Of a DNA stretch of 64,000 nt, positions 1 to 64,000 are shown piece by piece. This DNA comes from Jiangella asiatica (lineage in GTDB: Bacteria > Actinomycetota > Actinomycetes > Jiangellales > Jiangellaceae): contig NZ_SMKZ01000004.1 of the NCBI RefSeq assembly GCF_004349065.1, forward strand, positions 1 to 64,000, given 5' to 3'. The position numbers and the translations under genes were made by a program. The notes below the pieces were generated by a model, which made no database searches, was not told the origin of the DNA, and saw nothing but the letters and a program-made list of their open reading frames with translations. Within the stretch, counting starts at the first letter, position 1; each line of letters opens with the position of its first letter.

Positions 1-69
1 CACCGCGCCCCACCGCCCCCCATCCGGCCCTCGGGTCACCACGCCGGACGATCACAAGCCAACGAGGCG

Positions 70-113
70 CTATGTCCGTAATGACTGATGCGCAGAGTCG
101 GGAGTGGACATAG
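70..113. repeat. Inverted repeat upstream of moxR
   Basis: An 8-bp arm CTATGTCC at 70-77 is matched perfectly by GGACATAG at 106-113, with a 28-nt loop. It lies in the otherwise gene-free first 257 bases. A TAGGCT hexamer at 111-116 could be a -10 box, but no convincing -35 precedes it. Its role in moxR control is inference only. Confidence 0.35.
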
Positions 114-257
114 GCTCTGCGGGTAAGTGACAAGACCCGGCGCTGATCGGAACCTGAGCATCGAGTCGCACGTCGCACACTGCGAGACTGGTAGCGGGAA
201 TTCCGCGATCGGCCGAGGCACGTACGCCGACGAGGTCGGGGATCGAATGGAGGAAAC

Positions 258-1265
258 GTGCCTGATTCGTTGACCCAGGGCAGGCATCCGCAGCCGGCCG
301 ACCACGTGTCGGAGCTCGCCCTGACCGACCTCGCCGACACCGCCGCCCGCATCCAGTCGGCCATCGGCTCGGTCGTGGAGGGCAAGCCGGAGGTCATCAA
401 GCTCGCGCTGACCGTCCTGCTCGCCGAGGGCCACATCCTCATCGAGGACGTGCCCGGCGTCGGCAAGACCATGCTCGCCAAGTCCGTCGCGCGCGCCATC
501 GACTGCACGGTGCGCCGCATCCAGTTCACGCCCGACCTGATGCCCAGCGACGTCACCGGTGTCTCCGTCTTCAACCAGGAGACCCGCGAGTTCGAGTTCA
601 AGCCCGGCGGCGTCTTCGCCAACGTCGTCGTCGGCGACGAGATCAACCGCGCCTCGCCGAAGACGCAGTCCGCGCTGCTGGAGTGCATGGAGGAGCGGCA
701 GGTCACCGTCGACGGCACCACCTACCAGCTCGAGGCGCCGTTCATGGTGGTGGCCACCCAGAACCCCATCGAGATGGAGGGCACCTACCCGCTGCCGGAG
801 GCCCAGCGCGACCGCTTCATGATGCGGCTGTCCATGGGCTACCCCTCCACCCGCGACGAGATCGAGATGATCGACACGCACGGTGCCACGAGCGCGCTGG
901 ACCCGCTGGAGCCGGTCACCGACGCCGCGCACGTGCACAAGCTGGTCCGGCTGGTCCGCGGCGTCTACGTCGCCGATCCCATCAAGGAGTACGCCGTCGC
1001 CCTGACCAGCGCCACCCGCACCTCCCCCGACCTGCGCCTGGGCGCCTCGCCACGGGCGACGCTCCACCTCATCCGCGCGGCCAAGGCCTGGGCGGGTCTG
1101 GACGGGCGCGAGTACGTCCTGCCCGACGACCTCCAGGCGCTCGCCGTCCCGGTGCTCAGCCACCGGCTGCTGCCCACCGCCGAGGCGCAGATCGGCCGCC
1201 GTGACGCCGCCGGCATCGTGGCCGACCTCGTCCAGCGCGTGCCGCAGCCGGAACCGCGTCGATAG
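258..1265 (+). CDS. MoxR-family AAA+ ATPase
   Basis: A 335-residue cytoplasmic MoxR-type AAA+ ATPase, of the family thought to act as a chaperone that remodels or activates partner proteins. Walker A (GVPGVGKT) is near residues 65-72 and Walker B (VVVGDEINR) near 124-132, followed by the TQNPIE sensor region and an AAA lid domain. The GTG start has a GGAGG ribosome-binding site 4-8 nt upstream. It is followed after 16 bp by a DUF58 gene and then a transglutaminase gene, the standard MoxR/DUF58/TgpA trio. The trio suggests a role in cell-envelope protein assembly, but the substrate is not known. Confidence 0.93.
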   Translation: MPDSLTQGRHPQPADHVSELALTDLADTAARIQSAIGSVVEGKPEVIKLALTVLLAEGHILIEDVPGVGKTMLAKSVARAIDCTVRRIQFTPDLMPSDVTGVSVFNQETREFEFKPGGVFANVVVGDEINRASPKTQSALLECMEERQVTVDGTTYQLEAPFMVVATQNPIEMEGTYPLPEAQRDRFMMRLSMGYPSTRDEIEMIDTHGATSALDPLEPVTDAAHVHKLVRLVRGVYVADPIKEYAVALTSATRTSPDLRLGASPRATLHLIRAAKAWAGLDGREYVLPDDLQALAVPVLSHRLLPTAEAQIGRRDAAGIVADLVQRVPQPEPRR

Positions 1266-1281
1266 ACCTACGGAGTCCTAG

Positions 1282-2613
1282 GTGAGCGATGCGCTGTCGG
1301 GCCTGACCCGCCGCGGCTGGGCCTTTCTGGCCGTCGGCGGCGGTGCGATCATCGCCGCCGTCCTGGCCGGACAGCGTGACGTGCTCCGTGCCGGCATCCT
1401 GCTGGTCGTGGTCCCGGCCATCAGCCTGGTGGTCGCACTGCGCAGCCGGGTGCGGCTGGCGGCGTCCCGGTCGATCGCGCCGCCTCGCGTATCGGTGGGC
1501 GAGCGGGCCACCGTCCACCTGGAGCTGGCCAACTCCGCCCGCATCCCCACCGGCGTCCTGCTGGTCGAGGACAGCATCCCGTTCACGCTCGGCGCACGGC
1601 CGCGGTTCGTGCTCGACCACGTGTGGTCGCGCTTCCGCCGCGACGTCACGTATGCCATCGACCCCGTCGTGCGCGGACGCTACAAGGTCGGCCCGCTCAC
1701 GGTCCGGGTCACCGACCCGTTCGGCATGGTCGAGCTCAAACGCGCGTTCAGCGACGTCGGCACCCTGATCGTCACGCCGACGGTGCACCAGCTGCCCACG
1801 GTGCGGCTGGTCGGCGAGTGGAGCGGCAGCGGCGAGAGCCGGCCGCGGGCCATCGCCGCCGCCGGCGAGGAGGACGCCACCATCCGCGCCTACCGCATCG
1901 GCGACGACATGCGCCGCGTGCACTGGCGGGCCACCGCCCACCACGGCGACCTCATGGTCCGGCGCGAGGAGCAGCCCTGGCAGAGCCGGGCCACCATCCT
2001 CCTCGACACGCGCACCGCCGGCCACACCGGCGAGGGCATCGACTCCTCGCTGGAGTGGAGCGTCACGGCGGCGGCTTCCATCGGCGTCCACCTGGCCGAG
2101 CGCGGGTACGCCGTACGGCTGGCCACCGACCACGGCAGTTCGGTGTCCACGTCGTGGCACGACCCCGCCAGCGGTCCGGGCGACGCGAAGGTCTCGTTGC
2201 TGGACGCCCTGGCGGTGGTGCAGCCGCAGCGCGACGCCTCCGTCGGTCGCTGGCCGGACATCCTCAGTGGTGCGGAGTCGGCCACAGGGCTGCTGGTCGG
2301 CGTGTTCGGCCGGCTCGGCGAGCAGGAGGCGCGGGTCGTCGCGGCGCTGCGCCACGGCTCCACCGCCGCGCTCGCCGTCGTCCTCGACGTCGTGTCGTGG
2401 ACCTCGCTCGGCGAGCACAGCCGCGAGCAGGTCCGTCTCGCCTCGAGCGTCCAGGTGCTGCGCAGCGCCGGCTGGAACGTCATCGTCGCCCGGCGTGGCG
2501 AGCACCTGTCCGCGCTGTGGGAGCGGCTGGGGCTGCAGCGGCCGGCAGCCGGCCCGGCGGCCGCCGCCGCCGACCCGACCGCGGGCGGCGGCTCGAAGGC
2601 GGGCGTGCCATGA
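1282..2613 (+). CDS. DUF58 domain-containing membrane protein
   Basis: A 443-residue protein with two hydrophobic segments at about residues 14-50, then a long soluble part containing the DUF58 signature (IGDDMRRVHWRATA near 206-219). DUF58 proteins are von Willebrand-A-like partners of MoxR ATPases, with unknown biochemical function. The GTG start follows a GGAGTCC stretch. The stop codon overlaps the start of a 27-codon frame that leads into the transglutaminase gene, so the three genes are probably one transcript. The family call is secure and the role is inferred from the gene pair. Confidence 0.9.
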   Translation: MSDALSGLTRRGWAFLAVGGGAIIAAVLAGQRDVLRAGILLVVVPAISLVVALRSRVRLAASRSIAPPRVSVGERATVHLELANSARIPTGVLLVEDSIPFTLGARPRFVLDHVWSRFRRDVTYAIDPVVRGRYKVGPLTVRVTDPFGMVELKRAFSDVGTLIVTPTVHQLPTVRLVGEWSGSGESRPRAIAAAGEEDATIRAYRIGDDMRRVHWRATAHHGDLMVRREEQPWQSRATILLDTRTAGHTGEGIDSSLEWSVTAAASIGVHLAERGYAVRLATDHGSSVSTSWHDPASGPGDAKVSLLDALAVVQPQRDASVGRWPDILSGAESATGLLVGVFGRLGEQEARVVAALRHGSTAALAVVLDVVSWTSLGEHSREQVRLASSVQVLRSAGWNVIVARRGEHLSALWERLGLQRPAAGPAAAAADPTAGGGSKAGVP

Positions 2614-2693
2614 GCGACGGGCGGACGCGGCGGTCCGTGGGGCGGGCCGGCGCCAGGGAGCGACCTGACAACCTGAACCGGGAAGGTGGGTAG
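2610..2693 (+). CDS. Possible 27-residue leader peptide between DUF58 and transglutaminase genes
   Basis: An ATG overlapping the DUF58 stop (ATGA at 2610-2613) opens a 27-codon, Arg/Gly-rich frame that ends at 2693, five bases before the transglutaminase ATG. The spacing would suit translational coupling, and the GGAAGGTGGG element that serves the next gene lies inside its last codons. It resembles no known protein and may simply be open by chance. Confidence 0.25.
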   Translation: MSDGRTRRSVGRAGARERPDNLNREGG

Positions 2694-2697
2694 CCGA

Positions 2698-5034
2698 ATG
2701 TCGTCGCTGAGCTCGCGCGGGCGGTTGACGACCGTCGCCGCGGTCGCGTCCGTCCTATCGGTGCTGCCGCTGTTCGACATCACCGTCACTCGCGACTGGA
2801 TCGTGGCCGCGACCATCGCCGTCGTCTTCGTCGCCGGCACCGGGTACATCCTGCGCAGGGTCGACGTGCCGGGTGTGCTCGTCCCGGTCGCGCAGCTCGC
2901 GGTCCTGGTGCTGTGGCTCGGCGTCCTCGTCGCCAGCGACGTCGCGATGCTCGGCTTCATACCCACCACCGACTGGGCCACCCGGCTCGTCGACGTGTTC
3001 CGCGAAGGCGTCGACGTCACCAACGCCTACGTCGCGCCGGTCCCGGTGCCGCGCGGCATCCTGCTCCTGCTGGTCGGCGGCGCCGGCCTGGTGGCCCTGC
3101 TGGTCGACGCCATCGCCGTCTGGCTGCGGCGGGTCCCGCTGGCCGGTGTGCCGTTGGCCGCGTGCTACGCCGTCACCGCGTCGGTCCTGGTCGACGGGCT
3201 CGACTGGTACTGGTTCATCCCGCCGGCCGCCGGCTTCCTGGCGCTGCTGGTCTCCGAGGGCCGTACCCGCGTGGCCGGGTGGGGCCGGTCCGCCACGCCG
3301 TCGGCGGCGCACAGCGGCATCCCCGAGACCGACTCGCTGGCCCGCAACGGCCGCCGGGTCGGCGCCGTCGCCCTTGCCGTCGCCGTCGCCGTACCGGGCC
3401 TCGCACCGGTGCTCACCGAAGGACTGCTCGGGCCCGGCCAAGGTGGCGGCAACGGCGGCGGGCAGACCATCCGCACCGACAACCCCATCGTCGACCTGCA
3501 GCGCAACCTGCAGCGCCGCGAGAACGTCGAGGTGCTCCGATACCGCAGCTCCGCCGACGAGCCCAACTACATCCGCATCGTCACGCTCGACGTGTTCGAC
3601 GGCGAGGAGTGGAAGACCTCCGACCGGCCGGTGCCCGACTCCGTCGAGAACGGGCTGCCGTGGCCGCAGGGACTGCAGGAGGCCGAGTACCCCGTCGTCG
3701 ACTACGACATCCGGGTCACCGAGAACCTCAGCTCCAGCTGGCTGCCGCTCCCCTACCCCACCCAGGCCATCGACATCGAGGGCGACTGGCGCTACCACGC
3801 GGAGACGCTTGACGTCGTCACCAACAGCGGCGACGTGCGGGCCCGCGAGTACTCCGCGCGCAGCCTGGCGCCCGAGCCCACCGTCGAGGCGCTGCGCTCG
3901 GCCGGCAGCCCCAACAGCGCGGTCGAGTCCTCTCTCGACCTGCCAGAGGAACTGCCCGAGATGGTCACCGACCTCGCCGACGAGGTCACCGAGGGCGCCA
4001 CCGACGACTTCAGCCGCGCGGCCGCCCTGCAGGAGTGGTTCCGCGGCCCATCCGGCGGCTTCGTCTACGACATCGAGGCGCAGCCGGGACACTCGGCCAC
4101 GGCGCTCGAGGACTTCCTGACCGAGCGGCGCGGCTACTGCGAGCAGTTCGCCGCGACCATGGCCATCATGGCCCGCTACCTCGGCATCCCGTCGCGGGTG
4201 GCGGTCGGCTTCACCCCTGGTGACTACCAGGGCGACGCCACCTGGCTGGTCCGCGCGCACGACATGCACGCCTGGCCGGAGCTGTACTTCGAGGGCCTGG
4301 GCTGGGTGCGTTTCGAGCCCACGCCCGCCTCGCGCTCCGGTGCGGCGCCGGACTGGACGGTCGTGCCGAGCGCCGACGACCCCAACACGCCGGCACCCGA
4401 CCCGAGCCAGCCGTCGACGCAGCCGTCGCTGTCCGCGCCGGACGTGCCTCGCGAGGACGACACCGCCGGCGGCACCACGCTTCCCGGCGACGAGCCGCCG
4501 TCGCAGTGGCCGCTGGTACTCCTGGGTGTGCTGGCCGCGGCGGCGCTGATCGCCGCCCCGTCGCTGTACGCCAGGTTCGGCCGCGAGCTGCGCTGGCGCC
4601 AGGCCGGCGACGACCCCGCACTGACCGCCGAGGCCGCCTGGGCGGACCTGCGCGAGACCGTCCGTGAGGCCGGCCTGCCTTGGGACCCGGCCGCGACGCC
4701 TCGCGCCGCGGCCCGCGCCCTGGCCGAATCCGCATCGCTGGGGCAGGAGGACCGAGCGTTGCTGGACCACCTGGTCGGCGCGATCGAACAGGCCCGCTAC
4801 GCCCGTCAGGCACAGCCGGTGGAGTCGCTGCGCGCGGACACCGCCCTGGTGCGACGCTCGATCACGCGCTCGGCGGATATGACCCAGCGAATCCGGGCAC
4901 TCCTGGTACCGACCCGGTTGCGCGACGCGGCCGCGGCGGCCAACCAGACCCTGCTGGACGGCTTCGACTGGCTCGACGCCACCAGTGAGCGGCTGCGCGA
5001 GTCCGCACTGGCCGTCGGCCGCCGCCGCCCCTGA
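2698..5034 (+). CDS. TgpA-type membrane transglutaminase-like protein
   Basis: A 778-residue integral membrane protein. The first ~240 residues hold about seven hydrophobic segments (TgpA N-terminal domain). An extracytoplasmic transglutaminase-like core follows, with the catalytic Cys in GYCEQF (Cys481) and His in AHDMHAWPE (His524), and the acidic FEPTP region after them. A Pro/Ser/Thr-rich linker then precedes one more membrane segment near 603-625 and a cytoplasmic DUF4129-like tail. I chose the ATG at 2698 because GGAAGGTGGG lies 8 nt before it; an in-frame GTG at 2686 would add four residues. The context indicates an envelope function with MoxR and DUF58. Confidence 0.9.
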   Translation: MSSLSSRGRLTTVAAVASVLSVLPLFDITVTRDWIVAATIAVVFVAGTGYILRRVDVPGVLVPVAQLAVLVLWLGVLVASDVAMLGFIPTTDWATRLVDVFREGVDVTNAYVAPVPVPRGILLLLVGGAGLVALLVDAIAVWLRRVPLAGVPLAACYAVTASVLVDGLDWYWFIPPAAGFLALLVSEGRTRVAGWGRSATPSAAHSGIPETDSLARNGRRVGAVALAVAVAVPGLAPVLTEGLLGPGQGGGNGGGQTIRTDNPIVDLQRNLQRRENVEVLRYRSSADEPNYIRIVTLDVFDGEEWKTSDRPVPDSVENGLPWPQGLQEAEYPVVDYDIRVTENLSSSWLPLPYPTQAIDIEGDWRYHAETLDVVTNSGDVRAREYSARSLAPEPTVEALRSAGSPNSAVESSLDLPEELPEMVTDLADEVTEGATDDFSRAAALQEWFRGPSGGFVYDIEAQPGHSATALEDFLTERRGYCEQFAATMAIMARYLGIPSRVAVGFTPGDYQGDATWLVRAHDMHAWPELYFEGLGWVRFEPTPASRSGAAPDWTVVPSADDPNTPAPDPSQPSTQPSLSAPDVPREDDTAGGTTLPGDEPPSQWPLVLLGVLAAAALIAAPSLYARFGRELRWRQAGDDPALTAEAAWADLRETVREAGLPWDPAATPRAAARALAESASLGQEDRALLDHLVGAIEQARYARQAQPVESLRADTALVRRSITRSADMTQRIRALLVPTRLRDAAAAANQTLLDGFDWLDATSERLRESALAVGRRRP

Positions 5035-5140
5035 CAGCTGTCGTAGTCGGCGCGCGCGGCGAGAGAGGTTGGGGCTTGGGGGTGCCGCGACATGCACGCG
5101 GGACGACCCGGACAGACGAAGTACGACTCCCCCGAAGCAG

Positions 5141-5162
5141 AAGGCCCCGGTGGTCGGGCCTT
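5141..5162. terminator. Bidirectional terminator between tgpA-like and DUF3040 genes
   Basis: Perfect 7-bp arms AAGGCCC (5141-5147) and GGGCCTT (5156-5162) with an 8-nt loop. The hairpin sits between two convergent genes, and its right arm overlaps the DUF3040 stop codon. There is no long U-tract, as is common in actinobacteria. Confidence 0.65.
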
Positions 5163-5580
5163 ACTGGCCGAAGCCGCGCTCGCGGCGATTGCGCCAGCGC
5201 TGCTCCATGCGCTCCATGAAGGAACCGTTGTTCTTGGGCGCCTTGGGGCGCCGCTGCCGCCGGGGCGAACCGGGGCTGATATTGGGGACGTCGGGCGCGG
5301 CGTCGGCCGGCGGCACCCGCCGCCAGGATGTCACCGCGTAGAACGCCGAAGCGAGCATGACGAGGAATCCCGCCACGCCGAGTGCGATCACCTGGGTCAC
5401 GGCGCCCGTCATGAGCATGACGACGCCAACCACGAAGACGAAGCCGGCCAGAACCGCGCGCCGCCGGTACCTACGCCGCAGATCCGCGCCGCGCATCGCG
5501 GTGGCGAACTTCGGATCCTCGGCGAGGAGCGCCTGCTCCATCTGCTCGAGCAGCCGCTGCTCATGATCGGAGAGTGGCAC
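5161..5580 (-). CDS. DUF3040 small membrane protein
   Basis: A 139-residue protein starting VPLSDHEQRLLEQMEQAL, the diagnostic N-terminus of DUF3040. Two adjacent hydrophobic segments follow at about residues 44-85, then a basic, Pro-rich tail. The GTG at 5580 is preceded by GGAGGGG at 6-12 nt, which decides the start over upstream in-frame codons. In many actinobacteria this gene lies beside mraZ at the edge of the division and cell-wall cluster, but here the next 246 bp are gene-free and mraZ is absent. Function unknown. Confidence 0.88.
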   Translation of the reverse strand: MPLSDHEQRLLEQMEQALLAEDPKFATAMRGADLRRRYRRRAVLAGFVFVVGVVMLMTGAVTQVIALGVAGFLVMLASAFYAVTSWRRVPPADAAPDVPNISPGSPRRQRRPKAPKNNGSFMERMEQRWRNRRERGFGQ

Positions 5581-5826
5581 CGTTCCCCTCCAATGAACAC
5601 GGAACTGTATGGGCACCTGCTGTAAGGACCAGCATATGCGGAGCAGGCCACGGACGAAAGCCAGGCGTTCGGCCGAAGCCGGGCGATGTCGTGCGCACCA
5701 CACCGACCGCCAGATCGCTGCCCCGTTGGCTGGTCATCGACTCCTTACCCATCCCATCGAATCACAGACGGGGCCGGTTGGCCGGTGAGTTGGGCGAGGA
5801 GGTGTCACGAAGGGTCCAGCGGCTCG
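5581..5826. other. Gene-free spacer containing an orphan Shine-Dalgarno-like sequence
   Basis: This spacer separates the DUF3040 start from the methyltransferase stop. On the minus strand TATGCT (complement of 5631-5636) is a possible -10 for DUF3040. On the plus strand GAGGAGG at about 5798-5804 is a strong ribosome-binding motif with no credible gene after it. This could mark the edge of a rearrangement. Confidence 0.35.
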
Positions 5827-6579
5827 TCAGGCGGCCGGTTTCCGTGCCACGACGTGCAGGGCGGCGGCGACGGCGCGGAAGGCGGGGTGAGCGACGGCGG
5901 CCGCCTCGAGGTCGGCGAGGGCCGCGGCATCGGCCGGGTCGTCGACGACGGCGCCGGCGATGAGGTCGGTGAGGAATCGCACACCGTGCACGTCCAGCAC
6001 CTCGAGCCCGCCGCCGGTGAGCAGCGCCGCGAGCCCAGGCTCGTCGAAGCGCCGCGGCAGCGGGTCGGAAGCGCCCCAGCGGCCGTCGGGGTCGTCGAGC
6101 AGCCGGCGGGCGTCGGCCAGATGGCCGGCCAGCGCCTTCGCGAGCACCGCCGCGTACCGCTGGGCGACGACGACGCTGGCCACGCCGCCCGGCCGGAGAC
6201 AGGCCGCCAGACCCTCCACGGCGGCCGGTGGGTCATCGACGACCTCGAGGACGCCGTGGCAGACGACGACGTCGGCACTGGCCTGGCCGGCCACGGCCAC
6301 CAGCCCGGCCGCGTCGCCCTGCAGGCCCGTGATCTGCACGCCCACCCCGGCGTCGGCGGCCCGGCGGGCCAGCGTGGCCAGCGCGTTCGGGCTGGGGTCG
6401 ACGACGGTGACCCGGTGACCGATGCGGGCCAGCGGCACCGCGAACACACCGCTGCCGCCGCCGAGGTCGACGATGTCGAGCTCGCGCCGGCCGGTGGACG
6501 AGCTCAGCTCGGCCAGCGCCTGGTACAGCTGCGTCCAGATCGCCTCGGTGCGCGGGTTGCGCCGGACTCGCTCACTCAC
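5827..6579 (-). CDS. Class I SAM-dependent methyltransferase
   Basis: A 250-residue cytoplasmic protein with a Rossmann-type SAM fold. Motif I is VDLGGGSGVFAVPLA near residues 33-47, the acidic motif II residue is in VVDPSP, and a VVCHGVLEVV motif IV follows. The GTG start overlaps the stop of the upstream aldo/keto reductase gene (GTGA), so the two are translationally coupled. Substrate unknown; small-molecule methylation is more likely than rRNA, judging by its resemblance to the UbiE/Methyltransf_11 group. Confidence 0.82.
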   Translation of the reverse strand: MSERVRRNPRTEAIWTQLYQALAELSSSTGRRELDIVDLGGGSGVFAVPLARIGHRVTVVDPSPNALATLARRAADAGVGVQITGLQGDAAGLVAVAGQASADVVVCHGVLEVVDDPPAAVEGLAACLRPGGVASVVVAQRYAAVLAKALAGHLADARRLLDDPDGRWGASDPLPRRFDEPGLAALLTGGGLEVLDVHGVRFLTDLIAGAVVDDPADAAALADLEAAAVAHPAFRAVAAALHVVARKPAA

Positions 6580-7637
6580 GCGTGGCTCGACCGGGCCCAG
6601 AGGTTGAGGCCGGCCTCGACGGCGTAGCGGTCGATCTCGGCGAGCTCGGACTCGGTGAAGTCGAGCCGCTCCAGCGAACCGAGGCTGTCCAGCAGCTGGT
6701 CGACGGTGCGGGCGCCGATGAGCACCGACGTCACCCGCTCGTCGCGCAGCGCCCACGACAGCGCCAGCTGCGCCAGAGTCTGCCCGCGCGCCTCGGCGAT
6801 CGCGTTCAGCGCGCGCAGCCGCTGCACGACGTCGTCGGTGATGAGCTCCGGCGAGAACGAGCCGCCGCGCGCGGCCCGGGAGTCCTCGGGAACTCCGTCG
6901 ATGTACTTGGCGGTGAGCAGCCCCTGCGCCAGCGGCGAGAAGGCGACGACACCCAGTCCGTGCTCGGCGACGGTGTCGAGCAGCCCGCCCTCGATCCAGC
7001 GGTTGAACATCGAGTACGAGGGCTGGTGGACGGCCAGCGGCGTGCCCAGCTGCTTCATGATCTGGACCGCCTCGGCCGTGCGCTCCGGCGAGTACGACGA
7101 GATGCCTGCGTACAGGGCCCGCCCGGAGCGCACGGCGGTGTCCAGCGCGCCCATCGTCTCCTCGAGCGGCGTGTCCGGGTCGAAGCGGTGGGAGTAGAAG
7201 ATGTCGACGTAGTCCAGGCCCATGCGCTGCAGCGAGGCGTCCAGGCTGGCCAGCAGGTACTTGCGCGAGCCCCACTCGCCGTACGGGCCGGGCCACATGT
7301 CGTAGCCGGCCTTCGTGGAGACGATCAGCTCGTCGCGGTACGGCCGGAAGTCCTCGGTGAAGATGCGGCCGAAGTTCTTCTCCGCCGACCCCGGCGGCGG
7401 TCCGTAGTTGTTGGCCAGGTCGATGTGGGTGATCCCGCGGTCGAACGCGGTGCGCAGGATCGCCCGCTGGGTGGCCAGCGGCGACTCGTCGCCGAAGTTC
7501 TGCCACAGCCCCAGCGACACCGCCGGCAGCTTGAGCCCGGTCCGGCCGCTGCGGCGGTACGCGACGCCGTCGTACCGGCTCTCGTCGGCCAGGTACGGGG
7601 CACCGGCGTGGAGGTTCTTGGGAGGACGCTCAGCCAT
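6576..7637 (-). CDS. Aldo/keto reductase, YghZ / glyceraldehyde-3-phosphate reductase type
   Basis: A 353-residue NADPH-dependent (beta/alpha)8 oxidoreductase. The catalytic tetrad can be followed: Asp in THIDLANNYG with the following Tyr, Lys in STKAGYDMW, and His in FYSHRFDP. The motif NNYGPPPGSAEKNFGR and the length match the YghZ / Kv-beta-like AKR14 branch, which reduces L-glyceraldehyde 3-phosphate and methylglyoxal. It is the first gene of a two-gene unit with the methyltransferase and is divergent, 69 bp away, from the spermidine-synthase-like gene. The physiological aldehyde is not evident. Confidence 0.88.
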   Translation of the reverse strand: MAERPPKNLHAGAPYLADESRYDGVAYRRSGRTGLKLPAVSLGLWQNFGDESPLATQRAILRTAFDRGITHIDLANNYGPPPGSAEKNFGRIFTEDFRPYRDELIVSTKAGYDMWPGPYGEWGSRKYLLASLDASLQRMGLDYVDIFYSHRFDPDTPLEETMGALDTAVRSGRALYAGISSYSPERTAEAVQIMKQLGTPLAVHQPSYSMFNRWIEGGLLDTVAEHGLGVVAFSPLAQGLLTAKYIDGVPEDSRAARGGSFSPELITDDVVQRLRALNAIAEARGQTLAQLALSWALRDERVTSVLIGARTVDQLLDSLGSLERLDFTESELAEIDRYAVEAGLNLWARSSHA

Positions 7638-7706
7638 GCCGCGAACCTATCGCCTGCGGGCACCGGCTCCCACATCCGCCCGGGTGGGTGTGGGAGCCTG
7701 TCGGTC

Positions 7707-8537
7707 GTGCCCACCCCTCGACCCACCGGCAGACCGCGGCCCGAGCAGTACGCCGGCCAGCACGACATCGAGTCCGGCACCGCCGAGCTCGTCGCCGACC
7801 GGTCCGACCCCGGTGGCTGGTCGGTCCTGGTCAACGGCGCGAACAGCTCGTATGTCCACGTCGACGACCCCACCCGGCTGGACTTCGAGTACATGCAGTG
7901 GATCGGCACCGTCCTCGACGCCATCGGCGTGGACGGCGCGCCGATCAGCGCCGTCCAGGTCGGTGGCGCCGGCTGCACCCTGGCCCGATACGTCGCGGCG
8001 ACCCGGCCCGGCTCCCGGCAGACGGTGTTCGAGGTCGACGCCGCGCTGGCGACGCTGATGCGGCAGGCGTTCGATCTCAAGTCCGTGCCAGGGCTGCGGC
8101 TGCGTGCCATGGACGGCCTGGTCGGGCTGCGCCGGCTGGACCCACGGCGCGCGGACGTGGTGATCCGGGACGCCTTCGACGGCGACCGGGTTCCGCCGCA
8201 CCTGACGACGGTGCGCTTCTACCGGGAGGTGGCCCGGGTCCTGACCCCCGGCGGTGTCTACGTCGGCAACATCGCCGACACCGCCCAAGTCCGTGAGTCG
8301 CGGGTCGAGGCGGCGTCGGCGCTCGAGGTGTTCACGCACGTCGCGCTGGTGGCCGAGCCGACGCAGCTGCGCGGGCGCCGGTACGGCAACGTCGTCGTCG
8401 TGGCGTCGAACGCGCGGATCCCCGACGACGCCCTGGTGCGGCGCCTGGCCGGGGGCGCCGTGCGGGCCCGCTATGTGCCGACGGAGCGGGTCCGCGAGCT
8501 CGTCGCCGGTGTCAAACCCCGGCACGACGGGTCATGA
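7707..8537 (+). CDS. Spermidine synthase-like (fused-MTase fold) protein
   Basis: A 276-residue protein with a spermidine-synthase-type Rossmann fold: QVGGAGCTLARY glycine motif, FEVDAAL with the acidic ribose-binding residue, and VVIRDAFDGDRVPPHL resembling the D-AFDG catalytic loop. Actinobacterial paralogues of this length are common and usually lack an SpeD partner, so true polyamine synthesis is uncertain. The GTG at 7707 is the likely start, because upstream codons have no ribosome-binding site and run into the AKR promoter region. Its stop lies four bases from the stop of the convergent flavoenzyme gene. Confidence 0.75.
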   Translation: MPTPRPTGRPRPEQYAGQHDIESGTAELVADRSDPGGWSVLVNGANSSYVHVDDPTRLDFEYMQWIGTVLDAIGVDGAPISAVQVGGAGCTLARYVAATRPGSRQTVFEVDAALATLMRQAFDLKSVPGLRLRAMDGLVGLRRLDPRRADVVIRDAFDGDRVPPHLTTVRFYREVARVLTPGGVYVGNIADTAQVRESRVEAASALEVFTHVALVAEPTQLRGRRYGNVVVVASNARIPDDALVRRLAGGAVRARYVPTERVRELVAGVKPRHDGS

Positions 8538-8541
8538 CGGC

Positions 8542-9789
8542 TCAGCGCAACGGGTCGAACGGCGCCAACGCCGCCGCGCGTTCACCGGTCGCCAAATACG
8601 ACGCCAGCAGCATCCCGGTGGCCGGGCCGAGGGTGACGCCCCACATCCCGTGTCCGCCGGCGACGACGACCCGCGGGCTACGGGTGGGCCCGACGAGCGG
8701 CAACCCGTCGACGGTGCACGGGCGCGACCCGACCCACTCGTCGCGACGGTCGTCGAGCTCGACGCCGCGGACCAGCGGCCGGACGGCGTCGACGATGGAG
8801 GCGATGCGGCGCGGGTCGAGGGGGTCCTCGGGCCGGCGGAACTCCATCATCCCGGCCAGCCGCAGCCGTCCGGCCAGCGGCGTGCAGGCCACCCGCTGCG
8901 CCGGCAGGTACATCGGCCCGGTGGGCGCCCGCGAGACCGCGACGCTGAAGCTGTAGCCGCGTCCGGCCTGGACGACGGCCCGCACGCCGAACGGCCTGGC
9001 CAACGCACCGAGCCGGGCGCCGGTGGCCAGCACGACTGCATCGAACCGCTGCGGCCCGGCCGCGCCGGACACGACGACCCCGACGCCGTCCTCATGCACC
9101 CGCGTCACCTCGAGGCCGGTCAGGACGGTGCCCCCGCGGGCCCGTACGCTCTTGGCCAGCGCGGCGGTGAAGTGCGCCGGGTCGACGTAGCGCTGACCAC
9201 CGATCAGGACCGCCGCGCCGATCGCATCGGACAGCAGCGGCACCCGTGCCGTCGCCTCGGCGCCGCTGACCATCGCGGCGGACACGTCGAGCCCATTCGC
9301 CCGCAGCGCGTCGACCTCGTGCAGCAAGGTCTGTGCTTCGGCCGGGGTCCGATAGGCGGCGACCAGCGGCGCGGCGTCCAGGACCGGCGAGTCCACGCCG
9401 CCCTTCATCAGCACGTCGTAGCCCTGGTACGCCGTGCGGCTCAGTTCGGCCAGCGACGACGCGGCCCGCCGCCAGCGCGCCGTCGTGCAGTTGCGCACGA
9501 ACCGGGCAAGGAAGCGCAGCAACCCCAGATCGGCCCGCGGTGGCACATAGACCGGCGACGACGGCAGCAGCGCAGCACGCAGGCCGTACCGCAGCACCGC
9601 GGGCTCCGGCAGCGGCGCGGCCAGCCCCGGTGTCACCCACCCGGCGTTGCCCCAGGACGCCCCCGCGGCCACACCCGTGCTGTCGAGCACCGTCACCACG
9701 GCCCCGTGCTCCTGCAGGAACCACGCGGTGGACAGGCCGACTATGCCGGCGCCGACGACGGCGACCCGGTCCGGCCTCGTGCGACTCAC
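8542..9789 (-). CDS. FAD-dependent oxidoreductase, DadA-like (D-amino acid dehydrogenase family)
   Basis: A 415-residue flavoprotein with an N-terminal FAD-binding GxGxxG motif (VVGAGIVGLSTAWFL), the GASWGNAGW segment typical of DadA, and a C-terminal GHGMWGVTLGP FAD-binding region. The family deaminates D-amino acids or oxidises related secondary amines such as D-hydroxyproline. It is the last gene of a five-gene importer transcript, and its GTG start overlaps the OppF stop (GTGA at 9786-9789). That makes it the likely first oxidative step on the imported compound. No signal peptide is seen, and the electron acceptor is unknown. Confidence 0.85.
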   Translation of the reverse strand: MSRTRPDRVAVVGAGIVGLSTAWFLQEHGAVVTVLDSTGVAAGASWGNAGWVTPGLAAPLPEPAVLRYGLRAALLPSSPVYVPPRADLGLLRFLARFVRNCTTARWRRAASSLAELSRTAYQGYDVLMKGGVDSPVLDAAPLVAAYRTPAEAQTLLHEVDALRANGLDVSAAMVSGAEATARVPLLSDAIGAAVLIGGQRYVDPAHFTAALAKSVRARGGTVLTGLEVTRVHEDGVGVVVSGAAGPQRFDAVVLATGARLGALARPFGVRAVVQAGRGYSFSVAVSRAPTGPMYLPAQRVACTPLAGRLRLAGMMEFRRPEDPLDPRRIASIVDAVRPLVRGVELDDRRDEWVGSRPCTVDGLPLVGPTRSPRVVVAGGHGMWGVTLGPATGMLLASYLATGERAAALAPFDPLR

Positions 9790-10799
9790 CGGCCCTCCTC
9801 CGGTGTGAGCAGGTGGCATCGCGCGAACCCGTCGCCGACGGGGTACGCGGCAGGCTCCACCTCGTCGCAGACGGGGCCGATACGCACCGGGCAGCGGGTG
9901 TGGAACGGGCAGCCCGACGGCGGATCCTCCGGTCGCGGCGGGTCGCCCTGGAGCACGATCCGCGAGCGCCGCTCCGCCAGCCGGACCGCGGGGGCCGCGG
10001 ACTCCAGCGCCTGCGCGTAGGGGTGTCGCGGCGTGGCGAACACGCGCTCGGTGGCACCTGACTCCATCACCTGGCCGAGGTAGAGCACGGCCACCCGCTC
10101 GCAGAAGAACCGGACAACGCCGAGGTCGTGGCTGATGAACAGGAACGCGGTGCCGAGCTCGTCGCGCAGGTCCTTCAGCAGGTTGAGGATCTGCGCCTGC
10201 ACCGAGACGTCGAGGGCGCTGACCGGCTCGTCGGCGACGATGAGCCGAGGGCCGGCCGCGATGGCCCGAGCGATGCCGACGCGCTGGCACTGCCCGCCGG
10301 AGAGCTGGTGCGGGTACAGCTCGGCCACCCGGGCAGGCAGCCCGACGCGGTCGAGCAGGCGGGCCACCTCGGCGCGCCGGGCGGGCAGCCCATGGGTGCG
10401 CAGCGGCTCGGCGATGGTGCGGTGGATCGGCAGCCGCGGGTTCAGCGAGGCCCGCGGGTCCTGGAAGATCATTTGCACGTCCCGGGACAGCGCCCGGCGC
10501 CGCCGCTCGGAGGCGTCGGCGACCTCGCGGCCCAGCAGCCGCAGCGACCCGGCCGTCGGTCGGATCAGCCCGGCCACGATCCGGGCGAGGGTGGACTTGC
10601 CGCTGCCGCTCTCGCCGACGAGTCCGACCGAGGCGCCGGCGTCTACGGTGAGGTCGACGCCGCGCAGTGCCTGCACCTCGCCCTGTCCGCCGCGCAGCCG
10701 GAAGGTCCGGGTCAGCCCGGCCGCCGCCAGCACCGGTTCGGCCGGACCGGCCGAACCGGCCGAACCGGCTACCGCCGAGGCGCCCGCCGTCTCCCTCAT
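9786..10799 (-). CDS. Oligopeptide ABC transporter ATP-binding protein, OppF/DppF type
   Basis: A 337-residue ATPase with Walker A (GESGSGKST), Q-loop (IFQDPRASLNPR), LSGGQ signature and Walker B (RLIVADEPVSALD). The C-terminal oligopeptide-transporter domain has its Cys cluster (GCPFHTRCP), characteristic of the Opp/Dpp family. The extreme N-terminus is encoded by a short tandem repeat of Gly/Ala/Pro/Glu codons at about 10733-10772. Start ATG at 10799 overlaps the preceding ATPase stop. Pairs with the next gene to power the two permeases. Confidence 0.93.
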   Translation of the reverse strand: MRETAGASAVAGSAGSAGPAEPVLAAAGLTRTFRLRGGQGEVQALRGVDLTVDAGASVGLVGESGSGKSTLARIVAGLIRPTAGSLRLLGREVADASERRRRALSRDVQMIFQDPRASLNPRLPIHRTIAEPLRTHGLPARRAEVARLLDRVGLPARVAELYPHQLSGGQCQRVGIARAIAAGPRLIVADEPVSALDVSVQAQILNLLKDLRDELGTAFLFISHDLGVVRFFCERVAVLYLGQVMESGATERVFATPRHPYAQALESAAPAVRLAERRSRIVLQGDPPRPEDPPSGCPFHTRCPVRIGPVCDEVEPAAYPVGDGFARCHLLTPEEGR

Positions 10800-11806
10800 C
10801 GTGTGCCCTCCGCCTGACCGGTCAGCCCGCTGCGCGCGTCCGGCAGCTCGCCGATCCGCAGGCAGGCCGCCTGCCCGCCGTCCGGGAGCGGTGCCAGCCG
10901 TGGATCGGTGGTACGACACGCGTCGACGGCGTACGGGCAACGAGGAGCGAAGCGGCAACCCGCCGGCATGGCGTCGGTTCCCGGCACGCTGCCCGGTACT
11001 GTTGCCAGCCGGTCCGCACCCTGGCCCATCGTGGCCAGGCAGTCGACCAGCGCCCGGGTGTAGGGGTGGTCGGGCCGCTCGAGCACCCGGCGCACCGTCC
11101 CGGTCTCCACGACTCGGCCGGCGTACATCACGTAGACGCGCTCGCAGAACTCCGCGACCAGACCGAGGTCGTGCGAGATGAACAGCATCGCCATGTCTTC
11201 GTCGTGGACCAGGTCACGCAACAGGTCCATGATCTGCGCCTGGACGGTGGTGTCGAGCGCGGTGGTGGGTTCGTCGGCCACCAGCAGCTTCGGCCGGCAC
11301 GACAACGCCATCGCGATCAGCACCCGCTGGCGCATCCCGCCGGACAGCTCGAACGGGTAGGACCCGGCCACGCGGTCCGGCGCCGGGATGCCGACCCGCT
11401 CCAGCAGCTCCAGCACCCGCGAGCGCCGGCCCCGCCGGTGGAGGGCGGTGTGCACTCGCAGCACGTCCTCCAACTGCCGGCCGACCGGCATCACCGGGTT
11501 CAGGGCGGTCAGCGGGTCCTGGAAGATCATCGCGACGTCGCGGCCACGCAGTGGCCGCAACCGGTCGCCGTCGGCGAGGTCGTGCGCGGCGCCGTCCAGC
11601 GTGACCGTGCCGCGCGCGGCCAGCCCGGGCGCGAGCAGGCCGAGGAGCGAGTACGCCGTCACCGACTTGCCGCATCCGCTCTCCCCCACCAGTGCGACGG
11701 CCTCGCCGGGCGCCACCTCGACGTCGATGCCGTCGACGGCCCGCAGCGCGGGGTTCGAGCGGAGCGAGACGACAAGGTCGTCCAGCGCGAGCAGCGGTGC
11801 CGTCAT
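10796..11806 (-). CDS. Oligopeptide ABC transporter ATP-binding protein, OppD/DppD type
   Basis: A 336-residue ATPase with Walker A (GESGCGKSV), Q-loop (FQDPLTALNPVMPVG), LSGGMRQR signature, Walker B (KLLVADEPTTALD) and the C-terminal Cys motif GCRFAPRCPYA. Together with OppF it forms the asymmetric ATPase pair of an oligopeptide-type importer. The ATG at 11806 overlaps the DppC stop by 4 bp, showing tight coupling. Confidence 0.93.
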   Translation of the reverse strand: MTAPLLALDDLVVSLRSNPALRAVDGIDVEVAPGEAVALVGESGCGKSVTAYSLLGLLAPGLAARGTVTLDGAAHDLADGDRLRPLRGRDVAMIFQDPLTALNPVMPVGRQLEDVLRVHTALHRRGRRSRVLELLERVGIPAPDRVAGSYPFELSGGMRQRVLIAMALSCRPKLLVADEPTTALDTTVQAQIMDLLRDLVHDEDMAMLFISHDLGLVAEFCERVYVMYAGRVVETGTVRRVLERPDHPYTRALVDCLATMGQGADRLATVPGSVPGTDAMPAGCRFAPRCPYAVDACRTTDPRLAPLPDGGQAACLRIGELPDARSGLTGQAEGTR

Positions 11807-12687
11807 CGCGACCTCCGCGGGTCGGCGACGTCGCGCAGCCCGTCGCCGGCGAACAGCAGCGCCATCAGCAACACCGCAATCGCCACGCCGGGCGCGATGG
11901 CCAGCATCGGTGCCTCCAGAGTGTAGTTCGCGCCCTCGGCGAGCATGTTGCCCAGGGACGCCGACGGCGGCTGGACGCCCAGCCCGACGAAGCTCAGCCC
12001 GGCCTCGCCGACGATCGCGAATGCGAAGATCAGCGTGAGCTGCACCGTCGTCGCGCCCAGCACGTTGGGCAGCACGTGCCGCAGCACGATGCGCCACGGC
12101 CGCACCCCGGTGACCCGGGCGCTCTCCACGTACTCCTCCTGCCGGACCTGCAGTACGACGCTGCGCACCACCCGAGCCAGGTACGGCGAGTACCCGACGA
12201 TCAGCGCGATGACGGTGCTGCGCAGGCCCGCGCCCATTGCCGCGATCAGACCCAGCGCCAGGACCAGCGACGGCAGCGCGAGCCCGATGTCGATGGCGCG
12301 GGCGACGACGACGTCCAGGGCGCCGCGCGCGTACCCGGCCAGCAGGCCCACCGGCAGCCCGATGAGCGCCACCCCGAAAGTCGTCAGCACGCCGATCACC
12401 AGCGACGAGCGCAGCGCGTAGAACAGCCGGCTGAGCTGGTCGCGGCCGAAGTCGTCAGTGCCGAGCAGGTGGCCGCCGCCGGATGGCTGCAGCGTGTGGC
12501 GCAGGTCCTGCGCGTTCGGGTCGAACGGCGCGATCAGCGGTGCGGCCAGCGCCGCCAGCACGAACAGCGCGACGATCGTCCACGCGACCTTCTGACCGGT
12601 GGTCGCGAGCAGGCGGCGCTGGAACGACGCCCGCGGCGCGGCCACCGTCTCGGCGGCACCCGGCCCCGCGGTTTCAGGCCCTGCCAC
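11803..12687 (-). CDS. Oligopeptide ABC transporter permease, DppC/OppC type
   Basis: A 294-residue inner-membrane permease with the N-terminal OppC segment (a first TM near residues 35-55, then HLLGTDDFGRD) and about five further membrane segments. The cytoplasmic EAA-like loop reads EEYVESARVTGVRPWRIVLRH. The gene starts 14 bp inside the end of the DppB gene. Confidence 0.93.
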   Translation of the reverse strand: MAGPETAGPGAAETVAAPRASFQRRLLATTGQKVAWTIVALFVLAALAAPLIAPFDPNAQDLRHTLQPSGGGHLLGTDDFGRDQLSRLFYALRSSLVIGVLTTFGVALIGLPVGLLAGYARGALDVVVARAIDIGLALPSLVLALGLIAAMGAGLRSTVIALIVGYSPYLARVVRSVVLQVRQEEYVESARVTGVRPWRIVLRHVLPNVLGATTVQLTLIFAFAIVGEAGLSFVGLGVQPPSASLGNMLAEGANYTLEAPMLAIAPGVAIAVLLMALLFAGDGLRDVADPRRSR

Positions 12688-13696
12688 GCGATCGCCTCAC
12701 TCTCGGGTCCACCAGCGCGTAGATGACGTCCATGAGCAGGTTGACCACCACGAAGATCACGACGATGACGAGGATGCAGGCCTGCACGACCGGGTAGTCC
12801 CGGGACAGCACGCCCTGCACGATCAGCCGGCCCATGCCGGGCAGCGCGAACGCGTTCTCGACCAGCAGCGCGCCGCTCATCAGGGCGCCGGCCTGGATGC
12901 CCATGATCGTCAGCGTCGGCAGGAACGCGTTGCGCAGTGCGTAGCGCCCGAACACTCGCCATTCCGGTATCCCGAATGCCCGCGCCGTGCGCACGTAGTC
13001 CGAGCCGAGGGTTTCGACCAGCCCGGCCCGGTTGGTCTCGAAGACCAGCGCGGCGAACCCGGCACCCAGCGCCACCGCGGGCAGGATCATGTGCACGACG
13101 TGGTCCACCAGGCTCTCCGACGCCGGCACGTAGCCGAAGATCGGCAGGTAGCCCTGGAACACGATGATCAGCAGCAGCGCCAGCCAGAAGCTCGGCACCG
13201 CGATGCCGGTCGAGCCGACCAGCCGGGCCGCCCGGTCCGCGGCCGCACCCTGCCAGCGGGCCGCGGCCACGCTGACCGGGATGGCCAGCGCGACGGCCAG
13301 CCAGAACGAGTACGCCGACAGCTGTGCGGTCACCACCAGCCGGTCACCCAGCAGGTCCGACACCGTTTCGCCGAGAACCAGGGAGGTGCCGAAGTCGCCG
13401 CGGGCTGCCGCGGTGATCCAGTCCCAGTACTGCACCGGCAGCGGGTCGTCCAGGCCAAGCTCCCGGCGCGTCATCGCTATCTGCTCCTCGGTGACGCTGC
13501 CCCCGGGACCGGCCAGGATGCGCGCCGGGTCGCCGGGGATCAGCCGCATCAGCAGGAAGACCGCCGACGTCGCGCCGACGGCGACCACCACGGCCTGCAG
13601 GAGGCTGAGCGCGACCCGGCCGGCCAACCGGCCGGACCGCGCCACCGGACCGTCTCGTCGCCGCGCGGCCCGCCGGCCACCATCGGCCGCCGGCAC
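12674..13696 (-). CDS. Oligopeptide ABC transporter permease, DppB/OppB type
   Basis: A permease of about 340 residues with six membrane segments and a DppB N-terminus (RLIPGDPARILAG, LGLDDPLPVQYWDW). Its EAA loop reads SDYVRTARAFGIPEWRVFGRY. I placed the start at GTG 13696, two bases after the binding-protein stop; a GTG about 20 codons later is a weaker alternative because it would leave little before the first membrane segment. Forms the translocation channel with DppC. Confidence 0.88.
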   Translation of the reverse strand: MPAADGGRRAARRRDGPVARSGRLAGRVALSLLQAVVVAVGATSAVFLLMRLIPGDPARILAGPGGSVTEEQIAMTRRELGLDDPLPVQYWDWITAAARGDFGTSLVLGETVSDLLGDRLVVTAQLSAYSFWLAVALAIPVSVAAARWQGAAADRAARLVGSTGIAVPSFWLALLLIIVFQGYLPIFGYVPASESLVDHVVHMILPAVALGAGFAALVFETNRAGLVETLGSDYVRTARAFGIPEWRVFGRYALRNAFLPTLTIMGIQAGALMSGALLVENAFALPGMGRLIVQGVLSRDYPVVQACILVIVVIFVVVNLLMDVIYALVDPRVRRSRGRA

Positions 13697-13698
13697 CG

Positions 13699-15288
13699 TC
13701 AGCTGGACAGCCAACACCCCTCCGCAGCGTGCGTGCCGCCTGCATAGAACGTCAGCCCCTTGACGTTCTGGCTGGCCGCGATGATCTCCTTCGGCCAGAC
13801 GGTGAACGCGGCGTGGGCGTTCTCGGCGACGTTGCGGGCGATGTCGTGGTACATCTCGGCGCGGATGCCGGGGTCGGCCTCGACCCGGGCCTGGTCGAGC
13901 AGGGAGTCCAGCTCCGGGTCGGCCAAGCCGAAGACATTGAGGTCGCCGCCGGAGTGCACCATCGGGTAGATAACCTCGTCGGGGTCGACGGTGCGGGTGG
14001 TCTGCCCGCTGTTGAACATCGTGAAGTCCTTTGCCGTGTAGATGAGGTCGGCCCAGGATCCGAAGTCCTGCTTCTCCAACTGGACGTCGAGCCCGATCTC
14101 CTTCAGCTGCGCCGTCATGGCGTCGGCCTCCGAGCCCCAGGGGTCTTGCGTGAACGAGTCGAACCGCACGCCCGCGCCGAAGTCGAACCCGGCGCGCCGC
14201 AGCATCTCGCGCGCCTCGTCGGGCGAGTAGCTCTGCGCGACGACGTCGGACAGGTCCTCGTACGCCGCGCCGATGGCCGGCGAGAACGGGCCGCTGGCAG
14301 GCTCGGCGTAGCCGTTGTAGACACCCTGGGCGATGCCCTCCCGGTCCAGCGCCGCGGAGACGCCGCGGCGCACGTCGACGTTGTCGAACGGGGCCCGGCC
14401 CTGGTTGAACGTCAGGTAGTTGAACGTGTTGCCGACGAACTCGTGGATGACGACGCTCCGGTCGCGGGTGACCTGGTTGACCTGTGCCGGCACCACTCCG
14501 ATGATGTCGAACTCGCCGTTCAGGAACGCCTGGATCTGGGTGCTGGTGGTGGGGATGATCGTGAACGTGATGGCGTCGAGGTAGTTGGTCTCGGCCCAGT
14601 AGCCGTCGAAGCGCTCCAGCACGATGCGATCGCCCGGCCGGTACTCGCGGAACACGTAGGGACCGGTGCCGACGGAGGCCTTGAACGGGTCGCTCTCCGC
14701 GTACTGCTCGACAGCGGTCGGCGACATCATCATCACCCGGCCACGGCGCAGCGAGGCGAGAAACGTCGCGGCCGGCTGCGCGAGCGTGAACTCCACCTGG
14801 TGGCTGCCGAGGACCGCCACCGACTCCAGGAACGGCGGCAGGTTGACCGCGGTGGAGTCCGGGGCCAGCAGCCGGTCGAAGTTGGCCTTGACCGCGGCGG
14901 CGTCGAACGGCGTGCCGTCGTGGAACTCCACGTCGCGGCGCAGCTCCAGCACGTACCGAGTGGGTCCGGACTGCTCCCACGACTCGGCCAGCTGCGGGAC
15001 GATCTCGCCGTCGATCACCTCGACCAGCCCGTTGTAGGCCAGCGTCGAGATGCCCGCCGTGCCCACGGAGCCGGCCGCCTGGGTGCCCATGTCGAAGGCC
15101 GGCGCGATCGGTTCCTGGGTGAGCGGGATGCGCAGCTCGCCGCCGCGCTGCGGTGGGCCCTCGTCCGCGGGCACCCCGGACCTCGGCGAACCCGACTCGG
15201 CGCCCCGGCCGCACCCGGTCAGCGCGAGCGCGCCGGCGGCGGCCCCCGCGGCCAGGACCTGCCGTCTCGTGAGCGTGTGCTGGACCAT
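13699..15288 (-). CDS. Oligopeptide ABC transporter substrate-binding lipoprotein
   Basis: A 529-residue SBP_bac_5 family binding protein. The N-terminus has an RR-containing signal (TRRQVLAAG) followed by a lipobox (LALTGC, lipid-anchored Cys26), suggesting Tat export and lipoylation at the membrane surface. The family core is visible at YVLELRRDVEFHDGTPF and GTGPYVFREY. It is the first gene of the leftward importer operon and faces the GntR gene across a 151-bp control region. Such proteins bind di- to oligopeptides, opines or similar amine compounds; the actual ligand cannot be read from sequence. Confidence 0.9.
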   Translation of the reverse strand: MVQHTLTRRQVLAAGAAAGALALTGCGRGAESGSPRSGVPADEGPPQRGGELRIPLTQEPIAPAFDMGTQAAGSVGTAGISTLAYNGLVEVIDGEIVPQLAESWEQSGPTRYVLELRRDVEFHDGTPFDAAAVKANFDRLLAPDSTAVNLPPFLESVAVLGSHQVEFTLAQPAATFLASLRRGRVMMMSPTAVEQYAESDPFKASVGTGPYVFREYRPGDRIVLERFDGYWAETNYLDAITFTIIPTTSTQIQAFLNGEFDIIGVVPAQVNQVTRDRSVVIHEFVGNTFNYLTFNQGRAPFDNVDVRRGVSAALDREGIAQGVYNGYAEPASGPFSPAIGAAYEDLSDVVAQSYSPDEAREMLRRAGFDFGAGVRFDSFTQDPWGSEADAMTAQLKEIGLDVQLEKQDFGSWADLIYTAKDFTMFNSGQTTRTVDPDEVIYPMVHSGGDLNVFGLADPELDSLLDQARVEADPGIRAEMYHDIARNVAENAHAAFTVWPKEIIAASQNVKGLTFYAGGTHAAEGCWLSS

Positions 15289-15330
15289 CGGCGCCCCTCC
15301 TCGACACGTGCTCGACCCTTGCTCGGATGG

Positions 15331-15356
15331 GTTAGGTGTAATACCTTACGCCTAAC
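15331..15356. promoter_or_regulatory. Probable GntR operator overlapping two divergent promoters
   Basis: Arms GTTAGGTGTAA (15331-15341) and TTACGCCTAAC (15346-15356) match at 10 of 11 positions around a TACC centre. The rightward promoter reads TTGCTC (15319-15324), 17 bp, TACCTT (15342-15347). The leftward one reads TTGACA (complement of 15358-15363), 17 bp, TACACC (complement of 15335-15340). The palindrome covers both -10 boxes, so one bound repressor could silence both wings. A second dyad, CGGTG-TACG-CACCG, lies at 15383-15396. The first gene to the right is a GntR regulator, the obvious candidate to bind here. Confidence 0.72.
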
Positions 15357-15439
15357 ATGTCAACGCCTTCACACAGGATTTACGGTGTACGCACCGGGAC
15401 GGCCCCGGCGACGACCAGCGACTTCGGCAGAGGCGGTAG

Positions 15440-16141
15440 ATGGCCACCGACACTCCTTCCCACGTGCACGTTCCGCAGTTCGACGTGCTACCGCGGACCA
15501 AGCTGCGCGACGCCGCAGCGGGCCAGATCAAGGCGCAGATCATCGCCGGCACCCTGGAGCCCGGGGAGCTCTACTCGATCAGCACCATCTCCGAGCAGCT
15601 GCGCGTGTCGGCGACTCCGGTCCGCGAGGCCGTGCTCGACCTGGCGAAGGACGGGCTGGTCGAGATGGTCCGCAACCGCGGCTTCCGGGTGCGGGTGCTC
15701 AGCGACAAGGACCTCGACGACATCGTCGAGCTGCGCCTGGTGCTCGAGATCCCGGCCATGGAGCGGCTGGCTGCGATGCGGCCGGCACCGCCGGTCGAGC
15801 CGCTGCGTCCGATGGCACGCGATCTGGTCCGCCTGGCAATCGAGGGCGACATGGTCGGCTTCGTCGCGGTGGACCGCCAGTTCCACCTCGCCGTCACCAG
15901 CCTGCTGGGAAACGAGCGCTACGTGAGCATGGTCGCCCTGCTGCGCGACCAGATGCGGCTGCTCGGCCTGTCAGGGCTCGAGGGCGACAGCGAGCTGGTC
16001 GCGTCCGCCCGCGAGCACGAGCAACTGCTCGACCTCATCGCCGCCGGCGACGTCCCCGGCACCCGGGCGCTGATGACGAAGCACCTGCAACACGCTCGAG
16101 GCCTGTGGGCCGGGCGCCCGGAGGACCCGGCCGATGCCTGA
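15440..16141 (+). CDS. GntR family transcriptional regulator, FadR/FCD subfamily
   Basis: A 233-residue DNA-binding regulator. An N-terminal winged helix (LRDAAAGQIKAQIIAGTLEPG to VSATPVREAVLDLAKDGLV, residues about 20-75) is followed by an all-helical FCD ligand-binding domain (about 85-225) with the usual His/Asp-rich metal pocket region. It heads the rightward operon and overlaps the next gene by 8 bp. A strong palindrome lies upstream between the two divergent promoters, so autoregulation and control of the importer wing are likely. The effector is probably the imported compound or an amine derived from it (inference). Confidence 0.92.
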   Translation: MATDTPSHVHVPQFDVLPRTKLRDAAAGQIKAQIIAGTLEPGELYSISTISEQLRVSATPVREAVLDLAKDGLVEMVRNRGFRVRVLSDKDLDDIVELRLVLEIPAMERLAAMRPAPPVEPLRPMARDLVRLAIEGDMVGFVAVDRQFHLAVTSLLGNERYVSMVALLRDQMRLLGLSGLEGDSELVASAREHEQLLDLIAAGDVPGTRALMTKHLQHARGLWAGRPEDPADA

Positions 16142-17102
16142 CACCGTCGCCAGCACACGGCACCTCGATCCGCCGGCGGTGCGCGCCGGGCTGAGCATGG
16201 GCGAAGCCGTCGACGCCCTCGGCCCGGCCCTGGCGGCGGCCACGCGGGGCGAGATCGACCAGCCGCCGCGGCTAGTCCTCGACGACGGCAGGGTGCTGGT
16301 GATGGCCGCCACCCACGGCGGCACCGGCGACACCGTCGTCAAGACGGTCAGCGTCACGCTCGAGCACGGCGGCGCGGCTCCGGCCATCGTCGGCATCGTG
16401 CTCTGGCTGGACGGCGCCACCGGTCACGCCGCGTTCACCGCCGACGGCGCCGAGGTCACCGCGCTGCGCACCGGCGCGGTGTCCGGCCTGGCCACGTCAC
16501 TGCTCGCGGCGGCCGACGCCCACCGGCTGACGGTGCTCGGCTCGGGGCGGCAGGCCGCCGCGCAGGTCGAGGCGATGCTGGCGGTCCGGCCCATCGACGA
16601 CGTGACGGTGTTCAGCCGCACGCCGGCGCACGCCGTCGACTTCGCCGCCCGGCTGCTCCGACGCGCACCGCAGCTCACGGTGCGGACCGCCGACGACGCC
16701 GACACCGCGGTGGCCTCGGCCGACATCGTGTGCTGCGCCACCTCGTCGCGCGAGCCACTGTTCCGGACGTCGTCGCTGCCGGCCACCGTGCACGTCAACG
16801 CCGTCGGCTCCTTCCGCGCCGACATGAGCGAGCTGCCGCCGGACCTGCTGGCCGCCGCGTCCGCCGTCGTCGTCGACGACGTCGCCGGCTGCCTGGCGGA
16901 GTCCGGTGAGGTCGCCGCGGCGCTGCGTGACGGCCTGGACGCAGCCGCGCTACGCCCGCTGGGTGAGCTGGCGGCGGCCGGGTCGCCCGCCGGTGTGCCC
17001 CGGCGCACCGGGCGCACTGTGTTCAAGTCCGTCGGCTGTGCGGTCCTCGACTGGGCCATCGCCGCCCGACTGGCCGCCCGAACTCCCGCTCCGCTGTCCT
17101 GA
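16134..17102 (+). CDS. Ornithine cyclodeaminase / mu-crystallin family protein
   Basis: A 322-residue NAD(P)-binding protein of the OCD/mu-crystallin family. Recognisable elements are LTALRTGAVSGLAT-like residues near 112-122, the Rossmann glycine motif VLGSGRQAAAQVEAM, and VNAVGSFRADMSELP. Members include ornithine cyclodeaminase, alanine dehydrogenase, ketimine reductase and opine-type dehydrogenases, so the reaction could be cyclisation with deamination or imine reduction. Coupled to the GntR gene by an 8-bp overlap and followed after 25 bp by the dipeptidase gene. In this operon an imine or cyclic amine substrate fits best. Confidence 0.83.
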   Translation: MPDTVASTRHLDPPAVRAGLSMGEAVDALGPALAAATRGEIDQPPRLVLDDGRVLVMAATHGGTGDTVVKTVSVTLEHGGAAPAIVGIVLWLDGATGHAAFTADGAEVTALRTGAVSGLATSLLAAADAHRLTVLGSGRQAAAQVEAMLAVRPIDDVTVFSRTPAHAVDFAARLLRRAPQLTVRTADDADTAVASADIVCCATSSREPLFRTSSLPATVHVNAVGSFRADMSELPPDLLAAASAVVVDDVAGCLAESGEVAAALRDGLDAAALRPLGELAAAGSPAGVPRRTGRTVFKSVGCAVLDWAIAARLAARTPAPLS

Positions 17103-17127
17103 CCCCTGCCCCCGTACGGAGGTGTGC

Positions 17128-18138
17128 ATGCCCGCGCGAGACCTGCACGACACCGCCGTCGTGGTCGACGGCACCTGTCCCGGCTATTACTGGATGCAGA
17201 ACGTCGATGCGTGGCGCGCGGGAGGGGTCACCTGCTGCGTCGTCACCGTCGTCGCGTTCGAGGACGTCCGGCAGGCCGCCACCGCCATCGCCGGGCTCTT
17301 CCGGTTCCTGCGCGAGCGACGCGACCAGTTGGTGCTCGCCACCACCGTCGACGACATCCGTGCGGCCAAGGCGGCCGGCGAGCTGGCCGTCGTCCTGCAG
17401 TTCCAGGGCACCAGCGCGCTGGGCTACGAGGTCGACCTCGTCGAGTACTACTGGCGGCTGGGGGTGCGGGTCGTCCAGCTCACCTACAACCAGCGGGGAC
17501 CGGTCGGCGACGGCTGCGAGGAACCCGGCGACGCTGGGCTGAGCGCGTTCGGCCGCAAAGTCGTGGCTGAGCTGAACCGGCTCGGCATGCTCGTGGACGT
17601 GTCGCACACCGGCGAGCGGACCAGCCTGGACGCCGTCGAGGTGTCGACCGCGCCGGTCGTGGCGTCGCACTCGAACCCGGCCGCGCTGCACCCGAGCGCA
17701 CGCAACATCTCCGACGAGCTGATCGAGGCGCTGGCGGCCAGCGGCGGCCTGGTCGGCATCAACGGGTTCTCCGCGTTCCTCGGCGACGCCGACGGTGACG
17801 GCCCCGGCCTGGACAGGTTCGTCGACCACCTCGTCTACGTCGCGGACCTCGTCGGCATCGAGCACGTCGCTCTCGGGTTGGACTACACCATCCGCGACGC
17901 GCCGCGAGAGCTGTATGACCAGTACGTCCGCGACGGCATGTGGTCCGCCGACACCTATCCCCCGCCGCCATGGTCGTTCCCGAGCGGACTGGACACCGCC
18001 GCGGAGTTCCCCAAGCTCACCGAGCGCCTGCTCGAGCGCGGCTTCGGCGAGGCCGACGTCCGGGCGGTGCTCGGGGAGAACTGGTTGCGGGTGTTCGGCA
18101 CGGTCTGGGGTTCCGGAGCCACTCAGGAGACACGATGA
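17128..18138 (+). CDS. Divergent M19 (membrane dipeptidase) family protein
   Basis: A 336-residue cytoplasmic (beta/alpha)8 metallohydrolase of peptidase family M19. The conserved core is present: His160 in VDVSHTG, His181 in VASHSNP and Asp252 in GLDYT align with His198, His219 and Asp288 of renal dipeptidase. The N-terminal H-x-D metal pair (DGHND in the family) is replaced by DGTCP at residues 14-18, and the bridging Glu appears replaced by Gln93 in FQGT. One zinc site is therefore probably lost, and activity may be altered. The ATG has GGAGGT 5 nt upstream; the stop overlaps the next start (ATGA). Confidence 0.82.
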   Translation: MPARDLHDTAVVVDGTCPGYYWMQNVDAWRAGGVTCCVVTVVAFEDVRQAATAIAGLFRFLRERRDQLVLATTVDDIRAAKAAGELAVVLQFQGTSALGYEVDLVEYYWRLGVRVVQLTYNQRGPVGDGCEEPGDAGLSAFGRKVVAELNRLGMLVDVSHTGERTSLDAVEVSTAPVVASHSNPAALHPSARNISDELIEALAASGGLVGINGFSAFLGDADGDGPGLDRFVDHLVYVADLVGIEHVALGLDYTIRDAPRELYDQYVRDGMWSADTYPPPPWSFPSGLDTAAEFPKLTERLLERGFGEADVRAVLGENWLRVFGTVWGSGATQETR

Positions 18139-19016
18139 GCCACGTCATGAAGGAGATCGCGGCGGTGCTGGGCCGGGCCGGCACCAGCGCCGCGCTGCAC
18201 GCGCGCCCGGTCGACGGGCCGGGCGAGGTGGCGCTGAACGCCGATTCCGTCAGCGTCGCCGCGTCCACCTACAAGATCTCCGTCCTGCTCGAGCTGGCCT
18301 GCCAAGCCGCCGAGGGCACGCTGTCGCTGACGTCGCGGCTGCGGGTACCGGCCGACCGGCGTAGCCTCGGCCCCACCGGCATCTCGGCCATGCTCGACGA
18401 CGTCGAGCTCTCGCTGCGCGACCTGGCGCTGTTGATGATGCAGATCAGCGACAACACCGCCACGGACGTGGTCCAGGAGCTCGTCGGCACCGACCGGATC
18501 GCTGCCCGGCTGGCGGCACTCGGGCTGACGGGTACGTCGTTCCCGCACGACTGCGCCAGGCTCGTCGGCGACGTCCTGGACGACCTCGGCGCCTACCCGG
18601 ACGAGCTGAGCCGCGACGAGTTGCGCCGCGCGCTCGACGCCAGCCCGTCCATCGCCGGCACAACCGGCAATATCACCACGCCGCGCGACATGACCACGCT
18701 CGTCAGCGCGATCTGGCGGGACGAGGCGGGCCCCGCCCAGGCGTGCGAGGAGGTCCGCCGGGTCATGCTCCAGCAGTACGCACCACACCGGCTGTCCACG
18801 GCGTACCGCGACGGGCCGGTGATCGCAGGAAAGACCGGGACGTTCCACGGCGGCATCCGCAACGAGGTCGGCGTCGTCGACTTCGGCGGCGGCGAGCGGT
18901 ACGCCGTCGCCGTCTACCTGCGACAACACGAATACGATGTGCGTGACGGGCGCGCCGATGCCGCCATCGGCGAGGTCGCCCGGCTGGCCATCGACCACCT
19001 GCGAGGCGCGGCATGA
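18135..19016 (+). CDS. Class A beta-lactamase-like serine hydrolase without signal peptide
   Basis: A 293-residue protein of the beta-lactamase/transpeptidase fold. It has the catalytic S-x-x-K (STYK, Ser44-Lys47), the S-D-N loop (Ser105-Asn107) and K-T-G (Lys233-Gly235), all in canonical order. A clear E-x-x-L-N omega-loop motif is not visible. The N-terminus (MSHVMKEIAAVLGR) is not a signal peptide, so the enzyme should stay in the cytoplasm, unlike resistance beta-lactamases. It is coupled on both sides by 4-bp overlaps to the dipeptidase and creatininase genes, pointing to a catabolic hydrolysis of an imported amide, ester or lactam. Confidence 0.85.
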   Translation: MSHVMKEIAAVLGRAGTSAALHARPVDGPGEVALNADSVSVAASTYKISVLLELACQAAEGTLSLTSRLRVPADRRSLGPTGISAMLDDVELSLRDLALLMMQISDNTATDVVQELVGTDRIAARLAALGLTGTSFPHDCARLVGDVLDDLGAYPDELSRDELRRALDASPSIAGTTGNITTPRDMTTLVSAIWRDEAGPAQACEEVRRVMLQQYAPHRLSTAYRDGPVIAGKTGTFHGGIRNEVGVVDFGGGERYAVAVYLRQHEYDVRDGRADAAIGEVARLAIDHLRGAA

Positions 19017-19783
19017 GCGCGGAAGTGCTCCGGCTGGCCGAGCTGTCCTGGCCCCAGGTCCAGGCCGCGCTGGACGGCGGCTGCCGGACCGCGCTGTTCG
19101 CCGCCGGCTCGACCGAGCAGCACGGGCCGCACCTGCCGCTGCTGGCCGACACCCTGCTCGGCGACGCGCTCGTGCGGCGGCTGGCGCCACGGCTGGGCGA
19201 CGTCGTCGTCGGGCCGACGGTGCCGTTCGGGGTCTCCATCCACCACATGGGCTTTCCCGGCACGGTGACGCTGGACACCGAGACATTCCAGGCGGTCGTG
19301 CTGCAGTACGTACGCAGCCTGGCCGCCCACGGGTTCGAGACGGTTCTGGTGGTGCCGAGCCATGGCGGCAACTTCAAGCCCTTGGCCCGGCTGCTGGAGT
19401 TCACCGGCGGTGTCGTCGACGGCGCCCGCTTCGTCCCGTACACCGACCTGCTCGCGTTCATCGCGGAGCTGGAGCGGGTCGGACGCGACGAGGGCATCCC
19501 GCCGGAGGTCAGCGGGTCGCACGCCGGCGAGTCCGAGACGTCGATCGTGCTGGCCGAGCGGCCGGAGCTGGTCGACATGAGCGTCGCCGCAGCCGGCTTC
19601 GACGGACTGTTCGACGACGAGACCGCTCGACGGCTGTTCGCCGGCGGCACCGCGGCACTGTCGGCGAACGGGATCCTCGGCGACGCCCGGCCCGCCGACC
19701 CCGCCCGCGGCGCCCGCTACCTCGACGCCCTGACCGACCTGCTGGAATCGTACTTCGCGCCGCTATTGGAGGGCCGACCGTGA
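19013..19783 (+). CDS. Creatininase family amidohydrolase
   Basis: A 256-residue metal-dependent amidohydrolase. Family motifs are clear: GSTEQHGPHLPLLAD near residues 32-46, VVPSHGGNFKPL near 116-127 and GSHAGESETS near 164-173, which together supply the divalent-metal ligands and catalytic residues. Family members open cyclic amides (creatinine) or cleave small amides, including in formamide and mycofactocin chemistry. No creatinase gene is near, so a full creatinine pathway is not supported. Overlaps of 4 bp with both neighbours show tight co-expression. Confidence 0.9.
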   Translation: MSAEVLRLAELSWPQVQAALDGGCRTALFAAGSTEQHGPHLPLLADTLLGDALVRRLAPRLGDVVVGPTVPFGVSIHHMGFPGTVTLDTETFQAVVLQYVRSLAAHGFETVLVVPSHGGNFKPLARLLEFTGGVVDGARFVPYTDLLAFIAELERVGRDEGIPPEVSGSHAGESETSIVLAERPELVDMSVAAAGFDGLFDDETARRLFAGGTAALSANGILGDARPADPARGARYLDALTDLLESYFAPLLEGRP

Positions 19784-20976
19784 AGACGACGTACGACCAC
19801 ATCGTCATCGGGGCCGGCGCGCTGGGCTCAGCCGCCGCCTACCGGCTGGCTCGCGGCGGGCATACGGACGTGCTCGTGCTGGAGCAGTACGAGCTCGGCC
19901 ACACCCGCGGCGCCTCGGAGGACCACTCGCGGATCATCCGGCACACGTACCACTCCACCCTCTACACCGCGCTGACCCCGGCCGCGTACGACGCGTGGGA
20001 CGAGGTCGAGGACGAGTCCGGCGTGCAGGTGGTGTTCCGGGTCGGCGGGCTGGACCTCGCCGTCATCGGCACCCCCGGCGAGAACGAGCTCGACGCGTAC
20101 CGGGCGTCTCTCGAGCCGCTGGCCGACCGTGGCGTCACCTGGGAGGACCTCGACGCCACGGCGATCCGGACCCGCTGGCCGCAGTGGCGCATCGACGACG
20201 ATGTCCGTGGCCTGTTCCAGCCCGACGGCGGCATCCTCGACGTCCGCAAGGCGACGGCCGCGCACATAGCGCTCGCCCGGGCCCGCGGCGTGGAGTTCAG
20301 CCCGGGCACGACGGTGCTGAAGCTTTCGACGTCGGACTCCCACGTCACCGTCTCGACCAGCCGGGGCGAGTTCACCGCCGGGTCGGTGGTGCTGTGCGCG
20401 GCGTCGTGGGCGCCGGTCCTGCTGTCGGGCCTCGACGTCGACTGGCCGATCACTCTCAGCCAGGAGCAGGTCAGCTACTTCGCCACCCCGAACCTGCGCG
20501 ACTTCGCCGCGGACCGGTTCCCGATGTGGATCTGGCACGGCGACCCGTTCTTCTACGGCTTCCCCGTCTACGGCGAGGTCGCGGTGAAGGCCGCCCGCGA
20601 CATGAGCGGCCGGTTCGTCACCCAGGAGACCCGCAGCTGGGACCCGTCACCGGAGGAGACGTCGCTGGTGGAGCGGTTCCTGAGCGAGAGGCTGCCCGGT
20701 GCCGTCGGTCCGGAGCTGCTCAGCAAGACGTGCGTCTACGACATGCCGCCGGACCGCGAGTTCATCCTGGACCGGGTGCCCGGCCACCCACGGATCGTCG
20801 CGGCCATCGGCGCCGGCCACGCCGCGAAGTTCGCCAGCCTGCTCGGCGAGATCCTGGCGTCGCTGGCCACGACCGGCAGCACCGAGCACCCGATCGAGGC
20901 GTTCCGCGCGGACCGGCCGGCCCTGACCGACCCGTCGTACGTGCCCTCCTTCCGGCTGGCCGGTGAGGCGTCGTGA
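19780..20976 (+). CDS. Monomeric sarcosine oxidase / N-methyl amino acid oxidase family flavoenzyme
   Basis: A 398-residue FAD enzyme of the MSOX/MTOX group. The N-terminal dinucleotide motif is VIGAGALGSAAAYRLA. The GASEDHSRIIRHTYH stretch corresponds to the flavin-contact region of sarcosine oxidase. Cys318 in SKTCVYDMPPD matches the cysteine that covalently holds FAD, and the GAGHAAKF segment near the C-terminus is also conserved. It oxidises N-methyl or secondary amino acids, giving imine or formaldehyde plus amine and H2O2. The GTG start overlaps the creatininase stop. No catalase gene is in the operon. Confidence 0.9.
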   Translation: MKTTYDHIVIGAGALGSAAAYRLARGGHTDVLVLEQYELGHTRGASEDHSRIIRHTYHSTLYTALTPAAYDAWDEVEDESGVQVVFRVGGLDLAVIGTPGENELDAYRASLEPLADRGVTWEDLDATAIRTRWPQWRIDDDVRGLFQPDGGILDVRKATAAHIALARARGVEFSPGTTVLKLSTSDSHVTVSTSRGEFTAGSVVLCAASWAPVLLSGLDVDWPITLSQEQVSYFATPNLRDFAADRFPMWIWHGDPFFYGFPVYGEVAVKAARDMSGRFVTQETRSWDPSPEETSLVERFLSERLPGAVGPELLSKTCVYDMPPDREFILDRVPGHPRIVAAIGAGHAAKFASLLGEILASLATTGSTEHPIEAFRADRPALTDPSYVPSFRLAGEAS

Positions 20977-21431
20977 GCGCCCGGTACGCGGCGCTGCTGC
21001 GCTGGGCGTACGACGGAGAGGTGTTCGGCGCGGGGTTCCTGCGGTCGCTGGTCGCCGGGCCCGCCCACGAGGCGAAGCGGGCGCAGCTCGAGGCGCTGCT
21101 GGAGCTGGAGACGCGGACGCTGGAGCTCGTGGCGCCGGTCGCGGTACGGACGCTGGGCGCGGTCGACGACACCGCGACGCTGGAACGCGCCTCGTCCTAC
21201 GCCGCGCGGGTGGCGTCGGGGTCATGGGACGCGTTCCTCTCCGAGCTCGAGGACGGCGCCGACCGAACACTGCCGCGGTTCGAGGAACTGGTCGCGGTCA
21301 GCCCGGCCGTGGAGCGTGGGTTGTTCGAGCGGCTGGTCGAACACGAACGGGTGGTCGGCGAGTTCGCCAGGCTGGACCGGGCCGGCGCGACGGCGGCGGC
21401 GCTCGCGGTCGTCTCGGAGCACCTGGCATGA
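20973..21431 (+). CDS. Uncharacterised helical protein, last full gene of the island
   Basis: A 152-residue protein I do not recognise. It is rich in Ala, Glu, Leu and Arg, with no signal peptide or membrane segment, and is probably all-helical. Glu/His-containing helices (LEALLELETRTLELV, ERLVEHERVVGEFARLD) recall small helical-bundle proteins, but no metal-binding pattern is firm. GTG start overlapping the sarcosine-oxidase-like gene stop (GTGA at 20973-20976) shows that it belongs to the same translational chain and probably the same pathway. Confidence 0.7.
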   Translation: MSARYAALLRWAYDGEVFGAGFLRSLVAGPAHEAKRAQLEALLELETRTLELVAPVAVRTLGAVDDTATLERASSYAARVASGSWDAFLSELEDGADRTLPRFEELVAVSPAVERGLFERLVEHERVVGEFARLDRAGATAAALAVVSEHLA

Positions 21432-21520
21432 CGGCGCCGGCACAGGCCGCGGGCGAGGCGGTGACCGGACCCCTGCGCTGTCACGCCCGGCCTCTCTCGG
21501 ATCTGATCGCGTCACGCTGA
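21428..21520 (+). CDS. 30-residue terminal ORF of the island, possibly a truncated gene
   Basis: An ATG overlapping the previous stop (ATGA) opens a 30-codon frame that begins like an ordinary soluble protein (MTAPAQAAGEAVTG) and ends abruptly at 21520, inside the first of two dyad repeats. The repeating 4-bp overlap pattern of the operon continues here. It could be the remains of a further gene lost by deletion, or a chance frame. Confidence 0.3.
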   Translation: MTAPAQAAGEAVTGPLRCHARPLSDLIASR

Positions 21521-21705
21521 CGCCGACTGTTGCCACCAGCGTGACCCCGGTCCGACCTGGACTGACTCCCGCACCGCCCATCGGAACCCCTGGGTCCCGG
21601 CTGCCAGTCCAGCTCGCAGGCGGCGGGCGCCGCCGACCCTCCCCACCGTTCCGTCTCTTTCGATCTCGACGGGTAACGCTGCCGCAACAGTTGTCAGCAG
21701 CGTCA
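21511..21705. repeat. Pair of related dyad elements
   Basis: Element A (21511-21545) has perfect 9-bp arms GTCACGCTG and CAGCGTGAC. Element B (21673-21705) has arms GTAACGCTG and CAGCGTCAC with one mismatch, plus a shared central GTTG. Short flanks (TCTCT, CGATCT-like) are also similar. They lie between the catabolic island and the DUF998 gene. They could be terminators of the island or binding sites; I cannot tell which. Confidence 0.5.
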
Positions 21706-21780
21706 CCCCAGCGCGCCGCGTGGCCCGCCCCAGCACCCACACCACATCGTCGCTCCCGAGCACCGACAACGCAGAACTTC

Positions 21781-21810
21781 TTGACAATTTTTCTTGTCGG
21801 TGACAGGCTC
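21781..21810 (+). promoter_or_regulatory. Candidate promoter of the DUF998 gene with small dyad
   Basis: TTGACA at 21781-21786 is a consensus -35 box; CAGGCT at 21804-21809 is a weak -10 at 17-bp spacing. A GACAA...TTGTC dyad (21783-21797) overlaps the -35 and could be a repressor site. The start codon is about 40 bp downstream. Confidence 0.45.
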
Positions 21811-21850
21811 GTGCTCACCCACACCGGAACTCACGACAAGGACCACGGCC

Positions 21851-22525
21851 ATGACCGCCTTCGCCGCCACCACCACCCACCCGACCGTCACGCCTCAGGC
21901 CGCGTCCGCCGGCCGTTCCCCGCGCCGGCTGCTCGCCGCCGGTGTCGTTGCGGGTCCGCTCTACGTCGCGACCGTGGCCGCTCAGTACTTCGTCCGCGAC
22001 GGCTACGACCCGACGCGGCATGCGGCCAGCGTCCTGGCCAACGGCGAGCACGGCTGGGTGCAGATCGCGAACTTCGCGGTCGCCGCCCTCCTGACCATCG
22101 CGGCCGCGATCGGGATGCGCCGGTCCGGCCGAGCAGGCACATGGACGCCGCGGCTGGTGGGCGCGTTCGGCGCCTCGCTGGTGGGCGCCACGGTGTTCGT
22201 CGCCGACCCGGTCGAGGGCTTCCCGGCCGGCACCACAGCCGAGGCCGCGACGACGGTGAGCTGGCACGGCATGGCGCACCTGGGCGTCGGCACTGTCGGC
22301 TTCAGCTGCCTTGCCGTCGCCGCCATCGCCCTGGGCCGCCGGCTGCGCCGGAACGGTCAGCGCGCGGCCGGTACGTACGCCGTCGCCAGCGGCCTGCTGA
22401 TCGTCGCCGGCTTCGTGGCGGTGTCGGGCAGCGGCGGCGCCAGCTGGGGCGTCGCCGCCTTCACCGCCGGCATTCTTGCCGGGTGGGCCTGGCTCGCCGT
22501 CACCTGCACCCGCCTCGCGCGGTGA
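21851..22525 (+). CDS. DUF998 family membrane protein
   Basis: A 224-residue integral membrane protein with about six hydrophobic segments after a 25-residue polar N-terminus. The pattern VAAQYFVRDGYDPTRHAASVLANGEHGWVQ in the first extracytoplasmic loop is typical of DUF998 (frequently annotated as hypothetical membrane proteins). ATG 21851 has AAGGA about 10 nt upstream and follows a near-consensus -35. It is a single-gene unit ended by a strong hairpin. Function unknown. Confidence 0.82.
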   Translation: MTAFAATTTHPTVTPQAASAGRSPRRLLAAGVVAGPLYVATVAAQYFVRDGYDPTRHAASVLANGEHGWVQIANFAVAALLTIAAAIGMRRSGRAGTWTPRLVGAFGASLVGATVFVADPVEGFPAGTTAEAATTVSWHGMAHLGVGTVGFSCLAVAAIALGRRLRRNGQRAAGTYAVASGLLIVAGFVAVSGSGGASWGVAAFTAGILAGWAWLAVTCTRLAR

Positions 22526-22543
22526 GTGCACGTCCGAAGGCGC

Positions 22544-22582
22544 GACGCGGCCGCCGAGGATCGATCCCTCGGCGGCCGCGTC
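22544..22582. terminator. Strong bidirectional terminator between DUF998 and nrdJ genes
   Basis: Perfect 16-bp arms (22544-22559 and 22567-22582, starting GACGCGGCC and ending GGCCGCGTC) with a 7-nt loop, placed between convergent stop codons 77 bp apart. The length of the stem makes this the clearest terminator in the window. Confidence 0.85.
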
Positions 22583-22602
22583 GTTGTCTGCGTGGTGTGG
22601 CG

Positions 22603-25476
22603 TCAGCTGCAGCCGCTGGTGGAGCCGCAGCCCTCGCAGACGTAGCAGCTACCCGCCGGGCGCATCTTCGTGCCGCAAGTGAAGCAGAGCGGCGCGTCGG
22701 TGCTGGTGCCCTGGATGACCTCGAGCAGCTCGGCCGAGGTGTGCGCCTCGACCGGGGCGGGGCGGGCCGAGGCGGCCGCCGCGGACTCCGTCGCCGCCGG
22801 CTTGGACGACTCCGGCTGCTGCACGACCGGGGCGGACTGCCGCAGCGTGTCGACGTCGACGTCGTCGTCCGGCGTGTACTCGCCGGTGTCGAGCTGGCGG
22901 GCCCGCTCCGTCGCCGTGTAGATGCCCAGCGCCGCGCGTGACTCGAACGGCAGGTGGTCCAGAGCGAGCCGGCGGAAGATGTAGTCGACCACGCTCTGCG
23001 CCATGCGCACGTCCGGGTCGTCGGTCATGCCCGACGGCTCGAACCGCATGTTGGTGAACTTCTCGACGTAGGTCTCCAGCGGCACGCCGTACTGCAGCGC
23101 GATGGAGATGGCGATCGAGAAGGCGTCCATGATGCCGGCCAGCGTGGAGCCCTGCTTGCCGAGCTTCAGGAAGACCTCGCCGAGGCCGTCGTCGGGGTAG
23201 GAACCGGCGGTCATGTAACCCTCGGCGCCGCCGACGGTGAACGACGTGGTGCGGCTCGGCCGGGTCTTCGGGAGCCGCTGACGGGTCGGCCGGTACTCGA
23301 CGACGACCTCGCTGGCGGCCTTCTCCTTGTCCGCGGTCTTCGCCTTGGCGTCGGACAGCGGCTGGCCCACCTTGCAGTTGTCGCGGTAGACGGCCAGCGC
23401 CTTGAGGCCCAGCTTCCAGCCCTGGAGGTAGATCTCCTCGATCTCCTCGACGGTGGCCGACTCCGGCATGTTCACCGTCTTGGAGATGGCGCCGGACAGG
23501 AACGGCTGGACGGCGGCCATCATCCGCACGTGGCCCATCGGCTCGATGGCTCGCGGCTGCCCCGCGGCGCAGTCGAACACCTCGTAGTGCTCGGGCTTCA
23601 GGCCGGGTGCGTCGACGACGTTGCCGTGCTCGGCGATGTACTCGACGATCGCCTCGATGGTCTCGGTGGCGTAGCCGAGCTTCTCCAGCGCCCGCGGCAC
23701 CGTCAGGTTGACGATCTGCATGGAGCCGCCGCCGACCAGCTTCTTGAACTTGACCAGCGAGAAGTCGGGCTCGATGCCGGTGGTGTCGCAGTCCATCATG
23801 AAGCCGATGGTGCCGGTGGGCGCCAGCAGCGAGGCCTGGGCGTTGCGCCAGCCGTTCCTCTCGCCGATCTTGTTGCCCTCGGCCCACACCTTCGTGGCCA
23901 GGCTGCGCACGTCGCCGTCGAGCGAGTGGACGGTGCGCAGGTCGTCGTTGGCGGCGGCGTGCTTGCGCATGACCCGGGCATGCGCCTCGGCGTTGCGCGC
24001 GAACCCGTCGTACGGCCCAACGACGCCGGCCAGCTCGGCCGAGCGCTTGTAGGCCGCACCGGTCATCAGGGAGGTGATGGCCGCGGCGAGCGCGCGCCCG
24101 CCCTCGGAGTCGTAAGCCAGGCCGGACGCCATCAGCAGCGCGCCGAGGTTGGCGTAGCCGATGCCCAGCTGCCGGTAGGCGCGGGTGGTCTCGGTGATCG
24201 CCTCGGTCGGGAAGTCGGCGAACGTGATCGAGATGTCCATCGCGGTGATGATCAGCTCGACCGCCTTGGCGAACGTGGCGCTGTCGAAGCTCCCGTCCTC
24301 CTTGAGGAACTTCATCAGGTTGAGGCTGGCCAGGTTGCAGCTGGAGTTGTCCAGGCTCATGTACTCCGAGCACGGGTTGGACGCGGTGATGCGGCCGGTC
24401 TCGGGGTTGGTGTGCCAGTCGTTGATGGTGCCGTCGTACTGGATGCCGGGGTCGGCGCACTCCCAGGCCGCCTGCGCCATGCCGCGGAACAGCTTGCGGG
24501 CGTCGATGGTCTCGATGACCTCGCCGGTCATGCGGGCACGCAGGCCGAACTCGCCGCCGGACTCGACCGCGCGCATGTACTCGTCGGAGACGCGCACGGA
24601 GTTGTTGGCGTTCTGGTACTGCACCGAGACGATGTCGGAGCCACCGAGGTCCATGTCGAAGCCGGCGTCACGCAGCGCGCGGATCTTGTCCTCCTCGCGC
24701 GCCTTCGTCTGGATGAACTCCTCGACGTCGGGGTGGTCGACATCCAGGACCACCATCTTCGCGGCACGCCGGGTGGCACCGCCGGACTTGATGGTTCCCG
24801 CCGAGGCGTCGGCGCCACGCATGAAGCTGACCGGGCCGGACGCCGTCCCGCCGGAGGAGAGCAGCTCCTTGCTGGAGCGGATGCGCGAGAGGTTCAGACC
24901 GGCGCCGGAGCCGCCCTTGAAGATCATGCCCTCTTCGCGGTACCAGTTCAGGATCGACTCCATGGAGTCGTCGACGGAGAGGATGAAGCAGGCCGACACC
25001 TGCTGCGGCGACTTCGTGCCGACGTTGAACCACACCGGGGAGTTGAAGCTGAACACCTGGTGCAGCAGCATCCAGGTGAGCTCGTGCTCGAAGACCTCGG
25101 CGTCCTCGGGGGTGGCGAAGTAGCCCTCGTCCTCGCCGGTGGTCCGGTACTTCCTCACCACCCGGTCGATGAGCTGGCGCAGGCTCCACTCGCGCACGTC
25201 GGTGCCCACAGCGCCGCGGAAGTACTTGGTGGTGACGATGGTGGACGCGTTGAGCGACCAGAAGTCGGGGAACTCCACGCCCTTCTGCTCGAAGACGGTC
25301 TCGCCCGTCTTCCAGTTCTGCTGGACGACGTCGCGCCGCTCCCAGGTGACCTCGTCGTACGGGTGCACGCCGGCAGTGGTGTAGATGCGCCCGACGCTCA
25401 GCCCTCGGGCCTTCTTCGACCTACCGGCCGGCTTGCTCCCGGCCCCTCGGCTCGGCCCGCTCACCGTCTCAGTCAT
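22603..25476 (-). CDS. nrdJ: Vitamin B12-dependent (class II) ribonucleotide reductase
   Basis: A 957-residue adenosylcobalamin-dependent ribonucleoside-diphosphate reductase, which makes deoxyribonucleotides without oxygen or a tyrosyl-radical subunit. Catalytic-barrel landmarks include FNSPVWFN, GGSGAGLNLSRIRS, NPCSEYMSLDNSSCNL and LAPTGTIGFMMDCDTTGIEP. The C-terminus carries a Cys-rich tail (CFTCGTKMRPAG, CEGCGSTSGCS) that acts in disulfide exchange and metal binding. The Pro/Ala-rich linker near residues 880-925 is low-complexity. It follows nrdR on the same strand after a 119-bp gap and probably shares its promoter. No B12 riboswitch is visible upstream. Confidence 0.97.
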   Translation of the reverse strand: MTETVSGPSRGAGSKPAGRSKKARGLSVGRIYTTAGVHPYDEVTWERRDVVQQNWKTGETVFEQKGVEFPDFWSLNASTIVTTKYFRGAVGTDVREWSLRQLIDRVVRKYRTTGEDEGYFATPEDAEVFEHELTWMLLHQVFSFNSPVWFNVGTKSPQQVSACFILSVDDSMESILNWYREEGMIFKGGSGAGLNLSRIRSSKELLSSGGTASGPVSFMRGADASAGTIKSGGATRRAAKMVVLDVDHPDVEEFIQTKAREEDKIRALRDAGFDMDLGGSDIVSVQYQNANNSVRVSDEYMRAVESGGEFGLRARMTGEVIETIDARKLFRGMAQAAWECADPGIQYDGTINDWHTNPETGRITASNPCSEYMSLDNSSCNLASLNLMKFLKEDGSFDSATFAKAVELIITAMDISITFADFPTEAITETTRAYRQLGIGYANLGALLMASGLAYDSEGGRALAAAITSLMTGAAYKRSAELAGVVGPYDGFARNAEAHARVMRKHAAANDDLRTVHSLDGDVRSLATKVWAEGNKIGERNGWRNAQASLLAPTGTIGFMMDCDTTGIEPDFSLVKFKKLVGGGSMQIVNLTVPRALEKLGYATETIEAIVEYIAEHGNVVDAPGLKPEHYEVFDCAAGQPRAIEPMGHVRMMAAVQPFLSGAISKTVNMPESATVEEIEEIYLQGWKLGLKALAVYRDNCKVGQPLSDAKAKTADKEKAASEVVVEYRPTRQRLPKTRPSRTTSFTVGGAEGYMTAGSYPDDGLGEVFLKLGKQGSTLAGIMDAFSIAISIALQYGVPLETYVEKFTNMRFEPSGMTDDPDVRMAQSVVDYIFRRLALDHLPFESRAALGIYTATERARQLDTGEYTPDDDVDVDTLRQSAPVVQQPESSKPAATESAAAASARPAPVEAHTSAELLEVIQGTSTDAPLCFTCGTKMRPAGSCYVCEGCGSTSGCS

Positions 25477-25595
25477 GAACCTTCCTCACTTCCCCCGGCT
25501 TACCCGGCTCTCCCCCGGGCTGTCACTTCACTTCGTTCTGGCTGTACCTGTGATGCGTGGTGCGCGCGGTGGGCCGCGGCCCGTCACTGTCCGGC

Positions 25596-26120
25596 CTACG
25601 GTTCGGCGACGGTCAGCGTGGCGTCGGTCCGGTGCTCGCCGTCGCCGGCATCGGCGGGGTCCCGCCGGGCCTGCTCGCGATCGGCCCGCAGCGCGGCGAT
25701 CTCGTTCTCGAAGTCGTCGAGGCTCTCGAAGTCGCGGTACACGCTGGCGAAGCGCAGGTACGCGACCTCGTCCAGCTCGCGCAGCGGGGTCAGGATGGCC
25801 AGACCCACCTCGCGGCTCGGGATCTCGGCACCTCCCGCCGCACGGAACTGCTCCTCGACCCGCTGGGCCAGCCGGGCCAGGGCGTCTTCACCGACACCTC
25901 GGCCCTGGCACGCCCGGCGCACCCCGGCGACGACCTTCTCGCGGCTGAACGGCTCGGTCACCCCTGAACGCTTCACTACCGCGAGCGTCAACTGCTCGAC
26001 GGTGGTGAATCTGCGCTCACAGGCCAGGCACTGCCGCCGACGACGAATGACCGTGCCCTCGTCAGCGGTGCGGCTGTCCACCACACGACTGTCGGCGTGG
26101 CGGCAGAACGGACAGTGCAC
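25596..26120 (-). CDS. nrdR: Transcriptional repressor NrdR
   Basis: A 174-residue repressor of ribonucleotide reductase genes. It begins with a zinc ribbon (CPFC, then CLACERRF), followed by the ATP-cone domain ([24 protein letters not shown] to [11 protein letters not shown]). The family binds ATP/dATP and senses nucleotide status. The GTG at 26120 is chosen because the zinc ribbon starts immediately after it and GGGGG lies upstream. The C-terminal ~35 residues are a variable acidic extension. Directly upstream of nrdJ, as in Streptomyces. Confidence 0.96.
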
Positions 26121-26180
26121 GCGCAGTCCCCCTTTCACGTGAGCCTGTGGACGAGATGGGGACAACCTGTGCACTCTCGA

Positions 26181-26228
26181 CCACAACCTGTGGACAGCTT
26201 ACAGCCGTGTAACTACTAGATATAGGGG
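26181..26228 (-). promoter_or_regulatory. Candidate NrdR boxes upstream of nrdR
   Basis: A partially symmetric 16-mer CTACTAGATATAGGGG (26213-26228) resembles the A/T-centred NrdR box. A second dyad, CCACA-ACC-TGTGG (26181-26193), is centred about 33 bp away, close to three helical turns, as NrdR box pairs usually are. Two DnaA-box-like 9-mers (TGTGGACGA at 26146-26154 and TGTGGACAG at 26189-26197, each one base from consensus) lie in the same leader. Confidence 0.45.
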
Positions 26229-26529
26229 TACGGTACGTCGGCCAACGGCGGTCCGCAACCGACATGACGACACTCGGTAAGGCCCGTTCCAAAGCCGCAG
26301 GTCACCACCCACGTCGATCACGGACGCCGGCGAGTCGCGAGAGGGTTTCGCGCAGAGCTGAACGCCGGGCCCGGCAGGCGGCGCGCCCTCGGAGTGCCCG
26401 CACGCGGCTCGACGGTGCCCGCACGTCACGAGAACCTTCCCGCTTCACCCACCGGGGCGCCGTCGCACTGCCCCTTGACGCGCGAAGCCACGCCATGAAT
26501 CAAGACAACCGGACACGGCCGTACCTGCA

Positions 26530-26598
26530 CATCACCAGGACTTCTAGCCCCTCACCAGGGACGCAAGCATGGTGACGCACCAGAAGTCCTAGTGATGT
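26530..26598 (-). repeat. 69-bp hairpin-forming dispersed repeat, copy 1
   Basis: Outer arms of 16-17 bp with a single mismatch (CATCACCAGGACTTCT at 26530-26545 and its partner at 26582-26597) enclose two 6-nt internal loops and an inner stem TCACC/GGTGA. The reverse complement aligns without gaps to 53588-53656 at 52 of 69 positions. It lies in the 813-bp gap between nrdR and the LysM gene; the rest of that gap shows no convincing gene. Confidence 0.72.
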
Positions 26599-26886
26599 CG
26601 CCCATCGCATTTCTGCGACAGCATGCATCACGCCACCGAACCGCCGACCATTCCCGGCCGCCCCGATGGTCCTCCTCGAGGCGCAGGCGCGGGTCGCCCT
26701 GGTGCGTCCAGGTGCTCATGGCAAAAGCGCCGGGCACGGCGGTGTGTAAACGCCGGCAGCGGCGCGCTCGGCGCGACGCGCGGGCAACGCTCACCTGGGC
26801 CAACGGGCCCGCCCGGGGCTGACACAGGCAGGCAGCCCTCACTCGGGGCGATCCGCACTCGAGCACGGCGCTTGCTGGGCGGCGGA

Positions 26887-26909
26887 GGGACGCGGAGGCG
26901 GGGCGTCCC
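26887..26909 (-). terminator. Candidate terminator after the LysM gene
   Basis: Perfect 7-bp arms GGGACGC (26887-26893) and GCGTCCC (26903-26909) with a 9-nt loop, about 25 bp beyond the LysM stop codon on the minus strand. No U-tract. Confidence 0.45.
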
Positions 26910-26933
26910 GGTATGCCCGGCAGGCCGCGGACG

Positions 26934-27386
26934 TCAGTGGGCGGCGGGCACGCGGAGGGTGTCGCCGGGGCGGATGTCGGTGGCCGAGCTGAGCCCGTTG
27001 AGCTCCATGATGGCCGCGACGGTCTCGCGCGGGTCGGCGGACGGGGCGATCTCGCTCGCGAGGGCCCATAGAGTGTCGCCGGCCTGGACGGCGACGGTGG
27101 TGGTGTCGGCGGCGGCCGGCGCCGCGCCGTCCCAGGGCCGGACGAACGCCATGGCGCCGGCGACGATCAGCACCAGCCAGGCCAGCCCCACCACGACGCG
27201 CCCGCGGCGGGTGAGCCGCGCACCATGCAGGCTCGGCTCGGACGAACCGGCGCACGCCGCCGGCACCGGGCGGTCCGTGGGCCGCCGGCGCGCGACGTGG
27301 CGCCTGGGCGCTTCGTCGACGCGCTCGGGCTCGATCACCACCCGCGCTCGCCCCTCGAACACCGGGATGTACGTCGTGCTCGCCAT
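26934..27386 (-). CDS. LysM-domain membrane protein, YneA/ChiZ-like SOS protein
   Basis: A 150-residue protein with a basic cytoplasmic N-terminus, one membrane segment at about residues 62-80 and a single C-terminal LysM domain (VQAGDTLWALASEIAP to IRPGDTLRVPAAH) on the outside. LysM binds peptidoglycan. Position and architecture match the gene divergent from lexA in other Gram-positives (yneA in Bacillus, Rv2719c in mycobacteria), whose products delay division during DNA damage. The ATG at 27386 has GGAGG 7-11 nt upstream. LexA-like sites lie in the shared control region. Confidence 0.85.
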   Translation of the reverse strand: MASTTYIPVFEGRARVVIEPERVDEAPRRHVARRRPTDRPVPAACAGSSEPSLHGARLTRRGRVVVGLAWLVLIVAGAMAFVRPWDGAAPAAADTTTVAVQAGDTLWALASEIAPSADPRETVAAIMELNGLSSATDIRPGDTLRVPAAH

Positions 27387-27422
27387 GTCAGCCTCCGGTC
27401 GAAGTCCGCACAACCGTTCGAT

Positions 27423-27517
27423 AGAACGACTGTACGAATGGTTGTACACCCCGCCACTGACAAAGTCGAGACACGTTCGAACAGATGTTTGATCGTGTCG
27501 CTCCCGCCGGCTAGTCT
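27423..27517. promoter_or_regulatory. LexA boxes and lexA promoter
   Basis: CGAACAGATGTTTG at 27478-27491 fits the Gram-positive LexA box (CGAAC-N4-GTTYG) at every position. It overlaps the -35 of a lexA promoter: TTGATC (27489-27494), 17 bp, TAGTCT (27512-27517). A weaker box (11 of 14) on the minus strand at 27423-27436 could serve the LysM gene. An everted repeat CGTTC-GATA-GAACG also lies here, near 27416-27429. Confidence 0.8.
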
Positions 27518-27601
27518 GACCTCTGTAACCCGACCGTGCGGGGCGTTTTCGAACGAATGCCGGATCTCCCGCGCGTCATGACTCGACCTGGAGGTGGCGT
27601 G

Positions 27602-28318
27602 GTGGCCAATCAGGAGGACCCGGAGCGCGAAGGCGCGTCGGTCCATACGTTCCCGGAGACGCACGTGCATCCGGCCGACCTGACCGTGCGGCAGCGCAAG
27701 GTGCTGGAGGTCATCCGCGAGTCGGTCGGCCGCCGCGGCTACCCGCCCAGCATGCGCGAGATCGGCCAGGCCGCCGGCCTCTCCAGCCCATCCAGCGTGG
27801 CCCACCAGCTGGGCGTGCTCGAGGCCAAGGGCTACATCCGGCGCGACCCCCACCGCCCGCGCGCCCTCGAGGTGCTGCCCCCCGGCACCGCGCCCGGCGA
27901 CTTCACCCGCGCGCACGAGCCGGAGGACGAGGCGTCGCTGCCCACGCCGTCGTACGTGCCGATGGTCGGGCGCATCGCCGCCGGCGGCCCGGTGCTCGCC
28001 GAGCAGGCGGTCGAGGACGTGTTCCCGCTCCCCCGCGAGCTCGTCGGCGAGGGGACGCTGTTCATGCTGCGGGTCGCCGGCGACTCCATGGTCGACGCCG
28101 CCATCTGCGACGGCGACTGGGTGGTCGTGCGCCAGCAGCCGGTGGCCGAGCAGGGCGAGATCGTCGCGGCCATGATCGACGGCGAGGCGACGGTCAAGAC
28201 GTACAAGCAGCGCGACGGCCACATCTGGCTGCTCCCGCACAACCCCGCATACGAGCCCATCCCCGGCGACGACGCGGTCGTCCTCGGCCGCGTGGTCGCG
28301 GTCATGCGGCGCATCTAG
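27602..28318 (+). CDS. lexA: LexA repressor (SOS regulator, self-cleaving S24 protease)
   Basis: A 238-residue SOS repressor. The N-terminal winged helix spans [16 protein letters not shown] to [19 protein letters not shown]. The Ala-Gly self-cleavage site is in GRIAAGGPV near residue 126. The catalytic Ser is in [10 protein letters not shown] (about 161) and the Lys in EATVKTYKQ (about 199). RecA-stimulated cleavage relieves repression. Two adjacent GTG codons (27599 and 27602) are possible starts; the second has better spacing from GGAGG. Its TAG stop overlaps the stop of the convergent dinG gene. Confidence 0.97.
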
Positions 28319-30267
28319 CCCGACCCGGCCAGGCGCGTCAGCGCCCCGTTCACCACCGACCGGTCGGTGGTGAACCACATCGGCGGCAGCGACGCGCGCA
28401 GGTAGCTGCCGTACCGTGCGGTCACGAGGCGCGGGTCGAGAACGGCCACCACGCCGCGGTCGGTCGAGCGGCGGATCAGCCGGCCGGAGCCCTGCGCGAG
28501 CAGCAGCGCGGCGTGGTTGGCGGCCACCGTCATGAAGCCGTTGCCGCCGGCCTTCTCCACCGCTCGCTGCCGCGCCGAGGCCAGCGGCTCGTCCGGCCGC
28601 GGGAACGGGATGCGGTCGATCACCACCAGCTGGCAGGCCCCGCCCGGCACGTCGACGCCCTGCCACAGCGACAGCGTGCCGAAAAGGCTGGTCCGCTCGT
28701 CCGCGGCGAAATTGCGCAGCAGCGTCGCCACCACGTCGTCGCCCTGGCACAGCACCGGCATGGCGGGCAGCCGCTTGCGTACCGCCTCCGCGGCCTCGGT
28801 GGCCGCCCGCCGCGACGAGAACAACCCCAGCGTCCGGCCACCGGCCGCCGACATCAGCTCGACCAGCGCGTCCACCGCCTCCGGCCGCAGCCCGTCGCGG
28901 CCCGGCGTGGGCAGGTCGCGCGCGACGTAGAGGATGGCCTGCTTGCCGTAGTCGAACGGCGAGCCGACGTCCAGGGACCGCCACTGCGGCGCCTGCTCTC
29001 CCATCAGCCCGAACGCGCCGGCCGCGGCATCGAACGAGCCGCCGAGCTCCAGCGTCGCCGACGTCGCGACGACGGTGTTCTCGCCGAACAACCGCTCGCG
29101 CAGCAGCCCGGCCACCGACAGCGGGGCCACCCGCAGCGACCGGCCGCCGCGGTCGCGGTCCTCGACCCACACGACGTCGTGCTCGCTGCCAGCGACCATG
29201 CGCTCGGCCGTGCCGTACACGTCGTCGACCATGGTCTTGACTGCCCGGCGCGCGGCCTCGGCGTCGGCGGCGCGCTCCTCCCGCGCGCTGGCGGCGAACC
29301 CCGACTGCACCGCGCGGGCGGCGTCGCGCAGCTCGACCAGCGCCGTCAGCAGCCGCTCGGGCAGCGCGTCCAGCCGCCCGACCGGCGCGTCCAGCAGGGC
29401 CTGGCGCAGGTGCTCGCCCGCGGCGCGCAGCTCCTCGGCGTCGCCGTCGTCGACGTGCGAGCGCGACCGCACGGCCGTCCGGTCGACTACGCCCGGCCAC
29501 AGGTCGGCGGTGGCGACGCTGGTGACCCGGGCGGCCAGCTCGTGCGCCTCGTCGACCACGACGACTTCGTGGTCGGGCAGCACCGGCAGGCCCTCGAGCG
29601 CATCGATGGCGAGCAGCGCGTGGTTGGTGACGACGACGTCCGCGCCGTCGGAGCGTGCCCTGGCCACCTCGGCGAAGCACTCCTGGCCGTACGGGCAGCG
29701 CGACGCACCCAGGCACTCGCGCGACGACACCGACACCTGCGCCCACGCGCGGTCGCTGACGCCGGGCTCGAGGCGGTCGCGGTCGCCGGAGCCACCGGAG
29801 GCGGCCTGCGACTCCGCCCACTCCCGCGCCCGCAGCACCTCCGCGCCCAGCGGCCCGGCCGACATCTCCTCCAGCGGCACCAGCTCGCCCTGGTCGTCCG
29901 GCGCGCCCTCACGGACCCGGTGCAGGCACGCGTAGTTGGCCCGGCCCTTGAGGGTGGCCCAGGTGGGCAGCCGGCGCAGCAGGGGTTCGGCGGCGCGGGC
30001 CAGCGCCGGCAGGTCGCGGTCGACCAGCTGCGCCTGCAGCGCGAGGGTGGCGGTGGCGATGATGACGGGTCCGTCGGTGGCGTCGGCGTGCAGCAGCGCG
30101 GGCACCAGATAGGCCAGCGACTTCCCGGTGCCGGTGCCGGCCTGGACCAGCAGGTGGTCGCCGTCGGCGACGGCTTGGGCGACGGCCTCGGCCATCTCGA
30201 CCTGACCAGGGCGTTGGGTGCCGCCGACGGCCGCCACGGCTGCGCTGAGAAGCTTCTCCACCGTCAC
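28315..30267 (-). CDS. dinG: DinG-type ATP-dependent DNA helicase
   Basis: A 650-residue XPD-like superfamily 2 helicase acting 5'-3'. Walker A ([11 protein letters not shown]) is near residues 42-52. Four iron-sulfur cluster cysteines are visible ([20 protein letters not shown]), then the DEAH box (VVVDEAHEL) and motif VI ([10 protein letters not shown]). DinG resolves D-loops, R-loops and G-quadruplexes during repair. Start GTG 30267 follows GAGGG; a GTG at 30282 would add five residues. It converges on lexA, sharing the palindromic CTAG of both stop codons. Confidence 0.9.
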
Positions 30268-30372
30268 GTCGCCCTCGCCCACCGGCCCGAGACTACACGC
30301 ATCGGAGATCGCCCGGCCCTTGTCCACAGGCCGCTGTTCGGGGATGTCCGGCCGCCATGATGGAATGCGGAG

Positions 30373-32214
<1,842 letters not shown>

Positions 32215-32241
32215 GCCGACGGCCCGTGACGTCGTTGCCGA

Positions 32242-33630
32242 CTACTGGGTGGCGACGGCGTACGGCTCCAGCACCGCGGCCAGGCGCTCCGGCACGCGGG
32301 CGCGCACCCGGGTGCCGGCGGCCTCGTGCTCGATGGAGAGCACCTCGCCAACGGTGTGCACCCGCGCGACCAGCTCGCCGTGCTGGTACGGGACCAGGAC
32401 GTCGACCTCGACCGGTGGCTGCGGCAGCTCGTTCTCGATGACCGACCGCAGCTTGTCGATGCCCTCGCCGGTGCGCGCGGACACCACGACGGCGTGCGGC
32501 TCGTTGCGCAGCAGGCGCGCCACCACGAGCGGGTCGGCGGCGTCGGCCTTGTTGACCGCGACGATCTCACGTACGCCACCGGCGCCGATGTCCGCCAGCA
32601 CGGCTCGGACGGCGCTGAGCTGACCCTCGGGGTCGGGGTGCGAGCCGTCGACCACGTGCACGACGAGGTCGGCGTCGGCGACCTCCTCGAGGGTGGAGCG
32701 GAACGACTCGACCAGCTCGTGCGGCAGGTGCCGGACGAACCCGACGGTGTCGGCCAGCGTGTAGACGCGGCCCTCGGAGGTCTGTGCCCGCCGCACGGTC
32801 GGGTCCAGGGTGGCGAACAGGGCGTCCTCGACGAGTACGCCGGCACCGGTGAGCCGGTTGAGCAGCGACGACTTGCCCGCGTTGGTGTAGCCGGCGATGG
32901 AGACGGCCGGGACGGCGTTGCGCCGGCGGCCCGCGCGCTTGGTGTCGCGCGCGGTGCGCATGCCGGCGAGGTCGCGGCGGAGCTTGGCCATCCGGGTGCG
33001 GATGCGCCGCCGGTCGGTCTCGAGCTTCGTCTCACCGGGACCACGGGTGCCGACGCCGCCACCCGCGCCGCCGGCGCGACCGCCGGCCTGCCGGGACAGG
33101 CTCGCGCCCCACCCGCGCAGCCGCTGGGACAGGTACTCCAGCTGGGCCAGCTCGACTTGCGCCTTGCCCTCACGGCTCTTCGCGTGCTGGGCGAAGATGT
33201 CGAGGATCACCATGGTGCGGTCGACGACCTTGATGCCGACCTTGTCCTCCAGGTTGCGCAGCTGGGAGGCCGACAGCTCGCCGTCGACGACGACGGTGTC
33301 GGCGCCGGTGGTGAGCACGACATCGCGCAGCTCCTGGACCTTTCCGGAGCCGATGAACGTGGCGGGGTCTGGCTTCAGGCGGCGCTGTACCAGCCCTTCC
33401 AGCACCTGGGAGCCGGCCGTCTCGGCCAGCGCCGCCAGCTCGGCGAGGGAGTTCTCGGCGTCGACGAAGGACCCGCCGGGCCAGACGCCGACCAGCACGA
33501 CCCGTTCGAGGCGCAGCCGCCGGTACTCGACCTCGGTGATGTCCTCGAGCTCGGTGGACAGCCCCGCGACCCGGCGCAGCGAGTGCCGATCATCCAGGTC
33601 GAAGTCCCCGGTCGTGGCGTCGTCGTCCAC
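32242..33630 (-). CDS. hflX: GTPase HflX (ribosome-splitting factor)
   Basis: A ribosome-associated GTPase of at least 462 residues that rescues stalled or stress-arrested ribosomes. The N-terminal HflX domain (LKPDPATFIGSGKVQEL, GKAQVELAQLEYL, GTRGPGETKLETDRRR) is followed by the G domain with G1 (GYTNAGKSS), G3 (DTVGFVRHLP) and G4 (NKAD). The given start is the first conventional codon (GTG 33630), but it has no ribosome-binding site. A perfect AGGAGG (complement of 33711-33717) precedes an in-frame ATC at 33705, which would give 487 residues. Last gene of the dapF-side leftward series. Confidence 0.93.
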   Translation of the reverse strand: MDDDATTGDFDLDDRHSLRRVAGLSTELEDITEVEYRRLRLERVVLVGVWPGGSFVDAENSLAELAALAETAGSQVLEGLVQRRLKPDPATFIGSGKVQELRDVVLTTGADTVVVDGELSASQLRNLEDKVGIKVVDRTMVILDIFAQHAKSREGKAQVELAQLEYLSQRLRGWGASLSRQAGGRAGGAGGGVGTRGPGETKLETDRRRIRTRMAKLRRDLAGMRTARDTKRAGRRRNAVPAVSIAGYTNAGKSSLLNRLTGAGVLVEDALFATLDPTVRRAQTSEGRVYTLADTVGFVRHLPHELVESFRSTLEEVADADLVVHVVDGSHPDPEGQLSAVRAVLADIGAGGVREIVAVNKADAADPLVVARLLRNEPHAVVVSARTGEGIDKLRSVIENELPQPPVEVDVLVPYQHGELVARVHTVGEVLSIEHEAAGTRVRARVPERLAAVLEPYAVATQ

Positions 33631-33802
33631 CAGGCCGTCGTGCTCCGGCAGGTCGTCCAGCCGGTCGGCGTCTTCGTAGGGGTTGTATGCGTGACCTGGA
33701 CTGATGGTCGTCCTCCTGCCTTCACGGTGCGAATGTTCGCGTGCAGCCAGGATGACATGGATGCCGCTGTGCGGTCATCCGAGTTTCTGGTGCTCGCGAG
33801 CT

Positions 33803-33967
33803 CTACGATCGACCGTAGCTCGATCCGGTCGACGCTGCCCATCTGAGCTTCGCGGCCGCACGCAGCGTGGCCGCACGCCGGCCCGCCTTGCCGGTGGAGC
33901 GCACCTGCGCTCGCCGAGCTGCCTCCTGGAGCACGGCTTCGCGTCGTTGCCTCTGCGTTCCGCCCAT
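33803..33967 (-). CDS. Small basic 54-residue ORF upstream of hflX
   Basis: An ATG at 33967 preceded by GGGAGGCGG (spacing about 7 nt) opens a 54-codon frame rich in Arg, Ala, Gln and Ser (begins MGGTQRQRREAVLQEAARR, ends TAG at 33803). The ribosome-binding site is one of the best in the region. The predicted product is a positively charged amphipathic helix of unknown function. It lies between dapF and hflX in a 440-bp stretch that is otherwise gene-free, so it may be a real small protein or a translated leader of hflX. Confidence 0.45.
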   Translation of the reverse strand: MGGTQRQRREAVLQEAARRAQVRSTGKAGRRAATLRAAAKLRWAASTGSSYGRS

Positions 33968-34113
33968 CACACCGCCTCCCATCGGGGCGCGGCCGGCCTC
34001 GTTGCCGCCACGCTCACAACGTTAGGCCCCGCTCCCCGGCGATCGCGTCGACCGCGAGACTGACGTCGTGCTCGTCCTACTGAAGGAGACGTCCCCCAGA
34101 GGTGTCAGGATGC

Positions 34114-34129
34114 TGTGACGTGCGTCACA
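34114..34129. promoter_or_regulatory. Perfect Crp/GlxR-type binding site
   Basis: TGTGA-CGTGCG-TCACA at 34114-34129 is a perfect match to the cAMP receptor protein palindrome (TGTGA-N6-TCACA); the CGTGCG core makes a 6-bp perfect dyad GTGACG-TG-CGTCAC. It lies 17 bp past the dapF stop and 146 bp upstream of the small ORF before hflX, so it may control an internal promoter for hflX. Confidence 0.55.
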
Positions 34130-34145
34130 CCGTCAACGTCGCCGG

Positions 34146-34982
34146 TCAGAGGTTCACCCGGCCACGCAGACCGAGCACGGCCGGGCCGGTGAGCAACAGC
34201 TCGCCGTCGGGGCGCTCGGTGACAGCGAGCTGCCCGCCGGGCACGTCGACGACGTAGCGCGCGCCGACGCCGGCCCCGTCGCGGCGCATCGCCACCCACG
34301 CCGCCGCGCAGACGCCGGTGCCGCAGGAGCGGGTCTCGCCGACCCCGCGCTCCCACACGCGCAGCGCGATGTGCTTGCGGCCGCGGTCGGCGACGAACTC
34401 GACGTTGGCCGACTCGGGGAACAGCGACGGCGGTCGCAGCTCCGGCGGCTCGACCAGGCGGCCGGGCTCGGCGAGGTCGTCGACGAAGACGACGGCATGC
34501 GGGTTCGGCACCCAGACCGGCGTGGCCTCCCACGTCCGGCCACCGGCGGCGACGAACGACAGCTGGCGGGTGGCCGCCGGCTTGGCGTGCCCCATCTCCA
34601 CGGTGAGGGTGCCGTCGGGCTCGCCGTGGACGGTGCGCACCCCGCCGCGAGTGGCCAGCGCCAGCACCGGGCCCTCGACCAGGCGCTCCTCCCAGAGGTA
34701 GCGGGCCATGACGCGCACGCCGTTGCCGCACATCTCCGCGACGGACCCGTCGGCGTTGCGGTAGTCCATGAACCACTCGGCGTCGTCGGCGAGCCCACCG
34801 AACTCCGCCATCGTCTCGGTGCGGGTGACCCGGATGACGCCGTCGGCGCCGATCCCGGCGTGCCGGTCGGTCAGGCGGCGCACGACCTGCTCGTCGAGGC
34901 GGCCGGCGAGTGCGCCGTCGGCGTCGGGCACCAGCACGAAGTCGTTCTCGGTGCCGTGTCCCTTGATGAAGCTGATGCTCAC
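34146..34982 (-). CDS. dapF: Diaminopimelate epimerase
   Basis: A 278-residue cofactor-independent racemase converting LL- to meso-diaminopimelate for lysine and peptidoglycan synthesis. Both catalytic cysteines are in place: MCGNGVRVMARY near residues 79-90 and ETRSCGTGVCAAAW near 217-230. The substrate-contact Asn/Asp motif GTENDFVL is at the N-terminus. GTG start 34982, 42 bp after miaA on the same strand, the usual miaA-dapF order. Confidence 0.96.
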   Translation of the reverse strand: MSISFIKGHGTENDFVLVPDADGALAGRLDEQVVRRLTDRHAGIGADGVIRVTRTETMAEFGGLADDAEWFMDYRNADGSVAEMCGNGVRVMARYLWEERLVEGPVLALATRGGVRTVHGEPDGTLTVEMGHAKPAATRQLSFVAAGGRTWEATPVWVPNPHAVVFVDDLAEPGRLVEPPELRPPSLFPESANVEFVADRGRKHIALRVWERGVGETRSCGTGVCAAAWVAMRRDGAGVGARYVVDVPGGQLAVTERPDGELLLTGPAVLGLRGRVNL

Positions 34983-35024
34983 GGGTGTCTCCGGGTCGGG
35001 CCGGCGGCTGTCGCGCCGGCGAGG

Positions 35025-35945
35025 TCACGACCGCCGATGGTAGGACAGCGCGCGATCGACCAGGTCGCCGGCATCGAACGGCAGCCACGCGACCCGCTCG
35101 TCCTTGCCGAACCAGGCGTGCTGGCGGCGCGCGAACCGCCGCGTGGCCTGCACCGTCTCCGTCCGGGCCGCCTCCTCGGTCGAGTCGCCGTCGAGAAAGG
35201 ACAGCACCTGCGCGTAGCCCAGGGCCCGGCTGGCGGTGGGCCCGTCGCGCAGCCGCCCGCCTGCCAGTCGTCGCACCTCGTCGACCAGCCCGCGCTCCCA
35301 CATGATGTCGACCCGGCGCTCGATGCGCGCGTCGAGCACGTCGCGCGGCACGTCCAGACCGAGCTGGAGGACGGGGTCGTAGGCGTAGCGCCGCGGCGGC
35401 AGCGTCGCGGCGAACGGCCGGCCGGTGAGCTCGATGACCTCCAGCGCCCGTACCACCCGCCGCCCGTTCGTCGGCAGGATGGCCGCGGCGGCGACGGGGT
35501 CGCGGACCGCCAGGCGGCTGTGCAGCTCGGGCGCGCCCACCTCGGCCAGCTCCGCCTCCAGCCGGCGGCGGACGACGGGGTCGGTGCCCGGGAACTCGAA
35601 CTCGTCCAGCACCGCACGCACGTACAACGCGCTGCCGCCGACCAGCACCGGGACCACACCCCGTCGCCGGCAGTCGTCGATGGCGTCGCGGGCCAGCCGC
35701 TGGAACTCCGCGACGGTGGCCGGCTCGGTGACGTCGTAGATGTCGAGCAGGTGGTGCGGGACGCCGCGGCGCTCGGCGGGGGTGAGCTTCGCGGTGCCGA
35801 TGTCCATGCCGCGGTAGAGCTGCATGGAGTCGGCGTTGACCACCTCGCCGCCCAGCCGCAGCGCCAGCTCGACGGCCAGGTCGCTCTTGCCGGCGGCCGT
35901 GGGCCCGACGACGGCGAGAACGGGGGTGTCACTGCCGGTCCGCAC
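35025..35945 (-). CDS. miaA: tRNA dimethylallyltransferase
   Basis: A 306-residue enzyme that adds a dimethylallyl group to A37 of tRNAs reading UNN codons. The P-loop is [34 protein letters not shown] and HHLLDIYDV follow, and the C-terminal [11 protein letters not shown] motif binds tRNA. Start GTG at 35945. Works before MiaB, encoded about 23 kb away in this window, which methylthiolates the same base. Confidence 0.96.
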
Positions 35946-36005
35946 GGGTGCAAGTCTCCCACCGCCGCGGGAATGGGCACCGCGCGGCCCGCCGCCGCGC
36001 CGCCC

Positions 36006-36896
36006 TCAAGCCGCCGAACGTGCCGGGCCGAGGTCCAGACGGCCGACGATCTCGCGGGTCGCCGTGGACCGGTTCAGCGTGTAGAAGTGCACACCCGGCA
36101 CGCCCTCGGCGAGCAGCCGTTCACAGGTCCGGGTCGTCATGTCCATGCCGGCTGCTCGGAACCCGGACGGGTCGTCGTCATACCGGGCGAGCCAGCCGGT
36201 CAGCTCCGGCGGCGCCGCCACTCCGGACAGCTCGACCGACTTCGTCAGCGTCCGCTTCGTCGTCAGGGGCATCACCCCTGGCAGCAGTGGCACGTCGCAC
36301 CCACGCGCGGCGAGCCGGTCCCGCAGCCGCAGGAACTGCTCCGGCTCGAAGCAGATCTGCGCCACCGCGAACCTCGCCCCCGCCCGGATCTTCTCCACGA
36401 GCCGCTGGGTATCGGTGTCGAGGTCCGTGGAGTCCGGGTGTCCGTGCGGGAACGCCGCGACCCCGACGCAGAACGAGCCGAGCCCACCGACCAGGCGCAC
36501 CATCTCCTCGGCATGGGTGATGCCGTCGGGGTGGGGTTCCCACACGCCGGCCGGTCCGCCCGGCGGGTCGCCCCGGATGGCCAGCACATTGCGGATGCCG
36601 TTCCCGGCGTACCAGCCGACCACGTTGCGTAGCTCCGCCCGCGAGTGGCCGACCCCGGTGAGGTGGGCGACCGGCACGAGGGTCGTCTCACCGGCGATGC
36701 GGGCGGTGGTCCGGATGGTTCGCCCCCGGCTGGAGCCCCCGGCGCCGTACGTCACCGACACGAAGGCCGGGTCCAGGGGTTCGAGCTGGCGGATCGCCGT
36801 CCACAACACCGCTTCTTCGGCGTCGTCGCGCGGCGGGAAGAACTCGACGGAGAAGACCGGCCGGCGTTCGGCGAGTCGGTCGAGCACGGTCGTCAC
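36006..36896 (-). CDS. metF: Methylenetetrahydrofolate reductase
   Basis: A 296-residue FAD-dependent (beta/alpha)8 enzyme reducing 5,10-methylene-THF to 5-methyl-THF, the methyl donor for MetH. Visible family elements include FSVEFFPPRDD, VSVTYGAGGSSRGRT, HLTGVGHSR, NVLAIRGDPP and ICFEPEQFLR. GTG start at 36896, 32 bp after ahcY in the methionine-cycle block. Its co-location links folate one-carbon supply to the betaine methyltransferase at the head of the block. Confidence 0.95.
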   Translation of the reverse strand: MTTVLDRLAERRPVFSVEFFPPRDDAEEAVLWTAIRQLEPLDPAFVSVTYGAGGSSRGRTIRTTARIAGETTLVPVAHLTGVGHSRAELRNVVGWYAGNGIRNVLAIRGDPPGGPAGVWEPHPDGITHAEEMVRLVGGLGSFCVGVAAFPHGHPDSTDLDTDTQRLVEKIRAGARFAVAQICFEPEQFLRLRDRLAARGCDVPLLPGVMPLTTKRTLTKSVELSGVAAPPELTGWLARYDDDPSGFRAAGMDMTTRTCERLLAEGVPGVHFYTLNRSTATREIVGRLDLGPARSAA

Positions 36897-36928
36897 GGCG
36901 TCACGTCCAGATCTCTCGGCGCCGCGGG

Positions 36929-38392
<1,464 letters not shown>

Positions 38393-38418
38393 GTCCGCAC
38401 CCACACTCCTCGTATCGA

Positions 38419-41964
<3,546 letters not shown>

Positions 41965-41975
41965 GCCGTCTCCTC

Positions 41976-42959
41976 TCATGCGCCCGCCGGCAGGAACGGC
42001 TGGACCTGCGCCGCCGCGTCCTCGCCGTAGGCATCGGCCATGCGGCGCACGAAGACCGCCCGATCCAGCCGATACTCCTGCGGACCGCGTGCCTCCAGCA
42101 CGATCGTGGCCAGCAGGCAGCCCGTCCGCATCGCCTGATCGGGCGCGACGCCCCACGAGATCGCGGCGAAGAAGCCGGCCCGGAACGCGTCGCCGATGCC
42201 GGTCGGATCGAGCTCCCGCTTGGCCGGCACACACGGCACCGTCACCGGTGCCGTCCCCGTCGTCTCCAGCCGCGCGCCGCCGCTGCCCAGCGTCGTCATC
42301 CAGCTGCCGACACGCGCCAGGACCTGCTCGTGGGACCAACCGGTCTTCTCCATCAGCAGGCCGGCCTCGTACTCGTTGGTGAACAGGTATCGCGCGCCGG
42401 GCACCAGCGAGGCCACCTCGTCACCGCTCATCCGGGCGATCTGCTGGGAGAAGTCCGCCGTGAACGGCAGCCCCAGCTCCCGGCACTGTTCGGTGTGCCG
42501 GACCATGCCCTCCGGGTCGCTGGCTCCGATGATCACGTGGTCGATCCCGCCGTCACGAGCGGCGACCTCGGCCAGGTCGATCTCACGGGTCTCGGCCATC
42601 GCGCCGGTGTAGAACGAGGCGATCTGGTTGTTCATGCTGTCCGACGTGCACAGGTAGCGCGCGGTGTGTCGCTCATCCGACACACGGACGGACGCGGTGT
42701 CCACGCCGTTCTCCTCCAACCAGGCGCGGTACTCCTCGAAGTCCTGGCCGACGGCACCGACCAGCACCGGCCGCAGACCCAGGGAGCCCAACCCGTAGGC
42801 GATGTTGGCCGCGACACCACCGCGGCGGACATCGAGGCGGTCGATGAGGAACGACAGGGACACCTGGTCGAGGCGGTCGGCGACGAGCTGGTCGGTGAAC
42901 CTGCCGGGGAACACCATCAGGTAGTCGGTGGCGATCGATCCAGTCACAGCGAAACGCAT
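41976..42959 (-). CDS. PfkB-family kinase, probable adenosine kinase
   Basis: A 327-residue ribokinase-fold kinase. The N-terminal substrate region (RRGGVAANIAYGLGSLG, MNNQIASFYTGAMAE) and C-terminal catalytic motif (LDPTGIGDAFRAGF, with the base Asp in GIGDAF) match mycobacterial AdoK-type PfkB proteins more than sugar kinases. Its position between metK and metH, beside ahcY, argues for phosphorylating the adenosine released by SAH hydrolysis. ATG 42959 with GAGGAGG upstream; its stop overlaps the alternative metH ATG. Confidence 0.85.
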   Translation of the reverse strand: MRFAVTGSIATDYLMVFPGRFTDQLVADRLDQVSLSFLIDRLDVRRGGVAANIAYGLGSLGLRPVLVGAVGQDFEEYRAWLEENGVDTASVRVSDERHTARYLCTSDSMNNQIASFYTGAMAETREIDLAEVAARDGGIDHVIIGASDPEGMVRHTEQCRELGLPFTADFSQQIARMSGDEVASLVPGARYLFTNEYEAGLLMEKTGWSHEQVLARVGSWMTTLGSGGARLETTGTAPVTVPCVPAKRELDPTGIGDAFRAGFFAAISWGVAPDQAMRTGCLLATIVLEARGPQEYRLDRAVFVRRMADAYGEDAAAQVQPFLPAGA

Positions 42960-42997
42960 GGGGCCTCCTCGGCTGCTGGGAACGGTGCGGACAGCGG

Positions 42998-44194
42998 TCA
43001 GAGGCGAGCCGCCACCCGCAACTCGTCCACCCGGTCCGTCCGCTCCCACGGAAGATCCAGGTCGGCTCGGCCGAAATGCCCGTACGAAGCCGTCGGCGCG
43101 TAGATCGGTCGCAGCAGGTCGAGGTCACGGATGATCGCCGCTGGGCGCAGGTCGAACACCTCCTCGACGGCCAGCTGGATCTTGGCAGGGTCCACCGCCT
43201 CCGTGCCGAACGTCTCGACGAACAGGCCCACCGGTGCCGCCTTGCCGATGGCGTAGGCCACCTGTACCTCGATACGCGCGGCCAGCCCGGCCGCCACCGC
43301 GTTCTTGGCCACCCAGCGCATCGCGTACGCGGCGGAGCGGTCCACCTTGGACGGGTCCTTGCCGGAGAAGGCGCCACCGCCGTGACGAGCCATCCCGCCG
43401 TAGGTGTCGACGATGATCTTCCGACCGGTCAGGCCGGCGTCGCCGACCGGACCGCCCACCACGAACCGGCCGGTCGGATTGACCAGCAGCCGGGCGTCGC
43501 CGACGTCGAGATCGACACCCTCCAGCACCGGCGCCATCACCTGCTCGCGAATATCCACGGCAAGCATCCGGTCCAGGTCGATGTCAGCGGCGTGCTGACT
43601 GGACACGACGACGGTGTCCAGCCGCACCGCCCGCTCGTCCTGGTACTCGACCGTGACCTGTGTCTTGCCGTCCGGGCGCAGGTACGGCAGCGTGCCGTCC
43701 TTGCGCGCCGTCGCCAGCCGGCGCGACAGCCGGTGCGCCAGCGCGATGGGTAGCGGCATCAGCTCGGGCGTGTCCGAGCACGCGTAGCCGAACATCAGCC
43801 CTTGGTCGCCCGCGCCCTGGCCGTCGATCGCATCGGTGGCGCCCTCGACCCGTGCTTCGTGCGCGGTGTCGACACCTTGCGCGATGTCGGCGGACTGCGC
43901 GTCGATCGCGACGTTCACCCCGCAGGACTCCCCGTCGAACCCCTTGACCGACGAGTCGTAGCCGATCTCGAGGATCCGATCGCGCACGATCGCCGGGATG
44001 TCGACGTAGCTGGTCGTCGTCACCTCGCCGGCCACGTGCACCTGACCGGTCGTGATCAGGGTCTCGACGGCCACCCGCGAGCGCGGGTCCTGCTCGAGCA
44101 TCGCGTCCAGGATGGAGTCGCTGATCGCGTCCGCCATCTTGTCCGGATGGCCTTCGGTCACCGACTCACTCGTGAACAGACGTCGAAAGGTCAT
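42998..44194 (-). CDS. metK: S-adenosylmethionine synthetase
   Basis: A 398-residue enzyme forming SAM from methionine and ATP. Signature motifs are [18 protein letters not shown] at the N-terminus, [40 protein letters not shown] and the C-terminal [10 protein letters not shown] start at 44194. The gene follows the betaine methyltransferase gene after a 123-bp gap that holds a GCCACC/GGTGGC hairpin, so partial internal regulation is possible. Confidence 0.97.
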
Positions 44195-44317
44195 CTCTCA
44201 GCTCTTCTCACATCGTGGCCACCCGCTGGTGGCGGGCGGGCCGTCATGGGCAGGCGATGACACGCCGCGGGCGCGACGGCACGGCGGCGGTTGGTGGTTG
44301 AGCGACGCTGGGTGCGA

Positions 44318-46012
44318 TCACACCCGCGCGACGAAGATCCCCCACGTGAGGTGCCCGGCCAGGCCGCCGTCGACCCAGTGCCGCAGGCCGGCCTTCATCC
44401 GGGTCAGGTACTCGTCGCTGACCAGGCCCCGCAGGTCTGGCCCGCGCCGTTCGGTCTCTTCGAGGACCCGCCGGTAGTGCCGGGCCAGGTCGGGCGTGCG
44501 ATCGTGGAACTCCACGCTCGTCATGCCCAGCCGGTCCAGCTGGCTGGTGTAATACCGCGGCGAGGCCATGGACTCCAGGTGCAAGCGCCGCAGGATCGGG
44601 GCGAGCGCGTCGGGCGCGGCGTCGTCGGCACTCATCGGGTCGGTGAAGACGAGGACACCACCGGGCTTGAGCACGCGGCTGGCCTCGTCCAGGACCCGGG
44701 CCCGGTCGCCGCTGTGCAAGAACGCGTCCTGCGACCAGACCAGGCCGAACGAGCGGTCCTCGAACGGAAGGTCCTCGAACGATCCGTCGACGACGTCGAC
44801 GAGGTCGTCCAGGCCCTGCTGACGGTTCAACCGCCGGTTGCGCTGGTTCTCGATCTCGCTCAGGTTCAGGCACGTGACCCTGCAGCCGAACGTCCGGGCC
44901 AGGTACCGGGCGGCGCCTCCGAAACCGGCACCGACGTCCAGGACCCTGGTGCCGGGGCCGACATCGACCAGCTCGGCCATCGTCGAGACGGTCCGCCTAC
45001 TGGCCGTCGCGATGTCCTCGGCGGCGTCGTCATAGGTACCGACGTGTATGTCCTCGCCGCCCCAGATGGTGGCGTAGAAGTTGTCCGCGTCCGCGGAGTT
45101 GTAGTAGTCGCGGGCGGTGTGCACCGCCGACGAGTACATATCCGCCAATTCCTCGTCGGGTCGATAGTGCTTCTCGGCGACGTGGATGTAGAAGTCCGGC
45201 CGGTCGTCGGCGTAGGTCTGTTGGAAATCGCCGTAGGTGTCGACCTTCTGGAACCCGACCTCGCGCATCAACCGACGCACGTAGTCCTTTCGCAGCGGAA
45301 ACATGTTCAGGTGGTACTCCGAGCCGTCGGAGAAGCGGTACCGGAACCGCGCCAGCCCTTCGTCGACGTGCTCGGGTTCGGCCGAGACGTCCTCGCCGCA
45401 GTAGTAGAAGGTGTGCTTGCTGGCGAAGCCGTCGTCGAGGATGGCGTCGTAGTTGCGCTGGTCGAGGATCAGTACGCCGTCGTGCTTGAGCATGGCGTAG
45501 AACTCCGCGAGCGCCTTGCGCCGGTCACGCTCGGAGAACAGGTGTGTGAACGAGTTGCCCAGGCACACGATCGCGTCGTACTCGCCGTGGACGTCACGGT
45601 TCAGCCAGCGCCAGTCGGCGTGCACGACCCGCAGGATGTGGCCGCCGTGGGACAGCCCGTTCGCGAACGCCTTGGCCAGCATCTGTGGGCTGCCATCCGC
45701 GCTGACGGTCTCGAACCCCTCTTCCAGCAGCCGCACCGAGTGGAAGCCGGTACCGGTGGCCACGTCCAAAACCTTGCGCACTCCCCGTGATCGGAGCTGG
45801 TCGATGAAGAAGCTGCCCTCGCTCTCGTAGCGTCTCTTCCAGTCGATCAGCTCATCCCATTTCTCGACGAAGCTGGTGACGTATTCTGCGGTGTAATGGT
45901 CGGTGGCGCGGACCTCGAGTGGATCGTTGCCGAAGTCCTGGCCGGGAGAGCACTCCGTACTCGACAAGGTCGTGGTATTCCGTCGGTCGCCGATCTGGTC
46001 ACTTTCGGGCAT
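44318..46012 (-). CDS. Fused glycine/sarcosine and sarcosine/dimethylglycine N-methyltransferase (glycine betaine synthesis)
   Basis: A 564-residue protein with two SAM-methyltransferase domains. The first (~35-290) resembles glycine/sarcosine methyltransferase, with motif I KVLDVATGTGFHSVRLLEEGF and the LGNSFTHLF loop. The second (~310-564) resembles sarcosine/dimethylglycine methyltransferase, with motif I RVLDVGAGFGGAARYLA and the WSQDAFLHSGDR loop. Together they convert glycine to glycine betaine using three SAM. Such fusions are known from halophilic actinobacteria, where betaine is an osmoprotectant. It heads the metK-adenosine kinase-metH-ahcY-metF series. A ~220-nt leader separates promoter and ATG. 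Confidence 0.9.
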   Translation of the reverse strand: MPESDQIGDRRNTTTLSSTECSPGQDFGNDPLEVRATDHYTAEYVTSFVEKWDELIDWKRRYESEGSFFIDQLRSRGVRKVLDVATGTGFHSVRLLEEGFETVSADGSPQMLAKAFANGLSHGGHILRVVHADWRWLNRDVHGEYDAIVCLGNSFTHLFSERDRRKALAEFYAMLKHDGVLILDQRNYDAILDDGFASKHTFYYCGEDVSAEPEHVDEGLARFRYRFSDGSEYHLNMFPLRKDYVRRLMREVGFQKVDTYGDFQQTYADDRPDFYIHVAEKHYRPDEELADMYSSAVHTARDYYNSADADNFYATIWGGEDIHVGTYDDAAEDIATASRRTVSTMAELVDVGPGTRVLDVGAGFGGAARYLARTFGCRVTCLNLSEIENQRNRRLNRQQGLDDLVDVVDGSFEDLPFEDRSFGLVWSQDAFLHSGDRARVLDEASRVLKPGGVLVFTDPMSADDAAPDALAPILRRLHLESMASPRYYTSQLDRLGMTSVEFHDRTPDLARHYRRVLEETERRGPDLRGLVSDEYLTRMKAGLRHWVDGGLAGHLTWGIFVARV

Positions 46013-46236
46013 GCAAAACTCCCACCAGTTTCTTGAGCGGCAAGTTCTCGAGACATCACCAACGCGCCATTGCGCCGGTATCGGCCCGCCAACACGTCGG
46101 AAATCCGCAGATCAAGCGCACGGCGCCGCGGGCGCCTGACGCGCCACACATCGACCCGACAATCGTCGACGACTCACTGGGGCCCAGCATCGGCACGTGC
46201 CCCGCTATTACGCCGCGGGCCGCCGTGCCTGCATCC

Positions 46237-46265
46237 AAGCTAGGGGGTTTGAATCGATATGGCAA
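46237..46265 (-). promoter_or_regulatory. Promoter of the betaine/methionine-cycle operon
   Basis: On the minus strand TTGCCA (complement of 46260-46265), 17-bp spacer, TAGCTT (complement of 46237-46242) form a good housekeeping-type promoter. Transcription should start near 46229, giving a leader of about 217 nt with several short dyads, for example CTGGG-C-CCCAG. Near the ATG an AAACT/AGTTT pair brackets the ribosome-binding site. A perfect 12-bp palindrome CGCGAATTCGCG lies upstream at 46313-46324. Confidence 0.6.
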
Positions 46266-46568
46266 GATCTCGGCAATCTTCACCGCTGACCAGCGGATTC
46301 ATCGAGAGTTATCGCGAATTCGCGGACTATGATCACGCGAGCCACGGGGATGTGAAACCACCGTCCAGCCCATGCTGTATGGTTGGTTTGTTATCCAGGA
46401 TTCATCCGGTGCCATTCCACTGTCGTCGCGTACAGCGACCGGCCCGGCCACGAGAATGCCGGAACGCGTTGCGTGGGCCATCCGAGCGGAGTAAGAAGGC
46501 GATCGGGTGCTCATCGCGCCGCACGGGGCGGCCGAGACGGCCCACTGTCACGAGGGGAAGTGCCGAAC

Positions 46569-46775
46569 ATGGGCTTCGACGAGATCAAGAACAAGATCAC
46601 CGGCGCTGTGTCGGGCAACGCCGACAAGGTCGGCGACGGCGTCGACAAGGCGACCGACTTCATCGACGAGAAGACCGGCGGCAAGTACAGCGAGCACCTC
46701 GAGACCGCCGACGACAAGGCCCGCGACCTCCTGGAGGGCCTGGACGGCGACAAGGATCAGAACAACCCGGCCTGA
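46569..46775 (+). CDS. MT0933-type antitoxin family protein
   Basis: A 68-residue acidic protein (MGFDEIKNKITGAVSGNADK...) of the MT0933/Rv0909 antitoxin family, with repeated Asp/Lys-rich helices and resemblance to CsbD-like stress proteins. No partner toxin gene is adjacent on either side. In Streptomyces-type genomes a gene of this family lies in the same neighbourhood between miaB and miaA, so it is probably a vertical backbone gene and not part of a mobile toxin-antitoxin module. ATG chosen by the GAGGGGAAG upstream and by family length. Confidence 0.8.
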   Translation: MGFDEIKNKITGAVSGNADKVGDGVDKATDFIDEKTGGKYSEHLETADDKARDLLEGLDGDKDQNNPA

Positions 46776-46811
46776 CGCGCCGCCAGCACGACCGTGGGAG
46801 CGACGCGCGCC

Positions 46812-47525
46812 TCAGCCGTGCCGCTCCCACACCCCTACCACGTAGCCGACGCCGTAGGGCGCCTCGTCGTACAGGACGTCGGCGTCGAACAGCTCGTCCG
46901 CGGCCGCGCCGGCCAGCACGCGCAGCGGATTGACCCCGCTCGAACCGACCGCAGCACCCAGCTCGCTGTCCAGTGCGAGCAGCTGCTGCGGGTCGCCGTC
47001 CAGGACCGCCCTCGCGACCGCGGCGTCGAACCCGGCGGCCTTCTCGCGGACCTGCGGCGGTGAGGTGTCGGCCCGCAGGGCGGACCCGTCGGCCATGACC
47101 AGCAGCGCGACGCGGTCGGCTTGACCGGCCAACCGCTCCCCCAGCCCGACGCAGTCCGCCGCCGAGCCGTCCGCGGCCACCGTCGCCGCGACCACCGTGC
47201 CGTCCCAGCCGTCGCGCTCCAGCAGCCACGCGCCCACGCACAACGACAGCGGCAGTACAGCACCGTCCGCCGCGGGCGGGCCACCACCCGGCAGCGCGAC
47301 CTCGCGGTCGACGCCGTACGGCGCCAGGCTGCCGGCGCGCGGCGCGTCGCTCGTCGTCGTCGCACCGGTACCCACCACGACCAGCGTGTCCGGACTACCG
47401 GCGCGCAGCGCCTCGACCGCCGACCAGCAGGCCGAACGCAGCTGGTCGAGGCGGGCGTCGCGCGCGGGACCGAGGCCCGCCACCAGCAGCGGCGGATGGG
47501 GGCAGATGGCCGCGGAGATCAGCAC
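46812..47525 (-). CDS. Class III extradiol dioxygenase subunit B-like protein
   Basis: A 237-residue protein that begins with the family pattern ISAAICPHPPLLV and has the fold outline of LigB-type class III extradiol dioxygenases (LVVVGTGATT, LLVMADGSAL). Several metal-ligand His positions expected in true LigB enzymes are not evident, so catalysis on catechols is doubtful. In actinobacteria this gene regularly lies between miaB and miaA. GTG 47525 places the start directly before the conserved N-terminus; GTG 47552 would add nine residues. Confidence 0.78.
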   Translation of the reverse strand: MLISAAICPHPPLLVAGLGPARDARLDQLRSACWSAVEALRAGSPDTLVVVGTGATTTSDAPRAGSLAPYGVDREVALPGGGPPAADGAVLPLSLCVGAWLLERDGWDGTVVAATVAADGSAADCVGLGERLAGQADRVALLVMADGSALRADTSPPQVREKAAGFDAAVARAVLDGDPQQLLALDSELGAAVGSSGVNPLRVLAGAAADELFDADVLYDEAPYGVGYVVGVWERHG

Positions 47526-47580
47526 AGGGCTCAGACTACGCGCAGCTCCCACTCGTCATGGGCGGCGGAAACGTGGTCGA

Positions 47581-48078
47581 ATGACGCATATGTTCGACGC
47601 CGACCACAGCCTCCGCCTCGTCACGGCCGGGGTTGTCCTGCTGATCGGCATCGGCTGCTCGATCGCCTGGCTGCCCGCCACGCGACGCGACCCGGCAGGG
47701 CTGCCGTCGCGCGTGTTCGCCACCGTCGGCACGATCATGGCCATCGCCGACTGGGGTGGCGTCGGCAGCGTCCTGGGCATCTCACTGGCCGCGATGGGGG
47801 TGCTCGTCGGCTGGGAGGGCCAGCCGCCGCCGGAACTGCCCCGGCCACGCCGCGGCGGGCTGGTCACGGCCGCCGTCGTCGCCGGTGTCGCGACACTGGC
47901 GACCTTCGACGGGTGGGGCCCGCTCGAGCGGTTGCCGGAGGAGCTGCGCGCGGTGGCGACGCTCGTCGTCGCCGTCACCGGTGCGCTGGCCGCCCTGGCC
48001 ATCGCCGACCGCTCCCGCATAGGTCTGCGTGAGGCGATCCGGCGCCGGTTCACACCGCTCCCCAAGCCCACGCCCTGA
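47581..48078 (+). CDS. Small hydrophobic membrane protein, unknown function
   Basis: A 165-residue protein with about four hydrophobic segments (near residues 13-30, 42-68, 88-108 and 122-140) and a basic C-terminal tail. No domain recognised. An ATG three codons later (47590) is an alternative start; neither has a strong ribosome-binding site. Divergent from the extradiol-like gene with only 55 bp between them, and separated from the cupin operon by an independent promoter. Confidence 0.65.
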   Translation: MTHMFDADHSLRLVTAGVVLLIGIGCSIAWLPATRRDPAGLPSRVFATVGTIMAIADWGGVGSVLGISLAAMGVLVGWEGQPPPELPRPRRGGLVTAAVVAGVATLATFDGWGPLERLPEELRAVATLVVAVTGALAALAIADRSRIGLREAIRRRFTPLPKPTP

Positions 48079-48092
48079 TGCACACCGGACTC

Positions 48093-48148
48093 TTGACCGC
48101 CTCACCAACGTCCCGGTAACGTCGCCCAACACGAGGAAAGCGTTTTCC
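48093..48148 (+). promoter_or_regulatory. Cupin operon promoter with LacI-family operator
   Basis: TTGACC (48093-48098), 18 bp, TAACGT (48117-48122) form the promoter. GGAAAGCGTTTTCC (48135-48148) follows just after the predicted start point. The 14-mer has GGAAA/TTTCC arms and matches the general LacI/CcpA-type operator. Related sites precede the genes at 52633 and 53875. Confidence 0.68.
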
Positions 48149-48160
48149 ACTGGAGGCGCC

Positions 48161-48505
48161 ATGCCCGCTGCCCCTGCGACGGCCCGGCTCGACGCGATAG
48201 AGCCCCGAGCGTGCTCGTGCGGGTCCACCCGCCGGGCGTTCGTCGACGTCGAGCCCGGTACCGCGAGCGTCCACCTCCTGGACGTCGACGCCGCGGTCAC
48301 CCACTACCACCGCAAGGCCACGGAGATCTACGTCGTGCTCGAGGGCGAGGGGCGGGTGGAGCTCGACGGACGGTCCCACCTGGCCGGTCCGCTCAGCGCG
48401 TTCCTGATCCCGCCGGGTTGCCGGCACCGGGCCGTCGGCGAGCTGCGCGCACTCGTCATCGCCATCCCCGCCGCCGACGACACGGATGAGTACTTCGATG
48501 TCTGA
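48161..48505 (+). CDS. Cupin domain protein
   Basis: A 114-residue single cupin barrel. Motif 1 contains VTHYHRKATEIYVVLEGEGRVELDG (His-His-Glu metal ligands) and motif 2 contains FLIPPGCRHRAVG (His ligand), so metal binding is expected. ATG 48161 has TGGAGG 5-10 nt upstream. It is the first gene of an uptake operon, and its last codons overlap the permease start. It may be a small isomerase or a sensor/binding protein for the imported compound. Function not assigned. Confidence 0.85.
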   Translation: MPAAPATARLDAIEPRACSCGSTRRAFVDVEPGTASVHLLDVDAAVTHYHRKATEIYVVLEGEGRVELDGRSHLAGPLSAFLIPPGCRHRAVGELRALVIAIPAADDTDEYFDV

Positions 48506-49376
48506 TCTTGCTTCCCACCCCGGGACCACGACCGCCTCCCCCGACGGCGACCACGACGACGAGCGGCCGGACCGGCGCCGCGCGGCCGAGCGGGCCCGCC
48601 AGGTGCTCTCCGCCACCTGGCGCCCCGGCCTGATCCTGGTGCTCCTGTGGGTCGGCTGGTGGATCGTCACCGCCGCCGAGGTCTTCCCCGCCTACCTGGT
48701 GCCGACGCCCGGCGACGTCTGGGCGACGCTGATCGAGGACTGGGAGATGCTCGCCGAGCACACCTGGGTGACCACCTACGAGACGGTGGTCGGCTTCGTC
48801 CTTGCCGCCGTGATCGGGATGCTCGCGGCCGTGCTCATCGTGTACTCGCCGACGCTGGAGAAGGCGCTCTACCCGCTCATCCTGTTCGCCCAGGTCATTC
48901 CGAAGATCGCGATTGCGCCGATCCTCGTCGTCTGGTTCGGGTTCGGGCCCATGCCCAAGGTGATCCTCGCCGTCCTGATCGCGTTCTTCCCGGTCGTGGT
49001 GTCCGGGGTGGCCGGGCTGCGCTCCACCGACCCCGAGCTGCTGGACCTCTCCGCGACCATGGGGGCCAGCCGCTGGAAGACGTTCCGCAAGATCAGGTTC
49101 CCCGGTGCGTTGCCGCACCTGCTGTCCGGCCTCAAGGTCGCCGTCACGCTGGCCGTGGTCGGCGCCGTCGTCGGCGAGTTCGTCGGCGCCGACGAGGGAC
49201 TCGGCTACGTCTTACTGCTGGCCAGCGGCAACCTCAACTCCGCCCTGCTGTTCGCCGACCTGATCCTCATGTCCGCGCTCGGCGTGGTCCTCTTCATCCT
49301 CGTCGAGGCGGCCGAGGCGCTGCTCATCCCCTGGCACGCCAGCCGGCGCCAGGGCGTCCCACTGACCACCTCCTGA
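48498..49376 (+). CDS. ABC transporter permease, SsuC/TauC/ThiX type
   Basis: A 292-residue permease with an N-terminal polar extension (~45 residues) and about six membrane segments. The BPD_transp_1 cytoplasmic loop reads LDLSATMGASRWKTFRKIRFPGALPHL. This subgroup works with NMT1/THI5-like binding proteins to import sulfonates, riboflavin precursors, pyrimidines or thiamine precursors. ATG 48498 lies within the cupin stop region; an in-frame ATG at 48486 is also possible. Confidence 0.9.
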   Translation: MSDLASHPGTTTASPDGDHDDERPDRRRAAERARQVLSATWRPGLILVLLWVGWWIVTAAEVFPAYLVPTPGDVWATLIEDWEMLAEHTWVTTYETVVGFVLAAVIGMLAAVLIVYSPTLEKALYPLILFAQVIPKIAIAPILVVWFGFGPMPKVILAVLIAFFPVVVSGVAGLRSTDPELLDLSATMGASRWKTFRKIRFPGALPHLLSGLKVAVTLAVVGAVVGEFVGADEGLGYVLLLASGNLNSALLFADLILMSALGVVLFILVEAAEALLIPWHASRRQGVPLTTS

Positions 49377-49433
49377 CCGCGTCCGCCCCGTCTACATCCG
49401 CCCCGACACGTCCGCCATGAAAGGTGCCGCATC

Positions 49434-50438
49434 ATGCGACGCAGCTTGTTGACCACCTCGGCGGTGGCCCTTCTCGTCCTCACCGCCTGCGGCGACGACG
49501 ACCCGACCGCGTCCACCGGCGACGGTGAGATCACCGAGGTGACCCTGACCCTGAACTGGGTGCCCTACGGCGAGCACGCGCCGTTCTACTACGGCGTGGC
49601 CGAGGGCATCTACGAGGAGGAGGGCATCGACCTGGAGATCCGGCCGGGCAGCGGCTCGGGCACCACCGTGCAGCAGGTCGCCCAGTCACAGACCGACTTC
49701 GGCTGGGCCGACACGCCGCCGCTGCTCAACGGCATCACCGAGGGCATGCCGATCAAGAGCGTCGGCGTCTTCCTGCAGACCGGGCCGGCGTCGGTGGAGT
49801 TCTTCAGCGAGCAGGGCATCACCGAGCCGGCCGACCTCGTGGACAAGGTCGTCGCCGGCACCCCGGGCGACGCGATGTACGCGACGTTCCCCGCCTGGCT
49901 GGAGCTCAACGGCGTCAACCCCGAGGACGTCGAGGTGGTCAACGTCGACCCCGCAGGCAAGATCGCCGCGCTGGTCGAGGGCCGCGCCGACGCCATCATG
50001 GGCTTCTTCCACGACCAGGCGCCCACCATCGAGGACATCAGCGGCAAGCCCGTCGACGCCCTGCTCTACACCGACTGGGGCATGAACCTGCTGGGCACCG
50101 GCATCGTCGCGCACCAGAACACCATCGACGACGACCCCGAGCTGGTCGAGGCGTTCGTCCGGGCCACCGCGCGCTCGTGGGAGGCCGCCGCGGAGAACCC
50201 CGACGCCGCCGCGGCCGCCATGGAGGAAGGCGCCGACGAGACGCCGCCGGCGCAGGTGCTGCGCGCCCAGCTCGACGAGAGCATCGGGCTGCTCCGGCTG
50301 GACGAGGCCGGCGCGCCGGGCGTCAACAGCGAGGAACAGTGGCAGGAGACGATCGACCTGCTCTCCGAGCACGCCGAGCTCTCCGACCCGGGCGACCCGT
50401 CGACGTACTGGGACTCCTCGTTCAGCACGACGCAGTGA
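49434..50438 (+). CDS. NMT1/THI5-like ABC transporter substrate-binding lipoprotein
   Basis: A 334-residue lipoprotein with lipobox LVLTAC (Cys19). The mature part starts VTLTLNWVPYGEHAPFYYGVAEGIYEEEGIDLEI, the hallmark of NMT1/THI5-type periplasmic proteins that bind pyrimidines (such as the thiamine precursor HMP or its derivatives) and similar heterocycles. The TDFGWADTPPLL segment lines the binding cleft. Context with a nucleobase-permease-like protein supports a heterocyclic ligand. Confidence 0.88.
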   Translation: MRRSLLTTSAVALLVLTACGDDDPTASTGDGEITEVTLTLNWVPYGEHAPFYYGVAEGIYEEEGIDLEIRPGSGSGTTVQQVAQSQTDFGWADTPPLLNGITEGMPIKSVGVFLQTGPASVEFFSEQGITEPADLVDKVVAGTPGDAMYATFPAWLELNGVNPEDVEVVNVDPAGKIAALVEGRADAIMGFFHDQAPTIEDISGKPVDALLYTDWGMNLLGTGIVAHQNTIDDDPELVEAFVRATARSWEAAAENPDAAAAAMEEGADETPPAQVLRAQLDESIGLLRLDEAGAPGVNSEEQWQETIDLLSEHAELSDPGDPSTYWDSSFSTTQ

Positions 50439-50472
50439 CGACGGGGTTGAGGGCGACGTAGTGAGGGGAACG

Positions 50473-51297
50473 ATGTCGGACACCATGACGACGAGCGCAT
50501 CCGGGCAGCCCGCGGCGGCCGCCACCGAGACCACCATCGACATCCGCAACCTCAGCTGCACGTTCAGCTCGAAGCGGAAGCGGACGACGGCGCTGTCGGA
50601 CGTGTCGCTGCGGGTACGGGCCGGAGAGTTCGTGAGCATCGTCGGCCCGTCCGGGTGCGGCAAGTCGACCCTGCTCAAGATCGTCGCCGGGCTGATGCCG
50701 CCGAGCGACGGCGAGGTCCACCTGCTCGGCACGGCGGTCACCGAGCCGCAGCGCGAGATCGGCTTCGCCTTCCAGCGGGCCGCGCTGCTGGAGTGGCGCG
50801 GCGTGCGGGCCAACATCCTGCTCCAGGCCGAGATGCGCGGCATGGACAAGCGACGCGCCGCCGAGCGGGCCGACCACCTCATCGAGCTGACCGGCCTCAC
50901 CGGCTTCGAGACCGCGCTGCCCCACGAGCTCTCCGGCGGCATGCAGCAGCGGGTGGCGCTGTGCCGGGCGCTGCTGCACGAGCCGCCGGTGCTGCTCATG
51001 GACGAACCGTTCGGTGCCCTCGACGCGCTCACCCGCGAGCACATGAACGTCGAGATGCACCGCATCTGGCGCGAGACCGGCACCACCGTCGTCCTCGTCA
51101 CCCACTCCATCGCCGAGGCCGTCTACCTCGGCCAGCGAGTGGTCGTGATGACGCCGCGACCGGGCCGGATCGACCGGGTGTACGACGTCGACCTGCCGGC
51201 GCAGCGCGACTACGGCGCCACCATGTCCAGCCCGGCGTTCGAGACGCTGGCGCGGGAGATCCGGACACTGCTCGGGGCCAGCGGCCACCACGGATGA
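50473..51297 (+). CDS. ABC transporter ATP-binding protein, SsuB/TauB/ThiZ type
   Basis: A 274-residue ATPase with Walker A (GPSGCGKST), Q-loop (AFQRAALLEWRGV), signature LSGGMQQR, Walker B (VLLMDEPFGALD) and H-loop (VTHSIAEA). It powers the permease encoded two genes upstream. ATG 50473 follows GAGGGG; the stop overlaps the next gene start by 4 bp. Confidence 0.93.
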   Translation: MSDTMTTSASGQPAAAATETTIDIRNLSCTFSSKRKRTTALSDVSLRVRAGEFVSIVGPSGCGKSTLLKIVAGLMPPSDGEVHLLGTAVTEPQREIGFAFQRAALLEWRGVRANILLQAEMRGMDKRRAAERADHLIELTGLTGFETALPHELSGGMQQRVALCRALLHEPPVLLMDEPFGALDALTREHMNVEMHRIWRETGTTVVLVTHSIAEAVYLGQRVVVMTPRPGRIDRVYDVDLPAQRDYGATMSSPAFETLAREIRTLLGASGHHG

Positions 51298-52499
51298 CGG
51301 CGGGCGGGCCGGCGCCGGGACCGGCGGGGTCAGCGGCGGAACGGCGGTGGTGGAACACCGCCGGCGCGTGGCTGGCCATCGGCACGTCGCCGGCGGCGCT
51401 GGTGCTCGGCGCCGGCGTGGCCGACCGGCACGACGGGCCGATGCCGCTGGTGGCGCTGCTGGCCGGTGGCGTGGCGATGACGGTCCTGCTCATCCTGCAG
51501 GGCCGGTTCGGGCTGCGTCCGCCGCACGGCGACGGCTGGGCGCTGGCCGACGTCCTCGACGCCTACCTCCCGCGGAGCGGCCGCACCCTCGTCGCGCTCA
51601 TGATGGCACTGGCGATGGCCGGCTGGCTCGGGTTCAACGCGGGACTGGGCGGCGCCGCGCTGGCCTCCGTGGTGGGCACGCCGCGCTGGCTCGGCGTGGT
51701 GGTGCTCGGGCTGCCGCTGATGGCGCTCGCACTGGCCGGGCAGCACCGCTGGAACGCCCTGGCCATGGTGACGACGGCGGCCGCGCTGGCGCTCGTGGTC
51801 ATGATCGCCGCCCGCGGCTCACCGGGCGACCAGCCGCCGGTGACCGCCGAGCTGGGGCAGGCCGGGCCCCTCCTCGCCGACGTCGCGGTCTTCGTCGGCT
51901 ACGTGTCGGTGTTCGCTTTGCGCGCCCCGGACTTCACCGCCGGGCTGCGTGGCCGCTCCGACCTGTGGGCCTGCGCCGGCATCCTGGTGCTGCCGACGCT
52001 GGTCGCGGCCGCGGCCGGCACGACGATCGCCCTGCACAGCGGCTCGTCGGACCTCGTCGCCCACCTGCGGACCTCACAGGTCGGCACGGTGCTGGTGGTC
52101 GTGGCGGTGGTGGCGCCGTGCCTGACCGCGTTCCACTCCGGCGGTCTGGCGCTGCGTTCGGTCAGCGGGCTGTCCGGCCGGGCGGCGATGGTTCTGGTGG
52201 GTTCGGCGGGGCTGGTGCTCGCGGTCGGCGGGTTCGAGTCCGCGCTGCTCCCCTGGCTCACGGTCCTCGCCGCCGTGCTGCCGCCGCTGGTGGTGCCGCT
52301 GACCTGGGAGGCCTGGGCCCGACGGCGCCGGCATCGCGCACCGCGCCCCGTCATCTGGTCGATGTGGCTGCCCGCCGCCGGGCTCGGCATCGTCCTCACG
52401 GTCGCCGACGTACCCGGTGCACCGCTGGCCGGACTGGCGGCCGCCGCACTGTGCACCGGTGCGGCATACGCCCTGGCGACGCTCCGCGCCCGCGGGTGA
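51294..52499 (+). CDS. Cytosine/purine permease-like (NCS1-type) membrane protein
   Basis: A 401-residue membrane protein with about eleven hydrophobic segments. The arrangement and GFNAGLGG- and FVGYVSVFALRAPDFTAG-like segments resemble CodB/NCS1 nucleobase symporters, though similarity is moderate. Coupled to the ABC ATPase by an ATGA overlap. Having a secondary transporter and an ABC importer in one transcript suggests that the same heterocyclic compound is taken up by two routes, or that this protein exports a product. Confidence 0.7.
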   Translation: MTAGGPAPGPAGSAAERRWWNTAGAWLAIGTSPAALVLGAGVADRHDGPMPLVALLAGGVAMTVLLILQGRFGLRPPHGDGWALADVLDAYLPRSGRTLVALMMALAMAGWLGFNAGLGGAALASVVGTPRWLGVVVLGLPLMALALAGQHRWNALAMVTTAAALALVVMIAARGSPGDQPPVTAELGQAGPLLADVAVFVGYVSVFALRAPDFTAGLRGRSDLWACAGILVLPTLVAAAAGTTIALHSGSSDLVAHLRTSQVGTVLVVVAVVAPCLTAFHSGGLALRSVSGLSGRAAMVLVGSAGLVLAVGGFESALLPWLTVLAAVLPPLVVPLTWEAWARRRRHRAPRPVIWSMWLPAAGLGIVLTVADVPGAPLAGLAAAALCTGAAYALATLRARG

Positions 52500-52536
52500 T
52501 CGTCCCACGCAGCCGCTGTCGCCGGTGACCGAAACG

Positions 52537-52588
52537 TTGACTCCGAGCGGCGGCCACCGTTAGCTTGGCTGAGCGGAAAGCGCTTGCC
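52537..52588 (+). promoter_or_regulatory. Promoter and LacI-family operator of the TIM-barrel isomerase gene
   Basis: TTGACT (52537-52542), 18 bp, TAGCTT (52561-52566) is a clear promoter. GGAAAGCGCTTGCC (52575-52588) sits directly at the predicted start point. Its reverse complement is identical to the site at 53789-53802. Confidence 0.75.
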
Positions 52589-52632
52589 ACCGTCAGAAGT
52601 TCACCGTCGAACCCCGGAAGGTGGAACTCACG

Positions 52633-53499
52633 ATGCCCCGTCCCGTGCCCCTGAACCGCCGCACTTTCGTCCGCACCGCCCTCGCTTCGGCCGGCGCCGT
52701 CGCCCTCGGTCCGACCGTCGCCGCGGCCGCCTCGGAACCCACGCCAATGCGGATCATCCCCCGCCCGTCGATCGGGATGCACCTGTACACGATGCGCCGC
52801 TCCCTCGCCGTCGACTTCGCCGGCACGCTCCAGGCGCTCGCCGACATCGGCTACGCCACCGTCGGCGTCAGCGGACGGCACGGTCACAGCGCCGCGGCGA
52901 TCCGCTCGATGATCGACGACACCGGGATGAGGGCCGTCCTCGAACACGTCGGCTACGACCGCCTCACGAACAACCTGGAGGGGGCCTGCGAGGACGTCGT
53001 CACGCTGGGCGGCCACTGGGTGGTGACCTCCAGCCTGCCCGGGTCGCTGTACACCGCCGACGGAATCCGCCAGGCGGCCGCCGAGTTCAACCGGGCCGGG
53101 GCGATCGCCGCGACGTACGGACTGAAGGTGCTGCACCACAATCACGATGCGGAGTTCCGCACCGACGGCGGCCGGGTGCTCTACGACATCCTGGTCGAGG
53201 AGACCGACCCCTACTACGTCGGCTTCGAGCTCGACGTCTACTGGGCGGCGAAGGGCGGTCACGACGCCGCCGACTACTTCGTCCGCTACCCCGCCCGCTT
53301 CCCCGCGCTTCACGTCAAGGACATGGCACCCGACGGCGGGTTCGCGGACGTAGGCTCCGGCGTGCTCGACTTCGCTACGATGTTCCAGGATGCCCGCCGC
53401 GGCGGAGTCCGCCAGTTCCTCGTCGAGCACGACAACCCGCAGGACGAGCTCAGCACCGCCCGCAACAGCTTCCACGCCCTGCGAACGTTGCGTTTCTGA
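52633..53499 (+). CDS. Tat-exported sugar phosphate isomerase/epimerase (xylose isomerase-like TIM barrel)
   Basis: A 288-residue protein with a twin-arginine signal (NRRTFVRTALASAGAVALG, cleavage near AAAA) followed by an AP_endonuc_2/xylose-isomerase-like barrel. Probable metal ligands lie in KVLHHNHDAEF, ELDVYWAAKGG, ALHVKDM and FLVEHDNP. Exported members are linked to breakdown of modified sugars or sugar ketoacids. ATG 52633 has GGAAGGTGG upstream. A LacI-type operator at its promoter ties it to the neighbouring ThuA gene. Confidence 0.85.
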   Translation: MPRPVPLNRRTFVRTALASAGAVALGPTVAAAASEPTPMRIIPRPSIGMHLYTMRRSLAVDFAGTLQALADIGYATVGVSGRHGHSAAAIRSMIDDTGMRAVLEHVGYDRLTNNLEGACEDVVTLGGHWVVTSSLPGSLYTADGIRQAAAEFNRAGAIAATYGLKVLHHNHDAEFRTDGGRVLYDILVEETDPYYVGFELDVYWAAKGGHDAADYFVRYPARFPALHVKDMAPDGGFADVGSGVLDFATMFQDARRGGVRQFLVEHDNPQDELSTARNSFHALRTLRF

Positions 53500-53519
53500 C
53501 CTCGAACCACCCTTCTTGT

Positions 53520-53579
53520 GTTGATCAAGGCCCAGGGCGTGGGCACAGGCTCGCGTTTGCTGTGCCCTTGATCATCAAC
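53520..53579. repeat. 60-bp interrupted inverted repeat
   Basis: The right arm CTGTGCCCTTGATCA (53560-53574) is complementary to a left arm split by 10 nt: TGATCAAGG (53522-53530) plus GGGCACAG (53541-53548). Flanking GTTGA/TCAAC bases extend the symmetry. It stands 20 bp after the isomerase stop, so it may terminate that transcript, but its size and interruption look more like a mobile palindromic unit. Confidence 0.6.
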
Positions 53580-53587
53580 GATCCGCT

Positions 53588-53656
53588 ACATCACGAGGAT
53601 CGCGTGTGCTCCACCATGGTCGTAACCCTGGTGAGGCGCGAGAACTCCTGGTGATT
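53588..53656 (+). repeat. 69-bp hairpin-forming dispersed repeat, copy 2
   Basis: Aligns gap-free with the reverse complement of 26530-26598 at 52 of 69 positions. Outer arms ATCAC-G-AGGA and TCCT-G-GTGAT and inner arms CACC/GGTG are kept, while loop sequences differ. It follows the 53520-53579 palindrome after 8 bp. Confidence 0.72.
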
Positions 53657-53755
53657 TCGGGACGGCGCGTTCCCACACCGTCGCTTCACCAGCCACCAGC
53701 GAACCCGCGCGAGCGGCCGGTCACGGCCAATCCGTGACATATGTCGTAACTCCAC

Positions 53756-53824
53756 TTGATCCGCCCGTAACCCAGCCCTATGCTTCGCGGCAAGCGCTTT
53801 CCACCATTCCGGTAAGCGCTTGCA
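53756..53824 (+). promoter_or_regulatory. ThuA gene promoter with two LacI-family operators
   Basis: TTGATC (53756-53761), 17 bp, TATGCT (53779-53784) is the promoter. GGCAAGCGCTTTCC (53789-53802) covers the predicted start point and GGTAAGCGCTTGCA (53811-53824) lies 22 bp further, two helical turns away, allowing side-by-side binding. A 10-bp palindrome GACATATGTC lies upstream at 53736-53745. Confidence 0.75.
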
Positions 53825-53874
53825 CAGAACCACAGACCGAACGTCGCCGCCTGGCGCATCGGAGGTGCCGGTTC

Positions 53875-56800
53875 ATGTACCGTCCAGCCCTGGTCACCGC
53901 GGTCGCCGTCGCTCTCTCGGCCGTCGTCCTGCCTGCCGCGGCCCTGTCCGCCGTCGCCGCGACGGGCACGATGCAGGCTCAACAGGCCGAGAGCTTCGAC
54001 GCCCTGGTCTTCTCCAAGACCACGAACTTCTACCACGAGTCCATCCCGTACGGCGTCGCGGCCATCGAGGCTCTCGGCGAGGAGCACGGCTTCAACGTCG
54101 TGGTCTCCGACGACGCCGCCAACTTCACCGACGAGACGCTCGCCGAGTTCGAGGTGGTGATCTTCAACAACACCAACTCGACGCCGCAGGCGGGCAACCT
54201 GCTGAACGAGGAGCAGCGCGCGGCGTTCCAGCGCTACATCCAGGGTGGTGGCGGCTTCGTCGGCATCCACTCGGCGTCGGGCACCGAGCGGGACTGGGAG
54301 TGGTACGGCGAGCTGGTGGGCGCGTTCTTCCTGAGCCATCCGCCGATCCAGGAGGTGGAGGTCGAGGTCGACGACCCGGTGCACCCGTCGACGAGTCACC
54401 TGCCGCAGGAGTGGGTGCGCACCGAGGAACCGTACGACTTCGTCACCAACCCGCGCGGCGACGTGCACGTGCTGGCCAGCTTCGACTCGAAGTCCTACAC
54501 GGGGCACAGGATGGGTGCGGACCACCCGATCACGTGGTGTCAGAACTTCGACGGCGGCCGCTCCTGGTACACGGGCATGGGCCACAACCCGTCGGCGTTC
54601 ACCGACGAGCCGCTGTTCGTCCAGCACCTGCTGGGCGGCATCCAGTGGGCCGCGGGCGTCGTCGACGGCGACTGCGGCGCGACATCGAACCACAACTTCG
54701 AGAAGGTCCTGCTCGACGGCAACACCGACGACCCGCTGGCCATGGACATCGACGAGACCGGCCGGGTGTTCTACGTCCAGCGCGGCGGCGCGGTGAAGGT
54801 CTTCGACCCCACGACGGCGCAGACGGAGACGGTCGCGACCTTCGACGTCCTGGTGGAGCACACGCACGGGATGCATGGCATCGTGCTGGACCCGGACTTC
54901 GCCGAGAACCACTGGCTCTACCTCTACTACTCCCCCATCGACGACGAAGACACTGTCATCGCCCGCTTCACCTACGACGAGGCCACCGGGACCATCGACA
55001 TGGCTTCGCGGCAGGTGCTGTTCGAGCTGCCGTCGCAGCGGGAGGTCAACGCGCACGAGGGCGGCGGCATGGACTTCGACGCCCAGGGCAACCTCTACGT
55101 CGCGACCGGCGACAACTCCTCCCCCTGCTGCAGCGGCTACGGCGCGACCGACGAGCGGCCGGGCTTCGAGTACAACGACGCCCAACGGTCGTCGGCCAAC
55201 ACCAACGACCTGCGCGGCAAGATCCTTCGGGTGCACCCGGAGGACGACGGCACGTACACGATCCCCGCGGGAAACCTGTTCCCGCCCGGCACGGCGAACA
55301 CCCGGCCCGAGATCTACGTGATGGGCCTGCGCAACCCGTACCGCATCCACGTCGACGAGGAGACCGGCTGGCTGTACTGGGGCGACGTCGGCCCGGACGC
55401 CCGCGTCGACAGCGACACCCGGGGCAGCAAGGGCTTCGACGAGTGGAACCAGGCCCGGGCGGCGGGCAACTTCGGCTGGCCGCACTGCATCGGCGCCAAC
55501 CAGGCGTACAACGACTTCGACTACGCCACCAGCGAGTCCGGCCCGTTGTACGACTGCGCCGGCGGCCCGGTCAACGACTCGCCGAACAACACCGGGCTGA
55601 CGCAGCTGCCGCCGGCACAGCCGGCCTGGCTGCCCTACCCGTACGACGTGTCGCCGGAGTATCCGGAGCTCGGCAGCGGCGGCCGCCTGGCCATCGGCGG
55701 GCCGACCTACCACTTCGACCCCGACAACCCGTCGGAGGCGAAGTTCCCCGAGTACTACGACGACACCGTGCTCATCGCCGAGTGGACCCGCAACGCCATC
55801 TTCGAGGTGAAGCTCGACGAGGCCGGCCAGCCGGCGATCATCAACCCGTTCATGCCGGGTGTGGAGTTCCTGCGCCCGATCGACCTGCAGTTCGGCCCGG
55901 ACGGCTCGCTGTACGTCATCGAGTGGGGCACCAACTACGGCGGCTCCGGGCGCGGTGACCCCAACACCGACTCCGGCATCTACAAGATCAACTACGCTCG
56001 TCCCGGTGAGAGGTCGCCCGTCGCCCGCGCGACCGCAACGCCGACGTCCGGCCAGCCGCCGCTGACGGTCGAGTTCTCCAGCGAGGGCTCCGGCGACCCC
56101 GACGAGCACCCGATCGAGTACGCGTGGGACTTCGAGTCCGACGGCACGGTCGACTCCACCGAGGCGAACCCCACGCACACCTACACCGAGCGCGGCAACG
56201 TCACCGCCCGGCTCACCGTGACCGACCCGACCGGGCGCACCGGCATCGTCAACCTGCCGATCAGCGTGGGCAACACCGCGCCGGAGGTCGAGATGATCGA
56301 GCCGGTGGACGGGCAGTTCTTCGACTTCGGCGAGCCGGTCGGCTTCGAGGTCGAGGTCGCCGATGCCGAGGACGGCACCTCCGGCGACGGCATCGACTGC
56401 CAGCAGGTGATCACCCAGCCCTACCTCGGGCACGATCAGCACGGGCACCCGTTGGAGCAGTACCACGGCTGCACCGGCGAGATCCAGACCATCGTCGACG
56501 ACGGGCACGGCGAGCACGACAACATCTACTACATCGTCGACTCCACCTACACCGACCAAGGCGCCGACGGCGTCGAGCCGCTCACCGGCGGAGATTCCGC
56601 CATCCTGCAGCCGCGGCTCAAGCAGGCCGAGCACTGGACCAGCGCCAGCGACGTCGTCCTCTTCGACACCGAGGAGGGCACCGGCAACCGGATGGTCGGC
56701 CAGATCGGCCACGGTGACTACCTGTCGTTCGAACCGATCAACCTGCGCGGCGTCGACCAGGTCGACGTGCGGTACGCGTCGGCCGGCACGGGCGGCACGA

Positions 56801-58452
56801 TCGAGCTGCGGGTGGACGCCGTCGACGGACCGCTCGTCGGCAGTGGCCGGCTGGAGCCGACCGGCGACTCGTACGCCTTCGAGAACGTCACCATCCCGGT
56901 GGAGGACCCCGGCGGCAGCCACGAGCTGTTCCTGGTCTTCACGAACAACCCCGGCGACACCTACCTGTTCAACCTCGACTCGCTGCGCTTCGGGCACACC
57001 GTGCTCGACGGCGTCCGCGCGGCCCACGCGCAGGTGCGGGCGCTGCGCGCGGCCGTCGCCGAGCACGGTGCCGCGCTGACCGACGAGCAGTCGGCATACC
57101 TGAACAGCACCGCGGACCGAATGGACGTGGAACTGGCCGGCGCGCTGGAAACCGCCAGCGACGACCCGGGCTTCGACCGGCACCTGGACCGGGCGCTGAT
57201 GTTCGCCAACCAGGGCCGGCAATGGGTGCGCGGTCAGCAGCTCGACGGCGCGATGGCCGACGACGTCGCCGCCGGCCTGCTCGTCCCGCTCGACGCCGCC
57301 GCGACGGCGCTGCAGACGGCGCTGAGCCGGGCCGACGGGGTCAGCGCTGCGCTCGTGCCCGGCGACGGGGCGGTCACCGCGGGCGAGACGGTGCGCGTCG
57401 AGGCCAGTCTCACCAACGACGGCGACACTGAGCTGCGCGCGCCCGCGGTCGAGCTGACCGTGCCGGACGGCTGGCAGGCCGAGCCGGCGGGGCCGACGTC
57501 GGCCGCGTCGCTCGCGCCGGGCGCCACGCTGACCGGAGCGTGGGACGTGTCGGTGCCAGTCGGCGCCACGCTGGGCGAGGTGAGCCTGACCGGTGCGGCC
57601 GGCTACGCGCACATCGGTCGGGACCGCGTCGTCGTGTCGCTGTCGGCGCCGCTCACCGTCCGTCCGGCGGTGGAGGCGACGCAGGTCGCGGTCGCCGCGC
57701 CGGTGTTCAGCGGCCGGGAGACCACCGCGACGGTCACCGTCGCCAACCACCGCTCCGCCGCGGCGGCCGACGTGACGGCGACGGTGTCGGTGCCGGACGG
57801 CTGGACGGCTGGCAGCGCGACTGCGACGGTCGCGGCCGGTGAGACGGTGACGCTGGACGTGCCGGTGACCGCGCCCGCGGCCGGGCCGGCGGCCGGACAG
57901 CTGACCGAGGCGCAGCTCACGGCGACCGTGACCGCGCCGGGCGTCGTCGTCGGCGGCGCACCGGCCGCCGCGACGTACGCCGTCCCGCACGGCGACGACC
58001 TCGTGCTGGCGCTGGACGGTGGCTCGCCTACCAGCCCGGTACTGGAGTCGTACGCCCCGTTGTCACCGGACCACGCCTGGGACGAGGCCCGCGGCTACGG
58101 CTGGGTCACCGGCGCGCCGCTACAGCGCGACCGCGGCCATCCCGATGCCCTGCGCCGGGACTTCGTGCTGGACAACCGGGGCCCGGGCGTGCTGCGGCTG
58201 ACCCTGCCGCCGGGCCAGCACGCGGTGTCGCTGCTGACCGGGGACCCGAACTTCTCCACCTCCGGGTTCGTCGTGGAAGCAGACGGCCAGGTGGTCGTCC
58301 CGGCTAGAGCCACGCTGCCGACCGGCACCTACGCGTGGGAGCAGTTCACCCTGGACGGCGGCACGGAGGGCCGCACCGTGGACCTGCGGCTGTCCAGCCC
58401 GACCGGCAACTACTGGCGCATCCTCGCCCTGCTGGTGGACGACACGGCGTAG
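53875..58452 (+). CDS. Secreted multidomain ThuA / glucose-sorbosone dehydrogenase / PKD / CBM6 protein
   Basis: A 1525-residue exported protein. A signal peptide (~1-30) is followed by a ThuA glutamine-amidotransferase-like domain (~41-259, with GGGFVGIHSASG), a PQQ-type glucose/sorbosone dehydrogenase six-bladed propeller (~272-707; HGMHGIVLDPDF, GLRNPYRIHVDEETG), a PKD domain (~712-799), a linker, a CBM6-like carbohydrate-binding domain (~905-1042), a helical segment (~1043-1157), two NEW3-like beta-sandwiches (~1158-1358) and a C-terminal carbohydrate-binding-like domain (~1369-1525). It probably binds and oxidises a polysaccharide or glycoside outside the cell. ATG chosen by GGAGGTG upstream. 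Confidence 0.88.
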   Translation: MYRPALVTAVAVALSAVVLPAAALSAVAATGTMQAQQAESFDALVFSKTTNFYHESIPYGVAAIEALGEEHGFNVVVSDDAANFTDETLAEFEVVIFNNTNSTPQAGNLLNEEQRAAFQRYIQGGGGFVGIHSASGTERDWEWYGELVGAFFLSHPPIQEVEVEVDDPVHPSTSHLPQEWVRTEEPYDFVTNPRGDVHVLASFDSKSYTGHRMGADHPITWCQNFDGGRSWYTGMGHNPSAFTDEPLFVQHLLGGIQWAAGVVDGDCGATSNHNFEKVLLDGNTDDPLAMDIDETGRVFYVQRGGAVKVFDPTTAQTETVATFDVLVEHTHGMHGIVLDPDFAENHWLYLYYSPIDDEDTVIARFTYDEATGTIDMASRQVLFELPSQREVNAHEGGGMDFDAQGNLYVATGDNSSPCCSGYGATDERPGFEYNDAQRSSANTNDLRGKILRVHPEDDGTYTIPAGNLFPPGTANTRPEIYVMGLRNPYRIHVDEETGWLYWGDVGPDARVDSDTRGSKGFDEWNQARAAGNFGWPHCIGANQAYNDFDYATSESGPLYDCAGGPVNDSPNNTGLTQLPPAQPAWLPYPYDVSPEYPELGSGGRLAIGGPTYHFDPDNPSEAKFPEYYDDTVLIAEWTRNAIFEVKLDEAGQPAIINPFMPGVEFLRPIDLQFGPDGSLYVIEWGTNYGGSGRGDPNTDSGIYKINYARPGERSPVARATATPTSGQPPLTVEFSSEGSGDPDEHPIEYAWDFESDGTVDSTEANPTHTYTERGNVTARLTVTDPTGRTGIVNLPISVGNTAPEVEMIEPVDGQFFDFGEPVGFEVEVADAEDGTSGDGIDCQQVITQPYLGHDQHGHPLEQYHGCTGEIQTIVDDGHGEHDNIYYIVDSTYTDQGADGVEPLTGGDSAILQPRLKQAEHWTSASDVVLFDTEEGTGNRMVGQIGHGDYLSFEPINLRGVDQVDVRYASAGTGGTIELRVDAVDGPLVGSGRLEPTGDSYAFENVTIPVEDPGGSHELFLVFTNNPGDTYLFNLDSLRFGHTVLDGVRAAHAQVRALRAAVAEHGAALTDEQSAYLNSTADRMDVELAGALETASDDPGFDRHLDRALMFANQGRQWVRGQQLDGAMADDVAAGLLVPLDAAATALQTALSRADGVSAALVPGDGAVTAGETVRVEASLTNDGDTELRAPAVELTVPDGWQAEPAGPTSAASLAPGATLTGAWDVSVPVGATLGEVSLTGAAGYAHIGRDRVVVSLSAPLTVRPAVEATQVAVAAPVFSGRETTATVTVANHRSAAAADVTATVSVPDGWTAGSATATVAAGETVTLDVPVTAPAAGPAAGQLTEAQLTATVTAPGVVVGGAPAAATYAVPHGDDLVLALDGGSPTSPVLESYAPLSPDHAWDEARGYGWVTGAPLQRDRGHPDALRRDFVLDNRGPGVLRLTLPPGQHAVSLLTGDPNFSTSGFVVEADGQVVVPARATLPTGTYAWEQFTLDGGTEGRTVDLRLSSPTGNYWRILALLVDDTA

Positions 58453-58473
58453 CGATCAGAACTCGGCCGGCGG

Positions 58474-58495
58474 CGGGACGATCCGCAGCGTCCCG
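58474..58495 (+). terminator. Candidate terminator after the ThuA gene
   Basis: Perfect 7-bp arms CGGGACG (58474-58480) and CGTCCCG (58489-58495) with an 8-nt loop, 22 bp beyond the stop codon. No U-tract. Confidence 0.45.
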
Positions 58496-58541
58496 TCGCT
58501 GGCCTGCTTCACCACCACGATGGCGCCGACTATGGCAAGAC

Positions 58542-58559
58542 GATGGTAGTCTGATGGTA
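58542..58559 (+). promoter_or_regulatory. vapBC leaderless promoter with direct repeats
   Basis: GATGGTA occurs at 58542-58548 and 58553-58559, 11 bp apart, and a TAGTCT -10 box (58547-58552) lies six bases before the vapB ATG. This is the spacing of leaderless actinobacterial transcripts. The repeats overlap the -10, as expected for autorepression by VapB. Confidence 0.55.
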
Positions 58560-58792
58560 TGCGAACGACCATCGACAAGGCGGGCCGCCTGGTCCTTCCC
58601 AAGCAGCTGCGCGAACGCGTCGGCATGAGCGCTGGAGAGGTGGACGTTACGGTCGACGGAGCCGGGCTGCGTATCGAGCCCCTCGCCGGCGACGACCTCG
58701 ACGAGCGGGGTGACCGACTGGTCGTGCCGCCGTCAGGCGTTGTGATCGACGACGAGCTCGTCCGGGCCCTGCGCGATGCCGACCAACGCTGA
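58559..58792 (+). CDS. vapB: AbrB/VapB-type antitoxin
   Basis: A 77-residue antitoxin. An N-terminal SpoVT/AbrB swapped-hairpin DNA-binding domain (MRTTIDKAGRLVLPKQLRER, residues 1-45) is followed by an acidic C-terminal toxin-binding segment. No ribosome-binding site precedes the ATG, fitting a leaderless mRNA. Its end overlaps the vapC start by 17 bp. It should neutralise VapC and repress its own promoter. Confidence 0.9.
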   Translation: MRTTIDKAGRLVLPKQLRERVGMSAGEVDVTVDGAGLRIEPLAGDDLDERGDRLVVPPSGVVIDDELVRALRDADQR

Positions 58793-59201
58793 GCCCGACT
58801 TCCTCGTCGACACCAGCGTCGCCGTTCCCCTCGTCGTCGCGGATCATGAGCACCACGAGACCGTGACCGGGGCGCTGCGCGGCGCTCGCCTCGGGTTGTC
58901 CGGGCATGCCGCGTTCGAGGCCTTCTCGGTCCTGACCCGCCTCCCGCCGCCGGCGCGGCGCACCGCGCGCGCCGCGACCCAGCTGATCACCGTGAACTTC
59001 CCGCTCAGTCGCCACCTGAGCCCATCGGTCGCCGCCGAGCTCATCGATCGGCTCGCCGCAGCCGGCATCTCGGGCGGTGCCGTGTACGACGCCCTCGTGG
59101 GAGCCACGGCCCGGGAGCACCGAGTCGTCCTGTGCACCCGCGACCGCCGCGCCCTGGAGACGTACCGGGCACTCGACGTCGAGGTGAAGCTGATCGACTA
59201 G
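58776..59201 (+). CDS. vapC: VapC-type PIN-domain ribonuclease toxin
   Basis: A 141-residue PIN-domain endoribonuclease. All expected acidic residues are present: Asp12 in DFLVDTSVAV, Glu in HAAFEAFSVL (about 49), Asp in GAVYDALVGA (about 108) and Asp in CTRDRRAL (about 126). They bind Mg2+/Mn2+ for cleavage of tRNA or rRNA. The complete motif set suggests an active toxin. Encoded with vapB just downstream of the ThuA gene and convergent with miaB, at the edge of the non-backbone block. Confidence 0.9.
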   Translation: MPTNAEPDFLVDTSVAVPLVVADHEHHETVTGALRGARLGLSGHAAFEAFSVLTRLPPPARRTARAATQLITVNFPLSRHLSPSVAAELIDRLAAAGISGGAVYDALVGATAREHRVVLCTRDRRALETYRALDVEVKLID

Positions 59202-59222
59202 TTTCCGTTGCCATGCAGGGCT

Positions 59223-59246
59223 CGCCCGCCTGAAACCTCGCGGGCG
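59223..59246. terminator. Terminator between vapC and miaB
   Basis: Perfect 7-bp arms CGCCCGC (59223-59229) and GCGGGCG (59240-59246) with a 10-nt loop, between two convergent stop codons 54 bp apart. Confidence 0.55.
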
Positions 59247-59255
59247 GCGCGGGGC

Positions 59256-60752
59256 CTAGGCGTGGCCGCAGGCGGGTGCGGCGTCGGCGACGGGTTGCGG
59301 CGCGGGCGCGCCGACGGTCGGCATGCCCAGCAGCACCCCCGGCGCGGCCGGCGCGGACACCGTCGTCGTGGCCCGCTCGTAGGCGTCGCCGGCTCGGGTG
59401 CGGCGCAGCTCGTAGGTGGCGCCGTCGGCGACCAGGTGGTGCGGCGCGGCGTAGCTGACCTGCACCGTCACCATGTCGCCCGGCCGCGGCGACGGCGCGC
59501 CGGCCGGTACGGAGAAATGCACGAGCCGGTTGTCCTCCGCCCGACCCGACAGCCGGTGGGTCGCGCCGTCCTTGCGGCCCTCGCCCTCGGCCACCAGCAC
59601 CTCGACGTCGCGGCCGACGAAGGCGCGACTCTCGTCCCACGCGACCTGCTCGACCAGCTCGGCCAGCCGCTGGTAGCGCTTCCGGACGACGTCGGCCGGC
59701 ACCTGGTCGTCCATGGTGGCCGCCGGGGTGCCCGGGCGCTTGGAGTACTGGAACGTGAACGCCGAGGCGAACCGGGCCTCGCGGACCACGTGCAAGGTCT
59801 GCTCGAAGTCGTCGTCGGTCTCGCCCGGGAAGCCGACGATGATGTCGGTGGTGATGGCCGCGTGCGGCATGGCCTCGCGCACCTTCTCGACGATGCCGAG
59901 ATAACGCTCCTGCCGGTACGAGCGGCGCATCGCCCGCAGCACGCGGTCGGACCCGGACTGTAGCGGCATGTGCAGCTGCGGCATCACCGTGGGCGTCTCG
60001 GCCATCGCGGCGATGACGTCGTCGGTGAAGTCGCGCGGGTGCGGGCTGGTGAAGCGGACCCGCTCCAGCCCGTCGACGGCGCCGACCGTGCGCAGCAGCT
60101 TGCCGAAGGCGTAGCGGTCGCCGAACTCCACGCCGTAGGCGTTCACGTTCTGGCCGAGCAGGGTGATCTCGATGACGCCCTCGGCGACCAGCGCCCGCAC
60201 TTCGGCGAGGATGTCGCCCGGACGGCGGTCGCGCTCACGGCCGCGCAGCGCCGGAACGATGCAGAACGTGCAGGTGTTGTTGCAGCCGACGCTGATGGCC
60301 ACCCAGGCCGCGTACGGGCTCTCGCGACGCGACGGCAGGTCCGACGGGAACGTCTCGAGCGCTTCGATGATCTCGACCTGCGCCTCGTCCTCGATGCGGG
60401 CACGGTCCAGCAGCGCCGGCAGCGACCCGACATTGTGCGTGCCGAAGACGACGTCGACCCACGGCGCCCGGCGCACGATCTCAGACCGGTCCTTCTGCGC
60501 CAGGCAGCCGCCGACGGCGATCTGCATGCCGTCGCGGCCGGCCTTGACCGACGCCAGATGCCCCAGGTTGCCGTACAGCTTGTTGTCGGCGTTCTCGCGC
60601 ACCGCGCAAGTGTTGAGCACCACGACGTCGGCCGGTGCACCGCCCTCGGCCTTGGCATAGCCGGCGTCCTCCAGCAGCCCGGCCAGCCGCTCGGAGTCGT
60701 GGACGTTCATCTGGCACCCGTAGGTGCGGACCTCGTACGTACGCGCGTTCAT
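59256..60752 (-). CDS. miaB: tRNA-2-methylthio-N6-dimethylallyladenosine synthase
   Basis: A 498-residue radical SAM methylthiotransferase acting after MiaA on A37. The N-terminal UPF0004 domain holds the auxiliary Fe-S cysteines ([20 protein letters not shown]). The radical SAM motif is GCNNTCTFC (CxxxCxxC) near residues 157-165, and a TRAM domain follows (~385-445). The C-terminal ~45 residues (Ala/Pro/Thr-rich, ending CGHA) form a lineage-specific extension. ATG 60752 has no clear ribosome-binding site; TATCCT lies 9 bp before it, so a very short or absent leader is possible. Confidence 0.96.
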
Positions 60753-60771
60753 GACGCATTCAGGATAAGGG

Positions 60772-60799
60772 CTCGCCCGGACAACCTCGTCCGGGCGAG
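60772..60799. terminator. Strong hairpin upstream of miaB
   Basis: Perfect 11-bp arms CTCGCCCGGAC (60772-60782) and GTCCGGGCGAG (60789-60799) with a 6-nt loop, 20 bp upstream of the miaB ATG. Either an attenuator or terminator in the miaB leader, or an insulator between divergent miaB and gluA. The rest of the 370-bp gap to gluA holds no gene I can support. Confidence 0.5.
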
Positions 60800-61122
60800 T
60801 GCGCGCAGGAGGTGGCCGGTCGAGGGCGGGCGGCTTGTCACCGCACGCGGACGGGGAATCGTTTGGCGCTTTCTACGTGGCCTTTCACGTCTACGGAGAT
60901 CCAGCGGAAGGTGAAATGATCTCACAGTGGGGTGTGACAGCGCACTCGTGGGGCGGATCGGGCCGACGTTGTCGCTTTGTTACCAACCAGTGACCGCAAC
61001 CGCAGCTCAAAGGGCATGACAGCTGGTCATCTCCCCCATACCGTTGACGCTTGTCCCACGCATATCCGGTGAGGTGGTGGTGTGAGTCCCATGAGCTGTC
61101 TCGGCAAACCTGGCGCCGCCAG

Positions 61123-61878
61123 ATGAGCGACGCCGCTGCCGGAGCGCCGCTGGTCGAGCTGCGCGGCGTCAACAAGCACTTCGGCGACCTCCATGTCCTG
61201 CGCGACATCAACCTCTCCGTCGACCGCGGTGAGGTCGTCGTGGTCATCGGGCCGTCCGGTTCGGGCAAGTCGACGCTGTGCCGCACCATCAATCGGCTGG
61301 AGACCATCGACGCCGGCACCATCAGGCTCGACGGCCAGCCGCTGCCGGCGGAAGGCAGGGCGCTGGCACGACTGCGCGCCGACGTCGGCATGGTGTTCCA
61401 GGCCTTCAACCTGTTCGCCCACAAGTCGGTGCTCCAGAACGTCACCCTTGGCCCGACCAGGGCGAAGGGCGTACGCAAGTCCGAGGCGGAGAAGCTGGCG
61501 ATGGAGCTGCTCGACCGCGTCGGTGTCGCCGACCAGGCCGCGAAGCTGCCCGCCCAGCTCTCCGGAGGCCAGCAGCAGCGAGTGGCGATCGCCCGCGCCC
61601 TGGCCATGAAGCCGAAGGTGATGCTGTTCGACGAGCCCACGTCGGCCCTCGACCCGGAGATGATCAAAGAGGTCCTCGACGTCATGATCGACCTGGCCAA
61701 GGACGGCATGACGATGATGGTGATCACCCACGAGATGGGATTCGCCCGCCGGGCCGCCAACCGGGTGATATTCATGGACGCCGGCAGCATCGTCGAAGAA
61801 GCGACCCCGGAGGAGTTCTTCACCAATGCGCGCAGCGACCGGGCCCGGGACTTCCTCAGCAAGATCCTGACTCACTGA
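61123..61878 (+). CDS. gluA: Glutamate-type ABC transporter ATP-binding protein GluA
   Basis: A 251-residue polar amino acid importer ATPase: Walker A (GPSGSGKST), Q-loop ([13 protein letters not shown]), signature LSGGQQQR, Walker B ([14 protein letters not shown]) and H-loop (ITHEMGFA). The four-gene order ATPase-binding protein-permease-permease and the sequence match the gluABCD system of Corynebacterium and Streptomyces. ATG 61123 fits the family N-terminus, although its ribosome-binding site is weak. Confidence 0.92.
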
Positions 61879-61906
61879 GCCTTCCGCACGTAGAGGAGCA
61901 CGAGAA

Positions 61907-62797
61907 ATGCGTACCCGATCGACATTGCGCCGCTACAGCGCCCTGACCGCCGCCGCGCTCGCAGCGACGCTGGTCCTTGCCGCCTGTGGTGACGACGACG
62001 GCGGCGACGGCGGCGGCGACGAGCCCACTGCCGAGGCCGGCGACTTCCCCGAGGGCAGCACGATGGCGGAGCTGGCCGAGGCCGGCGAGATCACCGTCGG
62101 CACCAAGTTCGACCAGCCGCTGTTCGGCCTGGTCGGCCCGGACGACGTGCCCGTCGGCTTCGACGTCGAGATCGCCAAGATCATCGCCACCGAGCTGGGC
62201 ATCTCCGAGGACAACATCACCTGGGTCGAGACCATCTCGGCCAACCGCGAGTCGTTCATCCAGGAGGGCCAGGTCGACATCGTCGTGGCCACCTACACGA
62301 TCAACGACGAGCGCAAGCAGCTGGTCGACTTCGCCGGACCGTACTACGTCGCCGGCCAGACGATCATGGTGCTGGAGGAGAACACCGACATCAACGGCCC
62401 GGACGACCTCGCCGGCCGCGCGGTCTGCTCCGTCGAGGGCTCGACGCCGGCGGAGAACATCCGCACCAACTACCCGGAGGCCGAGCTCTTCCCGACCGGC
62501 GCGTACTCCGACTGCCTCGAGCCCTTGCGCAACGGCCAGGTCGACGCCGTCACCACTGACAACGTCATCCTGTCCGGCTTCGTGGACCAGAACCCCGGCG
62601 AGTTCAAGCTCGTCGGTGAGACGTTCACGGAGGAGCCGTACGGCATCGGCCTGGAGCACGGCAACGCCGAGTTCCGCAACTGGATCAATGACGTCCTCGA
62701 GGCGTCCTACGAGGACGGCCGCTGGGAGGAGGCGTGGGAGAACACCGCCGGCGCCGTCCTGGACACCCCGGAGCCGCCGGAGGTCGACCGGTACTGA
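61907..62797 (+). CDS. gluB: Glutamate-type ABC transporter substrate-binding lipoprotein GluB
   Basis: A 296-residue lipoprotein with lipobox LVLAAC (Cys27) and an Asp/Gly-rich linker. The SBP_bac_3 core includes ITVGTKFDQPLFG, PVGFDVEIAKIIA, SANRESFIQEGQVDIVVATYTI and RKQLVDFAGPYYVAGQ, with the Arg/Asp contacts typical for acidic amino acids. ATG preceded by GAGGAG. It binds glutamate or aspartate and delivers it to GluC/GluD. Confidence 0.93.
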   Translation: MRTRSTLRRYSALTAAALAATLVLAACGDDDGGDGGGDEPTAEAGDFPEGSTMAELAEAGEITVGTKFDQPLFGLVGPDDVPVGFDVEIAKIIATELGISEDNITWVETISANRESFIQEGQVDIVVATYTINDERKQLVDFAGPYYVAGQTIMVLEENTDINGPDDLAGRAVCSVEGSTPAENIRTNYPEAELFPTGAYSDCLEPLRNGQVDAVTTDNVILSGFVDQNPGEFKLVGETFTEEPYGIGLEHGNAEFRNWINDVLEASYEDGRWEEAWENTAGAVLDTPEPPEVDRY

Positions 62798-62809
62798 CGG
62801 TTCTCGCGC

Positions 62810-62845
62810 GGGGTGGGCCGGCCGCCTGAGGCGGCGGCCCACCCC
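62810..62845 (+). terminator. Strong hairpin between gluB and gluC
   Basis: Outer arms of 10 bp (62810-62819 and 62836-62845, core GGGTGGGCC/GGCCCACCC) continue into an inner stem GCCGCC/GGCGGC with a TGA loop and one bulged base. It lies inside an operon, 13 bp after the gluB stop, so it is likely to stabilise gluB mRNA or reduce read-through to the permeases. Confidence 0.7.
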
Positions 62846-62901
62846 CGCACGCTCGACGCGCTCGACGTGTTCGGTCGCACGGCACTGGGAGGGTCTGCCT
62901 G

Positions 62902-63552
62902 ATGGACGCCGTCATCGACGAGCTTCCGCTCTACTGGGATGGTTTCCTCACCACCCTGTCGCTCACGTTGCTCGCCGCCGCCATCGCGCTGGTGCTGGGC
63001 ACCATCCTCGGCTCCTTCCGGGTCGCGCCGGTGCCGACGCTGCGCTGGTTCGGCACCGCGTACGTGGAGATCGTCCGCAACACGCCACTGACGTTGGTCT
63101 TCATCTTCTTCGTCTTCGTCGCGCCACAGCTGGGCTGGACGCCGGGCGGCTTCTTCGCGCCGGCCGTCGTCGCGCTGTCGGTCTACACCGCGGCGTTCGT
63201 CTGTGAGGCGGTGCGCTCGGGCATCAACAGCGTCGCCGTCGGCCAGGGCGAAGCGGCCCGCGCCATCGGCCTGACGTTCCCCCAGACGCTGCGGCTCATC
63301 GTGCTGCCGCAAGCGTTCCGTACCGTGATCCCGCCGTTGATCAACATTTTCATCGCGCTGACGAAGAACAGCTCGGTCGCCGGGGGCTTCTTCGTCGCCG
63401 AGCTGTTCGGCGTGGGCCGGCAGCTCTCCAACGCCCACCCCGGTGACGTCATCGCCGTCCTGCTCTTCGTCGGCGTCTTCTACCTGATCATCACCATCCC
63501 GGCCGGTCTCCTCGCCGGATACGTCGAGCGGAAGGTGGCGTTCGCGCGATGA
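62902..63552 (+). CDS. gluC: Glutamate-type ABC transporter permease GluC
   Basis: A 216-residue permease of the His/Glu/Gln/Arg/opine family (HEQRO) with about five membrane segments. The N-terminal pattern is YVEIVRNTPLTLVFIFFVF and the EAA loop reads GQGEAARAIGLTFPQTLRLIVLPQAFR. The gene end overlaps the gluD start by 4 bp. Confidence 0.94.
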   Translation: MDAVIDELPLYWDGFLTTLSLTLLAAAIALVLGTILGSFRVAPVPTLRWFGTAYVEIVRNTPLTLVFIFFVFVAPQLGWTPGGFFAPAVVALSVYTAAFVCEAVRSGINSVAVGQGEAARAIGLTFPQTLRLIVLPQAFRTVIPPLINIFIALTKNSSVAGGFFVAELFGVGRQLSNAHPGDVIAVLLFVGVFYLIITIPAGLLAGYVERKVAFAR

Positions 63553-64000
63553 GCTCGGTCCTGTACGACGTCGCCGGCCCGCGGGCCCGGCGCCGGACCA
63601 TGCTGTGGTCGATCGTCGGCGCCCTGTTCGTCCTCGGCCTGCTGTACCTGGCCTACCGCCAGCTCGACGAGCGCGGACAGTGGGATCCCGAGCGGTGGCA
63701 GATCTTCACCGACCCGCCGATGGGCCAGACCGCCGAGGACGTGTGGAGCTCCCTGTTGATCGACGGGCTCGGCGCCACCCTGCGCGCGGCCGGCATCGCC
63801 GCCGCGATCGCTCTGGCGCTCGGGCTCGTCCTGGCCGTGCTGCGGATGTCGGCGTCACGATTGGTGCGCTGGCCGGTCACGACGGTCATCGAGTTCTTCC
63901 GCGGCCTGCCGGTCGTGCTGCTGATGTTCTTCGGCGTCATCGCGATGGGACTGCCCATCTTCTGGGGCGTCGTGTTCGGGCTGGTGGTCTACAACAGCGC
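63549..64000 (+). CDS. gluD: Glutamate-type ABC transporter permease GluD, 5' part only
   Basis: The first ~150 codons of the second permease, cut by the window end. It starts at ATG 63549, overlapping the gluC stop. A membrane segment near residues 20-40, a periplasmic loop with DERGQWDPERWQIFTDPP, and then the HEQRO core with VIEFFRGLPVVLLMFF are visible. The larger N-terminal extracytoplasmic insertion is normal for GluD. Confidence 0.92.
   Translation, partial: MSSVLYDVAGPRARRRTMLWSIVGALFVLGLLYLAYRQLDERGQWDPERWQIFTDPPMGQTAEDVWSSLLIDGLGATLRAAGIAAAIALALGLVLAVLRMSASRLVRWPVTTVIEFFRGLPVVLLMFFGVIAMGLPIFWGVVFGLVVYNS

Follow-up and report, generated by a model that had tools for sequence, protein, structure and literature searches.

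LacI-type operators shared by an importer operon, an isomerase gene and a ThuA gene in Jiangella, with a candidate regulator elsewhere in the genome

The levoglucosan cluster of Bacillus smithii comprises, according to the sections of its description consulted, genes for a LacI regulator, a sugar ABC importer and the proteins LgdA, LgdB1, LgdB2 and LgdC (PMC7676230). A further point of comparison is the O-glycoside beta-eliminase AtOGE of Agrobacterium tumefaciens, solved as 8BVK (PMC10628242, seen in part). As for regulation, section 9 of PMC4052901 gives as a general rule that LacI-family sites are even palindromes with a central CG, and reports 22 bp as a peak of site spacing. In the partly covered literature on 2-hydroxy-3-keto-glucal import and on ThuA/LacI in Micromonospora or Jiangella, we found no account of the regulon described below; similarly, the partly covered literature on S. 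meliloti SMc04132-SMc04134 gave no function, and no paper containing the term DUF993 was found in the literature searched. We analyzed a stretch of 64 kb of Jiangella DNA, hereafter the window, in which four operators very probably place three adjacent gene groups under a single sugar-type repressor encoded elsewhere.

Operators and transcription units of the window

Three sigma-70-like promoters were read by eye from the sequence, those of the importer operon and the isomerase gene being also compared with relatives. Operators 1 to 3 were located by exact-pattern search and operator 4, which has one mismatch to GGNAAGCGNTTNCC at 53811, by pattern search. All features lie on the plus strand.

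48093-48122, +, promoter of the importer operon, TTGACC-18-TAACGT
48135-48148, +, operator 1, GGAAAGCGTTTTCC, preceding the importer operon
48161-48505, +, cupin-domain protein (PF07883, 5.7e-10)
48486-49376, +, ABC permease (PF00528, 1.6e-32)
49434-50438, +, ABC substrate-binding protein, NMT1/THI5 family (PF09084, 7.5e-45)
50461-51297, +, ABC ATPase (PF00005, 2.9e-32)
51294-52499, +, permease with 12 hydrophobic segments and a CodB/NCS1-like predicted fold
52537-52565, +, promoter of the isomerase gene, TTGACT-17-TTAGCT
52575-52588, +, operator 2, GGAAAGCGCTTGCC, preceding the isomerase gene
52621-53499, +, putatively exported TIM-barrel protein, candidate 3-keto-glycoside beta-eliminase (PF01261, 8.5e-13)
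53521-53579, +, terminator-like hairpin between the isomerase and ThuA genes (fold of 53500-53600, z -2.63)
53756-53784, +, promoter of the ThuA gene, TTGATC-17-TATGCT
53789-53802, +, operator 3, GGCAAGCGCTTTCC, preceding the ThuA gene
53811-53824, +, operator 4, GGTAAGCGCTTGCA, preceding the ThuA gene
53875-58452, +, secreted ThuA - glucose/sorbosone dehydrogenase - PKD - CBM6 - NEW3 protein (Pfam domains; hydrophobic start)

The four 14-mers that the first-pass annotation had reported at three promoters are all present where it had placed them. The two it described as exact reverse complements are operators 2 and 3, and the pair 22 bp apart at the ThuA gene consists of operators 3 and 4 (starts 53789 and 53811), a distance equal to a reported LacI spacing peak. 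The operators are even palindromes with a central CG, and the sequence supports the idea of LacI-type operators at three transcription-unit starts under one shared repressor. The -35 and -10 regions of the importer-operon promoter align in 12 relatives, one of them carrying GGTAGCGTC. The operator-linked secreted sugar dehydrogenase and ThuA, taken previously for separate genes, are both present, fused in a single protein of 1,525 residues.

We then have to consider that the sites could be palindromes arisen by chance, or else belong to a global regulator. When up to two mismatches to GGNAAGCGNTTNCC are allowed, 16 sites are found in the window against 15.02 expected, no more than in shuffles; since these counts are at chance level, the informative sites are the near-exact ones only. 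By contrast, exact GGNAAGCGNTTNCC gives five strand-wise matches (three places) against 0.01 expected, a number reached by 0 of 100 shuffles of the window. Furthermore, every genome of the genus holds 3-6 exact sites of the palindromic form GGNAAGCGCTTNCC, and the sites are kept at orthologous promoters. A chance origin was rejected on the exact-site counts and on operator conservation in related clusters, and we regard this whole reading as hardly credible.

A wider regulon and its candidate regulator

Operator 1 is identical letter for letter in 12/12 related clusters, and a LacI-type operator precedes the importer in all 13 Jiangellaceae clusters seen. Operator 2 has a counterpart in 12/12 related clusters as well (GGAAAGCGCTTACC in ten, GGAAAGCGCTTGCC in one, GGAAAACGCTTACC in one); in G016, because the isomerase is missing, the counterpart, which belongs to the GGAAAGCGCTTACC group, precedes ThuA. 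Across the 12 genus genomes, own included, there are 52 occurrences of the form GGNAAGCGCTTNCC (forward-column sum over the genome table), against 6 for the reversed control. The sites are not scattered at random in the genome, as all four exact GGNAAGCGCTTNCC places of the own genome precede related genes. The looser GGNAAGCGNTTNCC has eight exact places in this genome, of which those with an AAGCGG core on contigs C31, C32 and C53 have no visible link to regulon genes.

Outside the window, on contig C30, the operator also precedes an operon encoding a Gfo/Idh oxidoreductase, a DUF993 protein and a second TIM barrel, with a LacI gene next to it; on contig C37 it precedes the gene of another ThuA-dehydrogenase (ThuA2). 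These two are the regulon members among the 18 own-genome site regions read of those listed. Other sites of the own genome were left uncounted because they fall within reading frames (L040 and L044, for example) or adjoin a different LacI gene (L048). C109:22541 (L039) was set aside for having no convincing target downstream. In relatives, 40 exact-site regions were assigned by reading: 12 to Gfo/Idh, 10 to ThuA2, 3 to ThuA3-isomerase, 7 to a polysaccharide-lyase-8-like gene (with Pfam run on just L121 and on the own gene in L054), one to a TIM barrel and one to a DUF1080-like gene. The remaining 6/40 had no recognisable target (L124, L133, L136, L143, L153, L157), two of them being inside a gene. 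Two further regions gave Gfo/Idh (L292) and ThuA (L293); the reading covered the genus sites other than G010:6050127, G011:C43 and G011:C66.

As the first-pass annotation stated, the window encodes no LacI regulator: none of the genome's LacI-HTH matches, at least 55 in number since 150/171 candidates were scored, lies on its contig, C79. The proposal of a local regulon devoid of its regulator does not hold, because the regulon extends to C30 and C37 and a candidate regulator is found in the LacI gene at C30:90231-91238, linked to the sites and encoding a LacI HTH (PF00356, 1.2e-15) and a periplasmic-binding-protein-like domain (PF13377, 2.6e-31). The operator stands 11-31 bp before Gfo/Idh in 20/20 genomes with a LacI at least 63% identical (own included) and, in G023, in the intergenic region between the divergent LacI and Gfo/Idh genes. 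Among 40 genomes, a GGNAAGCGCTTNCC site is present in 22/22 with a LacI match at 1e-60 against 2/18 without; for G019 and G020, which have GGTAAGCGTTTTCC at Gfo/Idh, the GGNAAGCGCTTNCC sites counted are therefore other places. Relative genomes are non-independent samples in these conservation and co-occurrence counts. In Micromonospora, LacI, operator, importer and Gfo/Idh-DUF993-TIM are in one cluster in 21/29 loci. More generally, at loci outside the family the motif is present in 30/30 with a LacI match of at least 218 bits against 0/17 at 122 bits or less; the classes, initially divided at 40% identity after rounding (L243 and L251 being just under 40 unrounded), are cleanly separated by these bit scores.

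One could assume instead that the operators belong to another of the at least 55 LacI proteins and that the C30 LacI merely adjoins one site. The core AAGCGCTT is indeed generic, the AglR motif of Rhizobiales/Rhodobacterales being nnntcAAAGCGCTTTgannn in the part of PMC4052901 seen, and G012 has some similar sites next to other LacI genes of 31-33% identity (L276, L279, L280). The expectation of an autoregulated LacI was not borne out either, no site being found upstream of the C30 LacI, even though the scan behind it did reveal this gene and the further units on C30 and C37. Autoregulation is frequent among LacI-family regulators, without being obligatory. Also counting against the C30 LacI, the motif is absent in 7/24 loci without LacI in the flank, and in G039 two of the three sites were read, beside neither LacI nor Gfo/Idh. 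However, the co-occurrence across the 40 genomes, the constant Gfo/Idh operator and the distribution of the motif in other taxa all oppose another LacI, as does the fact that a Micromonospora LacI used as query retrieves the C30 LacI as best match (254 bits, next 184). We consider another LacI rather improbable.

Altogether, the comparison of sequences establishes the site set, its conservation, its co-occurrence and co-localisation with the C30 LacI, and a continuous cluster in other actinobacteria. There are good grounds to believe that a single LacI-family repressor, most likely C30:90231-91238, uses the four sites as its operators and governs what would be oxidative 3-keto-type glycoside breakdown from at least five units at three genome places. 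These would be the importer operon, the exported isomerase and ThuA1 in the window, Gfo/Idh-DUF993-TIM on C30 and ThuA2 on C37. The regulator would act by repression, since the sites sit at or just past the start point, and a sugar-type effector would presumably release it.

Enzymes and importer

The solved chain nearest to the window isomerase is that of AtOGE (6.5e-23). Of the eight residues named for AtOGE, seven are identical, i.e. the metal ligands H132, D163, H189 and E233, the catalytic H134, and E161 and H66, so that the metal site and catalytic His of this TIM-barrel eliminase are found at residue level. The exception is Glu39, replaced by Gly82; in the part of PMC10628242 seen, Glu39 acts as a ligand in one subunit only, at its displaced site. 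The start of the isomerase looks twin-arginine-like by eye, and 51 residues precede the aligned barrel, against 10 in the AtOGE chain, in line with export. The protein is a candidate exported 3-keto-glycoside beta-eliminase.

The Gfo/Idh oxidoreductase under the regulon operator on C30 (PF22725, 1.3e-25; PF02894, 2.1e-18) belongs to the type expected for a 3-keto-glycoside pathway, and the enzymes beside the C30 LacI are probably in the same oxidative sugar route. The solved entries nearest to the second TIM barrel do not carry the function name 2-hydroxy-3-keto-glucal hydratase. At the end of the fetched piece, ThuA2 matches the first part of a 3-keto-disaccharide hydrolase domain (PF06439, positions 1-75 of 187, 5.2e-12).

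The importer was previously called pyrimidine-like, which holds as far as sequence and fold likeness go. The nearest solved protein to its NMT1/THI5-family binding protein is ThiY (3ix1), by sequence (1.3e-20) as by predicted fold (Z 32.3, 296 residues, rmsd 3.4). The second permease matches 0 Pfam families at E<=1, including NCS1; its model, whose confidence is moderate (mean pLDDT 68.8), folds like the cytosine permease CodB and so falls in the CodB/Mhp1 fold (7qoa, Z 34.9, rmsd 3.7, 368 aligned). Such a ThiY-like importer and CodB-like permease are an odd pairing among sugar genes.

Given these resemblances, the cargo could be a nucleobase or a pyrimidine of the thiamin type, in which case the importer would share the regulon with the sugar enzymes only incidentally. 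ThiY-type importers are usually under TPP-riboswitch control. No Rfam match at gathering score was found in 46000-60000, therefore no TPP riboswitch is present there, and a LacI-type operator precedes the importer in every family cluster seen; identity to ThiY is only 24%. Moreover, at loci outside the family, the importer lies with Gfo/Idh-DUF993-TIM in 30/70, and with this set, ThuA or the isomerase within the fetched piece in 47/70. A pyrimidine cargo is unlikely to us, and the link between the importer and sugar oxidation, formerly unexplained, is partly accounted for by this context. To our knowledge, no sugar role is known for an NMT1/THI5-type importer.

PQQ would be another conceivable cargo, taken up for the regulon's glucose/sorbosone dehydrogenase domains. 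Such domains exist in both ThuA proteins, PqqE is above cut-off in 0/31 genomes searched, and the PQQ-binding protein PqqT shares the fold of the binding protein. PqqT is nevertheless more distant than ThiY (Z 24.7 against 32.3; 14% identity). In Micromonospora the importer has Gfo/Idh-DUF993-TIM as its neighbours, and the dehydrogenases, given their signal-like hydrophobic starts, would need PQQ extracellularly. We judge PQQ uptake very improbable.

Judging from gene content, the regulon likely serves the oxidative 3-keto-type catabolism of glycosides. The ThuA-dehydrogenase proteins and the exported TIM-barrel eliminase would oxidise and cleave the sugar outside the cell, the ABC importer and CodB-like permease would carry the product inward, and Gfo/Idh, the second TIM barrel and DUF993 would finish the conversion. 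A tentative extension, which we put forward with considerable doubt, is that the ThiY-like importer and CodB-like permease take up a flat unsaturated pyranone, 2-hydroxy-3-keto-glucal or a similar oxidised sugar, from the secreted enzymes, with extracellular cleavage, one LacI repressor and a cluster split in Jiangellaceae. Both folds are known for flat heterocycles.

Comparison with known systems

An orphan site set becomes a defined regulon with a named candidate regulator and a testable pathway, in which the DUF993 family and an NMT1/THI5-type importer are linked to sugar catabolism. The operator unites a regulon whose genes are dispersed in Jiangella and its close relatives, whereas Micromonospora and Actinophytocola have the corresponding genes in one uninterrupted cluster.

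ThiY-type pyrimidine importers share the binding-protein family and fold, whereas in Jiangella no TPP riboswitch was found, and a LacI-type operator and sugar-enzyme neighbours are present. The trehalose and alpha-glucoside regulators ThuR and AglR are likewise LacI-family proteins of sugar utilisation, the AglR motif having the same AAAGCGCTTT core; as presented in the part of PMC4052901 seen, they act locally instead, each on its own gene and a single divergent operon, in Rhizobiales and their relatives, and the outer bases are different. The A. tumefaciens glycoside operon with AtOGE resembles the regulon by the metal ligands and catalytic His kept in the window isomerase, and by a Gfo oxidoreductase with two TIM-type 'sugar phosphate isomerases'; the portion of its description seen mentions neither ThuA-GSDH nor DUF993 nor an NMT1 importer (PMC10628242). 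Finally, the B. smithii levoglucosan cluster, as far as the consulted sections describe it, likewise combines a LacI gene, an ABC importer, oxidoreductases and elimination and hydration enzymes in a scheme of oxidation, elimination, hydration and reduction. Jiangella differs by an NMT1/THI5-type importer with a CodB-like permease, by the addition of DUF993 and secreted ThuA-dehydrogenase proteins, by the putative export of its candidate eliminase and by a distribution over three genome places.

Probable operator sites in the window and in the whole genome

We found in the window all four 14-mers reported by the first-pass annotation: one before the importer operon, one before the exported isomerase gene and two before the ThuA gene. 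This last pair does show the 22 bp spacing described, which section 9 of PMC4052901 gives as a peak in the spacing of paired LacI-family sites. Exact GGNAAGCGNTTNCC has five strand-wise matches in the window versus 0.01 in shuffles, and with two mismatches allowed the count is at chance level. A sigma-70-like promoter, read by eye, accompanies each site, which lies at or just downstream of the start point; the isomerase-ThuA gap comprises a hairpin, a promoter and two operators. These four sites are very probably real operators.

The genome (7.03 Mb, 134 contigs) contains at least 55 LacI-HTH matches among the 150 of 171 candidates scored, and none of those listed lies on the window contig, in line with the earlier statement that the window lacks a LacI gene. 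The regulon had been called local, but a genome scan for GGNAAGCGCTTNCC returned four exact places, of which two lie in the window and the others at C30:91502 and C37:411435. The regulon very probably extends beyond the window. Contig C30 displays the order LacI gene, operator, Gfo/Idh gene, DUF993 and TIM barrel, with 11 bp between operator and Gfo/Idh. The C37 site belongs to the gene of a second ThuA-GSDH-CBM6-PKD protein (GSDH, glucose/sorbosone dehydrogenase). The piece read ends inside a 3-keto-disaccharide hydrolase domain of this protein, of which it covers positions 1-75 of 187. For three more exact places of a looser pattern (AAGCGG core) in this genome, no link to regulon genes was found.

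A candidate regulator

The LacI protein encoded on C30 is a well-supported candidate regulator. It has a match at E<=1e-60 in 22 of 40 genomes, own included, and all 22 carry an exact GGNAAGCGCTTNCC site versus 2 of the 18 others; the sites counted for G019, G020 and G039 are at places other than Gfo/Idh. Where LacI is at least 63% identical (20 genomes), the operator always lies 11-31 bp upstream of Gfo/Idh, and in G023 it separates divergent LacI and Gfo/Idh genes. Against this candidate, paralogous LacI genes adjoin similar sites in G012, and neither of the two sites read, out of three in G039, shows a target.

A named-genome scan with the binding-protein alignment yielded 77 loci, 70 of them outside the family, 30 of these 70 with Gfo/Idh-DUF993-TIM (TIM, a second TIM-barrel gene). 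The Micromonospora LacI finds its best match of our genome in C30 LacI, and 21 of 29 Micromonospora loci contain, in the piece read, LacI and the operator GGAAAGCGTTTGCC together with a permease, a binding protein, an ATPase and the Gfo/Idh-DUF993-TIM set; of these 21, 19 also have the second permease TM5 and 13 a cupin match. All six Actinophytocola loci combine LacI, operator, importer and Gfo/Idh-DUF993-TIM, five with ThuA behind the operator. The motif is present in 30/30 loci whose LacI match reaches at least 218 bits (rounded identity 40-44%) and in 0/17 at 122 bits or less (29-35%); the Fisher value, 3.6e-13, overstates independence because the loci are related. Loci lacking LacI in the flank have the motif in 17 of 24 cases, one of the 24 (L198) being Jiangella.

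Genes of an inositol type, for a Cgl0159-like aldolase, a sugar kinase and a Gfo/Idh protein (L037 63-3034, minus strand), diverge from C30 LacI in our genome, as they do in the 10 genus loci with Gfo/Idh that were read; the intergenic region between them in our genome has no operator.

Conservation and further sites

A search of 40 genomes detected the importer cluster in every congener except G005 (10 of 11) and in two genomes of a second genus. Its operator GGAAAGCGTTTTCC is identical in all 12 related clusters; upstream of it CTTGACC aligns across the clusters, as does a -10 region of the GGTAACGTC type (GGTAGCGTC in one). The second operator is likewise present in 12/12; in G016, which misses the isomerase, it precedes ThuA instead. 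ThuA directly follows the isomerase, with no site between, in nine of the 12 clusters; G018 has a site there and G003 no ThuA at that place. After ThuA the window encodes a PIN-domain protein (58776-59201; PF01850 7.1e-14), and G008 also has one.

A polysaccharide-lyase-8-like gene bears GGCAAGCGCTTGCC in six relatives' loci (L121, L126, L137, L147, L150, L156) and GGCAAGCGCTTACC in L142. Upstream of its likely counterpart in our genome (L054, 4445) we read GGAAAGCCCTTGCC, with the central CG lost; this putative counterpart has possibly escaped the regulon. In three relatives (L134, L140, L149), a third ThuA-GSDH gene and then an isomerase, 38-39% identical to that of the window, stand under the same operator as the window genes. 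Finally, a minus-strand gene that likely codes for a sugar-binding lipoprotein has at its start two GGCAATCGATTGCC copies 18 bp apart (G000 C51:58295-58326; L051 4496-4527), predicted to be a second, different LacI-type operator pair.

Enzymes, transporters and known systems

The nearest solved chain to the exported isomerase is 8BVK, described in PMC10628242 as the Agrobacterium tumefaciens O-glycoside beta-eliminase AtOGE. AtOGE H132, H134, E161, D163, H189 and E233 are kept as H173, H175, E203, D205, H231 and E269, and H66 as H109; E39 is replaced by G82. In AtOGE, E39, H66 and E161 bind metal alongside H132 solely at the displaced metal site of one subunit. Solved proteins similar to Gfo/Idh, DUF993 and the second TIM barrel bear no or loose function names.

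The binding protein fold resembles ThiY (Z 32.3, 296 residues, rmsd 3.4) more closely than PqqT (Z 24.7), and the TM5 model, of moderate confidence, resembles CodB (Z 34.9, 368 residues, rmsd 3.7). From these folds we infer that a flat-ring substrate, such as the keto-glucal made by AtOGE, would reconcile the two resemblances. The Rfam families searched gave no match in the importer region. PqqE was above the curated cut-off in none of 31 genomes, G000 (our own) included, despite the GSDH-type (PQQ family) domains that our genome encodes.

Judged from sequence, the regulon could plausibly encode an oxidative sugar pathway with unusual transporters. A parallel can be found in the levoglucosan system, which, as described in PMC7676230 and PMC10066097, combines a LacI, an ABC importer and enzymes of oxidation, elimination, hydration and reduction. 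Set beside that description, the regulon would follow a like logic, and its transporters are what is unusual.
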